Shown here in pieces: positions 1 to 64,000 of a stretch of DNA of 64,000 nt (position 1 is the first letter of the stretch; each line of letters opens with the position of its first letter). The position numbers and the translations under genes were made by a program. The DNA comes from Geotrypetes seraphini (Eukaryota; Chordata; Amphibia; Gymnophiona; Dermophiidae), in assembly GCF_902459505.1 (NCBI RefSeq), contig NC_047095.1:115879380-115943379 (forward strand), given 5' to 3'. The notes beneath the pieces are model-generated. The model saw nothing but the letters and a program-made list of their open reading frames with translations, was not told the DNA's origin and made no database searches.

Positions 1-54
1 GCCTTTACGAAGAGGTTCGCCCAAGGCGGTGTACAGCAAGTACAATTCAACATA

Positions 55-272
55 CGAGGAGCCGTTGAAAAGTTCTCAGCCCAACCAACAAAGTTAGGGG
101 CAGTCTCCGTCGAGGGCTAAACACTTAGTCCATCGATTTTTTTTCCACTTTTTTCATTCCATATTTTTCAGACAGAACGAAAAAAGTGGAAAATCGCTGG
201 ACTAAGTGTTTACTCGACAGAGACTGCCCCAACTTTGTTGGTTGGGCTGAGAACTTTTCAACGGCCCCTCGT
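55..272. repeat. Fold-back MITE with arms of about 95 bp
   Basis: The left arm (about 55-155) and right arm (about 178-272) are near-perfect reverse complements, reading inwards from GCCGTTGAAAAGTTCTCAGC. Only about 22 bp separates them. There is no coding capacity, so it is a non-autonomous DNA element. The flanks (CAAGGCGGTGTACAGCAAG on the left, CAAACTTACAG on the right) resemble one LINE/SINE 3' tail cut in two, so the MITE probably landed in an older repeat. The family is not identified. Confidence 0.75.
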
Positions 273-654
273 CAAACTTACAGTTTTGTTAACAGCATAA
301 CAGTAGTAAAAAAAGACCAAATATAAACAAATGCAATGAATGAGGTAAACTCAAAATCAGCAATGAAACTTAATATGAGGGGCCTATTTTATTACGGTCC
401 TTCTCTTAACTCGTAAAACCTTCTTCCATGATTCTGTCTTGAGTATACTATATTCTTCCTGTATTCAAATCAGTGTAATAACCTGTATGGGACTAAAAGG
501 TTTACTTCTGTCCTTAACAAATATCCAAACTGTTAACTAGTTCATATTTTTTTGTTTAATCTGTTCCTCATATTATTTGGCTACTGCAGAGAGAACCTAG
601 AACACAAAGCTCAGACTGTCATCTTACTTTAGCAGATGGTTGTCATGATTTTGT
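273..654. other. AT-rich stretch, no gene seen
   Basis: AT-rich non-coding DNA. The first 30 bases look like the rest of the tail cut by the preceding MITE. I see no exon, long repeat or RNA gene in the remainder. Confidence 0.5.
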
Positions 655-663
655 GGATAAGGG

Positions 664-785
664 TGCTGGGCTGCAAATCAGCCGGGTTTTCAGGATATCC
701 CTGAGTATGCATGACATATTTTGCCGTGTATGGAAATATGTCATGAATATTCATTAGGATTACCCTGAAAACCTGACCTGTTTGC
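664..785. repeat. Diverged short hAT-like MITE
   Basis: It carries the inverted pair CGGGTTTTCAGGATATCC ... CCTGAAAACCTGACC around TATGCATGACATATT and ATATTCATTAGG. This is the inner core of the MITE family found in better copies at 4427, 13424 and 20937. The outer ends are eroded. Confidence 0.6.
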
Positions 786-894
786 AAACCTAAGAGGCAA
801 AAAAACAAAAGGAATTGACCCCAAAATATCCCTTTCTATTGCAAACGCAAGCAGTGTCTCACATCCGGCTCACCACACAATTGTTTCCCACGTA

Positions 895-1075
895 CTCACC
901 TTTAAAGGACCCCCCAGGGACCCCTGAAGAAGACTTTGTCGAAAACGCGGACCGTGTTGGGTCCTGTATCCCTAGCGGACTAGGTCCTTTAAGGCTTTTA
1001 TGTGGATAACCTATTTTTATGTGGATGATTTCAGTGGACCTTTGGAACTTTGACACTTTCAAATAAAGTCCATTT
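895..1075 (+). ncRNA. Hammerhead-ribozyme-like motif in a retroelement remnant
   Basis: The + strand can fold as a type I hammerhead. GGACCC (918-923) pairs with GGGTCC (959-964) as stem I. The core is CTGAAGA (924-930), matching CUGANGA. GAC (932-934) pairs with GTC (938-940) as stem II, followed by GAAA (941-944). A short stem III of the ACGC/GTGT type closes before the expected cleavage base at 958. One extra A (931) lies between core and stem II. Such ribozymes are known in Penelope-like retroelements and related satellites; activity here is untested. An AATAAA lies at about 1063. Confidence 0.5.
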
Positions 1076-1129
1076 AGGAACATCGTCACTCCACAGAGTT
1101 GGGGTTGTTTTTTGGGTTTTTTTCTGTTT

Positions 1130-1661
1130 GCAAACCTTCCAGATCTATAGTTTGAGATCCCTATGTTCAGATATCTCAAAAGGTTCTTCGACAAAACCTT
1201 CGCCTTCCAGGCAGCCAAACAGAACCCTTGGCTAGCCCAAATTCTGCTCAAGGCCCACTCCTACCTGGATTTCCGACAAAATACTCAAAACTCATTTATT
1301 CCATGCTCAAAATCCCTAATCCCCTCTCTTCCACTTCTCTCACCCCTCCCTCAAACGACCCAACTCTCCCGGTTCCCCCCCCTTTTTTGATTCCCCCCCA
1401 TCTCACTACCTCCAATGACCTGTACAATCCCCCCCTCTCATGCTCACCTTAACCTTAATTATGATCAATTGTAAGTTCTTGTTAAATTTTGTTTATCTGT
1501 TGTGAAAACTCCCCTCCTCATGCTCACCTCAATATCTACATTACTTGTAATTCTAGTTTATTGTAATTTCTTATTAAACTTTGTTTAATTGAGGTGAACC
1601 GCCTAGAACTCCCTGGGTATGGCGGTATACAAGAATAAAGTTATTATTATTATTATTATTG
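1130..1661 (+). mobile_element. LINE 3' end (CR1/L2 type) with (TTA)n tail
   Basis: A short stretch resembling the C-terminus of a LINE reverse transcriptase is followed by a pyrimidine-rich UTR. The end reads GAGGTGAACCGCCTAGAACT...GGCGGTATACAAG then (TTA)n, the style of CR1/L2-group tails seen elsewhere in the window. It is 5' truncated and non-functional. Confidence 0.6.
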
Positions 1662-1874
1662 AATTGAGCCAGCCTGTGTTTGATTTGTGACTCAAGTCTT
1701 CCGCTTCCTGGATCAACTGGGATTAAGGATGCTGTGGAGGCGGCTTTCATAATTCGTAAGAAGGAGTCCCAGTCATTGTGTAATGACACACAGTGTCAGG
1801 GTTTTAGACTCATGATTACATTGTTTCAGAAGAAGCCCTAAGACATGGTCCCTAGTCAAGGGCTGTTGCATTAT

Positions 1875-2095
1875 TTATTTAATTCATTCATTTTATTCAT
1901 TCAATTTTCGATACCATTCTCCCAGGGGAATTCAGAATGGTTTTACATGAATTTATTCCTGGTGGGCTCACAATCTATCTAATGTTCCTGGGGCAATGGG
2001 GGGATTAGGTGACTTGCCCAGGGTCACAAGGAGCAACATGGGTTTGACCCACAACCTCAGGGCACTGAGCCTGTAGCTTTAACCACTGCGTGACG
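1875..2095 (+). mobile_element. MIR/CORE-like SINE
   Basis: The segment GGTGACTTGCCCAGGGTCAC, then a GGGTTTGACCC-like B-box region and GCTTTAACCACTGCG near the end, resembles the 3' half of vertebrate MIR/CORE SINEs. A second, cut copy lies just right of the MITE at 4427-4619. Confidence 0.5.
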
Positions 2096-2273
2096 AGTGG
2101 GAGAGATATCAAATACAGGGAAAAAGAAAATTCCTGCCTTAGTTCTGGCTGAATGGGAATCCCAAAGGAACAGAAGGAAACTGTTGGATCAATAAAAGGA
2201 TGTTCTGAGTAAACAGATAACTGTTATGAATTTAGAGAACTGACACATTCCTCCTCCGGTCTTTTGTTCTTAG

Positions 2274-2336
2274 GGTCCCTGAAGATGTCTTGTCTAACCG
2301 AGGAAATAACTTACTCCTGCGTCTCCTGCAGCATAG
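2274..2336 (+). CDS. ABHD16A: ABHD16A, internal coding exon (partial gene)
   Basis: This 63-bp exon is bounded by TTCTTAG and GTGAGT and is the first ABHD16A exon in the window. After one base completing a codon it reads VPEDVLSNRGNNLLLRLLQH, ending in two bases of a split Arg codon. Human ABHD16A, recalled from memory, has VPEDIMSNRGNDLLLKLLQH at this position. ABHD16A (BAT5) is a membrane-bound alpha/beta-hydrolase that hydrolyses phosphatidylserine to lyso-PS. The catalytic Ser region lies upstream, outside this window; I searched 1-2270 and found no earlier exon. The 3' half of the exon (CTGAAGATG...) resembles a hammerhead core by chance only. Confidence 0.93.
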
Positions 2337-2387
2337 GTGAGTTCTAGCTCACCTGCAGAGGAAGGAATCTATCACTCCAAGAGCACT

Positions 2388-3080
2388 GAAGTCCTAGAGC
2401 TAGGTTCTCTACTCCAGGAGATCTGAAGTCCTAGAGCTAGGTTCTCGACTCCAGGAGATCTGAAGTCCTAGAGCTAGGTTCTCGACTCCAGGAGATCTGA
2501 AGTCCTAGAGCTAGGTTCTCGACTCCAGGAGATCTGAAGTCCTAGAGCTAGGTTCTCGACTCCAGGAGATCTGAAGTCCTAGAGCTAGGTTCTCGACTCC
2601 AGGAGATCTGAAGTCCTAGAGCTAGGTTCTCGACTCCAGGAGATCTGAAGTCCTAGAGCTAGGTTCTCGACTCCAGGAGATCTGAAGTCCTAGAGCTAGG
2701 TTCTCGACTCCAGGAGATCTGAAGTCCTAGAGCTAGGTTCTCGACTCCAGGAGATCTGAAGTCCTAGAGCTAGGTTCTCGACTCCAGGAGATCTGAAGTC
2801 CTAGAGCTAAGTTCTCGACTCCAGGAGATCTGAAGTCCTAGAGCTAGGTTCTCGACTCCAGGAGATCTGAAGTCCTAGAGCTAGGTTCTCGACTCCAGGA
2901 GATCTGAAGTCCTAGAGCTAGGTTCTCGACTCCAGGAGATCTGAAGTCCTAGAGCTAGGTTCTCGACTCCAGGAGATCTGAAGTCCTAGAGCTAGGTTCT
3001 CGACTCCAGGAGATCTGAAGTCCTAGAGCTAGGTTCTCGACTCCAGGAGATCTGAAGTCCTAGAGCTAGGTTCTCGACTC
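2388..3080 (+). repeat. 37-bp minisatellite in ABHD16A intron
   Basis: About 19 head-to-tail copies (18 full, one partial) of a 37-bp unit beginning GAAGTCCTAGAGCTAGGTTC. Units start at 2388, 2425 and so on to 3054. Copies are almost identical, with a few substitutions such as GGTTCTCTAC in copy 1 and GCTAAGTTC near 2808, which implies recent expansion. It begins only 51 bp after the upstream exon's donor site. Confidence 0.95.
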
Positions 3081-3729
3081 AAGTCTTTGAGGCTTGTTAT
3101 TCATGACATGTACAATACATTTTCAGTCAGTCTATGTGTATATGCTTTGTTCAATACTGAGTCCAGAAGGCAATATGTCAAGTTTTTTGGCAAATAAGAA
3201 ACTGATAGAAGACATAACAGTATAATTTTTCTTCAGCAGAGGAATTGACTCAGGTGCTGAGGTTAATGACAAGATCTGGTGGTTGGGAAGAGGTCCTTTG
3301 CTTTATTACTGCAATTTGGAATTGGTTGCAGAAGTACAGTCTGTAGTTTTACTTTCTCCACTGCATTCTCATTACCATAGAGGAGAGCAATAGAAGTTAG
3401 ACCCTCGTATGAAGGTTGGACTCGAGGGAAACCTGGGGTTGGTTTGTTTGTTCTCAGTTTAAACCCTTGCAATGCAGTGGGCAACTGGCATTGCTTCCTC
3501 ACGGAGCAAGTTCTCCCCCCCCCCCAGCCCCGCTGGATCCAGGACAGATATGTAGCTCTCAGCTAAATTTTGAAATTAAATCCTTCCTTTGCATTAGCGG
3601 CTGTTAAGGGAGACTTTGCAGCCTTTGTTTATGATATGCACCAGTGGAAAACAGCAAAACTCACTTTATGTGCCATGTTTTTGTTGCTGTTTACTCTGCA
3701 TCCCTTCTCTTTCTTTGCTCTCTCTCCAG

Positions 3730-3806
3730 GTACCCCAAGGTCATGACAGAAGAAGTAGCGGGTGTGGTGTGGGAATGGCTGGGGACATCCAGCTCTGTGG
3801 ATGAAG
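3730..3806 (+). CDS. ABHD16A: ABHD16A, coding exon
   Basis: This 77-bp exon runs from a CTCTCTCCAG acceptor to a GTAAGC donor. It reads (R)YPKVMTEEVAGVVWEWLGTS then SSVDE with one base left over. Human ABHD16A has RYPRVMAEEGLRVVRQWLEA followed by SSQLEEA here. Length and phase (1+75+1) fit the neighbouring exons exactly. The intron before it contains the 37-bp minisatellite; the intron after it contains LINE and MITE insertions. Confidence 0.93.
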
Positions 3807-3854
3807 GTAAGCATAATTTCTTTAAAGGCCGAAGGGCATTCACAAGCACCTAAG

Positions 3855-4312
3855 AATAGAAAAGAGACGGCTGAGGGGAGATATGATTGAAGTCTACAAA
3901 ATCCTGAGTGGAGTAGAACAGGTACAAGTGGATTAATTTTTCACTTCCCATCAAAAATTTAAAAAACTAGGGGACACTCAATGAAGTTACAGGGAAATAC
4001 TTTTAAAATCAATAGGAGGAAATATTTTTTCACTCAGAGAACAGTTAAGCTCTGGAACGCGTTGCCAGATGTTGTGGTAAGAGCGGATAGCATAGCTGGT
4101 TTGGACCAGTTCCTGGAGGAAAAGTCCATAGTCTGTTATTGAGAAAGAGATGGGGGAAGCCACTGCTTGCCTTGGATCGGTAACATGGAATGTTGCTACT
4201 CCTTGGGTTTTAGCCAGATACTAGGGACCTGGATTGGCCACCGTGAGAACGGGCTACTGGGCTTAATGGACCATCGCTCTGACCCAGTAAAGCTATTCTT
4301 ATGTTCTTAGGA
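3855..4312 (+). mobile_element. LINE 3' end (CR1/L2 type)
   Basis: Translation with stops gives RLRGDMIEVYKILSGVEQVQ, the C-terminal region after the reverse transcriptase. The segment ends in the tail ATTCTTATGTTCTTAG. Closely related tails recur at 40440-40700 and 54620-55690. It is a decayed 5'-truncated insertion in an ABHD16A intron. Confidence 0.75.
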
Positions 4313-4426
4313 AATGAAGGTGATTGGCTGGAGTCTCTAGCCTTGTTTTGGGAAAGAGGAACAAGAGCAGTAGGAATAGGATTGAAAGGCTGTAGTGGTG
4401 CAGACAACCCTTTTCTTCATCTAGAT

Positions 4427-4619
4427 CAGGGGTGTCAAAGTCCCTCCTCGAGGGCCGCAATCCAGTCGGGTTTTCAGGATTTCCCCAATTGAATATGCAT
4501 GAGATCTATTTGCATGCACTGCTTTCATTGTATGCTAAAAGATCTCATGCATATTCATTGAGGAAATCCTGAAAACCCGACTGGAATGCGGCCCTCGAGG
4601 AGGGACTTTGACACCCCTG
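4427..4619. mobile_element. hAT-like MITE (CAGGGGTGTCAAAGTCC family)
   Basis: A 193-bp palindromic element with terminal inverted repeats CAGGGGTGTCAAAGTCCCTC and its complement, and internal GGGTTTTCAGGATTTCC arms around GCATGCACTGC. It has no coding capacity. Better copies of this family carry 8-bp target duplications, which assigns it to the hAT superfamily. It splits a MIR-like SINE whose 3' part continues to about 4700. Confidence 0.85.
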
Positions 4620-4889
4620 GTTTATATGAATTTATTCAGGTACTCAAGCATTTTTTTTCTTTCCTGTACTGGCGGGCTCGCAGTCTATCTAATGTACCTG
4701 GGGCAATGGGATGTGCTGGAGCTACATCACTTTTTATATAACTCAGAAATGGCCACATATATAAGATGGAGCGTACATTTGCAACACAAAAAGGAACCCA
4801 AGCACAGTACCGGGTAAAGCTTTGGATTCTCGCCCAGAAATAGCTAAGAAGAAGAAAAAAAAAAAAAAAAAAAAATTTTTTTTAATTGA

Positions 4890-5350
4890 ATCAGGTTGGG
4901 CAGACTGGATGGACCATTCGGGTCTTTATCTGCCGTCATCTACTATGTTACTATATTGATAAGTCCAAGAAGATTTGGGGACCATTAACAGATTTTTGTA
5001 ATGACTGATATAATTTTTTCCCATAATAAGATAATGGTTAAAGGAGGGGAGGGAGGGGTGGGGTTTATTCTCTTTATCATAAAATATAAATAAATTATCA
5101 TAATAGTTGTTATATCATATGCAACTAACAAAATAAGGGGAGGGAAAGGGATTCATAATTAAATAATAGTTGATAAAATCATTATATTATATATGATGTC
5201 TAAAATTATAATAAGGATAATATAAGATATGTGGTATATAAGTATGTTATGGCGATAGCAAGTGTATTTTTAAGATAATTGTATGAAAGGGTATAACACA
5301 CTTCTTGTTATATGAAAAAATCAATAAAAATGTTAAAAATCAAAAAAAAA
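4890..5350 (+). mobile_element. LINE tails: CR1-like then L1-like
   Basis: At 4893-4957, GGGCAGACTGGATGGACCAT ... ATCTACTATGTTACTAT is a CR1-type 3' tail. From about 4960 the AT-rich sequence, ending AATCAATAAAAATGTTAAAA then oligo-A, looks like an L1-type 3' UTR and poly(A) tail. Confidence 0.5.
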
Positions 5351-5754
5351 TAACTCAGAAATGGGCGATGATAAAGGAAAAGGATTTGGATTTAACTTGG
5401 ACCTTTTCAGTAGTAGCTCAAGACAAGTTACAATCAAGTACAGGAAATATTTCCTTGTCCCCGGAAGATTCAATCTGTCTGTATTTGAGGCAGTGGAGGG
5501 TTCATTGACCTGTCTTAGTTCATAAGGAGCTTGGTGGGATTTAAGCTTAGCTTCCCTAGTTTTAGTCTGCTACTTTTAACCATCAGGCTACTTCTTCACT
5601 CCTTGTATCTTGGGGTTATCTTTGACACAGCTTTTGACTTTCAATACTTCTGAATTTGGGAGCTGGAATGCATTGTATCGGGGCAACATATTAACCCTTT
5701 CTTTGCTTATTCCCCTGCTTATGCATTTTATTTTTGTAAAACCGCTTTGTAATT

Positions 5755-6302
5755 TTGAAAAGGCAGGATAACAAATTTTTAATAAACTTTTCAAAACGCA
5801 AATTTGACCATGCCTCCCCACTCCTTGCCAAACTACACTGGCTCCCAATGATCTCCAGAATCCATTTCAAATGTTCCTGCCTGGCTTTTAAGATCATTCA
5901 CGGCATCCTTCCTCCCCTTATCCCACTATCTTTCAACTCCTCCAGTCCCGACTCCTCCAGAACCGCCCAAAGGTATAAACTAGCCTTCCCCTCTCTACGC
6001 GGCATTCACTATGCAGGCAAACTGGGAAAATCCCTTCTTTTCAAAATCACAGGACTTTGGAACAACCTCACCATCCCGTTGCGGAACCTGGGCTCCCTCC
6101 AATTATTCCGCAAACAACTGAAAACTTGGCTTTTTACCAAATTGTAACTCTATCCTCCCCCCTTTTTCTCCTCCCTTCTACACATAAGTTTCATGTAAAC
6201 CTTTCTCCTTCTCTACCTATTATTTAAGTTCTTGTAAACCGTGTCGAGCTCCATATTCGTGGAGATGATGCGGTATATAAACTTAAGGATTAGATTAGAT
6301 TA
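5755..6302 (+). mobile_element. LINE fragment (CR1/L2 clade), C-terminal coding end and tail
   Basis: An open stretch encodes KFDHASPLLAKLHWLPMISR then further on GLWNNLTIPLRN, the signature of the segment after the reverse transcriptase in L2/CR1-clade LINEs. The 3' end GTAAACCGTGTCGAGCTCC and GCGGTATATAAACTTAAGG is followed by an ATTAG repeat. It is 5' truncated and sits in an ABHD16A intron. Confidence 0.75.
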
Positions 6303-6371
6303 GAAACTTATGACTAGTAGTTTGAGACAGTAATAAGCAGGCCACGTTCTCCTGTTTTTTCACCCTTGTAG

Positions 6372-6470
6372 CTTCTGTATATAGCCAGTATGAGGTGGAT
6401 GATGATTGGTGTCTGTCTGTCCTGCAGTCCTACAAAGCCGAACATTCTGGAGTCTTTCCTTATAGTGTTG
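6372..6470 (+). CDS. ABHD16A: ABHD16A, coding exon
   Basis: This 99-bp exon follows a CCCTTGTAG acceptor and ends at GTAAGTG. It reads SVYSQYEVDDDWCLSVLQSY then KAEHSGVFPYSV, with the split codons completing Ala at the start and Gly at the end. Human ABHD16A has SIYSRWEVEEDWCLSVLRSY then QAEHGPDFPWSVG, a clear orthologous match including the invariant DWCLSVL. A second AG at 6383-6384 is not used, because phase requires the first. Confidence 0.94.
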
Positions 6471-6555
6471 GTAAGTGTTTAAAAGACAAGTCTCTCTTAC
6501 ACAGCATAGAGAATTTATTTTATTTTATTGCCTCACTTTTTTTTCTGTCTTGCAG

Positions 6556-6602
6556 GGGAAGACATGACTCCAGAAGGTAAAAGGCAGCTTGCTCTCTTTC
6601 TG
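6556..6602 (+). CDS. ABHD16A: ABHD16A, coding exon
   Basis: A short 47-bp exon between TCTTGCAG and GTAAGTG, 85 bp after the previous one. It reads (G)EDMTPEGKRQLALFL; human has GEDMSADGRRQLALFL. It ends in phase 0, matching the terminal exon. Confidence 0.93.
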
Positions 6603-7047
6603 GTAAGTGCTATAATACTACAAGGACTCTCCTTTTAACGACTGCATTCAAACAGCAAGAAGACTATGGCCCCTTAATGTAAATATTGACTTTCCTTATT
6701 ATCCTTGCCAAACCAGTCTGGAACTTGTGGGTTATGCCCATCGACCAGCAGATGGAGACAGAACAAAAGGCTGTGATACTAGTCTGATAAGGGCACCCTG
6801 CAATCTGTATTCCACAGTATTTCTCTACCTCCAGCAGATGGTGATGGTCATACCCTGCAGCTCCAGCATTGATCGAAGACATCTCCTGGCTCAGTTGGAG
6901 AACTATTGACCAGTTGAGCAGATTGTTCTTGAAGTTTTGTGGACTTTGCTTTCTGTTTGAGGAATACTAAGAGATACTAAGAGGAGTCTGAGTCACTACT
7001 CCCCAGCCCCCAGTTCACTGGCTTTTTCTTCAGTTTCTGGCTATTTA

Positions 7048-7859
7048 CCGTATTTTCACTCATATACCGCGCACCCGTGTAAAACGCGCACATGGGTATA
7101 GCGCGCGGGAAACTGTCATTTATGTAAATAAATTTTTATATACCGCGCACACCCGTATACCGCGCATGCCGCCCCGACTCTCCCGTTGCCGCCCGACTCT
7201 CCTTTCGCCCGCCCCGACTCTCCTCTCCCCCTTGAAGTCCTGTCCCCACCCCGAAGGACCGCTCGCACGCACCCCCACCCCGAAGGACTGCTCGCACGCA
7301 CTCCCACCCGCACCCCCACCCCGAAGGACCGCTCGCACCCCCACAGCCTCCCGTTGTCCTGCTGCTTCCTCTTGGCGGTCTCGGCCCTTCTGTGAGCCCT
7401 GCGTCTGCGCTGCTTCCTCTTCCGGCGGTCCCGCCCTTTCTCTGACGTCAGATACCCCCCCCAGGTAACTTTTTTTTTTAAGTCCCCTTTCCACGCTCTT
7501 ACCTGTCTCCCTCGCTGGACGGCTCTTCTGGCAGAGCGGTGCAGAAGGCAGGCGTGTGCTATTCTTGTCTGGTCTGGCGCCGCTTCCCGATTGGCTGCAG
7601 TCGGTTCTTGTGACTCGCGAGAACTGACTGCAGCCAATCGGGGAGCGGCGCTGGACCGGGCAGGAACCCTGCCTTCTGCGCCGCTCTGTCCGAACCAAAG
7701 AAGAGCTGCCCGGCGAGGGAGACAGGCAGGAGCATGGAAAGGGGACTTTAAAAAAAAAGTTACCCGGAGGGGGGGGGTATTCACTCCATAAGACGCACCC
7801 TTATTTCCACCCCCTTTTTGGGGGTAGAAAAAGTATGTCTTATGGAGCGAAAAATACGG
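7048..7859. mobile_element. Fold-back DNA element with TA duplication
   Basis: The ends CCGTATTTTCACTC and GAGCGAAAAATACGG are inverted repeats flanked by TA, as in Tc1/mariner-like and some other DNA transposons. Inside, TATACCGCGC repeats lead into a GC-rich core. A large inverted repeat covers about 7440-7790, centred on GGCTGCAGTCGGTTC / GAACTGACTGCAGCC. Long open frames on both strands here follow from the base composition and match no protein I know. The element lies in the last ABHD16A intron. Confidence 0.7.
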
Positions 7860-8115
7860 TAAGCGTCTGCGGCCTGGAATGCACTTTTCTATCCAATTAG
7901 GACGCTTCAGAACTATTTGTTGTTTTGCAAGATGCTAAAGGCCTATTTAAAAAATATTTGGAGGATTGATTGTATTCTATTTATGTGATTTTAATGTTCT
8001 TGGTTTCTTAAATCTTGTAATCCGCATAGAATTTCACAGCTTTGGCAGAATATAAGAATGCTTTGTAATGTAATGTACAAGAAAGGAGGAAGGCCTGAGG
8101 TGGAATGCTGTAGAC

Positions 8116-8435
8116 CAGTGTATCGCAAACTGTGTGCCCCAATGAAACACTGGTAAGGAGGAGAGGCACCAGCTGACTGCTTATACGACATGCCTCTTGT
8201 GGCGAGAGGCACGTCCTGTAGGCAGTCAGCTGGCACCGACGACTCTCCTCCTTGCCGGCATCGCACCTCCCCATCTCCAGGATCCCCCACCAAAGTGACA
8301 GGTTCAGGGTCGCAGCCAGAGGGCTTCCGTGCGGACGTCGACGTGATAACGTCACGCATGCACGCACTTCCGGGTGCCTTCCGACCGGGGCACCAGGTTT
8401 AGTGTGCCACCGACCAAAAAGTTTGCAGGACACTG
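8116..8435. mobile_element. hAT non-autonomous element (CAGTGTATCGCAAACT family)
   Basis: The ends CAGTGTATCGCAAACT and AGTTTGCAGGACACTG-like are flanked by a perfect 8-bp duplication, CTGTAGAC (8108-8115 and 8436-8443), diagnostic of hAT insertion. The interior is GC-rich and contains an inverted repeat around GGCACGTCCTGTAGGCAGTC. Related copies are at 31700-32035 and 32973-33276. Confidence 0.85.
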
Positions 8436-8887
8436 CTGTAGACCGATAGGTAAAGACTGACATGGAAACAGTAGAAATGTTAAATACTTCTGCTTAGTTA
8501 TTCACAACAAAAAGACCTGTAGAGGGGGCCACTGATTTCGACTAGCAAAAGTACATATCAAATTGCATTGTGTATCGTACCATTCACCAAAGAGGACATA
8601 TTGTAACCAAGATCCTTGCTTCACAATAATAATAATAATAATAACAGTATATATACCGCAATATCGTTAAGTTCTATGCGGTTTACAGAAGATTAGTGGA
8701 GTACAAGTTGAGTTGACATACAAGTTGAGTTGACATACAAGTTGAGTTGACATGACACAATCATCCATAAGATGGAAACAAATAAAATTTGTATGCCTTT
8801 TAAATTTGTGAAGCAGTCTATTTAGGGGCATTAAGTTTATTTCACCCCCCGAGTGTTAAGATTTTCTGGTTTTTCTCTTTCTCCCAG

Positions 8888-8971
8888 GCCCGGAAGTATC
8901 TGAAGAATTTTGACACCACCCATTGCACTCCTTTACCCGCTACTGAGTTTCAAATGCCCTGGAGTTTGTAG
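8888..8971 (+). CDS. ABHD16A: ABHD16A, terminal coding exon and stop
   Basis: This exon starts after TTTCTCCCAG in phase 0. It reads ARKYLKNFDTTHCTPLPATE then FQMPWSL and a TAG stop at 8969-8971. Human ABHD16A ends ARKHLHNFEATHCTPLPAQN then FQMPWHL. The conserved THCTPLPA and FQMPW motifs make the assignment secure. The five exons together give 122 residues with consistent phases and no frame break. Confidence 0.95.
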   Translation, partial: ARKYLKNFDTTHCTPLPATEFQMPWSL

Positions 8972-9305
8972 CTAAACCCTCCCAACGAGAAACAGGAAAC
9001 GACACCCCCATGCACTGGAAAACTGTCTCGCTTTTGCTGCTGTTGGCAGAGTTGATTCTTGTCCACTTCCAGCCTGTCTTCAGAAGCTCCCGCTGAGGCT
9101 GTTAAAAAAAAAAAAAATCCTATTTGACTGGGGCGAATGAAGCCGCTGGTGATGTCACACTTGCCTCGTCAAACTGTCCTGCACCGGTGTGACATCAGAA
9201 AGCCAACAGACGTAGAGAGAGGCAGGAGCAGTCTCTCTGATCTTGCAGAGGCGCACCTGAGTACCTCGGAAGATGAAATTAGCAAATAAAAGTTAACACC
9301 TTTGC
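8972..9305 (+). other. ABHD16A: ABHD16A 3' UTR
   Basis: Non-coding sequence follows the stop codon and runs to a poly(A) signal AATAAA at 9285-9290. The transcript should end about 15-20 bases later, just before a pyrimidine-rich LINE tail begins at about 9345. Confidence 0.7.
9285..9290 (+). terminator. ABHD16A: Poly(A) signal of ABHD16A
   Basis: Canonical AATAAA, 314 bp after the ABHD16A stop codon, followed by a T-rich stretch. Confidence 0.75.
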
Positions 9306-9589
9306 TTTTTCTACACAGACCTTTGCCCTTTTGGTTTTTGTTTGCTTGTTTTCAAGTTTCAAGTTTATTATAGAATTTGATTAATCCCCTATTCCAAATT
9401 CTAGGCGATGTACCAATAAATAAAAAATTACAGAGTTAGGGGAAACAGACATAACTAACAAAAATAAAAATTAAATCTACTAAACATAATAAAAAACCAA
9501 CTTATACAAACATATAAAACATGAGGAAAGGCTAGGAAAGAAATACAATCTGATTATAAAGAAAAACAATTAAGGTTAAAAACAGAAAG

Positions 9590-10065
9590 GGTGGTAGATC
9601 ACTGGAACAGACTTCCGGTGCAGGTGATAAAGGCCACCAGCGTGCTCGACTTTAAGACTAAATGGGACATCCACGTGGGATCCCTACGAGGGTCGAGTTA
9701 AGGAACTAGGTCATTAGCATTCAGACTTAATGGGGTGGGTCAATAGAGTGGGCAGACTTGATGGGCTGTAGCCCTTTTCTGCCGTCATCTTTCTATGTTT
9801 CTATGATATTAGGAAGTTCTGTTTCGCACAACGAGTGGTGGACGCTTGGAACGCTCTCCCTGAGGAGGTCGTGATGGAGACCAACATTCTGGGATTCAAG
9901 AGCAAGTTGGATGCACACCTTCTTGCAAATCACATTGGGGGATACGAGTAAACAAGGTTTCTCAGCAGAGAACACCTAGCTTGGCCTCCGCGGGTGCAGG
10001 TCGCCGGACTGGATGGACCTAGAGTCTGATCCGGCGAAGCCATTTCTTATGTTCTTATGATAGGA
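9590..10065 (+). mobile_element. Two successive LINE 3' tails
   Basis: At 9590-9810 the sequence ends GGGCAGACTTGATGGGCTGT ... TTCTATGTTTCTATG. At 9812-10065 it begins TTCTGTTTCGCACAACGAGT and ends CATTTCTTATGTTCTTATGA. Both are CR1-type 3' ends inserted in the opposite-strand LINE. Confidence 0.65.
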
Positions 10066-10406
10066 AAAGGAAAGAGAAAACTATCCAAAAAATATAAAAA
10101 TACAAAGAGAGTCATAAGCAATTCATTTAGTCATTGAATGCTTCTTTTAAAAAGAAAACCCTTGAGTTTGCTCTTAAAATCTTTCCAAGTCTTTTGCCTC
10201 TCTTAAATAAATTGGAAGGGAATTCCATGTTTGTGGAGCTGTAACGGAAAAGATAGATTGCCGCCGTGTGTTAATCATTTTGAGAGAGGGAATGACCAAT
10301 AAGTGTTGGTCATTCGACCGCAGTAATCTGGATGTAGTTTGAGGAATCAAAACTTTATGGATAAAAGCTGGGGTTTTGAATGTTGGATAGTTCCGAAGGC
10401 CTAGGC

Positions 10407-10814
10407 GGTTCATAGACATAATCGCGGAAGGCAAAGGCGCGCAAGACGGAAGCGCACACCGAAGAAAATTACTGTTTTTAGGGGTTCCGACGGGGGTTTT
10501 TGTTGGGGAGGCCCCCCCCCCCACTTTACTTAATACAGATCGCGGCGGCGTTGTGGGGGGTTTGGGGGGTTGTAACCCCCCCATTTTACTGGAAACTTAA
10601 CTTTTTCCCTATAAACAGGGAAAAAATGAAGTTTTCAGTAAAATGGGGGGGTTACAACCCCCCAAACCCCCCACAACGCCCCCACAACGCGGCGCGATCT
10701 GTATTAAGTAAAGTGGGGGGGTTCCCCCCCACGCCCCCCCCCCGTCGGAGCCCCTAAAAACAGTAATTTTCTTCGGCGCGCGCCTTTGTCCCGGCATGCT
10801 TTTGACCTGACACC
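10407..10814. mobile_element. Long fold-back element, copy A
   Basis: The arms are nearly complementary over about 190 bp each, meeting at TAACTTTTTCCCTATAAACA. The ends GGTTCATAGACA and TTGACCTGACACC are flanked by GGCCTAGGC on both sides (10398-10406 and 10815-10823), an 8-9-bp target duplication. Homopolymer blocks (GGGGGGTT / AACCCCCC) dominate the arms. Copy B is at 34208-34656, also inside a minus-strand LINE. There is no coding capacity. Confidence 0.85.
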
Positions 10815-10852
10815 GGCCTAGGCTTTAGGAAAATGTTCAAAACTCTCTAGGT

Positions 10853-11507
10853 CAGTGTCATGGCCCAGTGGTGTGCCCTGAAGAGATTCTGGGTATGCCA
10901 CCAGAAATTCCAGAATTTTGCTTTATTTTTAAAATCCCCTTCTTAAGTACACACAAGAATAGATGAGATGGATGTCGCATACGCAATAGTCTGTCAGTGT
11001 TATGAGCTTGTGCGTCAGGATACAACCGCCCAGATAAGCATCATTGGTCCTTGAAAATTTAACGGCAGGTAAGTTTAGTTTTATTTTTTTATGCATTAGT
11101 TATCCCACTTGAGCAACAAAGAAAATAAGGCCTTGTTACCGTTTGGATCTTCTTATCTTGGCAAACTTGGATTTTCAGTTCTGACAGAAATTAAATCGAA
11201 AAATAGAGAATAGACTGTATATGGCAGTTGATGAAATGCATATTTTCTTGTAGACTATGGAGCCGCGTTTTGAGGTAATTTTACTCAAAAACTAGCACAT
11301 CCATCGCATTGATTAGCAATTCTAATCAATCTCCTTTAGTTGTTACAATTACCCATGCGTAGCTTAAAGAACTTTAAATAAATAACTCTCAAATTTAATT
11401 TTTTTCTTGGTTTTGCAGTTTTAGAATTTCAATTATAATGTGCCATGAAAAACATTTGCTCCATTTAATGTGCCCGAGCTTAAAAAAAAAAAGTTTGAGA
11501 GACACTG
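10853..11507. mobile_element. hAT non-autonomous element, 655 bp
   Basis: It starts CAGTGTCATGGCCCAG and ends GTTTGAGAGACACTG. The flanks CTCTAGGT (10845-10852) and CTCGAGGT (11508-11515) form an 8-bp duplication with one change. The interior has no transposase reading frame. Confidence 0.8.
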
Positions 11508-11909
11508 CTCGAGGTGGCTTTGTTTTGAAAACCATCATGTACAAAATATGCTCTCGTAAAGCACCCACATAGGCCGGCTTGAGGTCTCCCCAACAGTGCT
11601 GTGCATGGCCTTACAAAGGCTCCTTCATTTGCTCCCCGAGTCGTCTTCCACTCCCCCGCAGAGCCAAAGCTGAGGGCCCCTGCGTGGGGAGAATGAGGTG
11701 TGTTTTTAAATGTCAAGGATCTTCATATCTAATGACCAGGGATGATCCTTCCCATACAAGGATCATCCCTGCAATGATCAATCTAGGTCCTTTCAAGAAA
11801 AGCAGCATATAATAAAGGGGAAAAAAAAATCCCAAAATACTAATAAATAAAGGCTTATAGCATGAGGATCCCTCCTTTGGTACTTTTGGAGGAGAAAACT
11901 GCTATATTA

Positions 11910-12425
11910 AAAAAAACTTAGCAAAATATCAGCTGGAGAGTCTAGAAGAGTTTCAGTTTGCATTGTTTTCTTACAGACCTCAGTGGTACCATCTGTATGC
12001 CACGAAACTTTAAGATCATACAGAGCACTGGCACCCCTAATCGTCATCGGTCTCTTGTAAATTTTTAAATACTTTAAACAAATCAATAAATATACTCATC
12101 TTATGCTTCGCGGGTGGGGGTAAGCACTCCGACGTAGACCTACGTTTCGCCCCGAAGGGCTGTATCAAGGAAATCCCCTCAAATCAACCAGCTCATGCTC
12201 CCCGCTGTTTCAAATTTCTAACGCGTAGCATAAGATGAGTATATTTATTGATTTGTTTAAAGTATTTAAAAATTTACAAGAGACCGATGACGATTAGGGG
12301 TGCCAGTGCTCTGTATGATCTTAAAGTTTAGTGGCATACAGATGGTACCACTGAGGTCTGTAAGAATACAATGCAAACTGAAACTATTCTAGACTCTCCA
12401 GCTGATATTTTGCTAAGTTTGATTT
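11910..12425. repeat. Inverted repeat with 200-bp arms around a ribozyme-like core
   Basis: The left arm (about 11910-12110) and right arm (about 12222-12425) are near-identical reverse complements, for example GATCATACAGAGCACTGGCA against TGCCAGTGCTCTGTATGATC. The 110-bp spacer holds a hammerhead-like motif listed separately. The arrangement resembles the inverted terminal organisation known for Penelope-like elements, but there is no coding sequence left to prove it. Confidence 0.75.
12126..12172 (-). ncRNA. Hammerhead-ribozyme-like motif
   Basis: Read on the minus strand: a core of CTTGATA type (12163-12169), stem II GCCC-TTCG-GGGC, then GAAAC (12144-12148). A perfect stem III hairpin ACGTAGGTCTACGT (12132-12145) follows, then GTC just before GGAG (12131-12133 is the GTC). 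Position 4 of the core is C-to-T changed relative to CUGANGA, so activity is doubtful. The architecture matches the ribozymes carried by Penelope-like elements. Confidence 0.5.
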
Positions 12426-12495
12426 GGTGGAGGTCTGAAGACTAACTACAGCCGACGATTGGTTTTTATATTAAAAAAAATACATTCTCATGTTT

Positions 12496-12662
12496 AGGAA
12501 CTCCGGTCCTCGAGAGCCGTATTCCAGTCGGGTTTTCAGGATTTCCCCAATGAATATGCATGAGATCTATGTGCATGCATTGCTTTCAATGCATATTCAT
12601 TGGGGAAATCCTGAAAACCCAACTGGAATACGGCTCTCAAGGACCGGAGTTCCCTACCCCTG
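12496..12662. mobile_element. hAT-like MITE (GGAACTCCGGTCCTCGAG subfamily)
   Basis: A palindromic element from AGGAACTCCGGTCCTCGAGA to GGAGTTCCCTACCCCTG; the left terminus is truncated. Same subfamily as 13424-13598. Confidence 0.8.
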
Positions 12663-12849
12663 CCCTAGGGCCATGAGGGCATCTTTTAACTCTCACAGGA
12701 CACGAGAGAGGCCTGAGGATTCCCTTTGCTGTCTTATCAAAAGTGGTATCTTTAAACTTTCAAAGTCGAAGGAAAGGCAAAATGGCTCAGACCATTCTGG
12801 AAGGACTTCAAAACTTTAACCGGTTCCTGTTAATCTCTTTTCTACTACA

Positions 12850-13290
12850 GTAGCCCTAAACAGAACTACTACTACTTATCGAAAGGTGTACGCAGCACTG
12901 TACATTTTGACATTTATAGAAGGTCCCTGCTTTGAAGAGACAGACAGACATGACATATAGGGTTTGGGAGGCAGAACACAAGGTGAGAGGAGTTAGGAGT
13001 CAAAAGCACTCGAAGAGGTGGGCTGACATTTATAGATGGTCCCTGCTCTGAAGAGCTTACAATCTAACTTGGACAGACAGACATGAAATATAGGGTTGGG
13101 GATGCAGAACCCAAGGTGAGAGGAGTTAGGCGTCGAAAGCGTTCTCAAAGAGGTGGGCTTTTAACTGGGCCTTCAACACTGCCAGAGAGAGTCTGCCATA
13201 TGGATTTGGCGCAGCAAGGCAGAAGGGAGTATGCAGTTGGTAGATGACGAGAAGGGCACAGATTGGAGGGACTTACCAGCTCTCCAAGTA
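12850..13290 (+). mobile_element. Two SINE/LINE tail copies (GTACGCAGCACTGTACA type)
   Basis: Two partial copies share TTGACATTTATAGA / GGTCCCTGCTCTGAAGAGCT and ACAGACAGACATGA. The same family appears at 21780-21890 and 22065-22200. No reading frame. Confidence 0.5.
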
Positions 13291-13423
13291 ATGTACTCCT
13301 TTTTCTTACATCCATGTTATTTCTCTTTAACCCTGGGAACTGGACCCTTCCATTTGGGTTCCTAGATACAGCTCAGGAAGCACAAATTCTATAACCACAT
13401 CTGATACACACATTCCATTATAG

Positions 13424-13598
13424 CAGGGGTAGGGAACTCCGGTCCTCGAGAGCCGTATTCCAGTCTGGTTTTCAGGATTTCCTCAATGAATATGCATTGA
13501 AAGCAGTGCATGCAAATAGATCTCATGCAGGTTCATTGGGGAAATCCTGGAAACCCGACTGGAATAGGGCTCTCGAGGACTTGAGTTCCCTACCCCTG
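13424..13598. mobile_element. hAT MITE with perfect 8-bp target duplication
   Basis: It runs from CAGGGGTAGGGAACTCCGG to AGTTCCCTACCCCTG. The flanks CATTATAG (13416-13423 and 13599-13606) are identical, which places this whole MITE family in hAT. Confidence 0.9.
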
Positions 13599-13787
13599 CA
13601 TTATAGGCCACTATAGTTGTTAGAAATGTGTATATTTAGGCGCCCCCACTTATAGCAGTCTATAGCAGGAGTAAACGAGCACGCCCGAGTGCGGCATATA
13701 TACATAACTTACGGTGTTCTGTCTGAGACAAGCCCATGTCTTTTCCACACTCTGCAAACATGTCTACCCCATGAGTTTACACTCTAG

Positions 13788-13962
13788 CAGGGGTAGGGAA
13801 CTCTGGTCCTCGAGAGCAGTATTCCAGTCGGGTTTTCAGGATTTCCCCAATGAATATGCATGAGATCTATGTGCATGCACCGCTTTCAATGCATATTCAT
13901 TGGGGAAATCCCGAAAACCTGACTGGAATACACCTCTAGGGCCGGAGTTCCCTACCCCTGCT
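13788..13962. mobile_element. hAT MITE, same subfamily
   Basis: CAGGGGTAGGGAACTCTGG to GAGTTCCCTACCCCTG, palindromic, with flanks CACTCTAG and CTCTAGGG sharing CTCTAG. Confidence 0.8.
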
Positions 13963-15110
13963 CTAGGGCCCTGATGTTCACAATCTTGCCATGCAAGTGA
14001 GACTAGTTATAGTCAAATCTTACTTACAATGCAGCTCGGTCTCTGATGCACAAAAGGATTTTCAGGGGCTTTTACTAATCGGAGTAGAAGCCACCGACAA
14101 CCCTAGGCAAATTCATTACAAGGAGCACATTTCTGGGTGCCCTCCAGCCACAGCCCTTAGATTTCGCCAGCATTACAAGGAGCTCATTAGTATTAAAACG
14201 AGCACTCGTAATGTACAGCAGGAAACACCCACCTCCTAGCATGTAGAATTTTCCAGCAGGTCTGACACCGCCGATAGCTGTTTGTGTGTGTGTGTCCCGC
14301 GCTTGTGGTCAGAACGCAGCTGATAGGCACGGGACACACAACAGCAGCGTCCATATTGCATGTGAAACGAACAAAAAAAAACCCACCTCCCAACAAAAAT
14401 AAACTTGCTCAAGAGCTCTGGCAATCGGGAATGGTACAGGGCCTGTGCACAAGAGCTCTGCCTACCACTCAGCTCTTGTGCGCAGGGGCTGGGCACAGTT
14501 CTTCCCGCTTTCCCGGGATACTCGGCAAATAATTTGCATTCTATTTGTGCGACGCTTGAACGCACGTGCTGTAAGTGTGGAGCAAGGCCGGCACGATTTC
14601 AGAAGGTGTTGAGGCCCGAGACACTGAAGGCAGCGTCGATGAGGGTCCGTCAGCGAAATCGCGTGCTGGCACTTGACACACTTTTTAAAACCGGTGATAG
14701 GCCGGGACATAGACCGAAAGAGCTCCGCCACTAGGTCGAAGCCGCGGGGCTGCGGCCACGTGGCCTGCCCGGTTGAACAGGAGAAAAATTTTTTTTGGAA
14801 AAACAAGAAAACACGACAAAAATCAACGATTAAGAGTAAAGAACTCAAAACCGCGGACTTAGAAGGCACAAGTGAAGTTACTTCGCGCAGAGAGTGGAAG
14901 ACGGACTTCTCGGCTCCGTGGAAAAGTAAGAACTGAGGAGACACGCCCGGTGTATCGGGCGAAAAGGCACTCGCGCATGCGCGGTGTGGGCAACTCAAAA
15001 CTTCTCAAGTTTCTACAAGCAGGTATGCTTGTGAGACGTCCGCATCGGGGCTCCGTCGGATGACGTCACCCACTAGTGAGAATACCTGCCTGCTTGTCCT
15101 GGGATAATGA
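13963..15110. other. Unassigned region, repeats of unknown family
   Basis: I see no exon with convincing splice sites. Open frames of 80-180 codons occur on both strands but overlap one another and match no protein known to me. GC-rich sequence at 14560-15110, ending GAGAATACCTGCCTGCTTGT, looks like repeat DNA. Confidence 0.4.
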
Positions 15111-15370
15111 TTTGTCCATCCCCTCAGGAACTCGTATTTCCTCATCCTGTCCCTTAGAGTTTTGTCTCTGCCCCTGCCCCATTCCTATAACCTCTGCCTT
15201 AACCGCACAAGCCTTGAACATTTATGATTTTAAAGTGTTTGAGGCTTGTGCAGATGAGGACAGAGCTTGCAGGAATGGGGCAGGAACAGGAAAAGAACTT
15301 GTGGGGATGGGATGGGAAAACGAGTCCCCGCGGGAATGGGGAAAAATTTGACCACGTGTCATTCTCTACT
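15110..15370. repeat. MITE-like element ending in GTGTCATTCTC
   Basis: CATTCCTATAACCTCTGCC through GGAATGGGGCAGGAACAGG is an internal inverted repeat, and the right end ACGTGTCATTCTC matches the family seen intact at 58842-59523 and at 32039-32289. Confidence 0.55.
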
Positions 15371-15699
15371 TGGGAGAACAGTATAGAAAATTGAATAAAT
15401 AAATCATGTGAAAAGTTTCAATCTCTGATAACCAGAGCTGGTATTGTGATGTCATAAAGCCTCATTCTACCAATAAGAGCCAACCTCATCAGTGATGTCA
15501 CAATGGCTTGGCTCACTTTTGCTACATTCTGATTCGGGAGGGGGGGGCTGTGTGTGTGTTCTTGCTGAGTAGCTCGCTGTTCACATCCGCTTCAATTTTG
15601 CCATTTACAGGGCCCTATACTGCAGAAAGGAAATGGATGACAAATGTCAAGATGTGTTCTTCCCTTAAACCCTTTCTTTTATATTATAGTAGACTATTA

Positions 15700-17900
15700 G
15701 ACTTAAGCACATAGAAACATGACGGCAGATAAAGGCCAAATGGCCCATCCAGTCTGCCCATCCGCAGTAACCATGATCTCTTTCTCTCTCCGATAGATCC
15801 TACGTGCCTATCCCAGACCCTCTTGAATTCAGACACAGTCTCTGTTTCCACCATCTCTTCTGGGAGACTGTTCCACGCATCTACTACCCTTTCCGTAAAA
15901 AAAAGTATTTCCTCAGATTACTCCGGAGCCTATCACCTCTTAGCTTCATCCTATGCCCTCTCATTGCAGAGCTTCCTTTCAAATGAGAGACTCATGCACA
16001 TTTATATTACGTAGGTGCTTAAACGTCTATCATATCTCCCCTCTCCCGCCTTTCCTCCAAAGTATAAAGATTGAGATCTTTAAGTCTGTCCCCATACCAC
16101 ACACCATTTTAGTAGCCTTCCTCTGAATCGACTCCATCCTTTTTATATCTTTTTTAAAGTGTGGCCTCCAGAATTGTACACAATATTCTAAATGAGATCT
16201 CACCAAAGATACAAGGGCATCACTACCTCCTTTTTTCTACTGGTCATACTTCTCCCTATGCAACCTGGCATCCTTCTAGCTTTCGCCGTCACCTTTTCAA
16301 CCTGTTTGGCCACCTTAAGATCATCACATACAATCAAACCCAAGTCCCGCTCTTCCGTTGTGCACATAAGTTCCTTGCCCCCTAAACTACCGTTCTCTCG
16401 GGTTTTTGCAGCCCAAAATGCATGACCTTGCATTTCTTAGCGTTCAATTTTAGCTGCCAAATTTCAGACCATTCTTCAAGTTTCGCCAGGTCTTTCTTCA
16501 TGTTATTTACACCTTCTGGGGTGTCTACTCTAGTGCAGATTTTGGTATCGTCCGCAAAGTGGGAAATCTTAACCCGTCTCCCCTTCAGCAATATCATTTA
16601 TAAAAATGTTAAAAAGAACAGGCCCAACAACAGAATCTTGAGGCACACCACTGGTAACATCCCTTTCCTCAGAGCGATCTCCATTGATCACTACCTTCTG
16701 TCGCCTTCCACTCAACAAGTTCTTGAACCAGCCCGTCACTTTGGGACCCATCCGGAGGGCACTCCGTTTATTTATCAGACGTCTGTGTGGAACACTGTCA
16801 AAGGCTTTGCTAAAATCTAAATACGCCACATCTAGCGCACATCCTCTATCCAATTCTCTGGTCACCCAGTCAAAGAAATCGATCAGATTTGTCTGACAAG
16901 ACCTACCTCTAGTGAATCCATGTTGCTTCCGGTCCTGTAATCCACAGGATTCCAGAAACTTGACCATTCTCTTAAAAGCGTTTCCATTGTGTTTAACAAT
17001 TTTTATTGGAAGAATCAAATAATCAGTACAATAGGATAATACAAAAATACATTCAGTACAATAAGAATTACAATAATATTTCTTACAAATTTAAATCATT
17101 CTTTCAAATTTAATTTCCATATGAATTAATTCAATCTTATCTACACCCCCCTTAATTCCATCCCCCACCCATTATCTTCCCCTAAATGAAATCCCTCACC
17201 CTGGATGAAAGTTGACAGAAATAAAGAATTAAAATAAATAACTGGAATGTAATTATTAAACCTAATTTTCATAATAAATCATTGATAACCAAACTTCGTA
17301 TTTTTGGTGAAAGATTCTGAATATAAGGATCCCAAACGTCCATAAAAAGATGAGTTTTTTTAAGGCGAACCTCGAACCTCCCAACTCTCAAATAAAAATA
17401 AGCGATGTAATTGATTCCTCCAATGCCAAAAACTTGGAAATTCTGTCTGCAACCAAAATGGCATAATACATTTAGGCCCGATCATACAGGCTTTCTGAAA
17501 TAAAAGACATTTTAGTTGGCCAAAAACCCCACAAGCTGATGCTTTACCAAAAATGATTCCCCTAGGACAACCCACTATCGAATTACCCCATAAAGAACCC
17601 CAAAATAATAGGATGGCAGACCAAAATGAGTTGATCAAAGCGTTTCCCATTAATTTGCTTACCACAGAAGTCAGACCTTCCGGCCTGTAATTCCCTACTT
17701 CTTCCTTACTTCCACTTTTGTGGAGAGGGGCCACATCCGCCCTTCTCCAGTCCTCCAGTACCACTCCCAACTCTAGAGACTCCTTGAAAAGGTCAGTCAG
17801 TGGAGCTACGAGAATTTCCCTGAGTTCCTTCAGCACACCATCTGGTCCCATCGCTTTGTCTACCTTTATTTTAGCTAGCTCCTCAAGAACACAACCCTGT
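15700..17900 (-). mobile_element. CR1/L2-clade LINE with reverse transcriptase, minus strand
   Basis: On the minus strand the segment around 17650-17851 encodes ...RRADVAPLHKSGSKEE and GNYRPE.LTSVVSKLM, the start of the reverse transcriptase. Segment 16569-17018 encodes [32 protein letters not shown] and [20 protein letters not shown]. Then FADDTKI (catalytic FADD, a YxDD variant) lies at about 16550 in a shifted frame, followed by KLNAKKCKVMHFG. These are the ordered RT motifs of a non-LTR retrotransposon. It is decayed by frameshifts and split by the insertion at 16986-17636. Confidence 0.88.
16986..17636 (-). mobile_element. L1-like LINE 3' end inserted in the CR1/L2 LINE
   Basis: The insertion is flanked by AAAGCGTTTCC on both sides (16975-16985 and 17637-17647), an 11-bp target duplication. 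On the minus strand 17360-17630 reads FWLQTEFPSFWHWRNQLHRL near the end, like the C-terminal part of an L1-type ORF2. An AT-rich UTR ends at the left in a T-rich stretch. It is 5' truncated and younger than its host LINE. Confidence 0.7.
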
Positions 17901-19018
17901 GAAGTATGTATTCAAGAAGGGATCATATGTTAGCTCTCTTAAAAGAAAAGTGTGCATGGCATGTGAAGTGAAATGGGCATTTGCGATAACTGTAACAGTC
18001 TGTAACCTTTATTTTTTTATTTTTTTTTTTAACGCTGTGCTCCTTTGATTTGACTGGGTGAGTTTCTCAAAATATCATCCCTAATTGCACTAAACCTTTA
18101 AAATGGGGCAGCCGATAAGGCTGAGCAATCGGCCTGCAAGTGCTAAGTCTACTTTGCCTTTCCCCGTACCTTTTTTACTTCTCCGGCAATCACCATGCCT
18201 ATGTCAGTGTCGGCTCACCCTTTGACGTCACGTCCTAGGCGCAGGGCCCGGAAGTAACAGAGAGAGCGTTGATGCCGACGCGGGCAGTAACCTCATGCCG
18301 GAGAATCTTAAATACGAGAGAACTTCTGCCTCGGTGCCTCCATTTCTTGTTTCTGCTTTCCTCTGGCTGCTGCCACCTTTCTCTAGTGCTTCCTGAAATT
18401 CCTCCCTTGTCCACCTCTCTCCATTTGCCCCAGCTTTTCCCCTACCTGCCCTTTCCTTCCTGAGCCAGCTGCAATGACAATCCCTTTTCCAGTTTCCCAG
18501 GAACGCGGCAGACAAAACAGAAAAAGAGAAGCAGAATTAAAGAACATAATTGATTTAATAGTAGGAGAGACCTCTGGAGAAAACTTGCGGGGGGGGGGGA
18601 AATATTTAAATCAGAAAAGGGCATTTAGAGTGAGAAGATACTGTCCACCACCATTAATTAATAAGGTGGTGGCCTACATTGCATAGCTTTCTGTGAAATC
18701 TTATTTGCAAAACGAAAACAACAAAAAAAAATTAAGAAAATAAAACGTGTTTCAAATTGAGCCTGCATCTACTATTTCTATGGTGTGATGGTGTTAATGA
18801 GAGAGAAGGAAACTTGCTCAGCTGTGGCAGGAAGGTGTCTGTGCTGCCCTGCTCTGGCTGTGGTAAGATGGTGTTTGATTAACATAGTAAATGACTGCAG
18901 AGAGACCTGAACGGTCCATCCAGTCTGGCCGTTAGTTATGCCCTTTAGAAATGCATGATTAAATTAACTTGTCTCTTCTTTGATATTTCTGAGCCATAGA
19001 CTGTAAAGTCTGGTATTG
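17900..19018. other. No gene seen
   Basis: Low-complexity T tracts at 18009-18032, a GC-rich patch at 18160-18480 with many short open frames, and a CR1-like tail at about 18885-18925 (AACATAGTAAATGACTGCAG). I find no supported exon. Confidence 0.4.
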
Positions 19019-19026
19019 TCCTAGGT

Positions 19027-19220
19027 CAGGGGTAGGCAATTCCGGTCCTCGAGAGCCGGAGCCAGGTCAGGTTTTCAGGATCTCCACAATAAATATGCAT
19101 GAGATAGATTTGCATCTCAAGGAGGCAGTGCATGCAAATCCATCTCATACATGTTCATTGTGGATATCCTGAAAACCTGACATGGCTCCGGCTCTCGAGG
19201 ACCGGAATTGCCTACCCCTG
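19027..19220. mobile_element. hAT MITE (GGTAGGCAATTCCGG subfamily)
   Basis: CAGGGGTAGGCAATTCCGG to CGGAATTGCCTACCCCTG, flanked by TCCTAGGT (19019-19026) and TCCTAGAT (19221-19228), an 8-bp duplication with one change. Confidence 0.88.
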
Positions 19221-19266
19221 TCCTAGATTCCAAATGCTGAAGTTGCCGTCCAAGCTCACTCCAGCC

Positions 19267-19756
19267 CAGTGGTTCCCAAATCTGTCCTGGGGGACCCCCA
19301 GCCAGTCAGGTTTTCAAGATATCCCTAATGAATATGCATGAGAGAGATTTGCATATAATGGAAGTGACAGGTATGCAAATCTCTCTCATGCATATTCATT
19401 AGGGATACCTTGAAAACCCCCAGGACAGGTTTGGGAACCCCCAGTGGGACCCCCCCAGCCAGTCAGGTTTTCAAGATATCCCTAATGAATATGCATGAGA
19501 GAGATTTGCATATAATGGAAGTGACAGGTATGCAAATCTCTCTCATGCATATTCATTAGGGATACCTTGAAAATCCCCAGGACAGGTTTGGGAACCCCCA
19601 GTGGGACCCCCCAGCCAGTCAGGTTTTCAAGATATCCCTAATGAATATGCATGAGAGAGATTTGCATATAATGGAAGTGACAGGTATGCAAATCTCTCTC
19701 ATGCATATTCATTAGGGATACCTTGAAAACCCCCAGGACAGGTTTGGGAACCACTG
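19267..19756. mobile_element. hAT MITE with its body tandemly triplicated
   Basis: The outer ends CAGTGGTTCCCAAA and GTTTGGGAACCACTG are flanked by identical CTCCAGCC (19259-19266 and 19757-19764). There was therefore a single insertion event. Between the ends the body beginning CCAGCCAGTCAGG occurs three times (about 19299, 19455 and 19611) with a period of 156 bp. The copies are almost identical, so the expansion is recent. Confidence 0.92.
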
Positions 19757-19933
19757 CTCCAGCCTATCCAACCATCCTGTTTGCAGGATATCTACCATAA
19801 AGTCTGTCCTCATGTTCCAAGTTAGTGAAGTTCTCTTTGATACCCTCCCCAGCCCATCCTACACCAAATCGCCCCATATGGGACAGAAACCGTTCAAGTC
19901 TGTCCAGTACCGGTCTTAGTTCTTTCATTTACG

Positions 19934-20107
19934 TCAGGGATCTCAAAGTCCCTCCTTGAGGGCCGCAATCCAGTTGGGTTTTCAGGATTTCCCCAATGAA
20001 TATGCATTGAAAGCAGTGCATGCACATAGATCTCATATATATTCATTGGGGGAATCCTGAAAACCCGACTGGATTGCGGCCCTCAAGGAGGGACTTTGAG
20101 AACCCTG
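19934..20107. mobile_element. hAT MITE (CAAAGTCCCTCC subfamily)
   Basis: CAGGGATCTCAAAGTCCCTC to GGACTTTGAGAACCCTG, with flanks ATTTACGT and ATTTACAT. Confidence 0.85.
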
Positions 20108-20261
20108 ATTTACATCCTTCATTTTCTAATTAGAGATCCTCTATGTTTATGAATTCCATCACCATTTTCCTCTGCACCACTTCTCTCGTTGCTGCTTGGG
20201 CTATACCTGGATCACAGGAACTTGCATTACGTTCTCTATATTGTGAAGGGACCCTGTGGAT

Positions 20262-20434
20262 CAGGGGTCTCAAAGTCCCTCCTTAAGGGCCGCAATCCAG
20301 TCGGGTTTTCAGGATTTCCCCAATGAATATGCATGAGATCTATATGCATGCACTGCTTTCAATGCATATTCATTGGGGAAATCCTGTAAACCCGACTGGA
20401 TTGCGGCCCTCAAGGAGGGACTTTGATATCCCTG
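20262..20434. mobile_element. hAT MITE (CAAAGTCCCTCC subfamily)
   Basis: CAGGGGTCTCAAAGTCCC to GGGACTTTGATATCCCTG, palindromic with the usual ATGAATATGCATGAGATC interior. Confidence 0.85.
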
Positions 20435-20639
20435 GGTTAGATGATGTAAAGACAGATATAAGTGCCCAAAAGGTATGTAAAGTAACCAGATAACCACTGC
20501 AGGGACAAAGTAAAGACCCATACACACTCCTCTCCCCATCCAATGTTCACTGACCCCATTGTACCCTCACAAAGTTTAGAATAAAAATGCACATACCTGC
20601 CTTCCGGAACATCAGCACCTGCACAACTTCGGCCCTTGC

Positions 20640-20782
20640 CAGGCCAGGTTTTCAGGGTTTCCCCAGTGAATATGCATGAAATCTATTTGCATGCACTGCT
20701 TTCAATGCATATTCATTGGGGAAATCCCGAAAACCCAACTGGATTCGGCCCTCAAGGACTGGAGTTGTACAGGCCTGTGCTA
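20640..20782. mobile_element. Partial hAT MITE
   Basis: Only the inner arms CCAGGTTTTCAGGGTTTCCC and GGGAAATCCCGAAAACCC and the right end remain; the left terminus is missing. Confidence 0.7.
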
Positions 20783-20879
20783 TAGGAAAGCCTAGTAGAG
20801 CTGCACAGAGGTGGCCTAAATAGTCTGAGGGGTGGGCTGCTGAACCATAGAGAGGAGGACCTAGGCCCAAAAGCCTGTA

Positions 20880-21345
20880 TCGCTTCATGGTGCCACCTCA
20901 CCTGAAGTATTGCATTCAGTTCTGTTCTCCTTATCTCAGGGGTGTCAAAGTCCCTCCTTGAGGGCCGCAATCCAGTCGGGTTTTCAGGATTTTCCCAATG
21001 AACATGCATGAGATCTATTAGCATGCAATGAAAGCAGCGCATGCAAATAGATCTCATGCATATTCATTGGGGAAATCCTGAAAACCCGACTGGATTGCGG
21101 CCCTCGAGGAGGGATTTTGACACCCCTGCCTTATCTCAAGAAAGATATAGCGGCACTTGAAAAGGTTCAAAAGAAGAGCGACCAAGATGATAAAGGGGCT
21201 GGAACTTTTCAGAATGACTGAGGGCGCTAAGCCCATCATAAATCGCCCACAATGGATGCAAAATGCAGCAATCCACCTCCTAAAGAATCTCGGCATTCAT
21301 GATCCCATCTCTCCTGCACTGGCTGCCCATCAGCAAACGCTGTAT
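20880..21345 (+). mobile_element. CR1/L2 LINE fragment interrupted by a MITE
   Basis: The left part (20880-20936) encodes RFMVPPHLKYCIQFCSP-like sequence and the right part (21129-21290) KKDIAALEKVQKK. These are adjacent in related LINE copies (compare 55080-55190, [16 protein letters not shown]). The MITE at 20937-21128 lies exactly between them. Confidence 0.8.
20937..21128. mobile_element. hAT MITE inserted in a LINE, perfect duplication
   Basis: CAGGGGTGTCAAAGTCCC to TTTTGACACCCCTG with CCTTATCT at 20929-20936 and again at 21129-21136. The host LINE reads through CTCCTTATCTCAAG in intact relatives, so the empty site can be inferred with confidence. Confidence 0.95.
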
Positions 21346-21382
21346 CTTTAAGGGCCTTCTACTGGCCTACAAAAACTTCCAC

Positions 21383-21770
21383 CATGGCTACCAAGGTCTC
21401 TTCTCACCTAGATCTAACCGTAAAGGAGGTGGCCTGGCAATTCTCTACAAATCCTTTTTCGATGTTCAGCTCTTCGAAAGGGGTTGCCACACCTCACTAG
21501 AATACATGCTTGCTTCCGTCAACGATGAACTTCACCCTCACCCACTGGGCATCCTGCTCCTATATCGCCCACCTATCCCTTGGAACAACTCCTCCGAACT
21601 CATCCTTGAGACTATAACAAACGCCTTCCTCAAGTTCCAAAGGTTATTGATCATCGGAGACGTCAATCTCCACCTAGGTACCAAGATACATATCTGCCAA
21701 ACTGCAACCTTACACACCCAGATGTTCATTTCACTCAAAAAAACGAGAAACGACTCAGCATACCCCCTGG
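21383..21770 (+). mobile_element. LINE apurinic endonuclease domain fragment
   Basis: An open frame reads GGGLAILYKSFFDVQLFERG, then LEYMLASV, GILLLYRPP and FLKFQRLLIIGDVNLHL. This is the C-terminal half of the APE-type endonuclease of an L2/CR1-clade LINE, where GDVN(L/I)H is the characteristic Asp-Asn motif. It ends abruptly at a SINE-like tail. Confidence 0.8.
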
Positions 21771-21774
21771 ACAA

Positions 21775-22420
21775 TCCTACTATTGCTACTATTTCTATAG
21801 CGCTACCATTCGTACGCAGTGCTGTACAGAGTTATGAAGCAGACAGTCCCTGCTTGAAAGAGCTTACAATCTAAACAGACAGGATGCCATGGATACAGTT
21901 AAGGGGAACAGTTAATCTGCTGGCTGAATTGGAGGGCAGAGGGGAGTACAGGACAATCAAGCCATTGTGGCATCACTGAGAAGGTTGGCTCTTATTGGTG
22001 GAATGAGGCATTATGACATCACAATCTCAGCTCTGGCTACCAGAGACTGAAACTCTTCACACTACTACTACTATGAATTATAGTGCTACCAGACGTACGC
22101 AGCGCTGTACAGCCAGGAAGGAGACAGTCCCTGCTTGAAGGAGCTTACAATCTAAATAGACGAGACAGACAAACTAGACGTCATGGATACAGTTAGACAG
22201 GGAATGGTTAATCTGCTGGCTAGACCACTGGTCCTGTCTTTATGGAGGCCAATCCAAGTCACAAGTACCTGGCAAAATCCCAAAGAGCAGTAACATTCTA
22301 GAGCTGAGATTGTGATGCCATAATGTCTCATTCCACCAATGCCTAAGAGTCATCCTCATCAGTGATGTCACAATGGCTTAACTGTCCCAATTGGCTCATA
22401 TAAGAACATAAGAACAGGCT
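21775..22420 (+). mobile_element. SINE/LINE tail copies (CGTACGCAG.GCTGTACA type)
   Basis: Two copies, 21780-21890 and 22065-22200, share TACGCAG(T/C)GCTGTACAG, GACAGTCCCTGCTTGAA and GAGCTTACAATCTAAA. The intervening 21950-22060 and 22300-22400 share an inverted segment (GAGCTGAGATTGTGATG / CATCACAATCTCAGCTC). Confidence 0.5.
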
Positions 22421-22799
22421 TACTGGGTCAGATCAGTGGTCCATCTAGCTTAGTATCCCGTCTACATCATAAAGGCGGGTGTTCAATCTGCTTTTAAACA
22501 AGGGAAGGGGGTGTGGTGGACAAACCCAGGTAGTTTGTTCCAGGCAGTTATGTTTTACCATTTTTTTTCCTCTGTTTCATATGAACCCTCTTGTCCGTGG
22601 TCCATTGATTGTCCTATCCTGCAGCTATAAATCTTATCATCTTTAGGTCTAAGTTCACTGCTCCTTAACTATTCTTCTCTTGGCGTTTCATCTCTTTCTG
22701 GCTGCCAAAGAACATAACATAACATAACTATATTCTTCTATACCGCCATAATCAAACAATTTCTAGGCGGTTTACACAGAAGAAGGCTGGACAATCAGC

Positions 22800-23560
22800 G
22801 AAATACAATTAATTAAAATGCAACAAATTTCCTAAAATATTTAATGTAAGATTTTAGTTAACAGTAATGTCCTCATTTAGGTAGGTAAAAAGTGAGGGGA
22901 GAGGAGGATCGCAGAAGGCAGCGATTACAGTATAAAAAAATACAAGAGGATAGAAGATGAGGTGGAATAGAGAAAAGGTAGGAACAATAAAATGTGAAAG
23001 GGAGGAAGGGGAGAGGGAAGGGAAGGAGGAAAATGTAAAAAGAAAGAGAGAGAGAAAGGAGGCATGGAAACAGGGCAATAGAGGCGGAAGGAGAGACTTG
23101 TCTACGACTGATTCTGGGATTTGGGGGTGAAGTGACAAGATAAAAGGCAGTTTAATGCAGGGCTTCTCAACCCAATCCGTGGGATGACCTAGCAGTCAGG
23201 TTTGCAGGCCTGGAAAATCTGGCAACGACATGACCTTTTCACTTAAACAGCATCTTCTGGACACTGCTGTTCTGTAATGCTGGCGTTCCCGAAAAAGAGG
23301 TGAATCATGAACTTCTCGCTCAAACAGCCACCGGCAAGTCCCTGCAGATTATGAGGCCTGTAGGATTTCATATTCGGTCCACGGCCCGGCTCCAAACTTG
23401 GAAACCATCGGAAAAGTACTTAAATGACTCCATTTTGACATTCAGATTCACCGATTAACTTTACATCAGTGACTAGAACCTCTAACAATTCATAACATTA
23501 CATCAAAATACCTGTTTCACAGTAACTAAAACGTCCTCCTTTATGTAAAGTTTTGGTAAT
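22800..23560. other. No gene seen; purine-rich stretch
   Basis: 22900-23110 is a G/A-rich stretch following a minus-strand LINE tail (TTTCTAGGCGGTTTACACAG at 22769-22788). The rest holds no exon I can support. Confidence 0.4.
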
Positions 23561-24005
23561 TGGTTGATGGTAGATGCCTGGAATGCCCTCCAGAGGGAAG
23601 TGGTGATGGAATTCAAAAAAAGCGTGGGATAAAAATAAAGGATCTCTAATTAGAAAACAAAGGTTGTAAATTAAAGAACTAAGGCTGGTATTGGACAGAC
23701 CTGCATGGTCTGTGTCCCATATGTGGTGATTCAGTGTAGGATGGGAACTCCACTAACTTGGAACATGAGAATGTTACTGACCAGATTTTATGGTAGATAT
23801 CCTGCAAACAGCATGGTTGGATAGGCTGGAATGAGCTTGGAACGGCAACTTCAGCATTTGGAACCTAGGACAATAGTAGGTGGACTTTAGTCTATGGCCC
23901 AGAAATATCAAAGAAGAGACAAGCTAATCTAATCATGTATTTTTTAATGGATGGACTGTTCAGGTCTTTATCAGCCATAATTTAGTATGTTACTATCTAT
24001 GTTAC
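23560..24005 (+). mobile_element. LINE 3' end (CR1 type)
   Basis: TGGTAGATGCCTGGAATGCCC near the start, and GGATGGACTGTTCAGGTCTT ... TTAGTATGTTACTATCTATG at the end, are the C-terminal and tail signatures of a CR1-type LINE. Confidence 0.65.
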
Positions 24006-24059
24006 TGTTGTAATAATTTCAAATGTTTGAACTGAAATCTCGCTTGTCACAGAGAAATC

Positions 24060-24290
24060 TGAACTACAAGTCCCAGCATACAGCGGGGTGCACCCAGGCC
24101 AGGATCGACCCTGTCGGAGAAATCTTGTGCCAGATGCAAACCTTGGAGCTGTCACATTACCCAGTTCCAGAAGGGAGACCTTTTTTTTTGCCAGTCCTAG
24201 TTTTGAACCTAGTTTCCTAAGCAGCATGGGATATGTAGTCCTTGAATCTAGCCATTCAGATCAGCACGGCTTATCCCATAATGCATCAGG
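24060..24290. promoter_or_regulatory. Cluster of ZNF143/SBS-like motifs
   Basis: ACTACAAGTCCCAGCATAC at 24063-24081 differs by one base from the ZNF143/Staf consensus ACTACAANTCCCAGCATGC. A weaker inverse copy (GCATGGGATATGTAGTCC) follows at about 24224, and TATCCCATAATGCATC lies at about 24269. Such clusters mark some vertebrate promoters, but the segment also shows internal duplication (CCCAGTTCCAG at 24160 and 24348), so it may be a repeat. Confidence 0.3.
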
Positions 24291-25250
24291 ATGAGGCCGT
24301 TGGCCATTTTTGTGTCTGTGTGACCGTAGTAGAGCAGCCATATTTCCCAGTTCCAGGAAGGAAATGCTAGGCCAGTCCTGGATTTGTGAGAAGTACATCC
24401 TAATTTCTTGGAACCAATTGGAAACTTTGTAATTCCCCTGGTGAAGAGGTTTTCTACCCTTTGTCAATTGGACTATTATCTTCTCTATCTGGGCCTTTGC
24501 TTGTCCTAACCGCCCTCTCGGTCTCCCTTAATTTTTTATTGGGAATTCTGTTCTTTGAATTATTTTGTTTAGCTGTCTCCACTCAACCCTCATTGAGAGA
24601 GAGCTGAAAGAGCCCTCGCCCTCTGCTCCCTCTATCACACAGCTTCCAGGACTATTTCTGACTGCAGGTGGAACCCTCATGGACCAGGTATCTCAAGCCT
24701 TAAGACTTATCCGTTGATTTCCAGCACGCCCCAGAACAGGACAATTGCATCTGTAGAAGTACCTACCTATTATCATGTTAATTGAATGGTATAGGATCTG
24801 GGATTTTTTTTGGGTTGGAGGATCTGCTAAAAACTGCCAGCTCATAATATCTGCAGCTTTCCAAGTGGGTTGAGAAGTCCCTCAGATTATTTGCACTTTT
24901 GATAGTTATTAAAGGCTTATTTTTAAAAGACTTATCTAAACACCTGGTAAGGGGACACTTGAGTGGAGCTGGAGTGCTGGCCGCAGGACTTTGTTTTAGT
25001 TTTTGACTGTTTTGGAATTGTTTATGATTTCTACGTATTTGAGTCCGATTCTGTGTTCTGCTCAGTTCTACCTTTGGCTGAAAGGGTTTCGGAACGTCCA
25101 CTGCTCACCCCTGGAGCATGCCACATGGCCTCTAGCTACTTTTTTGGCATCTTGCTAGGTAGCCATGACCTGGATTGGCTGCTGTTGGAAACTGAATACT
25201 GATGGACCTTTGGTTTTTTCCAGAATGACAGTTCTTATGTCTTTATTAAA
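24290..25250. other. No supported gene
   Basis: A possible tiny exon ends at 24687 with ATGGACCAG before GTATCT, preceded by CTGACTGCAG. It would join gene B's first repeat exon in phase 0, but there is nothing else to support it. From about 25110 a CR1-like LINE tail begins. Confidence 0.25.
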
Positions 25251-25375
25251 AGTGGTAGCTGATTGCTTTGCTATTCAGCATTATGGTGGAGTGGAAAGGG
25301 TAAATGTGAATTGCATGTTTACTCTTCCAAAAATACCAGGACTAGGGGGGCATGCGACGAAGCTACTGAGTAGTC

Positions 25376-25563
25376 CAGGGGTAGGCAATTCCAGTCCTCA
25401 AGAGCCAGGTCAGGTTTTCAGGATCTCCACAATAAATATGCATGATATAGATTTGCATCTCAAGGAGGCAGTGCGTGCAAATCCATCTCGTACATATTCA
25501 TTGTGGAGATCCTGAAAACCTGGCCTGGCTCTGGCTCTCGAGGACCGGAATTGCCTACCCCTG
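25376..25563. mobile_element. hAT MITE (GGTAGGCAATTCC subfamily)
   Basis: CAGGGGTAGGCAATTCCAG to GGAATTGCCTACCCCTG with flanks GAGTAGTC (25368-25375) and GAGTAGTA (25564-25571). Confidence 0.88.
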
Positions 25564-25575
25564 GAGTAGTAGATT

Positions 25576-25697
25576 ATTATTTTTTAATTCTTTATTCGTT
25601 TTCAATCTTACATCAAGTGCACAAACAATAAAACAATACAATTAAACCCATCACTTGACAATCTTTCTGATTTATCTTACAATACATAAAATTACCA
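25576..25697 (-). mobile_element. Truncated retroelement tail with 17-bp duplication
   Basis: CCCTGGAGTAGTAGATT occurs at 25559-25575 and 25698-25714. Between them, TTTTTTAATTCTTTATTCG at the left is a reversed poly(A)-type end of an L1-like or SINE tail. The duplicated target includes the last bases of the MITE, so this insertion is the younger of the two. Confidence 0.85.
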
Positions 25698-26911
25698 CCC
25701 TGGAGTAGTAGATTTAAAACAAACCAGAGAAAAGATTTCTTCGCATGTGTGATTAAAGTCTGGAAATCATTGCCGGAGAATGTGGGGGAAATCGGTTAGC
25801 TTAGCGAGGTTTACAAAAGACTTGGATAATTTTCCTAAAAGAGAAGTCCATAGGTTTCCAAGTTTATTAGTTTCGTGTTAAACCATCTATCCCAAATATC
25901 TAGACAGTTTACAGTAGGTTACTAACTGTGCCTTCTTTAAAAATCATTGGAACGAGAAGAGCCGATATGTTTACTGTTGCAGGTCCACAATGGTGGAATT
26001 CCCTTCCCCATTATATTAGAATAGAAAGTGATATCCTAATATTCAAAAAGCTTTTAAAATCCCATTTATTTAAGGACGCCTTCGATCTATAATTTAACTT
26101 ATGGACGCCATTAACTAATTTTTAATCCTCTAAATTGTTGTTTTGGCTCAAACAAATATGCAAGAAGTGCTTTGAATAAATTTTTACCCTACCTTTCGTT
26201 CTTCCCTGGTTTTTTGTTTTTTTTTCCTTTTCCCCATTGTAACTTTACCCTCCTTTCCTATCTCTCATGTGAGTCACAATTTGATTTTATTGTAATTAGG
26301 TTAAAGTTTCTTTATTATATTATGTACATCGCTTAGAACTCTGAAATAGGCGATTCATCAAATGTGAAATAAAACTTGAAACTTGAACTAGGTTAATACA
26401 GTAAATTATTTAAAAGATTTAATTGAAAACATTAATGGAGAAGGCCATTATTGAGATGGCTTGGGGAAAATCCACTACTTATTCCTAGGATAAGCAGCAT
26501 AAAATTTGTTTTCCTACTTGAGATCTAGCTAGGGACTTGGGACTGTTGGAAACGGGAAACTAGGCTCGATGGACCTTCGGTCTGTCCCAGTATGGCAACT
26601 CTTATGTTCTTATGTGAGCCAAGTATAGGAGAGTGAAGCCATTGTGACATCATTGCTGAGCTTGGCTCCTAGGCATTGGTGAAATGAGGCATTATGACAT
26701 CACAATATCAGCTCTGGAATGTTGCTACTCCTTAGGATCTTGCCAGGCACTTGTGACCTGGGTTGGCCACTGTTGGAAACAGGATACTGGTCTCGATTGG
26801 ATAGGCCATATGGTCTTTACGTCTGTTTTTCTATTACTGTGTTTTCTTCCATATCCTAAACTGACTTCATCAGGCTTTAGACTTGGACGGTCCTTGATTA
26901 GTGGCAGCGAA

Positions 26912-26958
26912 GTGAACACATCCAGTACTTTGGATGCTATTTTCTTTTTGCAGTAATT
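26912..26958 (+). other. Detached left edge of the gene B exon array
   Basis: GTGAACACATCCAGTACTTTGG then CAGTAATTTGGGATTTT matches the intron found between all array exons. Homology starts at about GTGAACAC; the bases before it do not match an array exon. The next part of this intron resumes at about 28025 after a 1.06-kb insertion. Confidence 0.8.
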
Positions 26959-28020
26959 TGGGATTTTTTTTTTTTTTTTAAATCCTTTATTTATAATTTG
27001 TTACATATCCAAACAACAAATATTCAGGTAAATCAAGAACAGCAAAAAAGAAAATAATTTGTATATAGCAATATAAAAGGAAATAAACTTCAAATAGCCT
27101 AGTCCATTTTATACATGTTTGAAATAAACTACCATGACCCAGTCCACTTTTATATTAGTCGCTTGATAACCATACAATAAGAAATACACTTCCCCCTTAA
27201 TATTCGCGGGGGTTAGGGGCACAGCTGGCCCACGAATATTGAAAAACGCAAATAATTTTTTGGGCCGACTCTGAGCCCCGTCCCACCTCCCTCCCACCTG
27301 GTGGTCTAGCGGTGAAGCAGGGAAGTAGCGATCGTCCTACGTTCCTGCAGTAGCGATCGTCCTACATTCCTGCCCCATGCAGAGCCGTCCACAAAAATGG
27401 CTGCCGTGAGTTCCCGCTATAGTCTCGTGAGACCATGGGAACTCAAAGCAGGCTCTGCACGGGGCAGGAGCGTAGGACGATCGCTTCTGCCCCGCTTCAC
27501 TGCTAGACCACCAGGTAAGGTGTGGAGAGGTTCGGGAGGTGGGGGTGATTCTGGGTTTAGAAAACTGCAAATAACCGAAGTCGCGAGTCCTAAACCCGCG
27601 AATCGGGAGGGAGAAGTGTAGCATAATCAGTCTAGTATTAATACCTTTAACAGACAAGATGTGGCATTCTTTCACATGTCATAACTTCCTTCAAAAGCCA
27701 AAAAAAAAATAAAATTATGAAACTGTTTGCAAAGGTATATCCATAAGAAAATCCACCTCACTGGTTCCAAAAATACATACTTAACACTTAATATTTCATA
27801 CTTAATATGAAATGAGGCATTTCCAAGGAAACTTTTTTTAAAAAGAAAGTTGCTCCTGCCACTAAAGCCTTAGGCTTTGTATTGTGGCCGCGTAACAAAT
27901 TTTCCAGATGTATCAAAGGCAGACTCAATTTGAAAGGAAGCAGTTCCTACAACTCAAGCCTGTTTTTTTTTCATGAAGTACAATTTTAAAATAGTTTGCT
28001 TCTCTAATTCAGACTTAAAC
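26959..28020 (-). mobile_element. L1-like tail with nested MITE, splitting the array's first intron
   Basis: The T-run at 26963-26980 followed by AAATCCTTTATTTATAATTTG is the reversed poly(A) end of an L1-like element. At 27187-27618 a fold-back element interrupts it (CCTTAATATTCGCGGGGGTT and CTAAACCCGCGAATCGGGAG ends), with an inner inverted repeat around GTAGCGATCGTCCTACGTTC. Confidence 0.65.
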
Positions 28021-28024
28021 ACAA

Positions 28025-31000
28025 CCAATAATGTTCATGGGTGCGTCTCTTCTCTGCAGGAGATTTCCAGACATACAGATGTGACCGGAGGGGATAAAGC
28101 GGACATGGAGTCGGAGGTCTCTGATGAAGCGGTATGTTGCCTACATTGAACACATCCTGTACTTTGGATGCTAGTTTCTTTCTGCAGTAATTTAGGATTT
28201 TAATGTTACGTTCATGGGTGTCTCTCTTCTCTACAGATTTCCAGACATACAGATGTGACGGGTGGGGATAAAGCGGATATGGAGTCGGAGGTCTCTGATG
28301 AAGCGGTATGTTGCCTACATTGTGAACACATCCTGTACTTTGAATGCTAGTTTCTTTCTGCAGTAATTTGGAATTTTAATGTTACATTCATGGGTGTCTC
28401 TCTTCTCTGCAGGATATTTCCAGACATACAGATGTGACCGGAGGGGATAAAGCGGACATGGAATCGGAGGTCTCTGATGAAGCGGTATGTTGCCTACATT
28501 GAACACATCCTGTACTTTGGATGCTAGTTTCTTTCTGCAGTAATTTGGGATTTATTGTTACATTCATGGGTGTCTCTCTTCTCTGCAGGAGATTTCCAGA
28601 CATACAAATGTGACCAGAGAGGATAAAGCGGACATGGAGTCGGAGGTCTCTGATGAAGAGGTATATTGCTTCCATGGTGAACACATCCTGTACTTTGGAT
28701 GCTAGTTTCTTTCTGCAGTAATTTAGGATTTTAATGTTACGTTCATGGGTGTCTCTCTTCTCTACAGATTTCCAGACATACAGATGTGACGGGTGGGGAT
28801 AAAGCGGATATGGAGTCGGAGGTCTCTGATGAAGCGGTATGTTGCCTACATTGTGAACACATCCTGTACTTTGAATGCTAGTTTCTTTCTGCAGTAATTT
28901 GGAATTTTAATGTTACATTCATGGGTGTCTCTCTTCTCTGCAGGAGATTTCCAGACATACAGATGTAACCGGTGGGGATAAAGCGGACATGGAGTCGGAG
29001 GTCTCTGATGAAGCGGTATGTTGCCTACATTGTGAACACATCCTGTACTTTGGATGCTAGTTTCTTTCTGCAGTAATTTGGGATTTTAATGTTACATTCA
29101 TGGGTGTCTCTCTTCTCTGCAGATTTCCAGACATATAGATGTGACCGGAGGGGATAAAGCGGACATGGAGTCGGAGGTCTCTGATGAAGCGGTATGTTGC
29201 CTACATTGTGAACCCATCCTGTACTTTGGATGCTAAGTTTCTTTCTGCAGTAATTTGGGATTTTAATGTTACATTCATGGGTGTCTCTCTTCTCTGCAGG
29301 AGATTTCCAGACATACAGATGTAACCGGTGGGGATAAAGCGGACATGGAGTCGGAGGTCTCTGATGAAGCGGTATGTTGCCTACATTGTGAACCCATCCT
29401 GTACTTTGGATGCTAAGTTTCTTTTTGCATTAATTTGGGATTTTAATGTTACATTCATGGGTGTCTCTCTTCTCTGCAGGAGATTTCCAGACATACAAAT
29501 GTGACCGGTGGGGATAAAGCGGACATGGAGTCGGAGATCTCTGATGAAGCGGTATGTTGCCTGTATGGTAAACACATCCTGTACTTTGGATGCTAGTTTC
29601 TTTCTGCAGTAATTTGGGATTTTAATGTTACATTCATGGGTGTCTCTCTTCTCTGCAGGATATTTCCAGACATACAGATGTGACCGGAGGGGATAAAGCG
29701 GATATGGAATCGGAGGTCTCTGATGAAGCGGTATGTTGCCTACATTGAACACATCCTGTACTTTGGATGCTAGTTTCTTTCTGCAGTAATTTGGGATTTT
29801 AATGTTACATTCATGGGTGTCTCTCTTCTCTGCAGGAGATTTCCAGACATACAGATGTGACCGGAGGGGATAAAGCGGACATGGAATCGGAGGTCTCTGA
29901 TGAAGCGGTATGTTGCCTACATTGAACACATCCTGTACTTTGGATGCTAGTTTCTTTCTGCAGTAATTTGGGATTTATTGTTACATTCATGGGTGTCTCT
30001 CTTCTCTGCAGGAGATTTCCAGACATACAAATGTGACCGGTGGGGATAAAGCGGACATGGAGTCGGAGGTCTCTGATGAAGAGGTATATTGCTTCCATGG
30101 TGAACACATCCTGTACTTTGGATGCTAGTTTCTTTCTGCAGTAATTTAGGATTTTAATGTTACGTTCATGGGTGTCTCTCTTCTCTACAGATTTCCAGAC
30201 ATACAGATGTGACGGGTGGGGATAAAGCAGATATGGAGTCGGAGGTCTCTGATGAAGCGGTATGTTGCCTACATTGTGAACACATCCTGTACTTTGGATG
30301 CTAGTTTCTTTCTGCAGTAATTTGGGATTTTAATGTTACATTCATGGGTGTCTCTCTTCTCTGCAGATTTCCAGACATATAGATGTGACCGGAGGGGATA
30401 AAGCGGACATGGAGTCGGAGGTCTCTGATGAAGCGGTATGTTGCCTACATTGTGAACCCATCCTGTACTTTGGATGCTAAGTTTCTTTCTGCAGTAATTT
30501 GGGATTTTAATGTTACATTCATGGGTGTCTCTCTTCTCTGCAGATTTCCAGACATATAGATGTGACCGGAGGGGATAAAGCGGACATGGAGTCGGAGGTC
30601 TCTGATGAAGCGGTATGTTGCCTACATTGTGAACCCATCCTGTACTTTGGATGCTAAGTTTCTTTCTGCAGTAATTTGGGATTTTAATGTTACATTCATG
30701 GGTGTCTCTCTTCTCTGCAGGAGATTTCCAGACATACAGATGTAACCGGTGGGGATAAAGCGGACATGGAGTCGGAGGTCTCTGATGAAGCGGTATGTTG
30801 CCTACATTGTGAACACATCCTGTACTTTGGATGCTAGTTTCTTTCTGCAGTAATTTGGGATTTTAATGTTACATTCATGGGTGTCTCTCTTCTCTGCAGA
30901 TTTCCAGACATACAGATGTGACCGGAGGGGATAAAGCGGACATGGAATCGGAGGTCTCTGATGAAGCGGTATGTTGCCTACATTGAACACATCCTGTACT

Positions 31001-31520
31001 TTGGATGCTAGTTTCTTTCTGCAGTAATTTGGGATTTTAATGTTACATTCATGGGTGTCTCTCTTCTCTGCAGGAGATTTCCAGACATACAGATGTAACC
31101 GGTGGGGATAAAGCGGACATGGAGTCGGAGGTCTCTGATGAAGCGGTATGTTGCCTACATTGTGAACACATCCTGTACTTTGGATGCTAAGTTTATTTCT
31201 GCAGTAATTTGGGATTTTAATGGTACATTCATGGGTGTCTCTCTTCTCTGCAGGGGATTTCCAGACATACAGATGTGATCGGTGGGGATAAAGCGGACAT
31301 GGAGTCGGAGTTCTCTGATGAAGAGGTATATTGCTTCCATGGTGAACACATCCTGTACTTTGGATGCTAGTTTCTTTCTGCAGTAATTTAGGATTTTAAT
31401 GTTACATTCATGGGTGTCTCTCTACTCTGCAGGAGATTTCCAGACATACAGATGTGACTGGAGGGGATAAAGCGGACATGGAGTCGGAGGTCTCTGATGA
31501 AGAGGTATGTTGCCTCCGTG
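28025..31520 (+). repeat. Tandem array, about 178-bp unit, exon plus intron
   Basis: Twenty units of 174-180 bp each hold one 69- or 72-bp exon and a 104-108-bp intron. Introns are as similar as exons, showing recent unequal exchange or conversion. Multi-unit duplications are visible: the trio at 28413-28836 (starting GATATT, then the AATGTG exon with GTATAT donor, then the CTACAG exon) recurs at 29659-30259 with one extra unit. Confidence 0.95.
28060..31504 (+). CDS. Gene B: 20 tandem repeat exons
   Basis: Exons lie at 28060-28131, 28237-28305, 28413-28484, 28589-28660, 28768-28836, 28944-29015, 29123-29191, 29300-29371, 29480-29551, 29659-29730, 29836-29907, 30012-30083, 30191-30259, 30367-30435, 30544-30612, 30721-30792, 30900-30968, 31074-31145, 31254-31325 and 31433-31504. 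All are phase 0, with TCTGCAG or TCTACAG acceptors and GTATGT or GTATAT donors. Each encodes EISRHTDVTGGDKADMESEV then SDEA/E, or the same without the first Glu. None contains a stop; together they give 473 acidic residues. NVT sequons occur in exons 4, 9 and 12. Upstream exons were not found and the family is unknown. TSBP1, another class III gene, also has repeated tiny exons, but I see no sequence similarity. Confidence 0.75.
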
Positions 31521-31699
31521 GACAGGTTATGAGATTCATTCTTCCAATGGGCATCTGTAGAAATCTCATGCAGATCGAAGCGGGACTTTCAGCTGGCATA
31601 AGTAAGGTTGAACAGATAGCAGAGCTTCAGAAATGGGGGGGGGGGGGAGTTAGCAAAACGTATCAGATGAGTAGGGGCATGTACAAGGAGAAACTAGAG
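31505..31699. other. Post-array intron
   Basis: Array similarity fades after GTATGTTGCCTCC. A run of about 13 G lies at 31629-31641. No exon seen. Confidence 0.5.
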
Positions 31700-32035
31700 C
31701 AGTGTCTCGCAAACTTTCTGGCCAGCAGCTCACTAAATCCAGTGCCCCAGCCGGAAGGCACCTGGAAGTGTGCGGATGTTGACGCCATGACGTCCGGGCA
31801 TGCGTGGCGGCCCATCTGGCCATGACCCGCTTCGGTGGAGGGTTCCGGGAGGTGCAGGAGGAGAGACGCCGACCAAGAGGAGAGTCCTCTGTGCCGGCTG
31901 ACTTCCTACAAGATGTGCCTCTCGCCGCGATAAACTCATCCTGTAGGCAGTCAGCTGGCACGGACGACTCTCCTCCTCGGCAGTGTATTGCGGCACGCCT
32001 GAAATCTCAGGAGGCACAGAGTTTGTGATACACTG
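31700..32035. mobile_element. hAT non-autonomous element (CAGTGTCTCGCAAACT family)
   Basis: CAGTGTCTCGCAAACTTTC to GAGTTTGTGATACACTG, with flanks AACTAGAG and GGCTAGAG sharing CTAGAG. Same family as 8116-8435, including the CCTGTAGGCAGTCAGCTGGC inner arm. Confidence 0.85.
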
Positions 32036-32038
32036 GGC

Positions 32039-32289
32039 TAGAGAATGACACGGGGACAAATGTGTCCCCCGTCCCATCCCTGCGCGCTTTTGTCGCTGTC
32101 CCTGGCCCATTTCCCGCAAGCTCTGCTGTAATCGCACAAGCCTCAAACATTTATGATTTTAAAGTGTCCGAGGCTTGTGCAGATGAGGACGGAGCTTGCA
32201 GGAATGGGGCAAGGAAAGAACTCGCAGGGCGGAATAGGAAATTGAGTTTCCGTGGGGACAGGGACAAATTTGTCCCCATGTCCTTCTCA
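32039..32289. mobile_element. MITE of the TAGAGAATGACACGG family
   Basis: It starts TAGAGAATGACACGGGGAC, abutting the previous element, and ends near CCCATGTCCTTCTC. An internal inverted repeat pairs GCAAGCTCTG / CGGAGCTTGC and AAGCCTC / GAGGCTT. Confidence 0.7.
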
Positions 32290-32970
32290 AATAGAGACGT
32301 TTAATATTCCTGCATTGTACCTTTTTTTCTCTTTGTTCTCTGCTTTCCACCAATCACAACTACTTCCTCTCATGGAAGAATTGCCAGAATCCAGGGAACA
32401 GAAATAGCAGGGGAGACTGATAAAATACACAAAGCGTAGGGACTAATAATAGCAAGGCAGAATCCGACAAAATGCAGGGAGCACAGAGGCAGGAGATGTC
32501 GAGGAGACTGGCAAAGCGCAGACAGCAAGGAAGAGGGGCTGACCTACGATCCAAAGGAGCCCTGGCTCCTAGCCTGGAAGCGAGAAGGAGCAGGCTTCTC
32601 CTCGGCCTGGGAACGTGCAGGCATATAGAGAGAGCTGTGTAAAATGCCAAGTCTCCCACTTTCAGCTTATGTAGGTTATCTCCCACTGGGGAGCCAAGAG
32701 CACCTTTTCAGCAAACACCCCTCTCTCCCCCACCCCCTCTGTGTTAATCGCATCTCCTGCTGCTGGAAGACCAATCTCATGATCCGAGCTGTGAGATTTT
32801 TCTGCTATTATCACACCAAACTGGTCCCTTGGCAGCAGGTGCTCATGAGGGGGAGGCCGCTTGTTGGTGTGTCAGGGAGTGGGAGGAGCCGGGAGGTGGA
32901 ATAGGTGGATCTGGATGGAGTAGGATGGGGCTGGTGGTAAGCCCCCTCGGCAGCTGTCTTTATTACTTAT
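32290..32970. other. No gene seen (gene B intron)
   Basis: A purine-rich stretch at 32380-32600 with no splice-bounded open frame I can support. Confidence 0.4.
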
Positions 32971-32972
32971 GC

Positions 32973-33276
32973 CAGTGTCTCAAACTTTGTCGAGCCGCGG
33001 CTCGAGGTATCCAGAAGTTAGCAGACATCGACGCACGCGCGAAGGCCTTTCAGACGGGCCCTGAGCCGGCGGTGGGGGGGGGGGGGGGGGGGGGTGTGCC
33101 AGCAGAGAAGAGGGCCGGAGAGAAAAAGAGGTGCTGGTACCGGCTGATTTCCTACAGAACGCGCCTCTCACGGCGAGAGGCACGTCTTGTAGGCAGTTCA
33201 GCCGGCACCTCTCCTCCTTCCCAGTGCGTCGCGGCCCGCCTGAGATCTCGGGAGGCACGCCATTTGCGATACACTG
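32973..33276. mobile_element. hAT non-autonomous element with long G tract
   Basis: CAGTGTCTCAAACTTTGTCG to ATTTGCGATACACTG, same family as 8116-8435. A homopolymer of about 21 G (33074-33094) lies inside it. Confidence 0.8.
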
Positions 33277-33384
33277 ACCTACGCTCCACATCTGGGCCTG
33301 AATAGAGGTGCTGAAAATACCAGGTGTAATTCCTGGTGCCCTATTTGGGTGCACAGACCTGGCATTCTAAAACAGTTTTCTCAA

Positions 33385-33468
33385 CTCAGTCCTGGAGCGC
33401 CCCCTTGCCAGTCAGGTTTTCAGGACATCCACAATGAAATATGCATGAAAGAAATTTGCATATCAAGT
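33385..33468. mobile_element. hAT MITE, left half of a split copy
   Basis: CTCAACTCAGTCCTGGAGCG then GTCAGGTTTTCAGGACATCC is the left arm. The complementary right arm (GGATATCCTGAAAAGCTGAC, CGCTCCAGGACCGAGTTGAG) lies at 34788-34893. The LINE between them inserted later. Confidence 0.85.
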
Positions 33469-33639
33469 TTTAAGTTTATATAAAATTTGATCGAATCGCT
33501 TACCAAAATTCTAAGCGACGTACAAAGAATATAAAATGAGGAACATAAATATAATTATGAATAACAGACATAAAAAAAAATTATATTCCAACAACAAAGA
33601 ACAAACTGACAAACTGAACCAAACTGGCAGGGGGGGTAT

Positions 33640-34068
33640 GAACTGGTGACCCATCAAAACCGCGGCGGATATTTGCACAGGACAGATGTGCACCGCTATA
33701 CAGGGCTTCCTGTTTGCGCTGTGAGGGGTGTGTGGGGGTAACCCCCCCACACACACACCAAACTTACAAGTCCTCACACTCCTGTTGGAGGCAGTGTGGG
33801 GGCAGACTCCCCCCCTCTCCCACTACCAAAGCTCCAAGAGCGAAAACGGGAAGGACAACAGGGGTTTTCAGTGTACTGGGGGGATTCCCCCCCCCCCGTA
33901 ACCCCAACCCCCAACGGGAGCACGAGAACTTTGTAAGGTTTACTGTGAGGTTCCCTTCCCACACACCCCACTCACAGCGCAAACAGGAAGGCCTCAAAGT
34001 CGCGGCGCGCATTTTTTCTGCGAGCAAATGTCACCTCGGGATTGGCGCCAATGTCCGGTGTGCTTTTG
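33640..34068. repeat. Diverged fold-back element
   Basis: The arms CAGGGCTTCCTGTTTGCGCT and AGCGCAAACAGGAAGGCCTC, with paired GTGTGGGGG / CCCCACACAC blocks, make a long imperfect hairpin. General build matches copies A and B (10407 and 34208) but the sequence is different. Confidence 0.65.
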
Positions 34069-34207
34069 ACAGTGTACTATATGAACTGCATTTAATATAG
34101 GACAGTAAACATAAATAGTAAAAACAACTATGAGGGGAAGTCCAAAGTTAGAAGCTCAAAGTAGGGGCTGGCTAAGAGATCCTGCTTAGAACTACAGTAG
34201 ACATAAT

Positions 34208-34656
34208 GGTGTCAGGTCAAAAGCGTGCCGGGACAAAGGCGCGCCCAGACAATTGAGCGCAGCGCGGAGGCACGCGCTGCTGAAAATTACTGTTTTTAGG
34301 GCTTCGGGGGGGGGGCATGGGGGGGAACCCCCCCACTTTACTTAATAGACATCGCGCCGCGTTGTGGGGGCGTTGTGGGGGGTGTGGGGGGTTCTAACCC
34401 CCCACATTTTACTGAAAACTTAACTTTTTCCCTGTTTTTATGGAAAAAGTTAAGTTTACAGTAACATGTGGAGGGTTACAACCCCCCAAACCCCCCATAA
34501 CGCCGGCGCGATGTCTATTAAGTAAAGTGTGGGGGGGTTCCCCAACACAACCCCCCGTCGGAGCCCTAAAAACAGTAATTTTGAGTGGCGCGCGCCTCCG
34601 CACTGCGCTCAATTGTCTGGGCGCGCCTTTGTCTTTCGCGCCGTTGTCTATGAACC
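34208..34656. mobile_element. Long fold-back element, copy B
   Basis: It starts GGTGTCAGGTCAAAAGCGTG and ends GTTGTCTATGAACC, flanked by identical GACATAAT (34200-34207 and 34657-34664). The two arms of about 210 bp meet at the palindromic centre TTTTTCCCTGTTTTTATGGA. Shares ends and arms with copy A. Confidence 0.9.
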
Positions 34657-34787
34657 GACATAATTAATCAAAAGCGTCTTTAAACAAGTTGCCTTTAAAA
34701 CGATCTCAAGATTTTTCTCCCCGCAAATGGAGTTCCAGAGTTGTGGGGCGGGAAAAGATACTTGAACGCCTCTTGTTGATAATGGAG

Positions 34788-34893
34788 GCAGCATATGCAA
34801 ATCAAGTTTATGCATATTCATTGTGGATATCCTGAAAAGCTGACTGGCAAGGGGGGGCGCTCCAGGACCGAGTTGAGAAACGCTGCTCTATAA
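34788..34893. mobile_element. hAT MITE, right half of a split copy
   Basis: Complement of the left half at 33385-33468, ending GACCGAGTTGAGAAACGCTG. Confidence 0.85.
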
Positions 34894-34957
34894 CGGCAGG
34901 CCGCAAGACCAGGGCAGAGTTTTGAGGCTAAGGATTAACTGTCATGTGCTGCTTTAG

Positions 34958-35149
34958 GTCTCCACCAAGAAGGAGAGACATTATCGGCTGGGAGAGGATA
35001 ACCTGGAGGATACCTTGGAATATGAGTTTCCTACCGCTGCTGGTCTCATGCCCTTGACTGAGAGAGAGAAAGATGAAGACATGATCCCCATAACACCTCA
35101 ACCGAGTGCCCTGGACCCCGTTGCCATATTAGAACCCGTGATGAGATGA
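34958..35149 (+). CDS. Gene B: terminal coding exon
   Basis: After a GTGCTGCTTTAG acceptor the phase-0 frame reads VSTKKERHYRLGEDNLEDTL, EYEFPTAAGLMPLTEREKDE, then DMIPITPQPSALDPVAILEP and VMR before TGA (35147-35149). The 63 residues are hydrophilic and acidic like the repeat exons, with no membrane segment. The phase matches the array donors, and a poly(A) signal follows 41 bp after the stop. I do not recognise the family. Joining to the array is inferred from phase, strand and the absence of another gene between. Confidence 0.7.
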   Translation, partial: VSTKKERHYRLGEDNLEDTLEYEFPTAAGLMPLTEREKDEDMIPITPQPSALDPVAILEPVMR

Positions 35150-35189
35150 AGCAAAGTTGGACCCCCATGGTTATTGAAAATATTTTCAA

Positions 35190-35195
35190 AATAAA
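35190..35195 (+). terminator. Poly(A) signal of gene B
   Basis: AATAAA 41 bp after the TGA stop, followed by a GT-rich stretch (TTTGGTATTTGTGTGTATAT) typical of a downstream cleavage element. Confidence 0.75.
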
Positions 35196-35229
35196 GTTCC
35201 GTTTGGTTAAATTTTGGTATTTGTGTGTA

Positions 35230-35450
35230 TATATCATCCACGAAGGTCTAATGCAGGGCTACTCGGTTCCGATGGACCATTGATCTGATCCAGTAAGGCT
35301 ATTCTTCTGTTTCTATTAAGTAATGTTTGGACAATTTCCTGGAGGAAAAGTCCATAGTCTGTTATTGAGACAGACGTGGGGGAAGCCACTGCTTGCCCTG
35401 GATCGGTAGCATGAAATATTGCTGCTATTTGGAATTTTTCCAAATATTTG
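35230..35450 (+). mobile_element. CR1-type LINE tail pieces
   Basis: GATGGACCATTGATCTGATC and TTTCCTGGAGGAAAAGTCCA then GCCACTGCTTGCCCTGGATC match the tails at 4100-4312 and 40500-40690, in rearranged order. Confidence 0.6.
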
Positions 35451-36120
35451 TAACCTGGAGGGCGTTCTCTAAATATAATGTGACACAGTATGAACCTATT
35501 CCAGCGGGAGTGATGTTGAAACTCTGCTCAGGTAGGGGGATAAATGGTTCAGCCTGTATGCTAGACATTTGCCACAGGAGGGCAGCACTGAGCATCTCTG
35601 CAGTACTGATTCCTGCAGCAATGGCGCCCTCCAGTGACCAGTGACTGGAATAGCGTCTGTAAACTACCAGTAGAGCCAAATGGCAGATTTTGAACAGAAG
35701 TGAATGAATGAATCCCTTTTTATTTGCCCTTTTTAAATTCTTTTCCATCGATTTGTTGAGATAAACTGCTTTGCGTTCCATAGATGGGGAAGAGAGTGTT
35801 CTCTAAATATAATGTGATAAGAGTATGAACCTAATCCATCCCTTGAGCCATTTTCAAATGCTGGTAGTCTGAAGATATCACTTTGTTTTGGTTTAGCTTT
35901 TTTAATTGTGTATTAAAGCAGGCAGACAGACAGATAGACAGACACCAGGACCACACTGTGTTATTGTGAGAAGGTCCACCTCGTCTGCCACAGTGTGCTC
36001 TGCTGAATAATGCTTTTTTCTTGCTTCCTTAGATTCTGTGCTTGATCCAGGATTTCTTGAATTATGTCACTGCTATCCTCTCCAGAAGTCCATCTCAGTG
36101 AATGTCTGAGATGGACTTCT
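35450..36120. other. No gene seen
   Basis: TCTCTAAATATAATGTGA with AGTATGAACCTA occurs twice, at 35466 and 35799, a short direct duplication. An inverted pair TCCATCTCAGTGAATGTCTG lies at about 36090. No supported exon. Confidence 0.4.
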
Positions 36121-36127
36121 GGAACAG

Positions 36128-36880
36128 ATGCTACCAGAAGCTACCTTAAGAGACTGGGAATCCAAACGGCAGATGATGTTTAATGTGAGCAAGTGCACAG
36201 TGATGCATGTGGGAAAGAGGAACCCAAACTATAGCTATGTGACAGCTGGGTTCTGTGTTAGGAGTCACTGCCCAGGAAAAGGATCTAGGTGTCATTGTGG
36301 AGGATACATTGAAACAGCTCAATGTACGATGGCTGCTAAGAAAGCAAATAGAATGTTAGGATTATCAGGAAAGGAATGGAAAACAAAGATGAAAATGTTA
36401 TAATGCCCTTGTATCGCTCTATGGTATGGCCACACCTTGAATACTGTGTACACTTCTGGTCACTGTATCTCAATAAAGGATACGGAGGTGTAACCTATGG
36501 AACTTTGTAAGTCTTAAGTAGTTTGAACGTAAGCCCCAAAGTGGAATTAGAAAAAGTGCAGAGAAGGTTGATGAAAATGATACAAGGGATGGGTTGACTT
36601 CCCCATGAGGAGAGGTTAAAGCAACTAGGGCTCTTCAGTTTGGAGAAGACACAGCTCAGGGGTGATATGATAAGAGGTCTATAAGATACTGAGTGGAGTG
36701 GAAAGGGTAGATGTGAATCGCTTGTTGACTCTTTCCAAAAACTACTAGGACTAGGGGGACATGAGCTGAAGCTACTAAGTAGTAGATTTAAAACAATCCG
36801 GAGCAAATATTTCTTCACACAAATGTGTAATTAAACTCTGAAATTCATTGCAGGAGAATGTGGTAGAAGTAGTTGACTAA
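36128..36880 (+). mobile_element. CR1/L2 LINE, 3' part
   Basis: The translation in shifting frames reads NVSKCTVMHVGKRNPNYSYV, MPLYRSMVWPHLEYCVHFWS and LGLFSLEKTQLRG-like segments, then TIRSKYFFTQMCN. These are the post-RT regions in order, with frameshifts. There is no full reverse transcriptase. Confidence 0.8.
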
Positions 36881-37985
36881 ATCTCCAGCATCCTCAAAGC
36901 AGGCAAGAGCCAGTCCCAAAGCTGGAGAAAACAGGAACCTCCCTGAGCTATAAAAAGCTGGCACTGAACAGAAGGACGGACTGGAGGAGATCGGGGCTCT
37001 CTGTGATCTGTGACCCACCACGGGATTCAAATCATCAGAGATTGTGTCTATGTGGAACTCCTTTTAACTTGCATATATAGTCACCCAGCCCTTCTCCCCA
37101 TTCTGTTTCTTGCAGTATTCCTTCCTAACCCCTCTATTCCTCTCCCAGTGATTGCCTTCATCACCCCTCACCTCTTCTTTTTGCAGACTTCTCTCTCCAG
37201 GGAAATAACCTCTTGCGATTCACTTACCTCTTCCTATTGCATAGGGATTCAATGGGCATCGGAGCATTTGCTGCTACTGAGCCTTTGTAATGGGGGGGGG
37301 GGGGAAGAGAGATTAGAAGGATTATTGAAGGAGAATCTGCCATGTGACAATGGTGATATTGTCGTACTTTCATAAAAAGTACTACTTTTTTTTTCAAATA
37401 TTTGTATTTTATACTGTTTCTTTAAATTATTTATAGTTAGATGACACAGGTTTGTTTTAACTTTTCCCGTCTTTCTGGAATGTGAAAAAAAGGACCAATA
37501 GAACACAATTGCCTTGCCTTTGTAAATTTCAGATCCCTCTAGCCTGAGGCCATGTCAAATATGAATACAGCACAGATGGCTGGAGGAAGAACTCAGTGAT
37601 GAAATAGACACCCAACTGGAGAATACATATCAAACATCTGAACAGAGAAATGGGGTGGGGGATGCCATAATAAGCGACAACCACCTTTAATCCAAGGGCA
37701 TAGAAAAGTAGAGTGTTTTTGTAATTAGAAAATTTTTTTTTAATGCTCTGGTTACAGGACACACAGATAAGTCAATTTCTCTCAGGAGCAGTGTCTCCAA
37801 ACGGGTCCCTTTTGCATAGGATACATAGTCCAGTATCGTTGCTTGTGTGTCCTCTTGTAGAAGGCTACACACTGTCAATGGCAATGAAAAAATTAGAAAT
37901 TGTGGGGGTTTGCCTGTCCAGAAAATGGTAAATCTCATTTTAGGTGACTGCATATCCCTGGCTTTACACAGACCATAGGGGTGGG
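36880..37985. other. No gene seen
   Basis: Non-repetitive-looking DNA with a run of about 14 G at 37290-37303. I found no exon with good splice sites and frame. Confidence 0.4.
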
Positions 37986-39060
37986 ACCAATGTCCCCTCT
38001 AAGCTGAGCGCATGAGCGATCGCTCATAATTTTTCTCGTGTCGCTCACTAAAATACTGCAGTGGGAAGCTGAGGACTGCAGGTGGGGATCGTGAGAGGAG
38101 CCGCTGCCACGTCTTCAGTGGCGTACCAAGGGGGGGGCGCGGGTGCAGCCTTAGGGGGGGTGCACAGCCGGCCAGGTCCGGATCTGGCCGGCTGTGCACC
38201 CCCCCTAAGGCTGCCATCGGAGAGGAAGTTCGGACCAACCAATCGCTGCCTGGCTGGGCGGAACTTCCTCTTCGACGGCAGAATTGACGTCGGGGGAATG
38301 CTGGTTAGCCCGACAGTGGGAAACAGAAAGAGCTTGGGGCAGCCGCGGCGGTGGCTTTGGGGCATGTTTCCCCCGATGGTGGCAGCAGTGGCTTTGTGGA
38401 GGGTAGGGAGAAAGAAAGGGGGCAGGCAGGGAGGCAGAAGGGAAACAGAAAAAAGAAAGGGGGCATCAAGAGAGAAAAAAGAAAGAAAGGGTAGGGAGAG
38501 AGGAAGAAAAAGTTAGGGGAGGGAATGAGGTCTGGAAGAGAGGAAGCATACAGGCTCAAAGAAGGGAAGAAAGATTGGATGCACAGTCAGAAGATGAAAG
38601 TGCAACCAGAGACTCATGAAATCGCCAAACAAGGTAGGAAAAATGATTTTATTTTAAATTTAGTGTTCAAAATGTGTCTGAATTTATATATGCTGTCTAT
38701 ATTTTGCACTATGGCCCCCTTTTACTAAACCGCAATAGTGTTTTTTAGCGCAGGGAGCCTATGAGCGTCGAGAGCAGCGCAGTTCCCTGCGCTAAAAACT
38801 GCTATTGTGGTTTAATAAAAAGGAAGGGGGGTATATTTGTCTATTTTTGCATGGTTGTTACTGAGGTGACAATGCATAGAGTCATCTGCCTTGACCTCTG
38901 AAAAAAAACCCAGAATAGGAATGATAATTAACATTTTCTCAGCGTATAGTGTGCTTTGTGTTTTTTAATTTTATTGTTGGTAGATCATTTTGACTTGGTC
39001 ATTTTAAAGTAGCTCACAAGCCCAAAAAGTTTGGGAACCCCTGAGCTAGAGCGTTGAAGC
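37985..39060. repeat. Nested MITEs
   Basis: GTCCCCTCTAAGCTGAGCGC at 37992 and GCTCACAAGCCCAAAAAGTT at 39012 look like the two ends of a hAT-type element. Inside are a GC palindrome at 38140-38220 (CAGCCGGCCAGGTCCGG) and a separate small palindrome at 38713-38832 (TTTTTAGCGCAGGGAGC / CTGCGCTAAAAAC). Confidence 0.5.
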
Positions 39061-39074
39061 TGTGTATTTCTATT

Positions 39075-39190
39075 TTATCCCCCCTTTTACAAAACTGTGG
39101 AGCGTTTTTTAGCGCCAGCCGTGGTGGTAGCAGCTCTGATGCTCAGAATTCTATGAGCGTCAGAGCTGTTACCACCGTGGCTAAAATCCA
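39075..39190. repeat. Small palindromic MITE
   Basis: CCCCTTTTACAAAACTGTGG then AGCGTTTTTTAGCGCC; the complementary arm is CGTCAGAGCTGTTACCACCG. Same family as 38713-38832, 49440-50180 (outer) and 55720-55835. Confidence 0.7.
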
Positions 39191-40440
39191 GTAGCATACC
39201 AAGGGGGGGGGGGGCGGTCCGCCCTGGGTGCAAGCCCTGAGGGTGTGCTCCCGGCCTTGGCGTTCATTCCCCCCACCCCGAAGGACCGCTCACCCCCCCT
39301 GGCCTCCCCGCACCACCTACGAAGCAGCCCGCAGCGGGATCACGATACCAGCCATCCCTGCGCTGCTTCGGCTCTGCTTCCTCCGCCGCGGTCCCGCCCC
39401 TCCTCTGACAGAGCTGGTGTTAGGCTGCAAACGTGAGCTAGGATTTAACAGAGAGAGGAAAAGTCCTTTTTGTTTCTTTATTTTATTTACACCACAGCGC
39501 CAGTGTGGTTAGGAGAAGCCAAAGGGGGGTGAAAAAGCTATAAAATAAACCCACCAGGATGTTTGAAAAAAAACCAAAAAAAAACCACCCAATTGGGCAG
39601 GAAAGTTGAATCGAAAAACCAATTCAATAGGCTGAATCGAATCGAAAAAAATTTTTTTTTCTTGAATCGGGCAGCACTAGTTTGCGCTATTGTCTTAGAC
39701 TTTAGGACCTGGGATTGGGGAGAAATGGCATCCTCAGTACTTTATAATGCAAGTGAAACGAGGATTTGGTCAGACTTTTGAAGGGTCTGCAGAAGAAAAA
39801 TATTGTATAGGCCGGGGACATGAAACAGCAGGAAATGGGAACTTTTCTTCCTTCTATTTTTGTGAATGGCAAGGCTGAGGATGTCAGAGAGTTCAGTTAA
39901 AATATGTGCTTTATAAGAAAATATAATAATGTGTTTTATAAAGTTTATAGGCATTGCTGGCCTACCCGGTGAGGTGTTCCTAATTGTGGTGGTGGTGGCA
40001 GCGTGTCAATGTGTTGAGAGGAAGAGGTGGTCTGGGAAATTCTGCTGAGCAAACTCCGGGACCATTTCCACCCCCCAGTTAGTCCACTCCACTCAATTGG
40101 TTCACACACTGAGTGGGTCTTTGGGTGTTGTGCCTGGGTAGTTGTTTTGGGATTTCTTCCAGTGGTTTGTCAGTATCTCCTTGTGGTCCAAGGAAGGAAA
40201 CTTTGTTAACCTTAGCATTGACCTTCAGAATAAGTTTGTAACAGCGCTGCTTGTGTGGCATTAGGCTATGTAGTGATCGAAAGAAAAAACCAGACCTTTG
40301 CACATTTTTGCACTATATGGTGGGTGTATGAGGAGATTCACATTTCCTGCACAGCTAAGTCCTTGTGAAGTTACCTTGTTCTTTCTGTATTTGACATCTA
40401 GCAAGGTCTCTGTTTGGAAGGAAAGATCTAAGCTTAAAAA
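39190..40440. other. No gene seen
   Basis: A GC-rich MITE remnant at 39190-39420 (CATACCAAGGGGGGGGG end) and otherwise AT-rich DNA. No supported exon. Confidence 0.4.
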
Positions 40441-40705
40441 TGAAGTGGCCAGAAGTTATGGTAAAAGCAGATAGCGTTGCTGATTTTAAGAAAGGTTTGG
40501 ACAAATTCCTGGAGGAAAAGTCCATAGTCTGTTATTAAGACATGGGGGAAGTGTCTGCTTGCCCTGGATCGGTAGCATGGAATGTTGCTACTCTTTGGGT
40601 TTTGACCAGGTATTAGTGTCCTGGATTGGCTACCATGAGAATGGGCTACTGGGCATGATGGACCATTGGTGTGACCCAGTTAGGCTATTCTTATGTTATG
40701 TTCTC
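40440..40705 (+). mobile_element. CR1-type LINE tail
   Basis: GGCCAGAAGTTATGGTAAAA, TTCCTGGAGGAAAAGTCCAT and TAGGCTATTCTTATGTTATG are near-identical to the tail at 4080-4312. Confidence 0.75.
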
Positions 40706-40849
40706 ATCTGTAGGGGCCTTTGTTTTCACTTCTTATTTTAATGTATTTTTTTTCTGGGAACTTAGTGTTTTTTAGAATGGGAACAAAAATGGAAGAGAAT
40801 TAATGTGTGTGGGATGATGGGGTAACTAATTTCTTCAGCTAAATAATTC

Positions 40850-41366
40850 AATCCACCTCAACCAGACATAGGAGAACTCACGCACCATTCACACACCCTC
40901 CAACCAAAATCGTCAAAAGAAAAAAAACTGTTCGACAACCTCCTAACACTCGACCCCCAACTCTACAACCTATTGACCTCGACCACAAACTACAAAACCT
41001 TCAAAAAAGAAATAAAAACCCTTCTAGTCAAAAAACACATAAAACCGAACTAACACAATCAGAACTGTCCCAAGCATCACCTGCAACTATTCCATATGTC
41101 ATGACAATTCAGACATAATTTATGTTATGTTTGGAATAATGGTTCCATATATGAGGTTCAATAAAAGAAAATTTTCACTGCCTGTTTCTATTATGACCAT
41201 TTATTTTTCATGGTTATTACAAAAAATATTTTTTTACATGGGGAGGTGTCAAAAAAATGATGGGCCTCGGGTGCCACATACCCTAGGTACGCCACTGATC
41301 TAAAGACCTATTTGTTTTCTAGATTCTTAGGTAACTAATATCCCTATGAGTCTACTTGTAATTATA
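40850..41366 (+). mobile_element. LINE C-terminal remnant and tail
   Basis: An A/C-rich frame reads LTLDPQLYNLLTSTTNYKTF then KKEIKTLLVKKHI, a LINE C-terminus. The later tail GTAAACCGCATAGATCCTC continues after the pogo-like insertion at about 41935, so the insertion split a tail. Confidence 0.5.
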
Positions 41367-41919
41367 CGGTATAATCTCGTTATAACAGACTCGCTTATAA
41401 CGGAACCTCGCCTATAGCAGACGAAGTCCGCTGGTCCTGGTCGTGCGCCTTTATAAACATACAGAAAATCATCACATATAGCGGACTCGCACATAACAGA
41501 CTTTCGGATATAACGGACAACCAATTTGGTCCCCAGAACCGCTTTTAGCTGTAGTTTTGTTCGGCTATAAGGGACATGCAGGCTCCGCCTACAAGGCGCG
41601 TGGCATGCCAGTGATATAATAGGTGTCAAAATGCAGCCCAGAAGAAAATGACAGATTATTTTTCTTTCCATAATGCATAACGACATAATGCTTTAGAACA
41701 TCTTTTCATGTTCTGGTTTTGCAAATCGTTTCATGCCATACCGATGTTTTGCTGAGTTTTGTTCTCGATGTTGCCGATACACTTGTTCATTGATTGTACG
41801 TCGTGTCAAGTTGACCTAAATAAAGTTTTTAAAAAATGCAACTCTGGATTTAACGGACTCTGGATGTAACGGACTGTTTTTCCAGGTCCCTTGCAGTCCG
41901 TTATAACGAGGTTATACTG
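41367..41919. mobile_element. pogo/Tigger-like non-autonomous element
   Basis: The ends CGGTATAATCTCGTTATAAC and GTTATAACGAGGTTATACTG are inverted repeats flanked by TA, as expected for the Tc1/mariner-pogo group. CTCGTTATAACGGAC-type repeats recur inside. There is no transposase frame; an open minus-strand frame of 119 codons has no resemblance to one. Confidence 0.85.
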
Positions 41920-42264
41920 TAATATAATCTTTTGTAAACCGCATAGATCCTCATAGTTATGCGGTCTATAAGTTGATTTTATGTTATATTATATCCTGAA
42001 CACCTGGCCTGCCTGTTGGCCTTGAGGACTGGCATGGAGTGGCCCTGGGCCTATGGCATCTTAGATTAGACAAATTGGGAGGGGGATGGATTGAGGAAGA
42101 TGGAAGAGAACCAGACGATGTAAGGCAGATAGAGTGAGTCTGTGGGCGATGGCTCTCTACAAAGCTGGATCAAGATAAGTGAGTCTGTGGGTGAGGGGTC
42201 CCTGCTGAGAGCTGGCTGGGGTGGTTGTGAGCTGTATGTTGTTACTTTGCGCCAGCTCCCAGAT

Positions 42265-42862
42265 AAGATAGATAAGATAAGATATGCAGTGCCTCCGCTG
42301 GGTCAGACCAGAGGTCCATCATGCCCAGCAGTCCGCACACGCGGAGGCCCATCAGGTCCAGGACCTGTGTAGTAGTCCTCTATCCGTACTCTTCTGTCCC
42401 CTTTTCTTCAGAAAGTTGCCCAATCCCTTCTTGAACCCCAATACTGTACTAGAAACGCCTTCGCCGGATCAGACTTTAGGTCCATCTATTCCGGCGACCC
42501 GCACACGCGGAGGCCAAGCCAGGTGCTCCCAGATGGAGACCCTGATTACCCGTATCCCTCAATGTGATTTGCAAGGAGGTGTGCATCCAACTCACGCTTG
42601 AAACCCAGAATGGTAGTCTCCATCACCACCTCCTCCGGGAGAGCGTTCCAAGCGTCCACCACTCGCTGTGTGAAACAGAACTTCCTAACATTTGTCCTGA
42701 GCCTGCTGCCCCTCAGCCTCAGTCCATGACCTCTTGTCTGTGTCACTTTTGACAATGTGAACAACGATGTTTCTTGCTCAATTTTATCGAATCCATTCGT
42801 TATTTTAAAAGTCCTCAATCGTATCTCCTCGCAGTCTCCTCCTCCCGAGGGTGAACAGTCCC
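42265..42862 (-). mobile_element. CR1/L2 LINE 3' ends, minus strand
   Basis: The minus strand encodes NGFDKIEQETSLFTLSKVTQ, TRGHGLRLRGSRLRTNVRKF and CFTQRVVDAWNALPEEVV, the conserved C-terminal LINE module, ending ANHIEGYG. Tail sequences with CGCTGGGTCAGACCAGAGGT lie at the left. It ends about 20 bp before the candidate MPIG6B promoter. Confidence 0.85.
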
Positions 42863-42879
42863 AGTTAAAGTTACCCACC

Positions 42880-42965
42880 AGCTTCCTGCATTGTTTATTT
42901 GGGCTCTGGGGATGTTATCTGCACTCGAAGCTTGTGCCTCACATCCTTCCCCCTGACTCAGCACA
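42880..42965 (+). promoter_or_regulatory. MPIG6B: Candidate MPIG6B promoter with ETS, GATA and NF-E2 sites
   Basis: Within 140 bp upstream of the start codon: TTCCTG at 42883-42888 (ETS core GGAA on the other strand), TTATCT at 42915-42920 (AGATAA, GATA site), and TGACTCAGCA at 42954-42963 (complement TGCTGAGTCA, the NF-E2/MARE consensus). GATA1, FLI1 and NF-E2 drive megakaryocyte genes, the cell type of human MPIG6B. The site grouping is seen; its function is inferred. Confidence 0.55.
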
Positions 42966-43019
42966 GGATCTCTGCTGGGCTTACTGCCCCCCCCCCCCCC
43001 CCAACGCAGCGGCTATACC

Positions 43020-43083
43020 ATGCTTCTTACCTTGCTAGCTCTTCTCATCCCGGCTGCAGCCCCGGAGCCTGGGATATCCAAAG
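43020..43083 (+). CDS. MPIG6B: MPIG6B-like, exon 1: signal peptide
   Basis: The frame reads MLLTLLALLIPAAAPEPGIS then K, ending one base into codon 22 at GTAAGG. Residues 1-14 form a hydrophobic secretory signal with likely cleavage after AAA-14. The ATG has A at -3. This is the only ATG that opens in phase with exon 2. A 16-C run lies 17 bp upstream. The whole gene (seven exons, 344 codons) keeps phase throughout and contains no stop, so it looks functional. Confidence 0.85.
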
Positions 43084-43207
43084 GTAAGGACCACATCTCT
43101 GCCTACTTTGCATCCGCTTGCTTGACTGGACATCGCTAAACTCCGACTTTTCCTTTCTGAGCACACGGCTACGCCCCTCAACCACATTCTCATCGCTTCT
43201 TGTCTAG

Positions 43208-43445
43208 ATGACTGCAACTTGCTCCTCGCAAGACCATCTCTCCCCCCCCCCCCTTCAAGATGTCCAGAATTCTGCTGCAGGCCTCACATTCCGCCAGTGT
43301 CATTGCGGTCAGGTCACCCCTCTCCTCAAATCACTTTCATTGGCTACCTATCCATCTCTGCGTACAGTTCAAACTCCTCTTAATAATGTACAAGTGTATT
43401 CACTCTACAGCTCTTCAGTATCTCTCCTCTCTTGTTTCTCCCTCT
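43208..43445 (+). mobile_element. L2-type LINE fragment in intron 1
   Basis: A decayed frame resembling DYCNLLLARPSLPP, NSAAGLTF, HFHWLPI and LCVQFKLL, the post-RT module of an L2-type LINE. The tail of what may be the same element continues at about 44030-44390 (AGATTGTAAGCTCTTTTGAG). Confidence 0.65.
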
Positions 43446-43448
43446 ACC

Positions 43449-43639
43449 TAGGGGTGTCAAAGACCCTCCTCGAGGGCCGCAATCAGTCGGGTTTCCAGGA
43501 TTTCCCTAATGAATATGCATGAGATCTATTAGCATACAATGAAAGCAGTGCATGCAAATAGATCTCATGCATATTCATTGGGGAAATCCTGAAAACCCGA
43601 CTGGATTGCGGCCCTCGAGGTGGGACTTTGACACCCCTG
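43449..43639. mobile_element. hAT MITE in MPIG6B intron 1
   Basis: TAGGGGTGTCAAAGACCC to GGGACTTTGACACCCCTG, with standard interior. It lies inside the LINE fragment. Confidence 0.85.
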
Positions 43640-43679
43640 AGTGTCTACTCCTCCCTGGGAACTCTGTTCTTGTCTGTAC

Positions 43680-44025
43680 CCAATGGTATAGTAAGGGGGG
43701 GGCGGAACGCCCCAAACACCGGCACCTCTCCACCCCTCTACGCCAGGCTTGTGCCCCCTGGACCCCTTTAAAATCTTCACCAGCGCAACTACTCTAGCCT
43801 GTTACTCGTGCAGGCCTGGCTTCCTTTGAAGTCGCGGGGCCAGGAAGTGACATCAGAGGAACAGCCAGCGCAAGCAGTAGGCGGAGAAGCTGCTCACGCT
43901 GGACATTTAGAGGTAGAGGGGGTGGGAAGGGATAGCGTGAGTGTGGGGGCATGGAAGGAGTGGAGGAGGGGAACGGGAGCGCTACTGCCCCAGACGCCTC
44001 CCATCCTCACTGTCTGCACCCTTCT
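43680..44025. repeat. GC-rich MITE remnant (AGTGGCGTAG family)
   Basis: AATGGTATAGTAAGGGGGGG starts it, and GAAGTGACATCAGAGGAACA resembles the interior of the elements at 44922, 45325 and 53021. Confidence 0.5.
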
Positions 44026-44528
44026 CCTCTGCTGCCAACTCCGCCCCTTCTACCTTGCTGCACCATATGCCTGTAACAAACTGCCTGACTCAGGAGGTCA
44101 GCCAAGCTCAATCGCTGGCAGTAATCAAATTCATGCTAAAAGCTCTTTTTTTTTCAAGCTGCCTTTAAGTCTGAACTCCAACCCTCTTGTAAAGCATCCC
44201 TATCTGTTTGTCATTCCCTTTATAGCTCCCCGCCCTTCTGGAATTCTCTAACTGAGCAGCGTGTATAGGTTCACCTCTTTTGTCCTGTTTCTTTGTCACA
44301 GTTAGATTGTAAGCTCTTTTGAGCAGGGACTCTGTCTTCCATCTGGGCGCACTACAGAAATAATAAGTAGCTCCCTCTTCAGTGATTTGGCTCATTCCAG
44401 TTGATTAGTCGCAGTAATCTTTCTTGGATCTCGTACTACGATGGAACCTAGACGTGACCTCTTGTGCATTCCCGGTTTCTATGACCCCCCTTTACATATT
44501 TTGGGTGACTAATGTTGTGTTTCTCCAG

Positions 44529-44831
44529 CTGTAGATCGCAGGCGGGCCGCTTTGGGGCACACGGTCACCATCCGTTGTTTAGTCAGAGCGCCGGTTATCC
44601 AATGGGAGTGGAGGCCTAAATTCCCCACCTGCGCCAGAGTCGGGGACAGGGTCAGCAGGATGATGGAGCCCCAAGGGTTCACCCCTCCTCTGCATTTCGG
44701 GAACCGTCTTCGGCTCAGCGTTGGCGGCAAGAACCTTGAGCTTCAGGAAACGCAGATTAGGGACTCGGGCAAGTACACCTGCGTGGCAGTCGATGGGCAA
44801 AAATGGATCACCGACCTACGCGTTCGGGAAG
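44529..44831 (+). CDS. MPIG6B: MPIG6B-like, exon 2: first Ig-like domain
   Basis: Residues 22-122. Cys38 (TIRC) and Cys106 (DSGKYTC) are the Ig disulfide pair, with Trp47 and Trp49 after the first Cys. The D-S-G-K-Y-T-C motif is the V-set F-strand. Human G6b has PIRWVWAPSFPAC where this has VIQWEWRPKFPTC, and GRLRSL...DSGTFFC where this has NRLRLS...DSGKYTC, a good match for this fast-evolving family. In human G6b-B this domain binds heparan sulfate. The exon starts after TTTCTCCAG. Confidence 0.9.
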
Positions 44832-44921
44832 GTAAGTAATTTTTCACCCACTTCCTGTTCCTACATCTAACAGGAGAAGTCCCCAAGACCCCCCTGCTCC
44901 TGGACCATTCTGGATTGGAAG

Positions 44922-45203
44922 CAGTGGCATCGCGAGGGTGAGAGGCGCACCCGCCCCTTTCCCCCGTACCTCTTTCTTTCCTGGCGTGAGCAGCTGCTCG
45001 CATTGGCTCTCCCTCTGATGTAACTTCCTAGGCACGGGACCCGGAAGTGACCTCGGAGGGCGAGCTGGCTGCTTGCACTGGTGAAAAGCTAGAGGTACAG
45101 ATGGGAGGGGGGGGGGGACGGAGAGGAGGAGGAGAACGGGAGCCGGTGCCACCACCAAGAGAGTGCCCAGGGAGTTCTGCCCCACCCCCTTACTATGCCA
45201 CTG
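44922..45203. mobile_element. hAT-like MITE (CAGTGGCATCGCGAGGG) in intron 2
   Basis: CAGTGGCATCGCGAGGGTGA to CCCCTTACTATGCCACTG, 282 bp. Interior has CGGAAGTGACCTCGGAGG. Confidence 0.75.
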
Positions 45204-45324
45204 ACTGTCCTCCCTTCAAGCCAGCGCTCCTGCAACCTTCCCCAAAGTACCTCTGACTGGAAAAAGCCGGGGCTGCAAGAGTTGCGCATTCCCTCCCCTT
45301 CCAGCCGGTGCAACTAGGGTTACC

Positions 45325-45679
45325 CAGTGGCATAGAAAGGGAAGGGGGCAGTCCACCCCAGGCACTGTCTTCCTTGAGCCCTAGCACCCCTCCTCCTCCT
45401 CTCGGCTCCACTCCACCCCTTCCCCATCCTTTTTTTTTTTTTTTTAAACTTCAGCACGAACAGTCCCGACCCTGCTGCCCGCGTTAGCTTTGATGCTCTT
45501 TCTGATGTCACTTCCGGGAACCGTGCCTAGGAAGTGACGTCAAAGCGCCGATGCCGACGCAGGCAGCAAGGTGGTGGCTGCTTGTACCAAATTTAAAGGG
45601 TAAGGGGTGTGTGGCCGGGGGAGGGCAGGGGCACCACTGCCTCAGGTGTCCTTCACCTTCGCTACGCCCTATGCCACTG
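45325..45679. mobile_element. hAT-like MITE (CAGTGGCATAG) in intron 2
   Basis: CAGTGGCATAGAAAGGGAAG to CTACGCCCTATGCCACTG. Flanks GGGTTACC and GGGGTTAC share GGGTTAC, close to an 8-bp duplication. Confidence 0.75.
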
Positions 45680-46227
45680 GGGGTTACCATATGGCTCTAG
45701 AAAAAAAAAAAAGAGGATGGATTGAGATTTCCAGGTTTCACTTCCATTTAAAACTCGGATGTCTCAATCTATCCTCCTTTTGCTGGAGCCATGTGGTATC
45801 CCTAGCTGCAAATGTACTATTCTCCTGCTTCAGGAGTACTGGAACAGGAGGAGTTGTGCGTGCTCCCACAGCCAACACTCTAGTACCTAGGGTCACCAAC
45901 ATCCAGTAGTTTGTCAGTGTTTTGTAATGCCCACGGTCCAGGCCGCGTCTGGAGGGCCTTTGGTGTGCGCAGACGGCATCACATGCATCCACGCATGCTC
46001 AGAGGCTCTCTAGATGCGGCCCAGAGGTCAGAAAAGAAAGATCTGGCTTTGTGGGAGTGGCGTGGGGCGAGGGTTGGGGGCACAGCCATGTGTCCACGTT
46101 TCTCTGTGAACAAATCTGGTAACATTCCCTGATGGAACTTTCCGTTCAAACCCCACAGCTCCTCTTGTTGAGAGAAGATAAGATTGCAACTGTGACCTCC
46201 CCTCTTCTGCCACAATTAATGCTCCTG

Positions 46228-46425
46228 CACCACCTGCTGGGAGAATCTGGGACTGCAAGAGCTGTGAGCTTACCCCCATTTCTTACAGCACCACCTGCTG
46301 GGAGAATCTGGGACTGCAAGCGCTGTGAGCTTACACCCCTGCCGCCAGTGTAACTGCACCATTTTCTACAGCATCTTCTGCTGGGAGAAGCTGAGCTTGT
46401 AGGAACTGCGAGTTACCCCAGTGTT
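46228..46425 (+). repeat. Three tandem copies just before MPIG6B exon 3
   Basis: Copies begin CACCACCTGCTGGGAGAATC at 46228 and 46289, and a diverged one (CATCTTCTGCTGGGAGAAGC) at 46372. Each includes GCTGTGAGCTTAC or similar. Each copy is preceded by a possible acceptor (TTTCTTACAG, TTTTCTACAG), so decoy 3' splice sites lie within 165 bp of the true one. Confidence 0.8.
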
Positions 46426-46452
46426 TCATGCTCCTTTTGCTCTTTATCATAG

Positions 46453-46770
46453 GCTGTTTCAATAATATCAACCTCGCCATCATCAAGAACAGACCCTCGG
46501 AGGCAACTCTGTACTGTAAAGTCTGCAACCTGATGAGGTCGGAGAGCTCTTTCACCTGGACTGTGAATGGCATTCCCCTTCAGCAGGTGCTGGGGAGCCA
46601 GCACACGAGGACAGGGGCTATTCTGAGTGTGTCCCTCAAGAGTGAGCACCTCCTGGGAGCCTGGCAATGCATGTCCACAGCAAACCGGACCTGGTACGCC
46701 GAGCATTGCCTGGAACTGGAGTCGCCCGACTATAAACCAGAGGAGGACATGGAGTATGGGGAAGAGAAAG
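46453..46770 (+). CDS. MPIG6B: MPIG6B-like, exon 3: second Ig-like domain
   Basis: Residues 123-228. ATLYCKVC (Cys144/Cys147), FTWTVNG (Trp158) and GAWQCMST (Cys195) give the Ig C-W-C pattern, and Asn200-Arg-Thr is an N-glycosylation site. An acidic linker (PDYKPEEDMEYGEEK) follows. Human G6b-B lacks this domain. LY6G6F, its neighbour in human, has a region after its V domain with similar spacing (VLLC...VTW), so this may be an ancestral two-domain form. The acceptor is TTTATCATAG, and the donor is GTAAGA. Confidence 0.85.
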
Positions 46771-48004
46771 GTAAGAACACCATGCACCCTCCGCACTATC
46801 CATCTCTTGCCACTTTGCTTGGGGACCTTCAGGGTAGCCATTTGACCTTCGAGGTCAATGTCCAAGTCAGTCCTGGAATAACCCCTTGCCAGCCCATCAA
46901 TTTCATGCATATTCATTATGGATATACATTAAGGTTGGGGTCCTCTGACAAAATTTGTTTGGAAGTTCCGTCATTGGCTGTGGAGCAACTTCTGAGTAAC
47001 CGGAAATCAATGCTTTCTGTCCAGGGTCCAATGCTTTGGCTTTTCTGTTATTTTTGCGTCAAAGTAATGGCTTCCACATTTTAAAAAAGGGGTGACGACT
47101 TTGCTGAATGAGCATTTTTTTGGTGCAAGATTTGAGAAAGTTTGAATTTTTATATTCTGCTTGTAATTGCATTATATTAGTGACTTTTATTCCGCCATTA
47201 CCTTGCGGTTTAAGGCGGATTACACAAGAGGTTATCTGGACATTTCCAGGAGAGTTACAAAGTAGAGCGAGTTACTTCGGGGGAGATCTTGACATTGTAT
47301 CAGGGTCAATACAAGATAGATAATTTAGATCAGTGTTCTTCAACCGCCGGTGCGCGGTGTGATCGATGCGGCGTTATCTTCAGGCCAGCTCCGTGTTCCT
47401 CACTGACGCAATGCACAAAGCCGCGGGCAGTGGCTCCTACGCGCGTCCTGCGCCTGAACCGGAAGCCTTCTCTCTAATGTCGCATCAGAGAGAAGGCTTC
47501 CAGATGAGGCACAGGGTGCACAAGGAGCCGCTGCCCGCGACTTTGTGCACTGCGTCAGTGAGGAACACGGAGCCGGCCTGAAGAGAACACCGGAGGCGGC
47601 ATAAAACGGCCAGGCGGGAGCAGGCCAGAAGGTAAGGCACAGCATGGAGGGAGACAACAAAGGTAGAGGGAATGATTTTATTTTTGTAACATTCCTAATA
47701 CATAATATTGTATAACAATCTAAATTAATTAAATTAAATTAAAAATTAATTGGAAATAAATGGAAATAAAAAAATATATAAATGCAGAATGAAGTCCTGA
47801 ATTCACATCCCGTCAGTTTAAAAAGGCCAATTGGAAATAATGTGACTTTAGATGTCTTTTTAAAAATTTTGGAAAGATTCTCTCAATTCTACAGGCAAAC
47901 TATTCCAAAAAGGTAGGTTTTCAGTCTGCTTTTAAACAAGGGAAGGGGATCATTTATTCCAGGCTTAGGGGGCAGCTAGATGAAAGGAACGAAGGGTAAC
48001 GTTG
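46771..48004. other. MPIG6B intron 3, left part: palindromic MITE
   Basis: At 47375-47585 a GC-rich inverted repeat pairs CTCCGTGTTCCTCACTGACG with CGTCAGTGAGGAACACGGAG around GAGAGAAGGCTTCC arms. A LINE tail fragment lies at about 47190-47330 (TTGCGGTTTAAGGCGGATTA). No exon seen. Confidence 0.6.
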
Positions 48005-48178
48005 CAGGGATCTCAAAGTCCCTCCTTGAGAGCCGCAATCCAGTCGGGTTTTCAGGATTTCCCCAATGAATATGCATTGAAAGCAGTGCATGCACATAGA
48101 TCTCATGCATATTCATTGGGGAAATCCTGAAAACCCGACTGGATTGCGGCCTTCAAGGAGGGACTTTGAGATCCCTGG
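48005..48178. mobile_element. hAT MITE in intron 3
   Basis: CAGGGATCTCAAAGTCCCTC to GGGACTTTGAGATCCCTG, near-perfect palindrome. Confidence 0.88.
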
Positions 48179-48189
48179 TTAAGAGTGAC

Positions 48190-48540
48190 TTATCTAAGGA
48201 ACGGAGTTCTCTGGGAGGTGTATAAGGAGAAAGAAGAGAGGAGAGATATTGTATGCGATGGCAGATAGGGAGCCAGTGAAGTGACTTAAGGACAGGGGTG
48301 ACATGAGCGTAGCGAGGTTGGTAGAATATATAAGGAGAAAGATGAGAGGAGAGATATTGTGTGCGATGGCAGATAGGGAGCCAGTGAAGTGACTTAAGGA
48401 CAGGGGTGACATGAGCGTAGCGAGGTTGGTAGAAGATGAGTCATGCAGCAGAGTTTTGTAGGGGGGAGAGGCGGCACTGCGGGAGACCAGTTAGAAGTAG
48501 ATTGCAGTAATCTAAGTGTGAGTGTGGACAAGGGTCCGGG
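48190..48540 (-). mobile_element. LINE fragment with a tandem duplication of about 108 bp
   Basis: AGGAGAGATATTGT(A/G)TGCGATGG through GGTTGGTAGAA occurs twice (about 48222-48331 and 48332-48436). The minus strand encodes SHFTGSLSAIA, an L2-like post-RT motif also seen at about 51100 (NHFTGSLRIH). Confidence 0.75.
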
Positions 48541-48746
48541 TAGGGTGGATATCCTGAAAACCTGGACTGGCTGAATATGCCCCAAGAACCAAGTTGGGAA
48601 GAACTGGCCTATACACTAAGAGAAATCAGACCCTGGCTGCCTCCTTTGCATTTCAGTTATAGGCCCACTTTGCCTCCCTCCAGCTCTGTCACAATTTGGC
48701 CCTGTTTCTCTTAATTCATATGGATCTCCTTCTCACCTCACTGCAG

Positions 48747-48876
48747 AGCCAGAAGCCGGACCCAAGCCTGCATCCGTCAACCTGTTCCAGCTCATCCTTA
48801 CAACCCTCGGAGCCCTGACGCTCTTCGCCTTGGTCATCCTCTGCCTCTGTTTCTTCTGTAAGCGGGCGCAAGATAG
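48747..48876 (+). CDS. MPIG6B: MPIG6B-like, exon 4: transmembrane segment
   Basis: Residues 229-271 plus two bases. A short extracellular stalk (EPEAGPKPASV) leads to a hydrophobic helix of about 23 residues, LILTTLGALTLFALVILCLC, then FFCKRAQDR with basic residues marking the cytoplasmic side. There is no charged residue in the helix, so it would not pair with an ITAM adaptor. That fits an inhibitory receptor. Confidence 0.9.
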
Positions 48877-49077
48877 GTAAGGACTAATGGCGCCGACTTT
48901 TAACTTAGCCAGGGCCGGAAAGCTCAGACCTGGTCAGCAAGCTGCTGGGATTTACCGGCGGGGGCTGCCTTGGTAGCAGCGGGGTGAGCAAGGAGCAATT
49001 AAGACTCCACGGGAAGAGAAGCTGGGCTTCTCCTGGTTTTGGACTGGAGGCGCTAGTGTGTAAATCTTTCTTTTTAG

Positions 49078-49118
49078 GTACGAGACGACCCAAGAAGGCA
49101 ACACAGAAGATGGATTAG
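49078..49118 (+). CDS. MPIG6B: MPIG6B-like, exon 5: cytoplasmic
   Basis: A 41-bp exon (1+39+1) between TTCTTTTTAG and GTAATG. It reads (R)YETTQEGNTEDGL, residues 273-285. Hydrophilic juxtamembrane tail with no recognised motif. Phase joins exactly to exon 6. Confidence 0.8.
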
Positions 49119-49439
49119 GTAATGACAAGTTCCCGGTTGTACCACATATCAAGTCAAGCATCTGGTTATCTGCTTCCACCCCTCTCCAATATCATAGTAG
49201 GCCTCAAGAATTAGATCAGGCCAGAAGACAAGGTCACAGACAAGAGTTAAGCATTAGGTAGAGAGTTATGGTAGTAGAAACCTTCCTGCCCAGTTAGGCT
49301 GTGCGTACAGCCCTAAAAAACACTTTTTACAGGTGCTGGATACTGCAGCGTGACAAAGCTAGCCACAACTCAGAATCATCTCCCCCTCCCCTCTAACTAG
49401 AATGGTCATAGGCTCCTCTGATAAGTAAAATGTTATACC

Positions 49440-50182
49440 CCTCCCCATTACAAAACCGTGAAAGTAGTTTTTAGCACAGGCCAGTGCCAGGGCAGGATTA
49501 ATTCGTCGAGGGCCCCTAGGCACACAATTACACTAGGCCCCTGCCCCGCCCCACCCCACCATGCGCCCAGGAGGAAACAGGAAGCTGCGTCAGAGGGAAT
49601 CTTTGGGCAAGCAGCACCGCTTGCAAAATTACAGTTCCCGTTGCCTTTCTTACCCGCGTTGCTTGCTTGTCTTACTTTCCGTCGATGGGGGGGGGCTGCG
49701 TTGCCAATTGGGGTGGGGCTCATGTTGCCGATCGGAGGGGCTCGCGTTGCCAATCGGGGGTGGCCCGCGTTGCCGATCGGGGGTGGCCCGCGTTGCCGAT
49801 CGGGGTGGGGCTCGCGTTGCCGATCGGGGGGGGGCCCACATTGCCAATCGGGGGTGGCCCGCGTTGCCGATCGGGGGGGGCCCGTGTTGCCGATCGGGGG
49901 GGCCCGCGTTGCCGAGCGATGCTGGAGGGGCCCATTGCTGTTTTGAAAAAACAATGTTGATGCCTTCCTTCATCGGGCCCCCCAGACCATTTCGGGCCCT
50001 AGACACGTGCCTACTTGGCCTATTGGTTAATTCTGCCCTGGCCGGCGCACTGAATGCTCTGGGCTGCTCCCAACGCTCAAAGAGTTCCTATGAGCGTCGG
50101 GAGCAGTGCAGAGCCTTCAGCGCACTAGCCTGTGCTATAAACCACTATCGCGGTTTTGTAAAAGGGGAGAGGGGATAGTTAT
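49440..50182. repeat. Two nested MITEs with an internal minisatellite
   Basis: The outer palindrome starts CCCCATTACAAAACCGTGAA and ends CGCGGTTTTGTAAAAGGGG. The inner element runs from CAGGGCAGGATTAATTCGTC (49491) to GGTTAATTCTGCCCTG (50040). Inside that, 49680-49915 holds about ten diverged copies of a 22-30-bp unit based on GTTGCCGATCGGGGGTGGCC. Open frames on both strands there are composition artefacts. Confidence 0.75.
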
Positions 50183-50402
50183 TTACAAAAAAAAAAATCA
50201 TTTACATCTATTCAGAGGTTATTTGGGCAGCTGTTCAATAATAAACTTTACGTACAAAATAAACCGCCCTGCTCATCTAGGTTTCGGCAGCCAAATCACT
50301 GCCAAGAGTCCAGCTAACTTGAGGTTCTTGCTCATGAATGACTTGGAGGCTAAGGGAGAGAACACGGGCCTAGCTTTGGCTGAGCACGTCAGGCTGCAGT
50401 CA

Positions 50403-51005
50403 ACTTAAGAACATAAGAATTTGCCTCCGCTGGGTCAGACCAGAGGTCCATCGCGCCCAGCAGTCCGCTCCCGCGGTGGCCCATCAGGTCCATGACCTGT
50501 CATGTTATCTTGATTTAGCCCTATAGCCCCCTTGTTTTCATCTATACTCTTTCCATACTCTTATCTACCCTTATCTGTATCCCTCAATCCCCCTATCCTT
50601 CAGGAATCCATCCAATCCCTCTTTGAATCCCCGAAGCGTACTCTGCCCGGCCACTTTCTCCGGGAGCGCGTTCCATGTGTCCACAACCCTCTGTGTGAAG
50701 AAGAACCTCCTGGCATTGGTTCTAAACTTCTCCCCTTCCAGTTTCTCCGAGTGCCCTCTTGTGCTTGTGGTTCCCCGTAGTTTGAAGAATCTATCCTTGT
50801 CTACCTTCTCCATGCCCTTCATGATCTTGAAAGTTTCTATCATGTCCCTCCTAAGCCTCCTCTTTTCCAGGGAGAAGAGCCCCAGCTTGCCCAGCCTGTC
50901 AGCGTATGAACAGTCCTCCATACCATTTATCATTTTCGTAGCTCTTCTCTGGACCTTCTCAAGTATCGCCATGTCTTTCTTGAGGTACGGCGACCAATAC
51001 TTCTA
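50403..51005 (-). mobile_element. CR1/L2 LINE 3' end, open C-terminal frame
   Basis: On the minus strand 50571-50972 is an uninterrupted 133-codon frame: MAILEKVQRRATKMINGMED, LGLFSLEKRRLRRDMIETFK and FFFTQRVVDTWNALPEKVAG, ending DRGIEGYR. This is the conserved terminal module of the LINE. The tail at the left has CTGGGTCAGACCAGAGGTCC and AACATAAGAAT. Lack of stops suggests a fairly young insertion. Confidence 0.85.
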
Positions 51006-51319
51006 ACTGGTCTCCCACAGTGCCGCCTCTCTCCCCAGCAATCTGTGCAAAACTCTGTTACACGACATCTTCTACCAACCTCGCTACGCTCATGTCACCC
51101 GTCTCCTTAAATCACTTCACTGGCTCCCTTCGCATACACTTCAAGCTCAAGTGTGTTCATTCTATTGCTCTTCTCTTCTCTCTCCTTATACACCTCTCAG
51201 AAAACTCCATTCCTCAGATAAGCCGCTCTTAGCTTTACTCTTCTCCTCTCCTCAACTTGTCAAATTATTTTTCAGTGCCTTCCAGCTCAGAGTGTCCCCT
51301 CTTCTTCCAGAAAGAGAAC

Positions 51320-52293
51320 ACTGGAAGATTGGGAGAACAATAGATAACAATCTCACTTTCCAAGCACACATCAGCGCTCTCGTTAAAAATTGTTTCTACA
51401 GGTTAAAGATGATCCGTTCGCTTGCCCCACTTCTCGATTCATTTTCCCTTAATACATTAATTCACTCCTTAGTTATCGCAAAATTAGATTATTGTAACTC
51501 CTTATTAAAAGGAGCTTACCAAAAGGATATAAGACGTCTTCAACTCATTCAAAATATTGCAATAAAGATTATTACAGGTTCCAAAAAGTTTGATCATGTC
51601 ACACCTCTATTACAAAATGCTCATTGGCTGCCCATATCTTACAGGATTAATTATAAATTAGCTCTTCTAGTTCATAACACATTAAAAACCAATACTCCTG
51701 CTTTTATAGGTAGGCTCCTGATTCCTTACAGTTCATCCAGAGTTCTCAGATCAGCCTCTCAATCTACCCTTAATGTTCCTTCACTTAAAATTATCGGAAC
51801 CCGCCGTGCTTCAATTTTCTCTGTTACTGCCCCAATGTTATGGAATTCTCTCCCTTTGTATTTAAGATTAGAACAAGATTTGCAAACTTTTAAAAAGAAT
51901 TTAAAGTGTCTTCTTTTTAAAGAAGCATTTAACTGATAGTTCTCTTTTTTAATTATATCAGTCAATCCCTGAGCAACAATATCAGTAAACTTCTTTTCCC
52001 TTAAATATATACCTTTATACTTTTATAATGACATTTTTTTAGGCCTTTTTATTTTCCTTACCTCCCTAATGTGTTTTCCTTTTATGTTCTCTTTAAACAA
52101 AAAAATTGTATTTCTTCCCTATTTTCCCACTGTTTCTAGTTTTCTTTTTGTCCCAAGGATGTTACCCTAGTTTGTGTAGTATAACATTATGTATAAGTTA
52201 GTTTTGTTTTTAAACTCTGTTTTTAATTTTGTAAAACGCTTTGAAATTGGAAAAGCGTTTAATCAAACAATTTAATAAACTTAAACTTGAAAC
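51320..52293 (+). mobile_element. L2-type LINE, C-terminal coding end and full 3' tail
   Basis: The frame to 51936 reads DNNLTFQAHISALVKNCFYR, LDYCNSLLKGAYQKDIRRLQ, FDHVTPLLQNAHWLPISYRI and SIFSVTAPMLWNSLPLYLRL, ending LLFKEAFN. These are the hallmark motifs of the L2-clade segment after the RT. The tail TTTGTAAAACGCTTTGAAAT and TTTAATAAACTTAAACTTGA closes it. Confidence 0.85.
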
Positions 52294-52386
52294 AAGACGA
52301 GTCGTGTTCTCTCCAGCAGCAAAGAGTAATGCTGTCAATTTAATAAAATTAACAGGGCTCGCTCCATTTCTATATTCCCATTACAG

Positions 52387-52454
52387 ATGAGACTCAGCTG
52401 CCCTCGGACGCCAACCAGCAAGATCTACCACCATTAAGGACCCCTTCTGAAAAG
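52387..52454 (+). CDS. MPIG6B: MPIG6B-like, exon 6: cytoplasmic
   Basis: A 68-bp exon following TCCCATTACAG. It reads (D)ETQLPSDANQQDLPPLRTPS then EK, residues 287-308, ending in phase 0 at GTAAAA. Proline-rich (DLPPLRTP), possibly an SH3-binding tail as human G6b-B also has prolines here. It comes 3.3 kb after exon 5 because of LINE and MITE insertions. Confidence 0.85.
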
Positions 52455-52529
52455 GTAAAAACGCCACCTCTGGAAGCTGTTCTCCTTTGGACAGCCAGAG
52501 CCAGTAAAAGGGTACTGAGTGCTCCAGGC

Positions 52530-52723
52530 CACTGTTTCCCAACCCGGTCCTAGAGGACCGGCAGCCAGTCGGGTGTTCAGGATAGCTCTAACAAACCGGC
52601 ATGGGGCAGATTTGCATGCCTGTCGCCTCCATTATATGCAAATCTCTCTCATGCATCTTCATTAGGACTATCCCGAAAACCCGACTGGCCGGTGGTCTTT
52701 CGGAACAGGGTTTGGAACCACTG
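52530..52723. mobile_element. hAT MITE in MPIG6B intron 6
   Basis: CACTGTTTCCCAACCCGG to GGTTTGGAACCACTG with flanks CTCCAGGC (52522-52529) and CTCTAGGC (52724-52731). Same family as 19267-19756. Confidence 0.88.
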
Positions 52724-53020
52724 CTCTAGGCAGCTTCAGACCTAGGCACCCTCCCCTGCAGTTAGTGTTCAGGACCCTAATTTGCTTTACCCTCAGCAAA
52801 GCTTTTTAATATTAAAATGCATGCCCCCGGGGAAGATCTTCAAAGTCATTTATCCAGGTAAAATGAACTATTTGAAATGTGCCTACCTTTCCCACAGGTA
52901 CAAATATGCATGGATGGTTCTTTTGAGTTTTAGTGGCTGACAGGACTTCTTGTTTTGCCTTGACTACAGCCCTAGTCCAACGCCTAGACTTGCCTCATGG
53001 TTAAAAGCCAGCCCTTTGGG

Positions 53021-53544
53021 CAGTGGCGTTGCAAGGGTGAGAGGCTCCCCCCTCCCCATCTGCTCCTTCCCCCATACCTCTAACATTTGGGCCGTAAAAG
53101 TAGCAACCCCAACCTGCTGCTCGCGCCAGCGTCGGCTCTTCCTAGGCGTGGGTCCAGGAAGTGACGTCGGAGAAAAGATCTTCCAAGGCGTGGGTCCAGG
53201 AAGTGACATCAGAGAAATGATCTTCCAAGGCGTGGGTCCAGGAAGTGACGTCGGAGAAAAGATCTTCCAAGGCATGGGTCCAGGAAGTGACGTCAGAGAA
53301 AAGATCTTCCAAGCCATGGGTCCAGGAAGTGACATCAGAGAAAAGATCTTCCAAGGCGTGGGTCCATGAAGTGACGTCGGAGAAAAGATCTTCCAAGCCG
53401 TGGGTCCAGGAAGTGACGTCAGAGAAAAGAGCCAATACTGGAAAGCAGCAAGTTGGGGGTGCTGCTCGTGCCCCGAAAATTAAGGAGATATGGGGGAAGG
53501 GGCACACAGTAGAAGGGGGCTGGGCAGACCCTCCCCCACCACTG
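53021..53544. mobile_element. hAT-like MITE carrying a 42-bp minisatellite
   Basis: It starts CAGTGGCGTTGCAAGGGTGA and ends near CTCCCCCACCACTG. At 53144-53430 seven copies of a 42-bp unit (AGGCGTGGGTCCAGGAAGTG start) occur. The unit arose from the family's CGTGGGTCCAGGAAGTGACG interior. It lies 127 bp upstream of MPIG6B exon 7. Confidence 0.8.
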
Positions 53545-53670
53545 TTTGCGGGCATCATACTTGCTACAGCCAACTGGCTCATAGGGAGGTGGGGAGTGTA
53601 ATGTCCACCCTTAATGCAGGGATTTTAATCCCAGACAGAATATCTAATACCACGGCTCTCTCTTCTACAG

Positions 53671-53781
53671 GAAGGAGGCGGAGTGCATTATGTGGAGCTG
53701 GAGTGCCTACCCCCCGCCAGGCAAGCCCCCAAGTCTCCCGGCTTAGGGCGCCCCTCCACCGTCTATGCCACCGTCGTCTGA
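53671..53781 (+). CDS. MPIG6B: MPIG6B-like, exon 7: ITIM, ITSM and stop
   Basis: It starts after TCTTCTACAG and reads EGGGVHYVELECLPPARQAP then KSPGLGRPSTVYATVV and TGA (53779-53781). V313-H-Y315-V-E-L318 fits the ITIM (V/I/L-x-Y-x-x-L), and T338-V-Y340-A-T-V343 fits the ITSM (T-x-Y-x-x-V). Human G6b-B ends with LLYADL and STIYAVVV, so both sites and the extreme C-terminus are conserved in order. In human these recruit SHP-1 and SHP-2 to restrain platelet activation. This exon is the strongest evidence for the gene's identity. Confidence 0.93.
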   Translation, partial: EGGGVHYVELECLPPARQAPKSPGLGRPSTVYATVV

Positions 53782-53921
53782 TGCAGTTTGCGCCACGCCT
53801 CCGACACGAATGTTGGACCCACCAGAAACTCTGCTCTTCAAGCCTCACTGTAGCTCACCACTATATCCTCGCCTCTACTGTCACAGGAACCACAGATCCG
53901 CTCACTGAGTGGAAGATGCTA

Positions 53922-53927
53922 AATAAA
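53922..53927 (+). terminator. MPIG6B: Poly(A) signal of the MPIG6B-like gene
   Basis: AATAAA 141 bp after the TGA stop. The 3' UTR is 53782 to about 53945. Confidence 0.8.
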
Positions 53928-53945
53928 AGCTTTCCTGAACTGTAA

Positions 53946-54620
53946 TTAATTCCTCTGCAACCCTATATTTGAGGTATAAGCAGGGTTCATAGGGGGTGAG
54001 ACTATGACATCTTATCGGTGAAGGTAGTGAAAAAATTGTATATGGGGGGGAGGGAAGTGAGAAATCCCATACAGGTAACAGCGTTGTAGAGGTGTGCAAA
54101 AAAATAAGTTCCACAGGAATCTAAGATATTGGTGATAAAAATATCCATTTATACCAAGGATAGGGAGCGTTTGTCCTTGCGCACAGCTCTTGTGCCTACT
54201 TGGTAAACAGTGAGAACTTTATGGACTTTGAAATGTAAAAAAATAGCTCGATTACATGTTTATGCGTAAGAAACTTTTAAAGAGGAAAGATTCTCAAAAA
54301 AAACCCCCAAAAATCCCTTATGGTGGCCTTAACGATGGTCGCTAAATCTTCTCCAGCCGCATTAGCGTGCGTGTTTTTTAGCTCACCGTGGTCTTTTCCG
54401 AGCTTTCTAGCTGTCGCCGACTCTGCCACGCAAATGTGGTAAAATGGGCTCATCAATATTCCCCAAGCACAGCGCCAACTTTTGGTGACCAAAAATCACC
54501 GACTGCTCCGGGGGTGCTGGTACTGTGAAAATCACTTCTCAGGCCTGTGTTTCTGGCTGTGGCTCATAATAAGATTTGACATTAAAACATAAATAGAACA
54601 AGATTCATGTGAATTATAGT
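53946..54620. other. No gene seen
   Basis: Mostly unique-looking DNA beyond the MPIG6B poly(A) site; I see no exon or repeat that I can name. Confidence 0.4.
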
Positions 54621-54624
54621 AGGT

Positions 54625-55690
54625 TTGTTTTTTTTGAAAGGGGGACAAGTTCCTGGAGGAAAAGCCTGTGATCTGCTATTGAAACAGACCTAGGGGAAGC
54701 CACTGCTTTCCCTTGGAGCGGTGACATGGAATGTTGCTACTATTTGGATTTCTGCCAGGTACTCTTCAAATTTGTTAAAACGAATGCAGATTGTGAAAAA
54801 CTGCAGGCGGTCCTTAGGAAATTGGAAGATTGGGCGACCAAGTGGCAGATGAAATTTAATGTGGACAAATGCAAAGTGATGCACATTGGGAAGAATAACC
54901 TGAAATCACAGTTACCGGATGCTAGGGTCCATCTTGGGGTTAGCGCCCAAGAAAAGGATCTGGTATCATCGTAGACAATACGATGAAAGCTTCCGCCCAA
55001 TGTGCGACGGTGGTCAAAAGAGCAAACAGGATGCTGGGAATTATTAAAAAAGGGATGGTTAACAAGACTAAGAATATCATAATGCCCCTGTATCGCTCTA
55101 TGGTACGATCTCATTTGGAGTATTGCGTTCAATTCTGGTCTCCTTATCTCAAGAAAGATATAGTGGTGTTAGAAAAGGTTCAAAGAACAGGGATGAAGAT
55201 GGTAAAGGGGATGGAACTCCTCTCGTATGAGGAAAGACTAAAATGGTTAGGGCTCTTCAGCTTGGAAAAGAGACGGCTGAGGGGAGAAAGGATTGAAGTC
55301 TACAAAATCCTGAGTGGAGTAGAACGGGTACAAGTGGATCGATTTTTCACTCCGTCAAAAATGACAAAGACTAGGGGACACGCGATGAAGTTACACGAAA
55401 ATACTTTTAAAACCAAGAGAAGGACATTTTTTTTTCACTCAGAGAATAAGCTCTGCAACGCGTTGCCAGAGGATATGGTAAGAGCGGATAGCGTAGCTGG
55501 TTTTAAGAAAGGTTTGAACAAGTTCCTGGAGGTAAAGTCCATAGTCTGTTATTGAGAAAGGCATGGGGGAAGCCACTGCTTGCCCTGGATCGGTAGCATG
55601 GAACATTGCTACACCTTGGGTTTTGACTAGGTACTAGTGACCCGGATTGGCCACCGTGAGAACGGGCTACATGGACCATCGGTCCGATCC
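54625..55690 (+). mobile_element. CR1/L2 LINE 3' part
   Basis: In order: [76 protein letters not shown] and the tail GGATTGGCCACCGTGAGAAC. Stops and at least one frame change separate the segments. A further tail fragment precedes it at 54645-54745. Confidence 0.85.
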
Positions 55691-55719
55691 AGTATACAAT
55701 ATTGAGCACTTTAATTTTC

Positions 55720-55838
55720 CCCCGTCCGTTTTTACAAAACCACAGTGCGTTTTTTAGCCCAGCCGCAACGGTAATAGCTCCGACGCTCATAGATTCTGGC
55801 GCTAAAAGCCAAGCTAGGGTTTTGTAAAGACGGGGGAG
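55720..55838. repeat. Small palindromic MITE
   Basis: CCCCCGTCCGTTTTTACAAA to GGGTTTTGTAAAGACGGGGG with GCGTTTTTTAGC inside; same family as 39075-39190. Confidence 0.75.
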
Positions 55839-55939
55839 TTATGTGGTAACCCAGAGCTAGTTATGTCTTATATCAGCACTTAATATATCAATCGAAGACG
55901 TAAATTCAGTGTTCAAATAATGTACTGTTTATGTAACAG

Positions 55940-56745
55940 AGGAAAAAGACCTCCAAAAATAGGCGATCGCAGGATACAAATCGGCGCTCAAGGATCTATC
56001 GTACGAGGAGAGGCTGAAAAATTTGCGGCTATACTCACTCGAGGAACGTAGGGAGAGAGGAGATACGATCGAGACGTTTAAGTATATTACCGGCCGTATC
56101 GAGATGGAAGAAGAGATTCTCTTTCTCAAAGGACCCTCAGCCACAAGAAGGCATCCGCTCAAACTCAGGGGCGGGAAATTTCGTGGCGACACCAGGAAAT
56201 ATTTCTTCACCGAGAGAGTGGTTGATCCTTGGAACGAGCTCCCGGTGCAGGTGATCGAGGCAAACAGCGTGCAAGAATTTAAGAGCAAATGGGATGCTCA
56301 TGTGGGATCCCTTAGAGCAGTGGTCTCAAACTCAAACACTTTACAGGGCCACATTTTGGATTTGTAGGTACTTGGAGGGCCTCAGAAAAAAATAGTTAAT
56401 GTATTATTAAAGAAATGACAATTTTGCATGAGGTAAATCTTTCCTTTTGGCTAAGTCTTAATAATAAGATTGTCATTTATAGCTAAAGAGACATATGATC
56501 GTGAAACTGTTTTATTTTACTTTTGTGATTATGATAAATATACCGAAGGCCTCAAAATAGTACCTGGCGGGCCGCATGTGGCCCCTGGGCCACGAGTTTG
56601 AGACCACTGCCTTAGAGGGTTAAGCTAAGGGAACCTGTCACCAGGAGTGGGATCCTTAGGATAGTAGACTTGGGGGGTGGGTCAGTAGAGTGGGCAGACC
56701 TGATGAGCTATGCCCCTTATCTGCCGTCATCTTCTATGTTTCTAT
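55940..56745 (+). mobile_element. CR1/L2 LINE 3' part interrupted by a hAT element
   Basis: [40 protein letters not shown] and KYFFTERVVDPWNELPVQVI are read in one frame. The tail GTGGGCAGACCTGATGAGCT ... CATCTTCTATGTTTCTAT ends it. Confidence 0.85.
56318..56609. mobile_element. hAT element (CAGTGGTCTCAAACTC) in the LINE
   Basis: CAGTGGTCTCAAACTCAAAC to CACGAGTTTGAGACCACTG, with GGGCCGCATGTGGCCCCTGG near the right end. Perfect 8-bp duplication CCTTAGAG (56310-56317 and 56610-56617). The ends resemble Charlie-type hAT relics of other vertebrates. Confidence 0.93.
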
Positions 56746-56759
56746 TTAAACAGCGGCAC

Positions 56760-56830
56760 GCTTTCAACTGACAACAGAGCACTTCCCCTGAAGAAACCAG
56801 GAAAGAGTGAAATGGATTTGGACTCCGTTG
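56760..56830 (+). ncRNA. Degenerate hammerhead-like remnant
   Basis: CCCCTGAAGAAACC ... GTGAAATGG ... CTCCGTTGGGAGAG keeps the order CTGAAGA, GAAA and a closing stem (TCTCCC/GGGAGA type), but stem II is poor. Probably a relic of the same retroelement type as 917-964. Confidence 0.25.
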
Positions 56831-57119
56831 GGAGAGAAGATAAGTGCCTGGTTATTCTTCTTTTCTGAAGTTTGCTGCATTGTTTTAAGAAGATATTTTT
56901 TTGCACATTTATATATTAATGCGGTTGCTTATCTACCTTTGAACATTATTATGAATGCGAATAAGCACTAAAAAAAAAAAACTCCACACGCATAAAAAGT
57001 ATTAAAAGAAGAAAAAGTGACATAACTAAATATTTATTCAAAATAATGTATAATATGCATGAAGATATTTAAACACGCAGAGGTTTTTTGATCAGTGATA
57101 AAGCCCCTAAACCCTACTG

Positions 57120-57955
57120 GTTTAAGGGTATTATCACTGGTCCAGGACCTGGCAACTCAGTTTCAATACCGAAAAATGTAAAGTCATGCACCTGGGCAGC
57201 CAAAATCCATGCAAGACGTACACCTTTAATGGTAAAATCCTACAAAGGACTGTAGCAGAACGTGACTTAGGGGTGATCATCAGTGAGGACATGAAGACTG
57301 CCAAGCAAGTGGAGAAAGCTTCATCTAAGGCTAGACAAATCATAGGTTGTATACGTCGTAGGGGTTGTATAGGTTGTAGGGGTTTCGTCAGCCGGAAGCC
57401 CGAAGTCATTATGCCATTGTATAGATCCATGGTGAAACCCCATCTGGAATACTGTGTACAATTTTGGAGGATGCATTACCGCAAAGATGTGCTGAGACTT
57501 GAGTCGGTCCAGCGTATGGCCACCCGGATGGTCTCGGGACTCAAGGATCTCCCGTAGGAGGAAAGGCTGAAAAAATTGCAGCTATACTCCCTCGAGGAAC
57601 GCAGAGAGAGGGGAGACATGATCGAGACGTTCAAATATCTCACGGGCCGTCTCGAGGTGGAAGAGGACATCTTCTTTTTCAAAGGCCCCACGGCAACAAG
57701 AGGGCATCCGTGGAAAATCAGGAGCGGGAAACTACACGGTGACACCAGGAAATACTTCTTCACCGAGAGGGTGGTTGATCACTGGAATGATCTTCCACTG
57801 CAGGTGGTCGAGGCCAGCAGCGTGCCTGATTTTAAGTCAAAATGGGATCGCCACGTGGGATCTCTTCACAGAGAAAGGTAGGGGAGGGTTATTGGGGTGG
57901 GCAGACTTGGTGGGCCGTGGCCCTTATCTGCCGTCTATTTCTATGTTTCTATGTT
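57120..57955 (+). mobile_element. CR1/L2 LINE 3' part
   Basis: [60 protein letters not shown] and KYFFTERVVDHWNDLPLQVV in order, with a 12-bp direct repeat (AGGGGTTGTATAGG region, 57352-57378) and one stop (GTAGTAG-like, at DLPStop). The tail ends CTATTTCTATGTTTCTATG. Confidence 0.85.
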
Positions 57956-58359
57956 ACATACGGGTGTCTTTCAATTGACTTGATATCTGGGGGGGTTTGA
58001 GGTCTTTTTTCTCTGTTACACAAACAGTACATTATTTGATACTTTGAGTGTTCATATTATTAGTAATATATTATATCGGCACTTAGCCAGCCAAATGTTG
58101 ATGCCACGCTTGAACACCCCCAAAATGGCCAGTTTAAATACTGCTGAAGTTAGTGGTAAGCCCCAAGCAAGTGATTTTGATGGACCAGAATCCATTTCTG
58201 GATGGTTAAAATTGCTTTAAATATCATCCCCTAAATTTTTTTTTTTTTTTTGTCCAGAAACATTCCAAGGAAGGGGCTCCGACACCACGGTGATAAACAG
58301 AAACAGTTCTAGATGTTTTAGGATTTCTGCTTCTGCTCACTTGACCTAATCAATTAAAA

Positions 58360-58841
58360 CGTCATTATATACCCGACTTGAGCAGCTAATCTAATGTAAT
58401 CTTCAGTCTTATATACCGGATCGTTCCCTTAGGGCAGGGTTAGGCAATTCTGGGTCCTTGAGAGCCAGACCAGGTCAGGTTTTCAGGATATCCACAATGA
58501 ATATGTACGAGATGGATTTGCATGCACTGCCTCCTTGAGATTCAAATCTATCTCATGCATATTTATTGTGCATATCCTGAAAACTTGACCTGGCTCCGGC
58601 TCTCGAGGACCGGAATTGCCTACCCCTGCCTTAGGGGACTCGATCCAGTTAACAAACTTTAAGTTAGTGATACATTAGTGAACAGTAATAAAACAGGAAA
58701 AACCAATGAATATTAACATTCAACGATTAATTAGAAAAATTCTTAAAGAAGTATCCTCTTTCAGCTATCCGTTGGGAATTTCTTAAACGGATACGTTTTC
58801 AGAATGTTTCTAAAATGGGTCAAAGATGAGGAGGTTCTAAT
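58360..58841 (-). mobile_element. LINE tail and C-terminus, minus strand, left part
   Basis: The reversed tail (TAATCTTCAGTCTTATATACCG) and the segment 58780-58841 (minus-strand RTSSSLTHFRNILKTYPF) belong to the LINE that continues at 59532-59790. Confidence 0.65.
58435..58628. mobile_element. hAT MITE, perfect duplication
   Basis: CAGGGTTAGGCAATTCTGGG to CCGGAATTGCCTACCCCTG with CCTTAGGG at 58427-58434 and 58629-58636. Confidence 0.93.
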
Positions 58842-59523
58842 TAGAGAATGACACGGGGAAAAATTCTGTCCCCGTCACTGGCCCGTCCCCGGTCCATCAT
58901 TCTGTCCCCTTCACCGCCCCGTCACCGTCCCCGCTGTCCCTTTCACCACCCCGTCCCCGTCTTCATCGTCTTCTCCTCTCCATCCTTCCACCCCCAGCAC
59001 CCTTCACGCGGTCCAGCAGCTCCCTCCTACCGGCCAGCCATGGATTCCCCTCCCTCCCTCCCTCCCTCCCTTTCCTTCTCTTGTTGAAACTGGCGATTTC
59101 TATAAGGCTATGTGCTGTATTACAGCCGGAGTCTTGAAGTAACGTCTCCTCCGATGCAACCAGAAAGAGGAAGTTGCGTCGGAGGAGACTTTTCCAGCAG
59201 GCAACGCGACGCAACTTCAAGGCTCCGGCTGTAATACAGCACATAGCCTTATAGAAATCGCCAGTTTCAACAAGATAAGGTAAGGGAAAAGGAGGGAGGG
59301 AGGGAGATGCATGGCCGGACGGCTGGTGAGAGAGAGGGGGCTGCCGGATCGAACTCTTCACCACGTGTTCATGCTCGTTCACCGTGCGTGCTAACCATTC
59401 ACCACTCCACGGGGCGGTGAATGGCCTTGTCCCCGATCTTGCGGTGACCTTTTTTTTTTTGGTCACCATTTTGGCGGGTTACCCGCGGCTAACCGCGGCT
59501 AACAACCACCGTGTCATTCTCTA
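58842..59523. mobile_element. MITE of the TAGAGAATGACACGG family, intact ends
   Basis: TAGAGAATGACACGGGG to CACCGTGTCATTCTCTA with GTTCTAAT at 58834-58841 and 59524-59531, a perfect 8-bp duplication. A strong inner inverted repeat spans about 59085-59272 (ATGTGCTGTATTACAGCC and its complement). It splits a minus-strand LINE. Confidence 0.92.
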
Positions 59524-59800
59524 GTTCTAATAACTGAGGGAAGATCATTCCAAATTTTCACCATAGTAAATGCCAAAGAATGCGAGAGCTTACCTAAAGT
59601 TTGAATCCCTCTAACAGAAGGGAATATTAATTTGAATTTATGTATATTCCTAGTAGACTGAGGACGATGCGAATTAAAAGAAAGAGGAAACAATGGGGAA
59701 AAAAATCCCATATAAACTCTTAAAAACATTAGCACACTTAAACTGAACTCTCCAATTAAACGCATCAATTACAGAGTTGAACTCGTCCTTATATACTCAA
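59524..59800 (-). mobile_element. LINE C-terminal segment, minus strand, right part
   Basis: The minus strand reads FSPLFPLSFNSHRPQSTRNI, HKFKLIFPSVRGIQTLGKLS and HSLAFTMVKIWNDLPSVIRT, akin to the + strand copy at 5755-6147. Confidence 0.75.
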
Positions 59801-60585
59801 AAAAAAAAATAAATGATCACTTTAAAACCAGCCAAGATAATTTGATTATTAAAATAGCCACACACACAATTTGTAAGTTATCTGCATTTACTTCACTTTT
59901 ATTAAGAAATAAACCAAAAAAAGGTGTTGTTATTTTCAAGAACCTACAGGTACAAAATCTAGCCTGCTACAATTACCCAACCCCTGGGCTGCTGGGAGGA
60001 GGATTTCAGCAGCCCAAACAGCTTGGAGGCATTCCTGCCTTCTCGGGGCATTACAGGTAAAAGAGGGAGGAGCCAAACAAGCCACACCCCCATCTGCATA
60101 TTTGAAGTCAGGAAGGAAGGCGCTGCAGCAGGGGGGGGGGAAAGAACATACAAGAGATTACTTGGGAGAGGAGCCTTCATGGGAACAGTGGGTGGCTACA
60201 GTTTCTTATTGATCAGAATGCAACAGGAAGACAGGGTCCCCCCAATCTTCCCCACCTCGGTGCAGGCAGCTGGGATGAGGGTGTAGTCTGTCAGCTTCTG
60301 GAAAGTCTGTAAGGGAAGAGAGTTAAGATGTAAGAACTGGAGGACTTCAAGCCCAACTTTCTGCCAGTTGCTGAAAAGCTAACTCCTAGGTCAGGGATGC
60401 AGGAATTCAGGCCAGGTGTTCAGGACAGCCTTAGGTATATGCATGAGATTTGCATACAATGGAAGTACTATCCATATTCATTAGAGAGATCCTGAAAATC
60501 TGGCCTGTTTTGCGGCGTTCAAGGCCTCAGATCTTCCATCCCTGTCCTATGTACTTCCAGGAAAAAACATTGAAGGTGACCTCTG
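59800..60585. other. No gene seen
   Basis: AT-rich then GC-richer DNA; a diverged MITE core (TTAGGTATATGCATGAGATTTG) lies at about 60430-60540. No supported exon. Confidence 0.4.
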
Positions 60586-60615
60586 GGTGCTACAATACTT
60601 TATTCATTCAAATAA

Positions 60616-60669
60616 AGACTCCACACTTAACGTGTTTCGGCCTCAAATGGCCTGCATCAGTCTATAGTC
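60616..60669 (-). ncRNA. Hammerhead-like motif, left arm
   Basis: Minus strand: CTGATG (60655-60660), stem II GGCC-ATTTGA-GGCC, GAAAC (60634-60638), then a hairpin ACAC...GTGT and GGAGTC pairing with GACT upstream. The cleavage triplet appears as GTG rather than GTC. Confidence 0.45.
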
Positions 60670-60930
60670 CAAAAGAAACCCAAATATATAAACAAGCATC
60701 CATGCATATGAATAACAAAACATTTGACATTAAATATGAATAGGACATATTGAAATATATTTTTAAAAAGTTTTTTAAAATATATTAAATTTTTAAAAAA
60801 TATATAAAAAATTTATGTCAAATGTTTTATTATTCATATGTTGTTCATGGATGCTTTCATGTTTGTATTCATATGTTCATGTTCATATGTTATTCATGGA
60901 TGTTTTCATGTTTATATATTTGGGGTTTTT

Positions 60931-60986
60931 GGACTATAGACTCCTGTTGCAGGTCATTTGAGGCCGAAACACGCACATGTCGAGTC
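60931..60986 (+). ncRNA. Hammerhead-like motif, right arm
   Basis: Plus strand: GACTC (60939-60943), core CTGTTG (60944-60949), GAAAC (60966-60970), hairpin, GTC (60979-60981), then GAGTC (60982-60986) pairing with GACTC as stem I. Core position 6 is T instead of A, so likely inactive. Confidence 0.45.
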
Positions 60987-61015
60987 TTTATTTGAATGAA
61001 TAATATTATAGTACC

Positions 61016-61797
61016 CAGAGCCTGCCTGAAGTCGCGTGCGTCTGAGGGCGGAAGCTTCTCCTCTGATGCAACCGAAAGTTGTGTCAGAGGGGAAGCTTCC
61101 GCCCGCAGACGCACACAACTTCAGGCAGGCTCTGGCGGCTTGCACAAATTACACTGTAACTCGCCACGAAGTAAGAGGGAGGGAGGGAGATGCTCGAACC
61201 GCACGAGGAGTGCTGTAGGACAGTGGAAAGGAAAAGATGCTGAAGGGGGGTGGTGAGAGGGGGTGGTGGTGGAAAGGAATGGAACAGACGCTGAAGGAAA
61301 ATGGGGAACAGAGAGTGGGGAGAAAACACTGGAAGGGAAATGGGGAACAGAGAATGGGGAGAAGACAGAGATGCCAGACTAAGGGGGGAGCGGAGGGAAG
61401 AAGATAGGTGCCAGACCAATTGGGGGGGAGGGAGAGATGGAAGGAAGAGGCACAGTAACAGAGCAAATGGAAGACGCAGAGAGAAAGCAGACAGTGGATG
61501 GAAGGAATTGAATGAGACGATGAGGAAAGCAGAAATCAGACAACAAAAGGTAGAAAAAAATTTCTATTTCTTTTCTTTTTTTTTTTTGCTTCAGGATAAA
61601 AAGTAGTACATTAGTTGTGTTGATAAAAATTTATAAACAAAGCCCTGCCATCTGAACATCTCTTTCTCTAGTTCAACAGCCAGAACTTTGATTTATAAGG
61701 AATAATTTAAATATTGCAGAACTGAGGCTTGTATGGATGCTGCGGGACAGTAGTCGCAGGGATGGGAACAAATTTTTTCCCCTGTGTCATTCTCTAA
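61016..61797. mobile_element. MITE of the GTGTCATTCTCTA family with inner palindrome
   Basis: The right end CCCTGTGTCATTCTCTA (about 61783-61797) matches 58842-59523. At 61019-61137 an inverted repeat pairs GAGCCTGCCTGAAGTCGCGT with its near-complement. Long purine-rich stretch 61170-61550. The left terminus is missing. Confidence 0.6.
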
Positions 61798-61885
61798 TGT
61801 GGCTCAGAGTAGTGGAAAGGTGCAAAAAGACTGGTGGACTCAAGATATCACACACAATTCTTTATTTCTTCAATACACCATATAT

Positions 61886-61934
61886 CCACTCGACATGCGC
61901 ATGTTTCGGCCAAAGAGGCCTGCATCAGGAGTCT
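61886..61934 (-). ncRNA. Hammerhead-like motif, best core of the set
   Basis: Minus strand: GACTC (61929-61933), CTGATG (61923-61928), then CA, stem II GGCC-TCTTT-GGCC, GAAAC, palindromic stem III ACATGCGCATGT, GTC (61892-61894) and GAGTG closing stem I. All expected elements are in order, with one extra base before stem II as in the other copies. Confidence 0.55.
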
Positions 61935-62217
61935 ACAATCATAAACACGTATGTTAATAAAAAAATTTTCAGTCATGAGATTAATAATGTAAACATATGC
62001 ATATGAAAAATGAATCATCATCAAAAAACAAAAAGAGGAAAAAGGGAAGTAAGAAGTAAGGCAATGACAAAAAATGGAGAGAATCCTGCATTCACCGTGG
62101 GCCTCATCTGGGGCAGCCTCCTTGGAGCGGCTGGGGCACGGGCAGTGTGTCTGGGAGGGAATGCATGGATGGGAGAACATCGCAGGGGAGGAGACATAGG
62201 CATCCTGGGACTGTCTG

Positions 62218-62738
62218 CCAAGTCTCTTCCCTGAAGAAGCCCTTTCTGGAAACGTCAATCGCTCCTCCTAAACTTACTTGCTCCACTTCATCACTGACGC
62301 TGAAACCGTGGACTGAAGACAAAGTTTTTATTTTATTTTTCTTTCCAGCTTATGATTTATCTTTAATCTTATCTATTGTTTTGCCTTTTGTCTTTGTTTT
62401 GTTCTATTTCTATCATTTAAATTTCTCTAGAATTCTACTGTTCAACGGCTCCCCCTTCTGCTTCTATTCCTTTCTCTCCTCTCTTCTACCTTCCAAAGTA
62501 TTTAGATCAATGCTGTCTTGTTAAAATGTTTATTTTCTTTTTATTTTTCCTCTAACTCTACTTTTCACTTCTCTATTACCCTCCAGGTACTTTAGTTAGA
62601 TTGTGAGCCTTCGGGACAGTAAGGGAATTTTTCAAGTACCTTTCTTATTTCTAAGCTTAATGTATATTTTCTGTAAATCGCTTAGAACCTAACGGATGTA
62701 GCGGTATATAAGAAATAAATTACATTACATTACATTAC
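62218..62738 (+). mobile_element. LINE-type 3' tail, copy 1
   Basis: It ends TTAGATTGTGAGCCTTCGGG, AATCGCTTAGAACCTAACGG, GCGGTATATAAG and then (ATTAC)n. The part 62431-62738 is repeated at 62903-63205. At 62228, CCCTGAAGAAGCCC with GGAAACGTC resembles a decayed hammerhead. Confidence 0.7.
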
Positions 62739-62902
62739 ATGGACCATTTGGCCTTCATCTGCCATCATGTTTCTAGGTTTCTATAACCATAAAGCTCTAT
62801 GACATCACAATGCAGGCAAAGAGCCTTAGCCAATGGGAAGAAGATATGCAAATGTTAAGAGCCTTAGCCAATAGGGAGAGGAGGAGATAGTGGATGCTGC
62901 AG

Positions 62903-63205
62903 AATTCTACTGTTCAACGGCTCCCCCTTCTGCTTCTATTCCTTTCTCTCCTCTCTTCTACCTTCCAAAGTATTTAGATCAATGCTGTCTTGTTAAAATG
63001 TTTATTTTATTTTTATTTTTCCTCTAGCTCTACTTTTCACTTCTCTATTACCCTCCAGGTACTTTAGTCAGATTGTGAGCCTTCGGGACAGTAAGGGAAT
63101 TTTTCAAGTACCTTTCTTATTTCTAATCTTAATGTATATTTTCTGTAAACCGCTTAGAACCTAACGGATGTAGCGGTATATAAGAAATAAATTACATTAC
63201 ATTAC
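62903..63205 (+). repeat. Direct duplicate of 62431-62738
   Basis: From GAATTCTACTGTTCAACGGC to ATTACATTACATTAC the two copies differ at only a few positions (for example TCTAACTC / TCTAGCTC and GTTAGATT / GTCAGATT). They lie in the same orientation about 165 bp apart. Confidence 0.9.
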
Positions 63206-63210
63206 TATTG

Positions 63211-64000
63211 ACATGATAAAAAAGATTGAATACATCACCGTATACATGTAGAACATAAAAATATAAATATATACCATATCTAAAAACAACAAAACTTTGC
63301 ACTCCATGCGAAACCACTCAAAACAAATGCATGCTAATAAAATAACTATTGAATAGGAAAAATACATATAAAATACACATTTGGCCCAATTAAACCAATA
63401 TATGAAAGCTATAAGTGTTTTATAAATTAACAATCCATAAGAACCATTAGAAATATATATATATATATAAATACGTTAAAATATATAAAAACATTTCTTC
63501 TAGAGGCAAATCTTGAAAACTGTATGCGATCGTATCGCTCTTTTAAAAAGAACTAACAAACGCACGCAAATAAGAGCATACATATTGAAACCACAAAGTG
63601 CATATCAAAAGTACAAACCCAGCCCAGTTAATTGAATAAGCTCTGAAGCATTATTTAATATGTACGCTCTTATTAGCTCTTTTTAAAAGAGAGATACGAT
63701 CGCATACAGTTTTCAAGATTTGCCTCTAGAAGAAATGTGTTTTATTTAAATATATATTTCTAATGGTTCTTATGGATTGTTAATTTATAAAACACTTATA
63801 GCTTTCATATATTGGTTTAATTGGGCCGAATGTGTATTTTATATGTATTTTTCCTATTCAATAGTTATCTTATTAGCATGCATTTGTTTTGAGTGGTTTC
63901 GCATGGAGTGCAAAGTTTTGTTGTTTTTAGATATGGTATATATTTATATTTTTATGTTCTATATGTATACGGTGATGTATTCAATCTTTTTTTATCATGT
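63211..64000. repeat. Near-perfect palindrome with arms of about 370 bp, cut by window end
   Basis: The left arm (63211 to about 63588) and right arm (about 63650 to 64000) are reverse complements with few differences, for example GACATGATAAAAAAGATTG against CAATCTTTTTTTATCATGT. The spacer is about 60 bp. A (TA)n run in the left arm (about 63453-63468) is shorter in the right. The right arm reaches the last base, so the true end is outside. Confidence 0.92.

Follow-up and report, generated by a model that had tools for sequence, protein, structure and literature searches.

Genomic setting of the exon array

The DNA analyzed here (the window) is a 64,000-nucleotide stretch of the Geotrypetes seraphini contig NC_047095.1. 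Using tblastn with human ABHD16A, G6B, DDAH2, and LY6G6F proteins as queries, we located ABHD16A exons on the + strand at 3704-8968 (last exon 8888-8968), a V-set Ig exon of the G6B/MPIG6B type at 44513-44836 (Pfam G6B score 24.2 bits, marginally below the cut-off of 24.3), and a DDAH2 exon on the - strand at 60202-60309. An array of short exon-like blocks lies between ABHD16A and the G6B-type exon, the position given for it in an earlier sequence-only reading of this DNA, and judging by these neighbors it is within the MHC class III interval. The amphibian MHC literature yielded nothing on the ABHD16A-MPIG6B interval, and Rfam and tRNA scans returned no matches.

This place is occupied in mammals by LY6G6 genes. 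A search for Ly6/uPAR features at the locus gave no Ly6 Pfam match and no credible CC..CN motif (sought as a CCxxxxCN C-terminus), and the array product is free of cysteine. The LY6G6F query produced no tblastn match near the array; its best match, a weak one (E 0.15), fell on the Ig exon at 44.7 kb.

Several further features of the interval were recorded. Two + strand exons follow 3' of the G6B-type V-set exon: at 46395-46775 a second Ig-like exon with a Pfam C1-set match of E 0.06, and at 48738-48877 one that is transmembrane-like. Human MPIG6B has one Ig domain; the gene here may differ from it, or these exons may belong to two genes. In this DNA, ABHD16A shares its strand with the G6B-type gene, whereas their human counterparts are on opposite strands, suggesting an inversion. 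In addition, a 37-bp minisatellite (2374-3080; 19 copies, 99% identity) lies near the ABHD16A exons, and seven copies of a 42-bp repeat, a multiple of three, occupy 53137-53430 and are open on the + strand (ORF 53221-53598).

Twenty symmetric micro-exons in tandem

TRF, a scan for AG-exon-GT blocks, and alignment revealed 20 exon-like blocks within 28060-31504 (+ strand), of which 13 measure 72 bp and seven 69 bp. Every block has AG directly before it and GT directly after it (20/20), and all 20 are open in phase 0 and symmetric (phase 0-0). The 19 introns between them are 104-108 bp long, and TRF describes the whole as a repeat of period 176 with 19.6 copies and 93% matches. Each element of the earlier description (20 stop-free exons of 69/72 bp in phase 0, alternating with 104-108-bp introns) was thereby located. 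The consensus exon is EISRHTDVTGGDKADMESEVSDEA, and the coding unit of the array reads 20 x [E/D/G]ISRHTDVTGGDKADMESEVSDE[A/E]. The two exon lengths differ by the first codon at the acceptor, which is GAG, GAT, GGG, or absent; since this is a whole codon, the difference is frame-neutral. Apart from it, indels between copies are confined to the introns, where there are several, and no exon carries a frame-shifting indel.

The first array exon (28060-28131, 72 bp) is preceded by 26 bp of array-like sequence, after which homology ends at an insert. The last one (31433-31504, 72 bp) has the best donor of the array (GAG/GTATGT) and is followed by a last intron of 3.45 kb (31505-34957), several stretches of which recur elsewhere in the window by self-comparison. 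This intron leads to a terminal coding exon at 34958-35149 on the + strand, which comprises 63 codons plus TGA (VSTKKERHYRLGEDNLEDTLEYEFPTAAGLMPLTEREKDEDMIPITPQPSALDPVAILEPVMR) in the phase that matches the array. An AATAAA poly(A) signal at 35190-35195 starts 43 nt downstream of the first base of the TGA and precedes a T/GT-rich stretch, TTTTGGTATTTGTGTGTATAT; the phase-matched terminal exon and poly(A) signal that had been proposed are both present. Among ~700 acceptors on both strands of the window, 34958 is the only one combining at least 63 open phase-0 codons, a codon score of at least 0.25, and a close AATAAA, a comparison that is descriptive, as its thresholds were taken from the terminal exon itself. 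The nearest competitor is a - strand candidate inside the array, with a lower codon score.

We scored splice sites and codon use with human matrices and codon frequencies, which limits the precision of all such scores. The array acceptors score 10.5-12.7, which puts them near the 99th percentile of AG dinucleotides across the window, and the donors 4.4-8.4 (90th-99th percentile); the acceptor of the terminal exon (34958) is mediocre, at the 91st percentile. Nearly all array introns (28132-31432) also contain a second acceptor-like AG at +56/58, for example at 28188; it is absent in one intron, scores up to 9.6, and has a phase-0 TAA immediately behind it. At 57 nt, an intron ending there would be short by vertebrate standards, so this second AG is expected to be silent, but it could become relevant if exons are skipped.

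Coding evidence from the repeat copies

The sequence-only reading had taken 20 stop-free exons as the mark of a gene. The exons are indeed stop-free, but the step from this to a gene is weaker than it seems, because all copies took over their phase and open frame from a single parent exon and are not 20 independent observations. They amount to roughly one observation, the outcome of one recent duplication series, and the chance that 15 substitutions would introduce no stop is 0.60-0.77. Similarly, the copies are as alike as the term near-identical implied, but this likeness reflects recent copying and not conservation, given that the introns are equally alike: per-site diversity among copies amounts to 0.049 for exons against 0.037 for introns. 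Amino-acid-changing sites are variable at 7 of 52 positions, compared with 18 of 105 intron sites (P 0.65), and silent sites at 6 of 17, somewhat more often than intron sites (P 0.10). Seven of the 15 exon substitutions are silent, where ~25% are expected (P 0.04-0.09), a weak synonymous excess. As amino-acid sites are as variable as intron sites, there is at best a weak indication of purifying selection acting on the repeat.

Codon use in the proposed frame bears on the question separately. The array exon scores +0.28 bits/codon (P 0.03) and the terminal exon +0.25 (P 0.017), against a background of approximately zero in random open windows, which places the terminal exon in the top 1.7% of open 63-codon windows. 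Both scores are within or above the range of the ABHD16A and Ig-gene exons. The strong acceptors, the frame-specific codon use in both types of exon, and the terminal exon with its poly(A) signal constitute independent support for a gene.

Origin of the array

A blastn search with the array intron found a single further piece outside the array, at 26912-26967 on the + strand, which is 94.6% identical to array-intron positions 17-72 (E 2e-20) and represents the left part of the parental upstream intron. The outer edges of the array are at 28034-28059 on the left and at 31505-31521 on the right, ~17 bp into the intron that follows exon 20. Between the parental piece and the left edge, an insert of ~1.07 kb (26968-28033) splits the parental intron; it has a T-run at its start, and a search for a target-site duplication gave no clear one. 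The insert contains a GC-rich palindromic element at 27296-27516, with 53-bp arms that are 91% alike. This element carries an ATG together with a good phase-0 donor, and could have been recruited as a first exon. The segment at 26780-26911 was considered as a decayed array exon and rejected, as its alignment was no better than random.

The simplest reading of these edges is that the copied unit consisted of the upstream intron from 26912/26913, the exon, and ~17 bp of the downstream intron. The tandem duplication seen in the sequence thus copied, as one segment, the tail end of an intron, a symmetric exon of 72 bp, and ~17 bp from the start of the intron that follows. Because this segment had its own acceptor and donor, each copy is a ready-made exon with an intron of ~107 bp. 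Some units match at a distance: u7 is identical to u14 and u8 to u16, while u5 and u13 have one difference and u4 and u12 three. These pairs suggest that multi-unit blocks were copied later, as in unequal exchange, which would have shifted such blocks and brought this haplotype to 20 copies. Since blocks with 0-1 differences are present, copy number likely differs between chromosomes; in the one haplotype at hand, these blocks make the proposed length variation likely.

Search for the upstream end

Since array exon 1 has an acceptor and the parental intron extends upstream of it, there must be further exons on that side, which could be coding. We sought a 5' coding exon in 9-28 kb and found no convincing one, and a Pfam scan of the three + frames over 8.8-28 kb revealed no Ig or other credible domain; as a positive control, the scan detected the Ig exon at 44.5 kb. 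The candidate at 27397-27519 (MAAVSS...PPGK), despite a good donor and a phase-0 end, was not accepted because it is inside the palindromic element within the insert. Another candidate, a weak one, is a 38-nt segment at 26874-26911 on the + strand (FRLGRSLISGSE), which is open, ends in phase 0, and has its donor GT exactly where array-intron homology starts.

Within the gene model, 26874-26911 is a possible though doubtful preceding exon, in which case the unit would hold a nearly complete ancestral intron of ~91 nt. The coincidence of a donor of this strength with such an exon is expected at ~0.1% of positions, but the donor (2.9, 84th percentile) and acceptor (6.1) are weak, and the candidate was chosen after the fact. 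Also within the gene model, though in our view rather improbably, translation may start inside the array, with upstream exons contributing 5' UTR only and a product made of the repeats and the C-terminal 63 residues. The failure of the upstream search would fit this, as would the in-frame Met present in every repeat (GCGGACATGG context, purine at -3 and G at +4); against it, Pfam scans overlook domains that are split between exons or not yet known, and the upstream exons that the array requires could be coding.

Predicted product

Spliced from the first array exon to the stop, the predicted product has 536 residues, a calculated pI of 4.1, and a charge of about -119, in agreement with the acidic repeat of more than 500 residues that had been anticipated. 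It falls far on the disordered side of a charge-hydropathy plot, and its predicted tryptic peptides include HTDVTGGDK and ADMESEVSDEAEISR. The terminal exon folded alone from its single sequence gave a low-confidence model (pTM 0.13) with no domain. No relative of the product was found in Pfam, PDB, or prokaryote and virus collections, all of which lack amphibian proteomes; the lack of relatives among virus and prokaryote contigs is expected for a vertebrate gene. In PDB, the array product had weak matches only (best E 0.17, OspA constructs) and the terminal exon none. Pfam hits of the array product to RecO_N_2 (26.2 bits, below the cut-off of 27), DUF5837, and filaggrin were discarded as artifacts of composition or repetition.

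We infer that all or most array exons are spliced together. Because each consists of whole codons with phase 0 at both ends, skipping, gain, or loss of exons keeps the frame into the C-terminal exon. The resulting protein would carry a long acidic spacer or tail, free of cysteine and probably disordered, built of 23/24-residue repeats. Array copy number and splicing would set its length, while the C-terminal end stays fixed.

Comparison with known serial-exon systems

TSBP1 (C6orf10), the comparison offered in the sequence-only reading, is an MHC-region gene said to have many small exons, at another position in the MHC than the array. A better documented MHC precedent is offered by the chicken BG genes, members of the butyrophilin family in the MHC B locus, in which 13-36 small symmetric exons of 21/24 nt, their number varying between genes, code for the cytoplasmic tail (PMC4046983). 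Like the array, these genes are MHC-linked and contain a long series of small symmetric exons; unlike it, their unit is a 21-nt heptad, presumed to form a coiled coil, while the array unit has 69/72 nt and is acidic. Features of BG and other butyrophilin genes were looked for at the locus: no V-type Ig exon was found upstream of the array (Pfam, + frames, 8.8-28 kb), its 69/72-nt units are not heptad exons of 21 nt, and a B30.2 match was obtained neither in the array product with its terminal exon nor in the downstream + frames as far as 49.3 kb.

The PEVK region of titin also has many short serial exons, some of them very similar, which encode a repetitive spring-like segment of evolving length and tend to be missed or merged by gene predictors (PMC6469411). 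It differs from the array in its Pro-Glu-Val-Lys composition, its place in a giant muscle gene, and its more diverged exons. Given this behavior of gene predictors, the array gene may be absent or wrong in annotations. Kringle IV-2 of LPA is a coding VNTR of complete exon-plus-intron units present in 1-40 copies per allele (PMC11462820): the array likewise consists of tandem near-identical units, each a complete exon with an intron, but the LPA unit, 5.6 kb long, contains two exons and codes for a folded kringle. Finally, schistosome micro-exon genes (MEGs) have a coding region composed mostly of very small symmetric exons and can generate isoforms by splicing (PMC4350168); they belong to an unrelated phylum, and their secreted or gland-associated products are found at the host-parasite interface.

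No sequence relation of the array to BG, titin PEVK, LPA kringle IV-2, or MEGs was seen, and the features examined speak against placing it in the BG, Ly6, or LY6G6F groups. The array probably represents, in a probable gene, the principle of serial symmetric exons or a coding VNTR that is already known elsewhere, with a presumed function. By analogy, this may be a role like that of titin's PEVK segment or of the tails that repeat exons encode in chicken BG proteins.

Interpretation and significance

We consider it probable that a lineage-specific protein-coding gene lies on the + strand in the interval from ABHD16A to the G6B-type gene and that the locus is its 3' half, the gene being centered on a coding VNTR of exon-plus-intron units, with a tail length set by copies and splicing. 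Under a different explanation, which we regard as unlikely, the locus is decayed or was never coding: the array would be a minisatellite of 176-bp period grown from one old exon, with the open frames hitch-hiking, and a gene that may once have been real would now be a pseudogene or make a non-coding spliced RNA. Exons no less variable than introns, amino-acid sites changing at the intron rate, an absence of stops that chance would explain, and searches that gave neither a 5' exon nor a homologue are all consistent with it. What argues for a coding gene instead is that splice sites are intact in all 20 copies, that frame-shifting indels number zero in exons and several in introns, and that the terminal exon combines coding-like codon use with a good poly(A) signal. 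It is highly improbable that the opposite strand is the one transcribed and coding. Although the reverse complement of the joined array exons is open in all three frames, the aligned blocks have no AG/GT flanks on the - strand, for which reason this alternative was rejected, and no - strand Pfam match was found in 18.4-28 kb or 31.5-40.5 kb.

A bolder version of the coding reading, to which we give low confidence, is that this MHC class III gene, not described before, encodes a protein of fast-changing, individual-specific length, set by the number of identical micro-exons between conserved exons at both ends. Selection would then be acting on a length polymorphism linked to the MHC.

The parental intron flanks and the breakpoint of the array are still visible. 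If transcribed, the array would be a clear young case of a gene gaining a long repeat by copying a self-contained exon together with its intron, and the MHC class III region would gain a new protein, one that probably varies in length.
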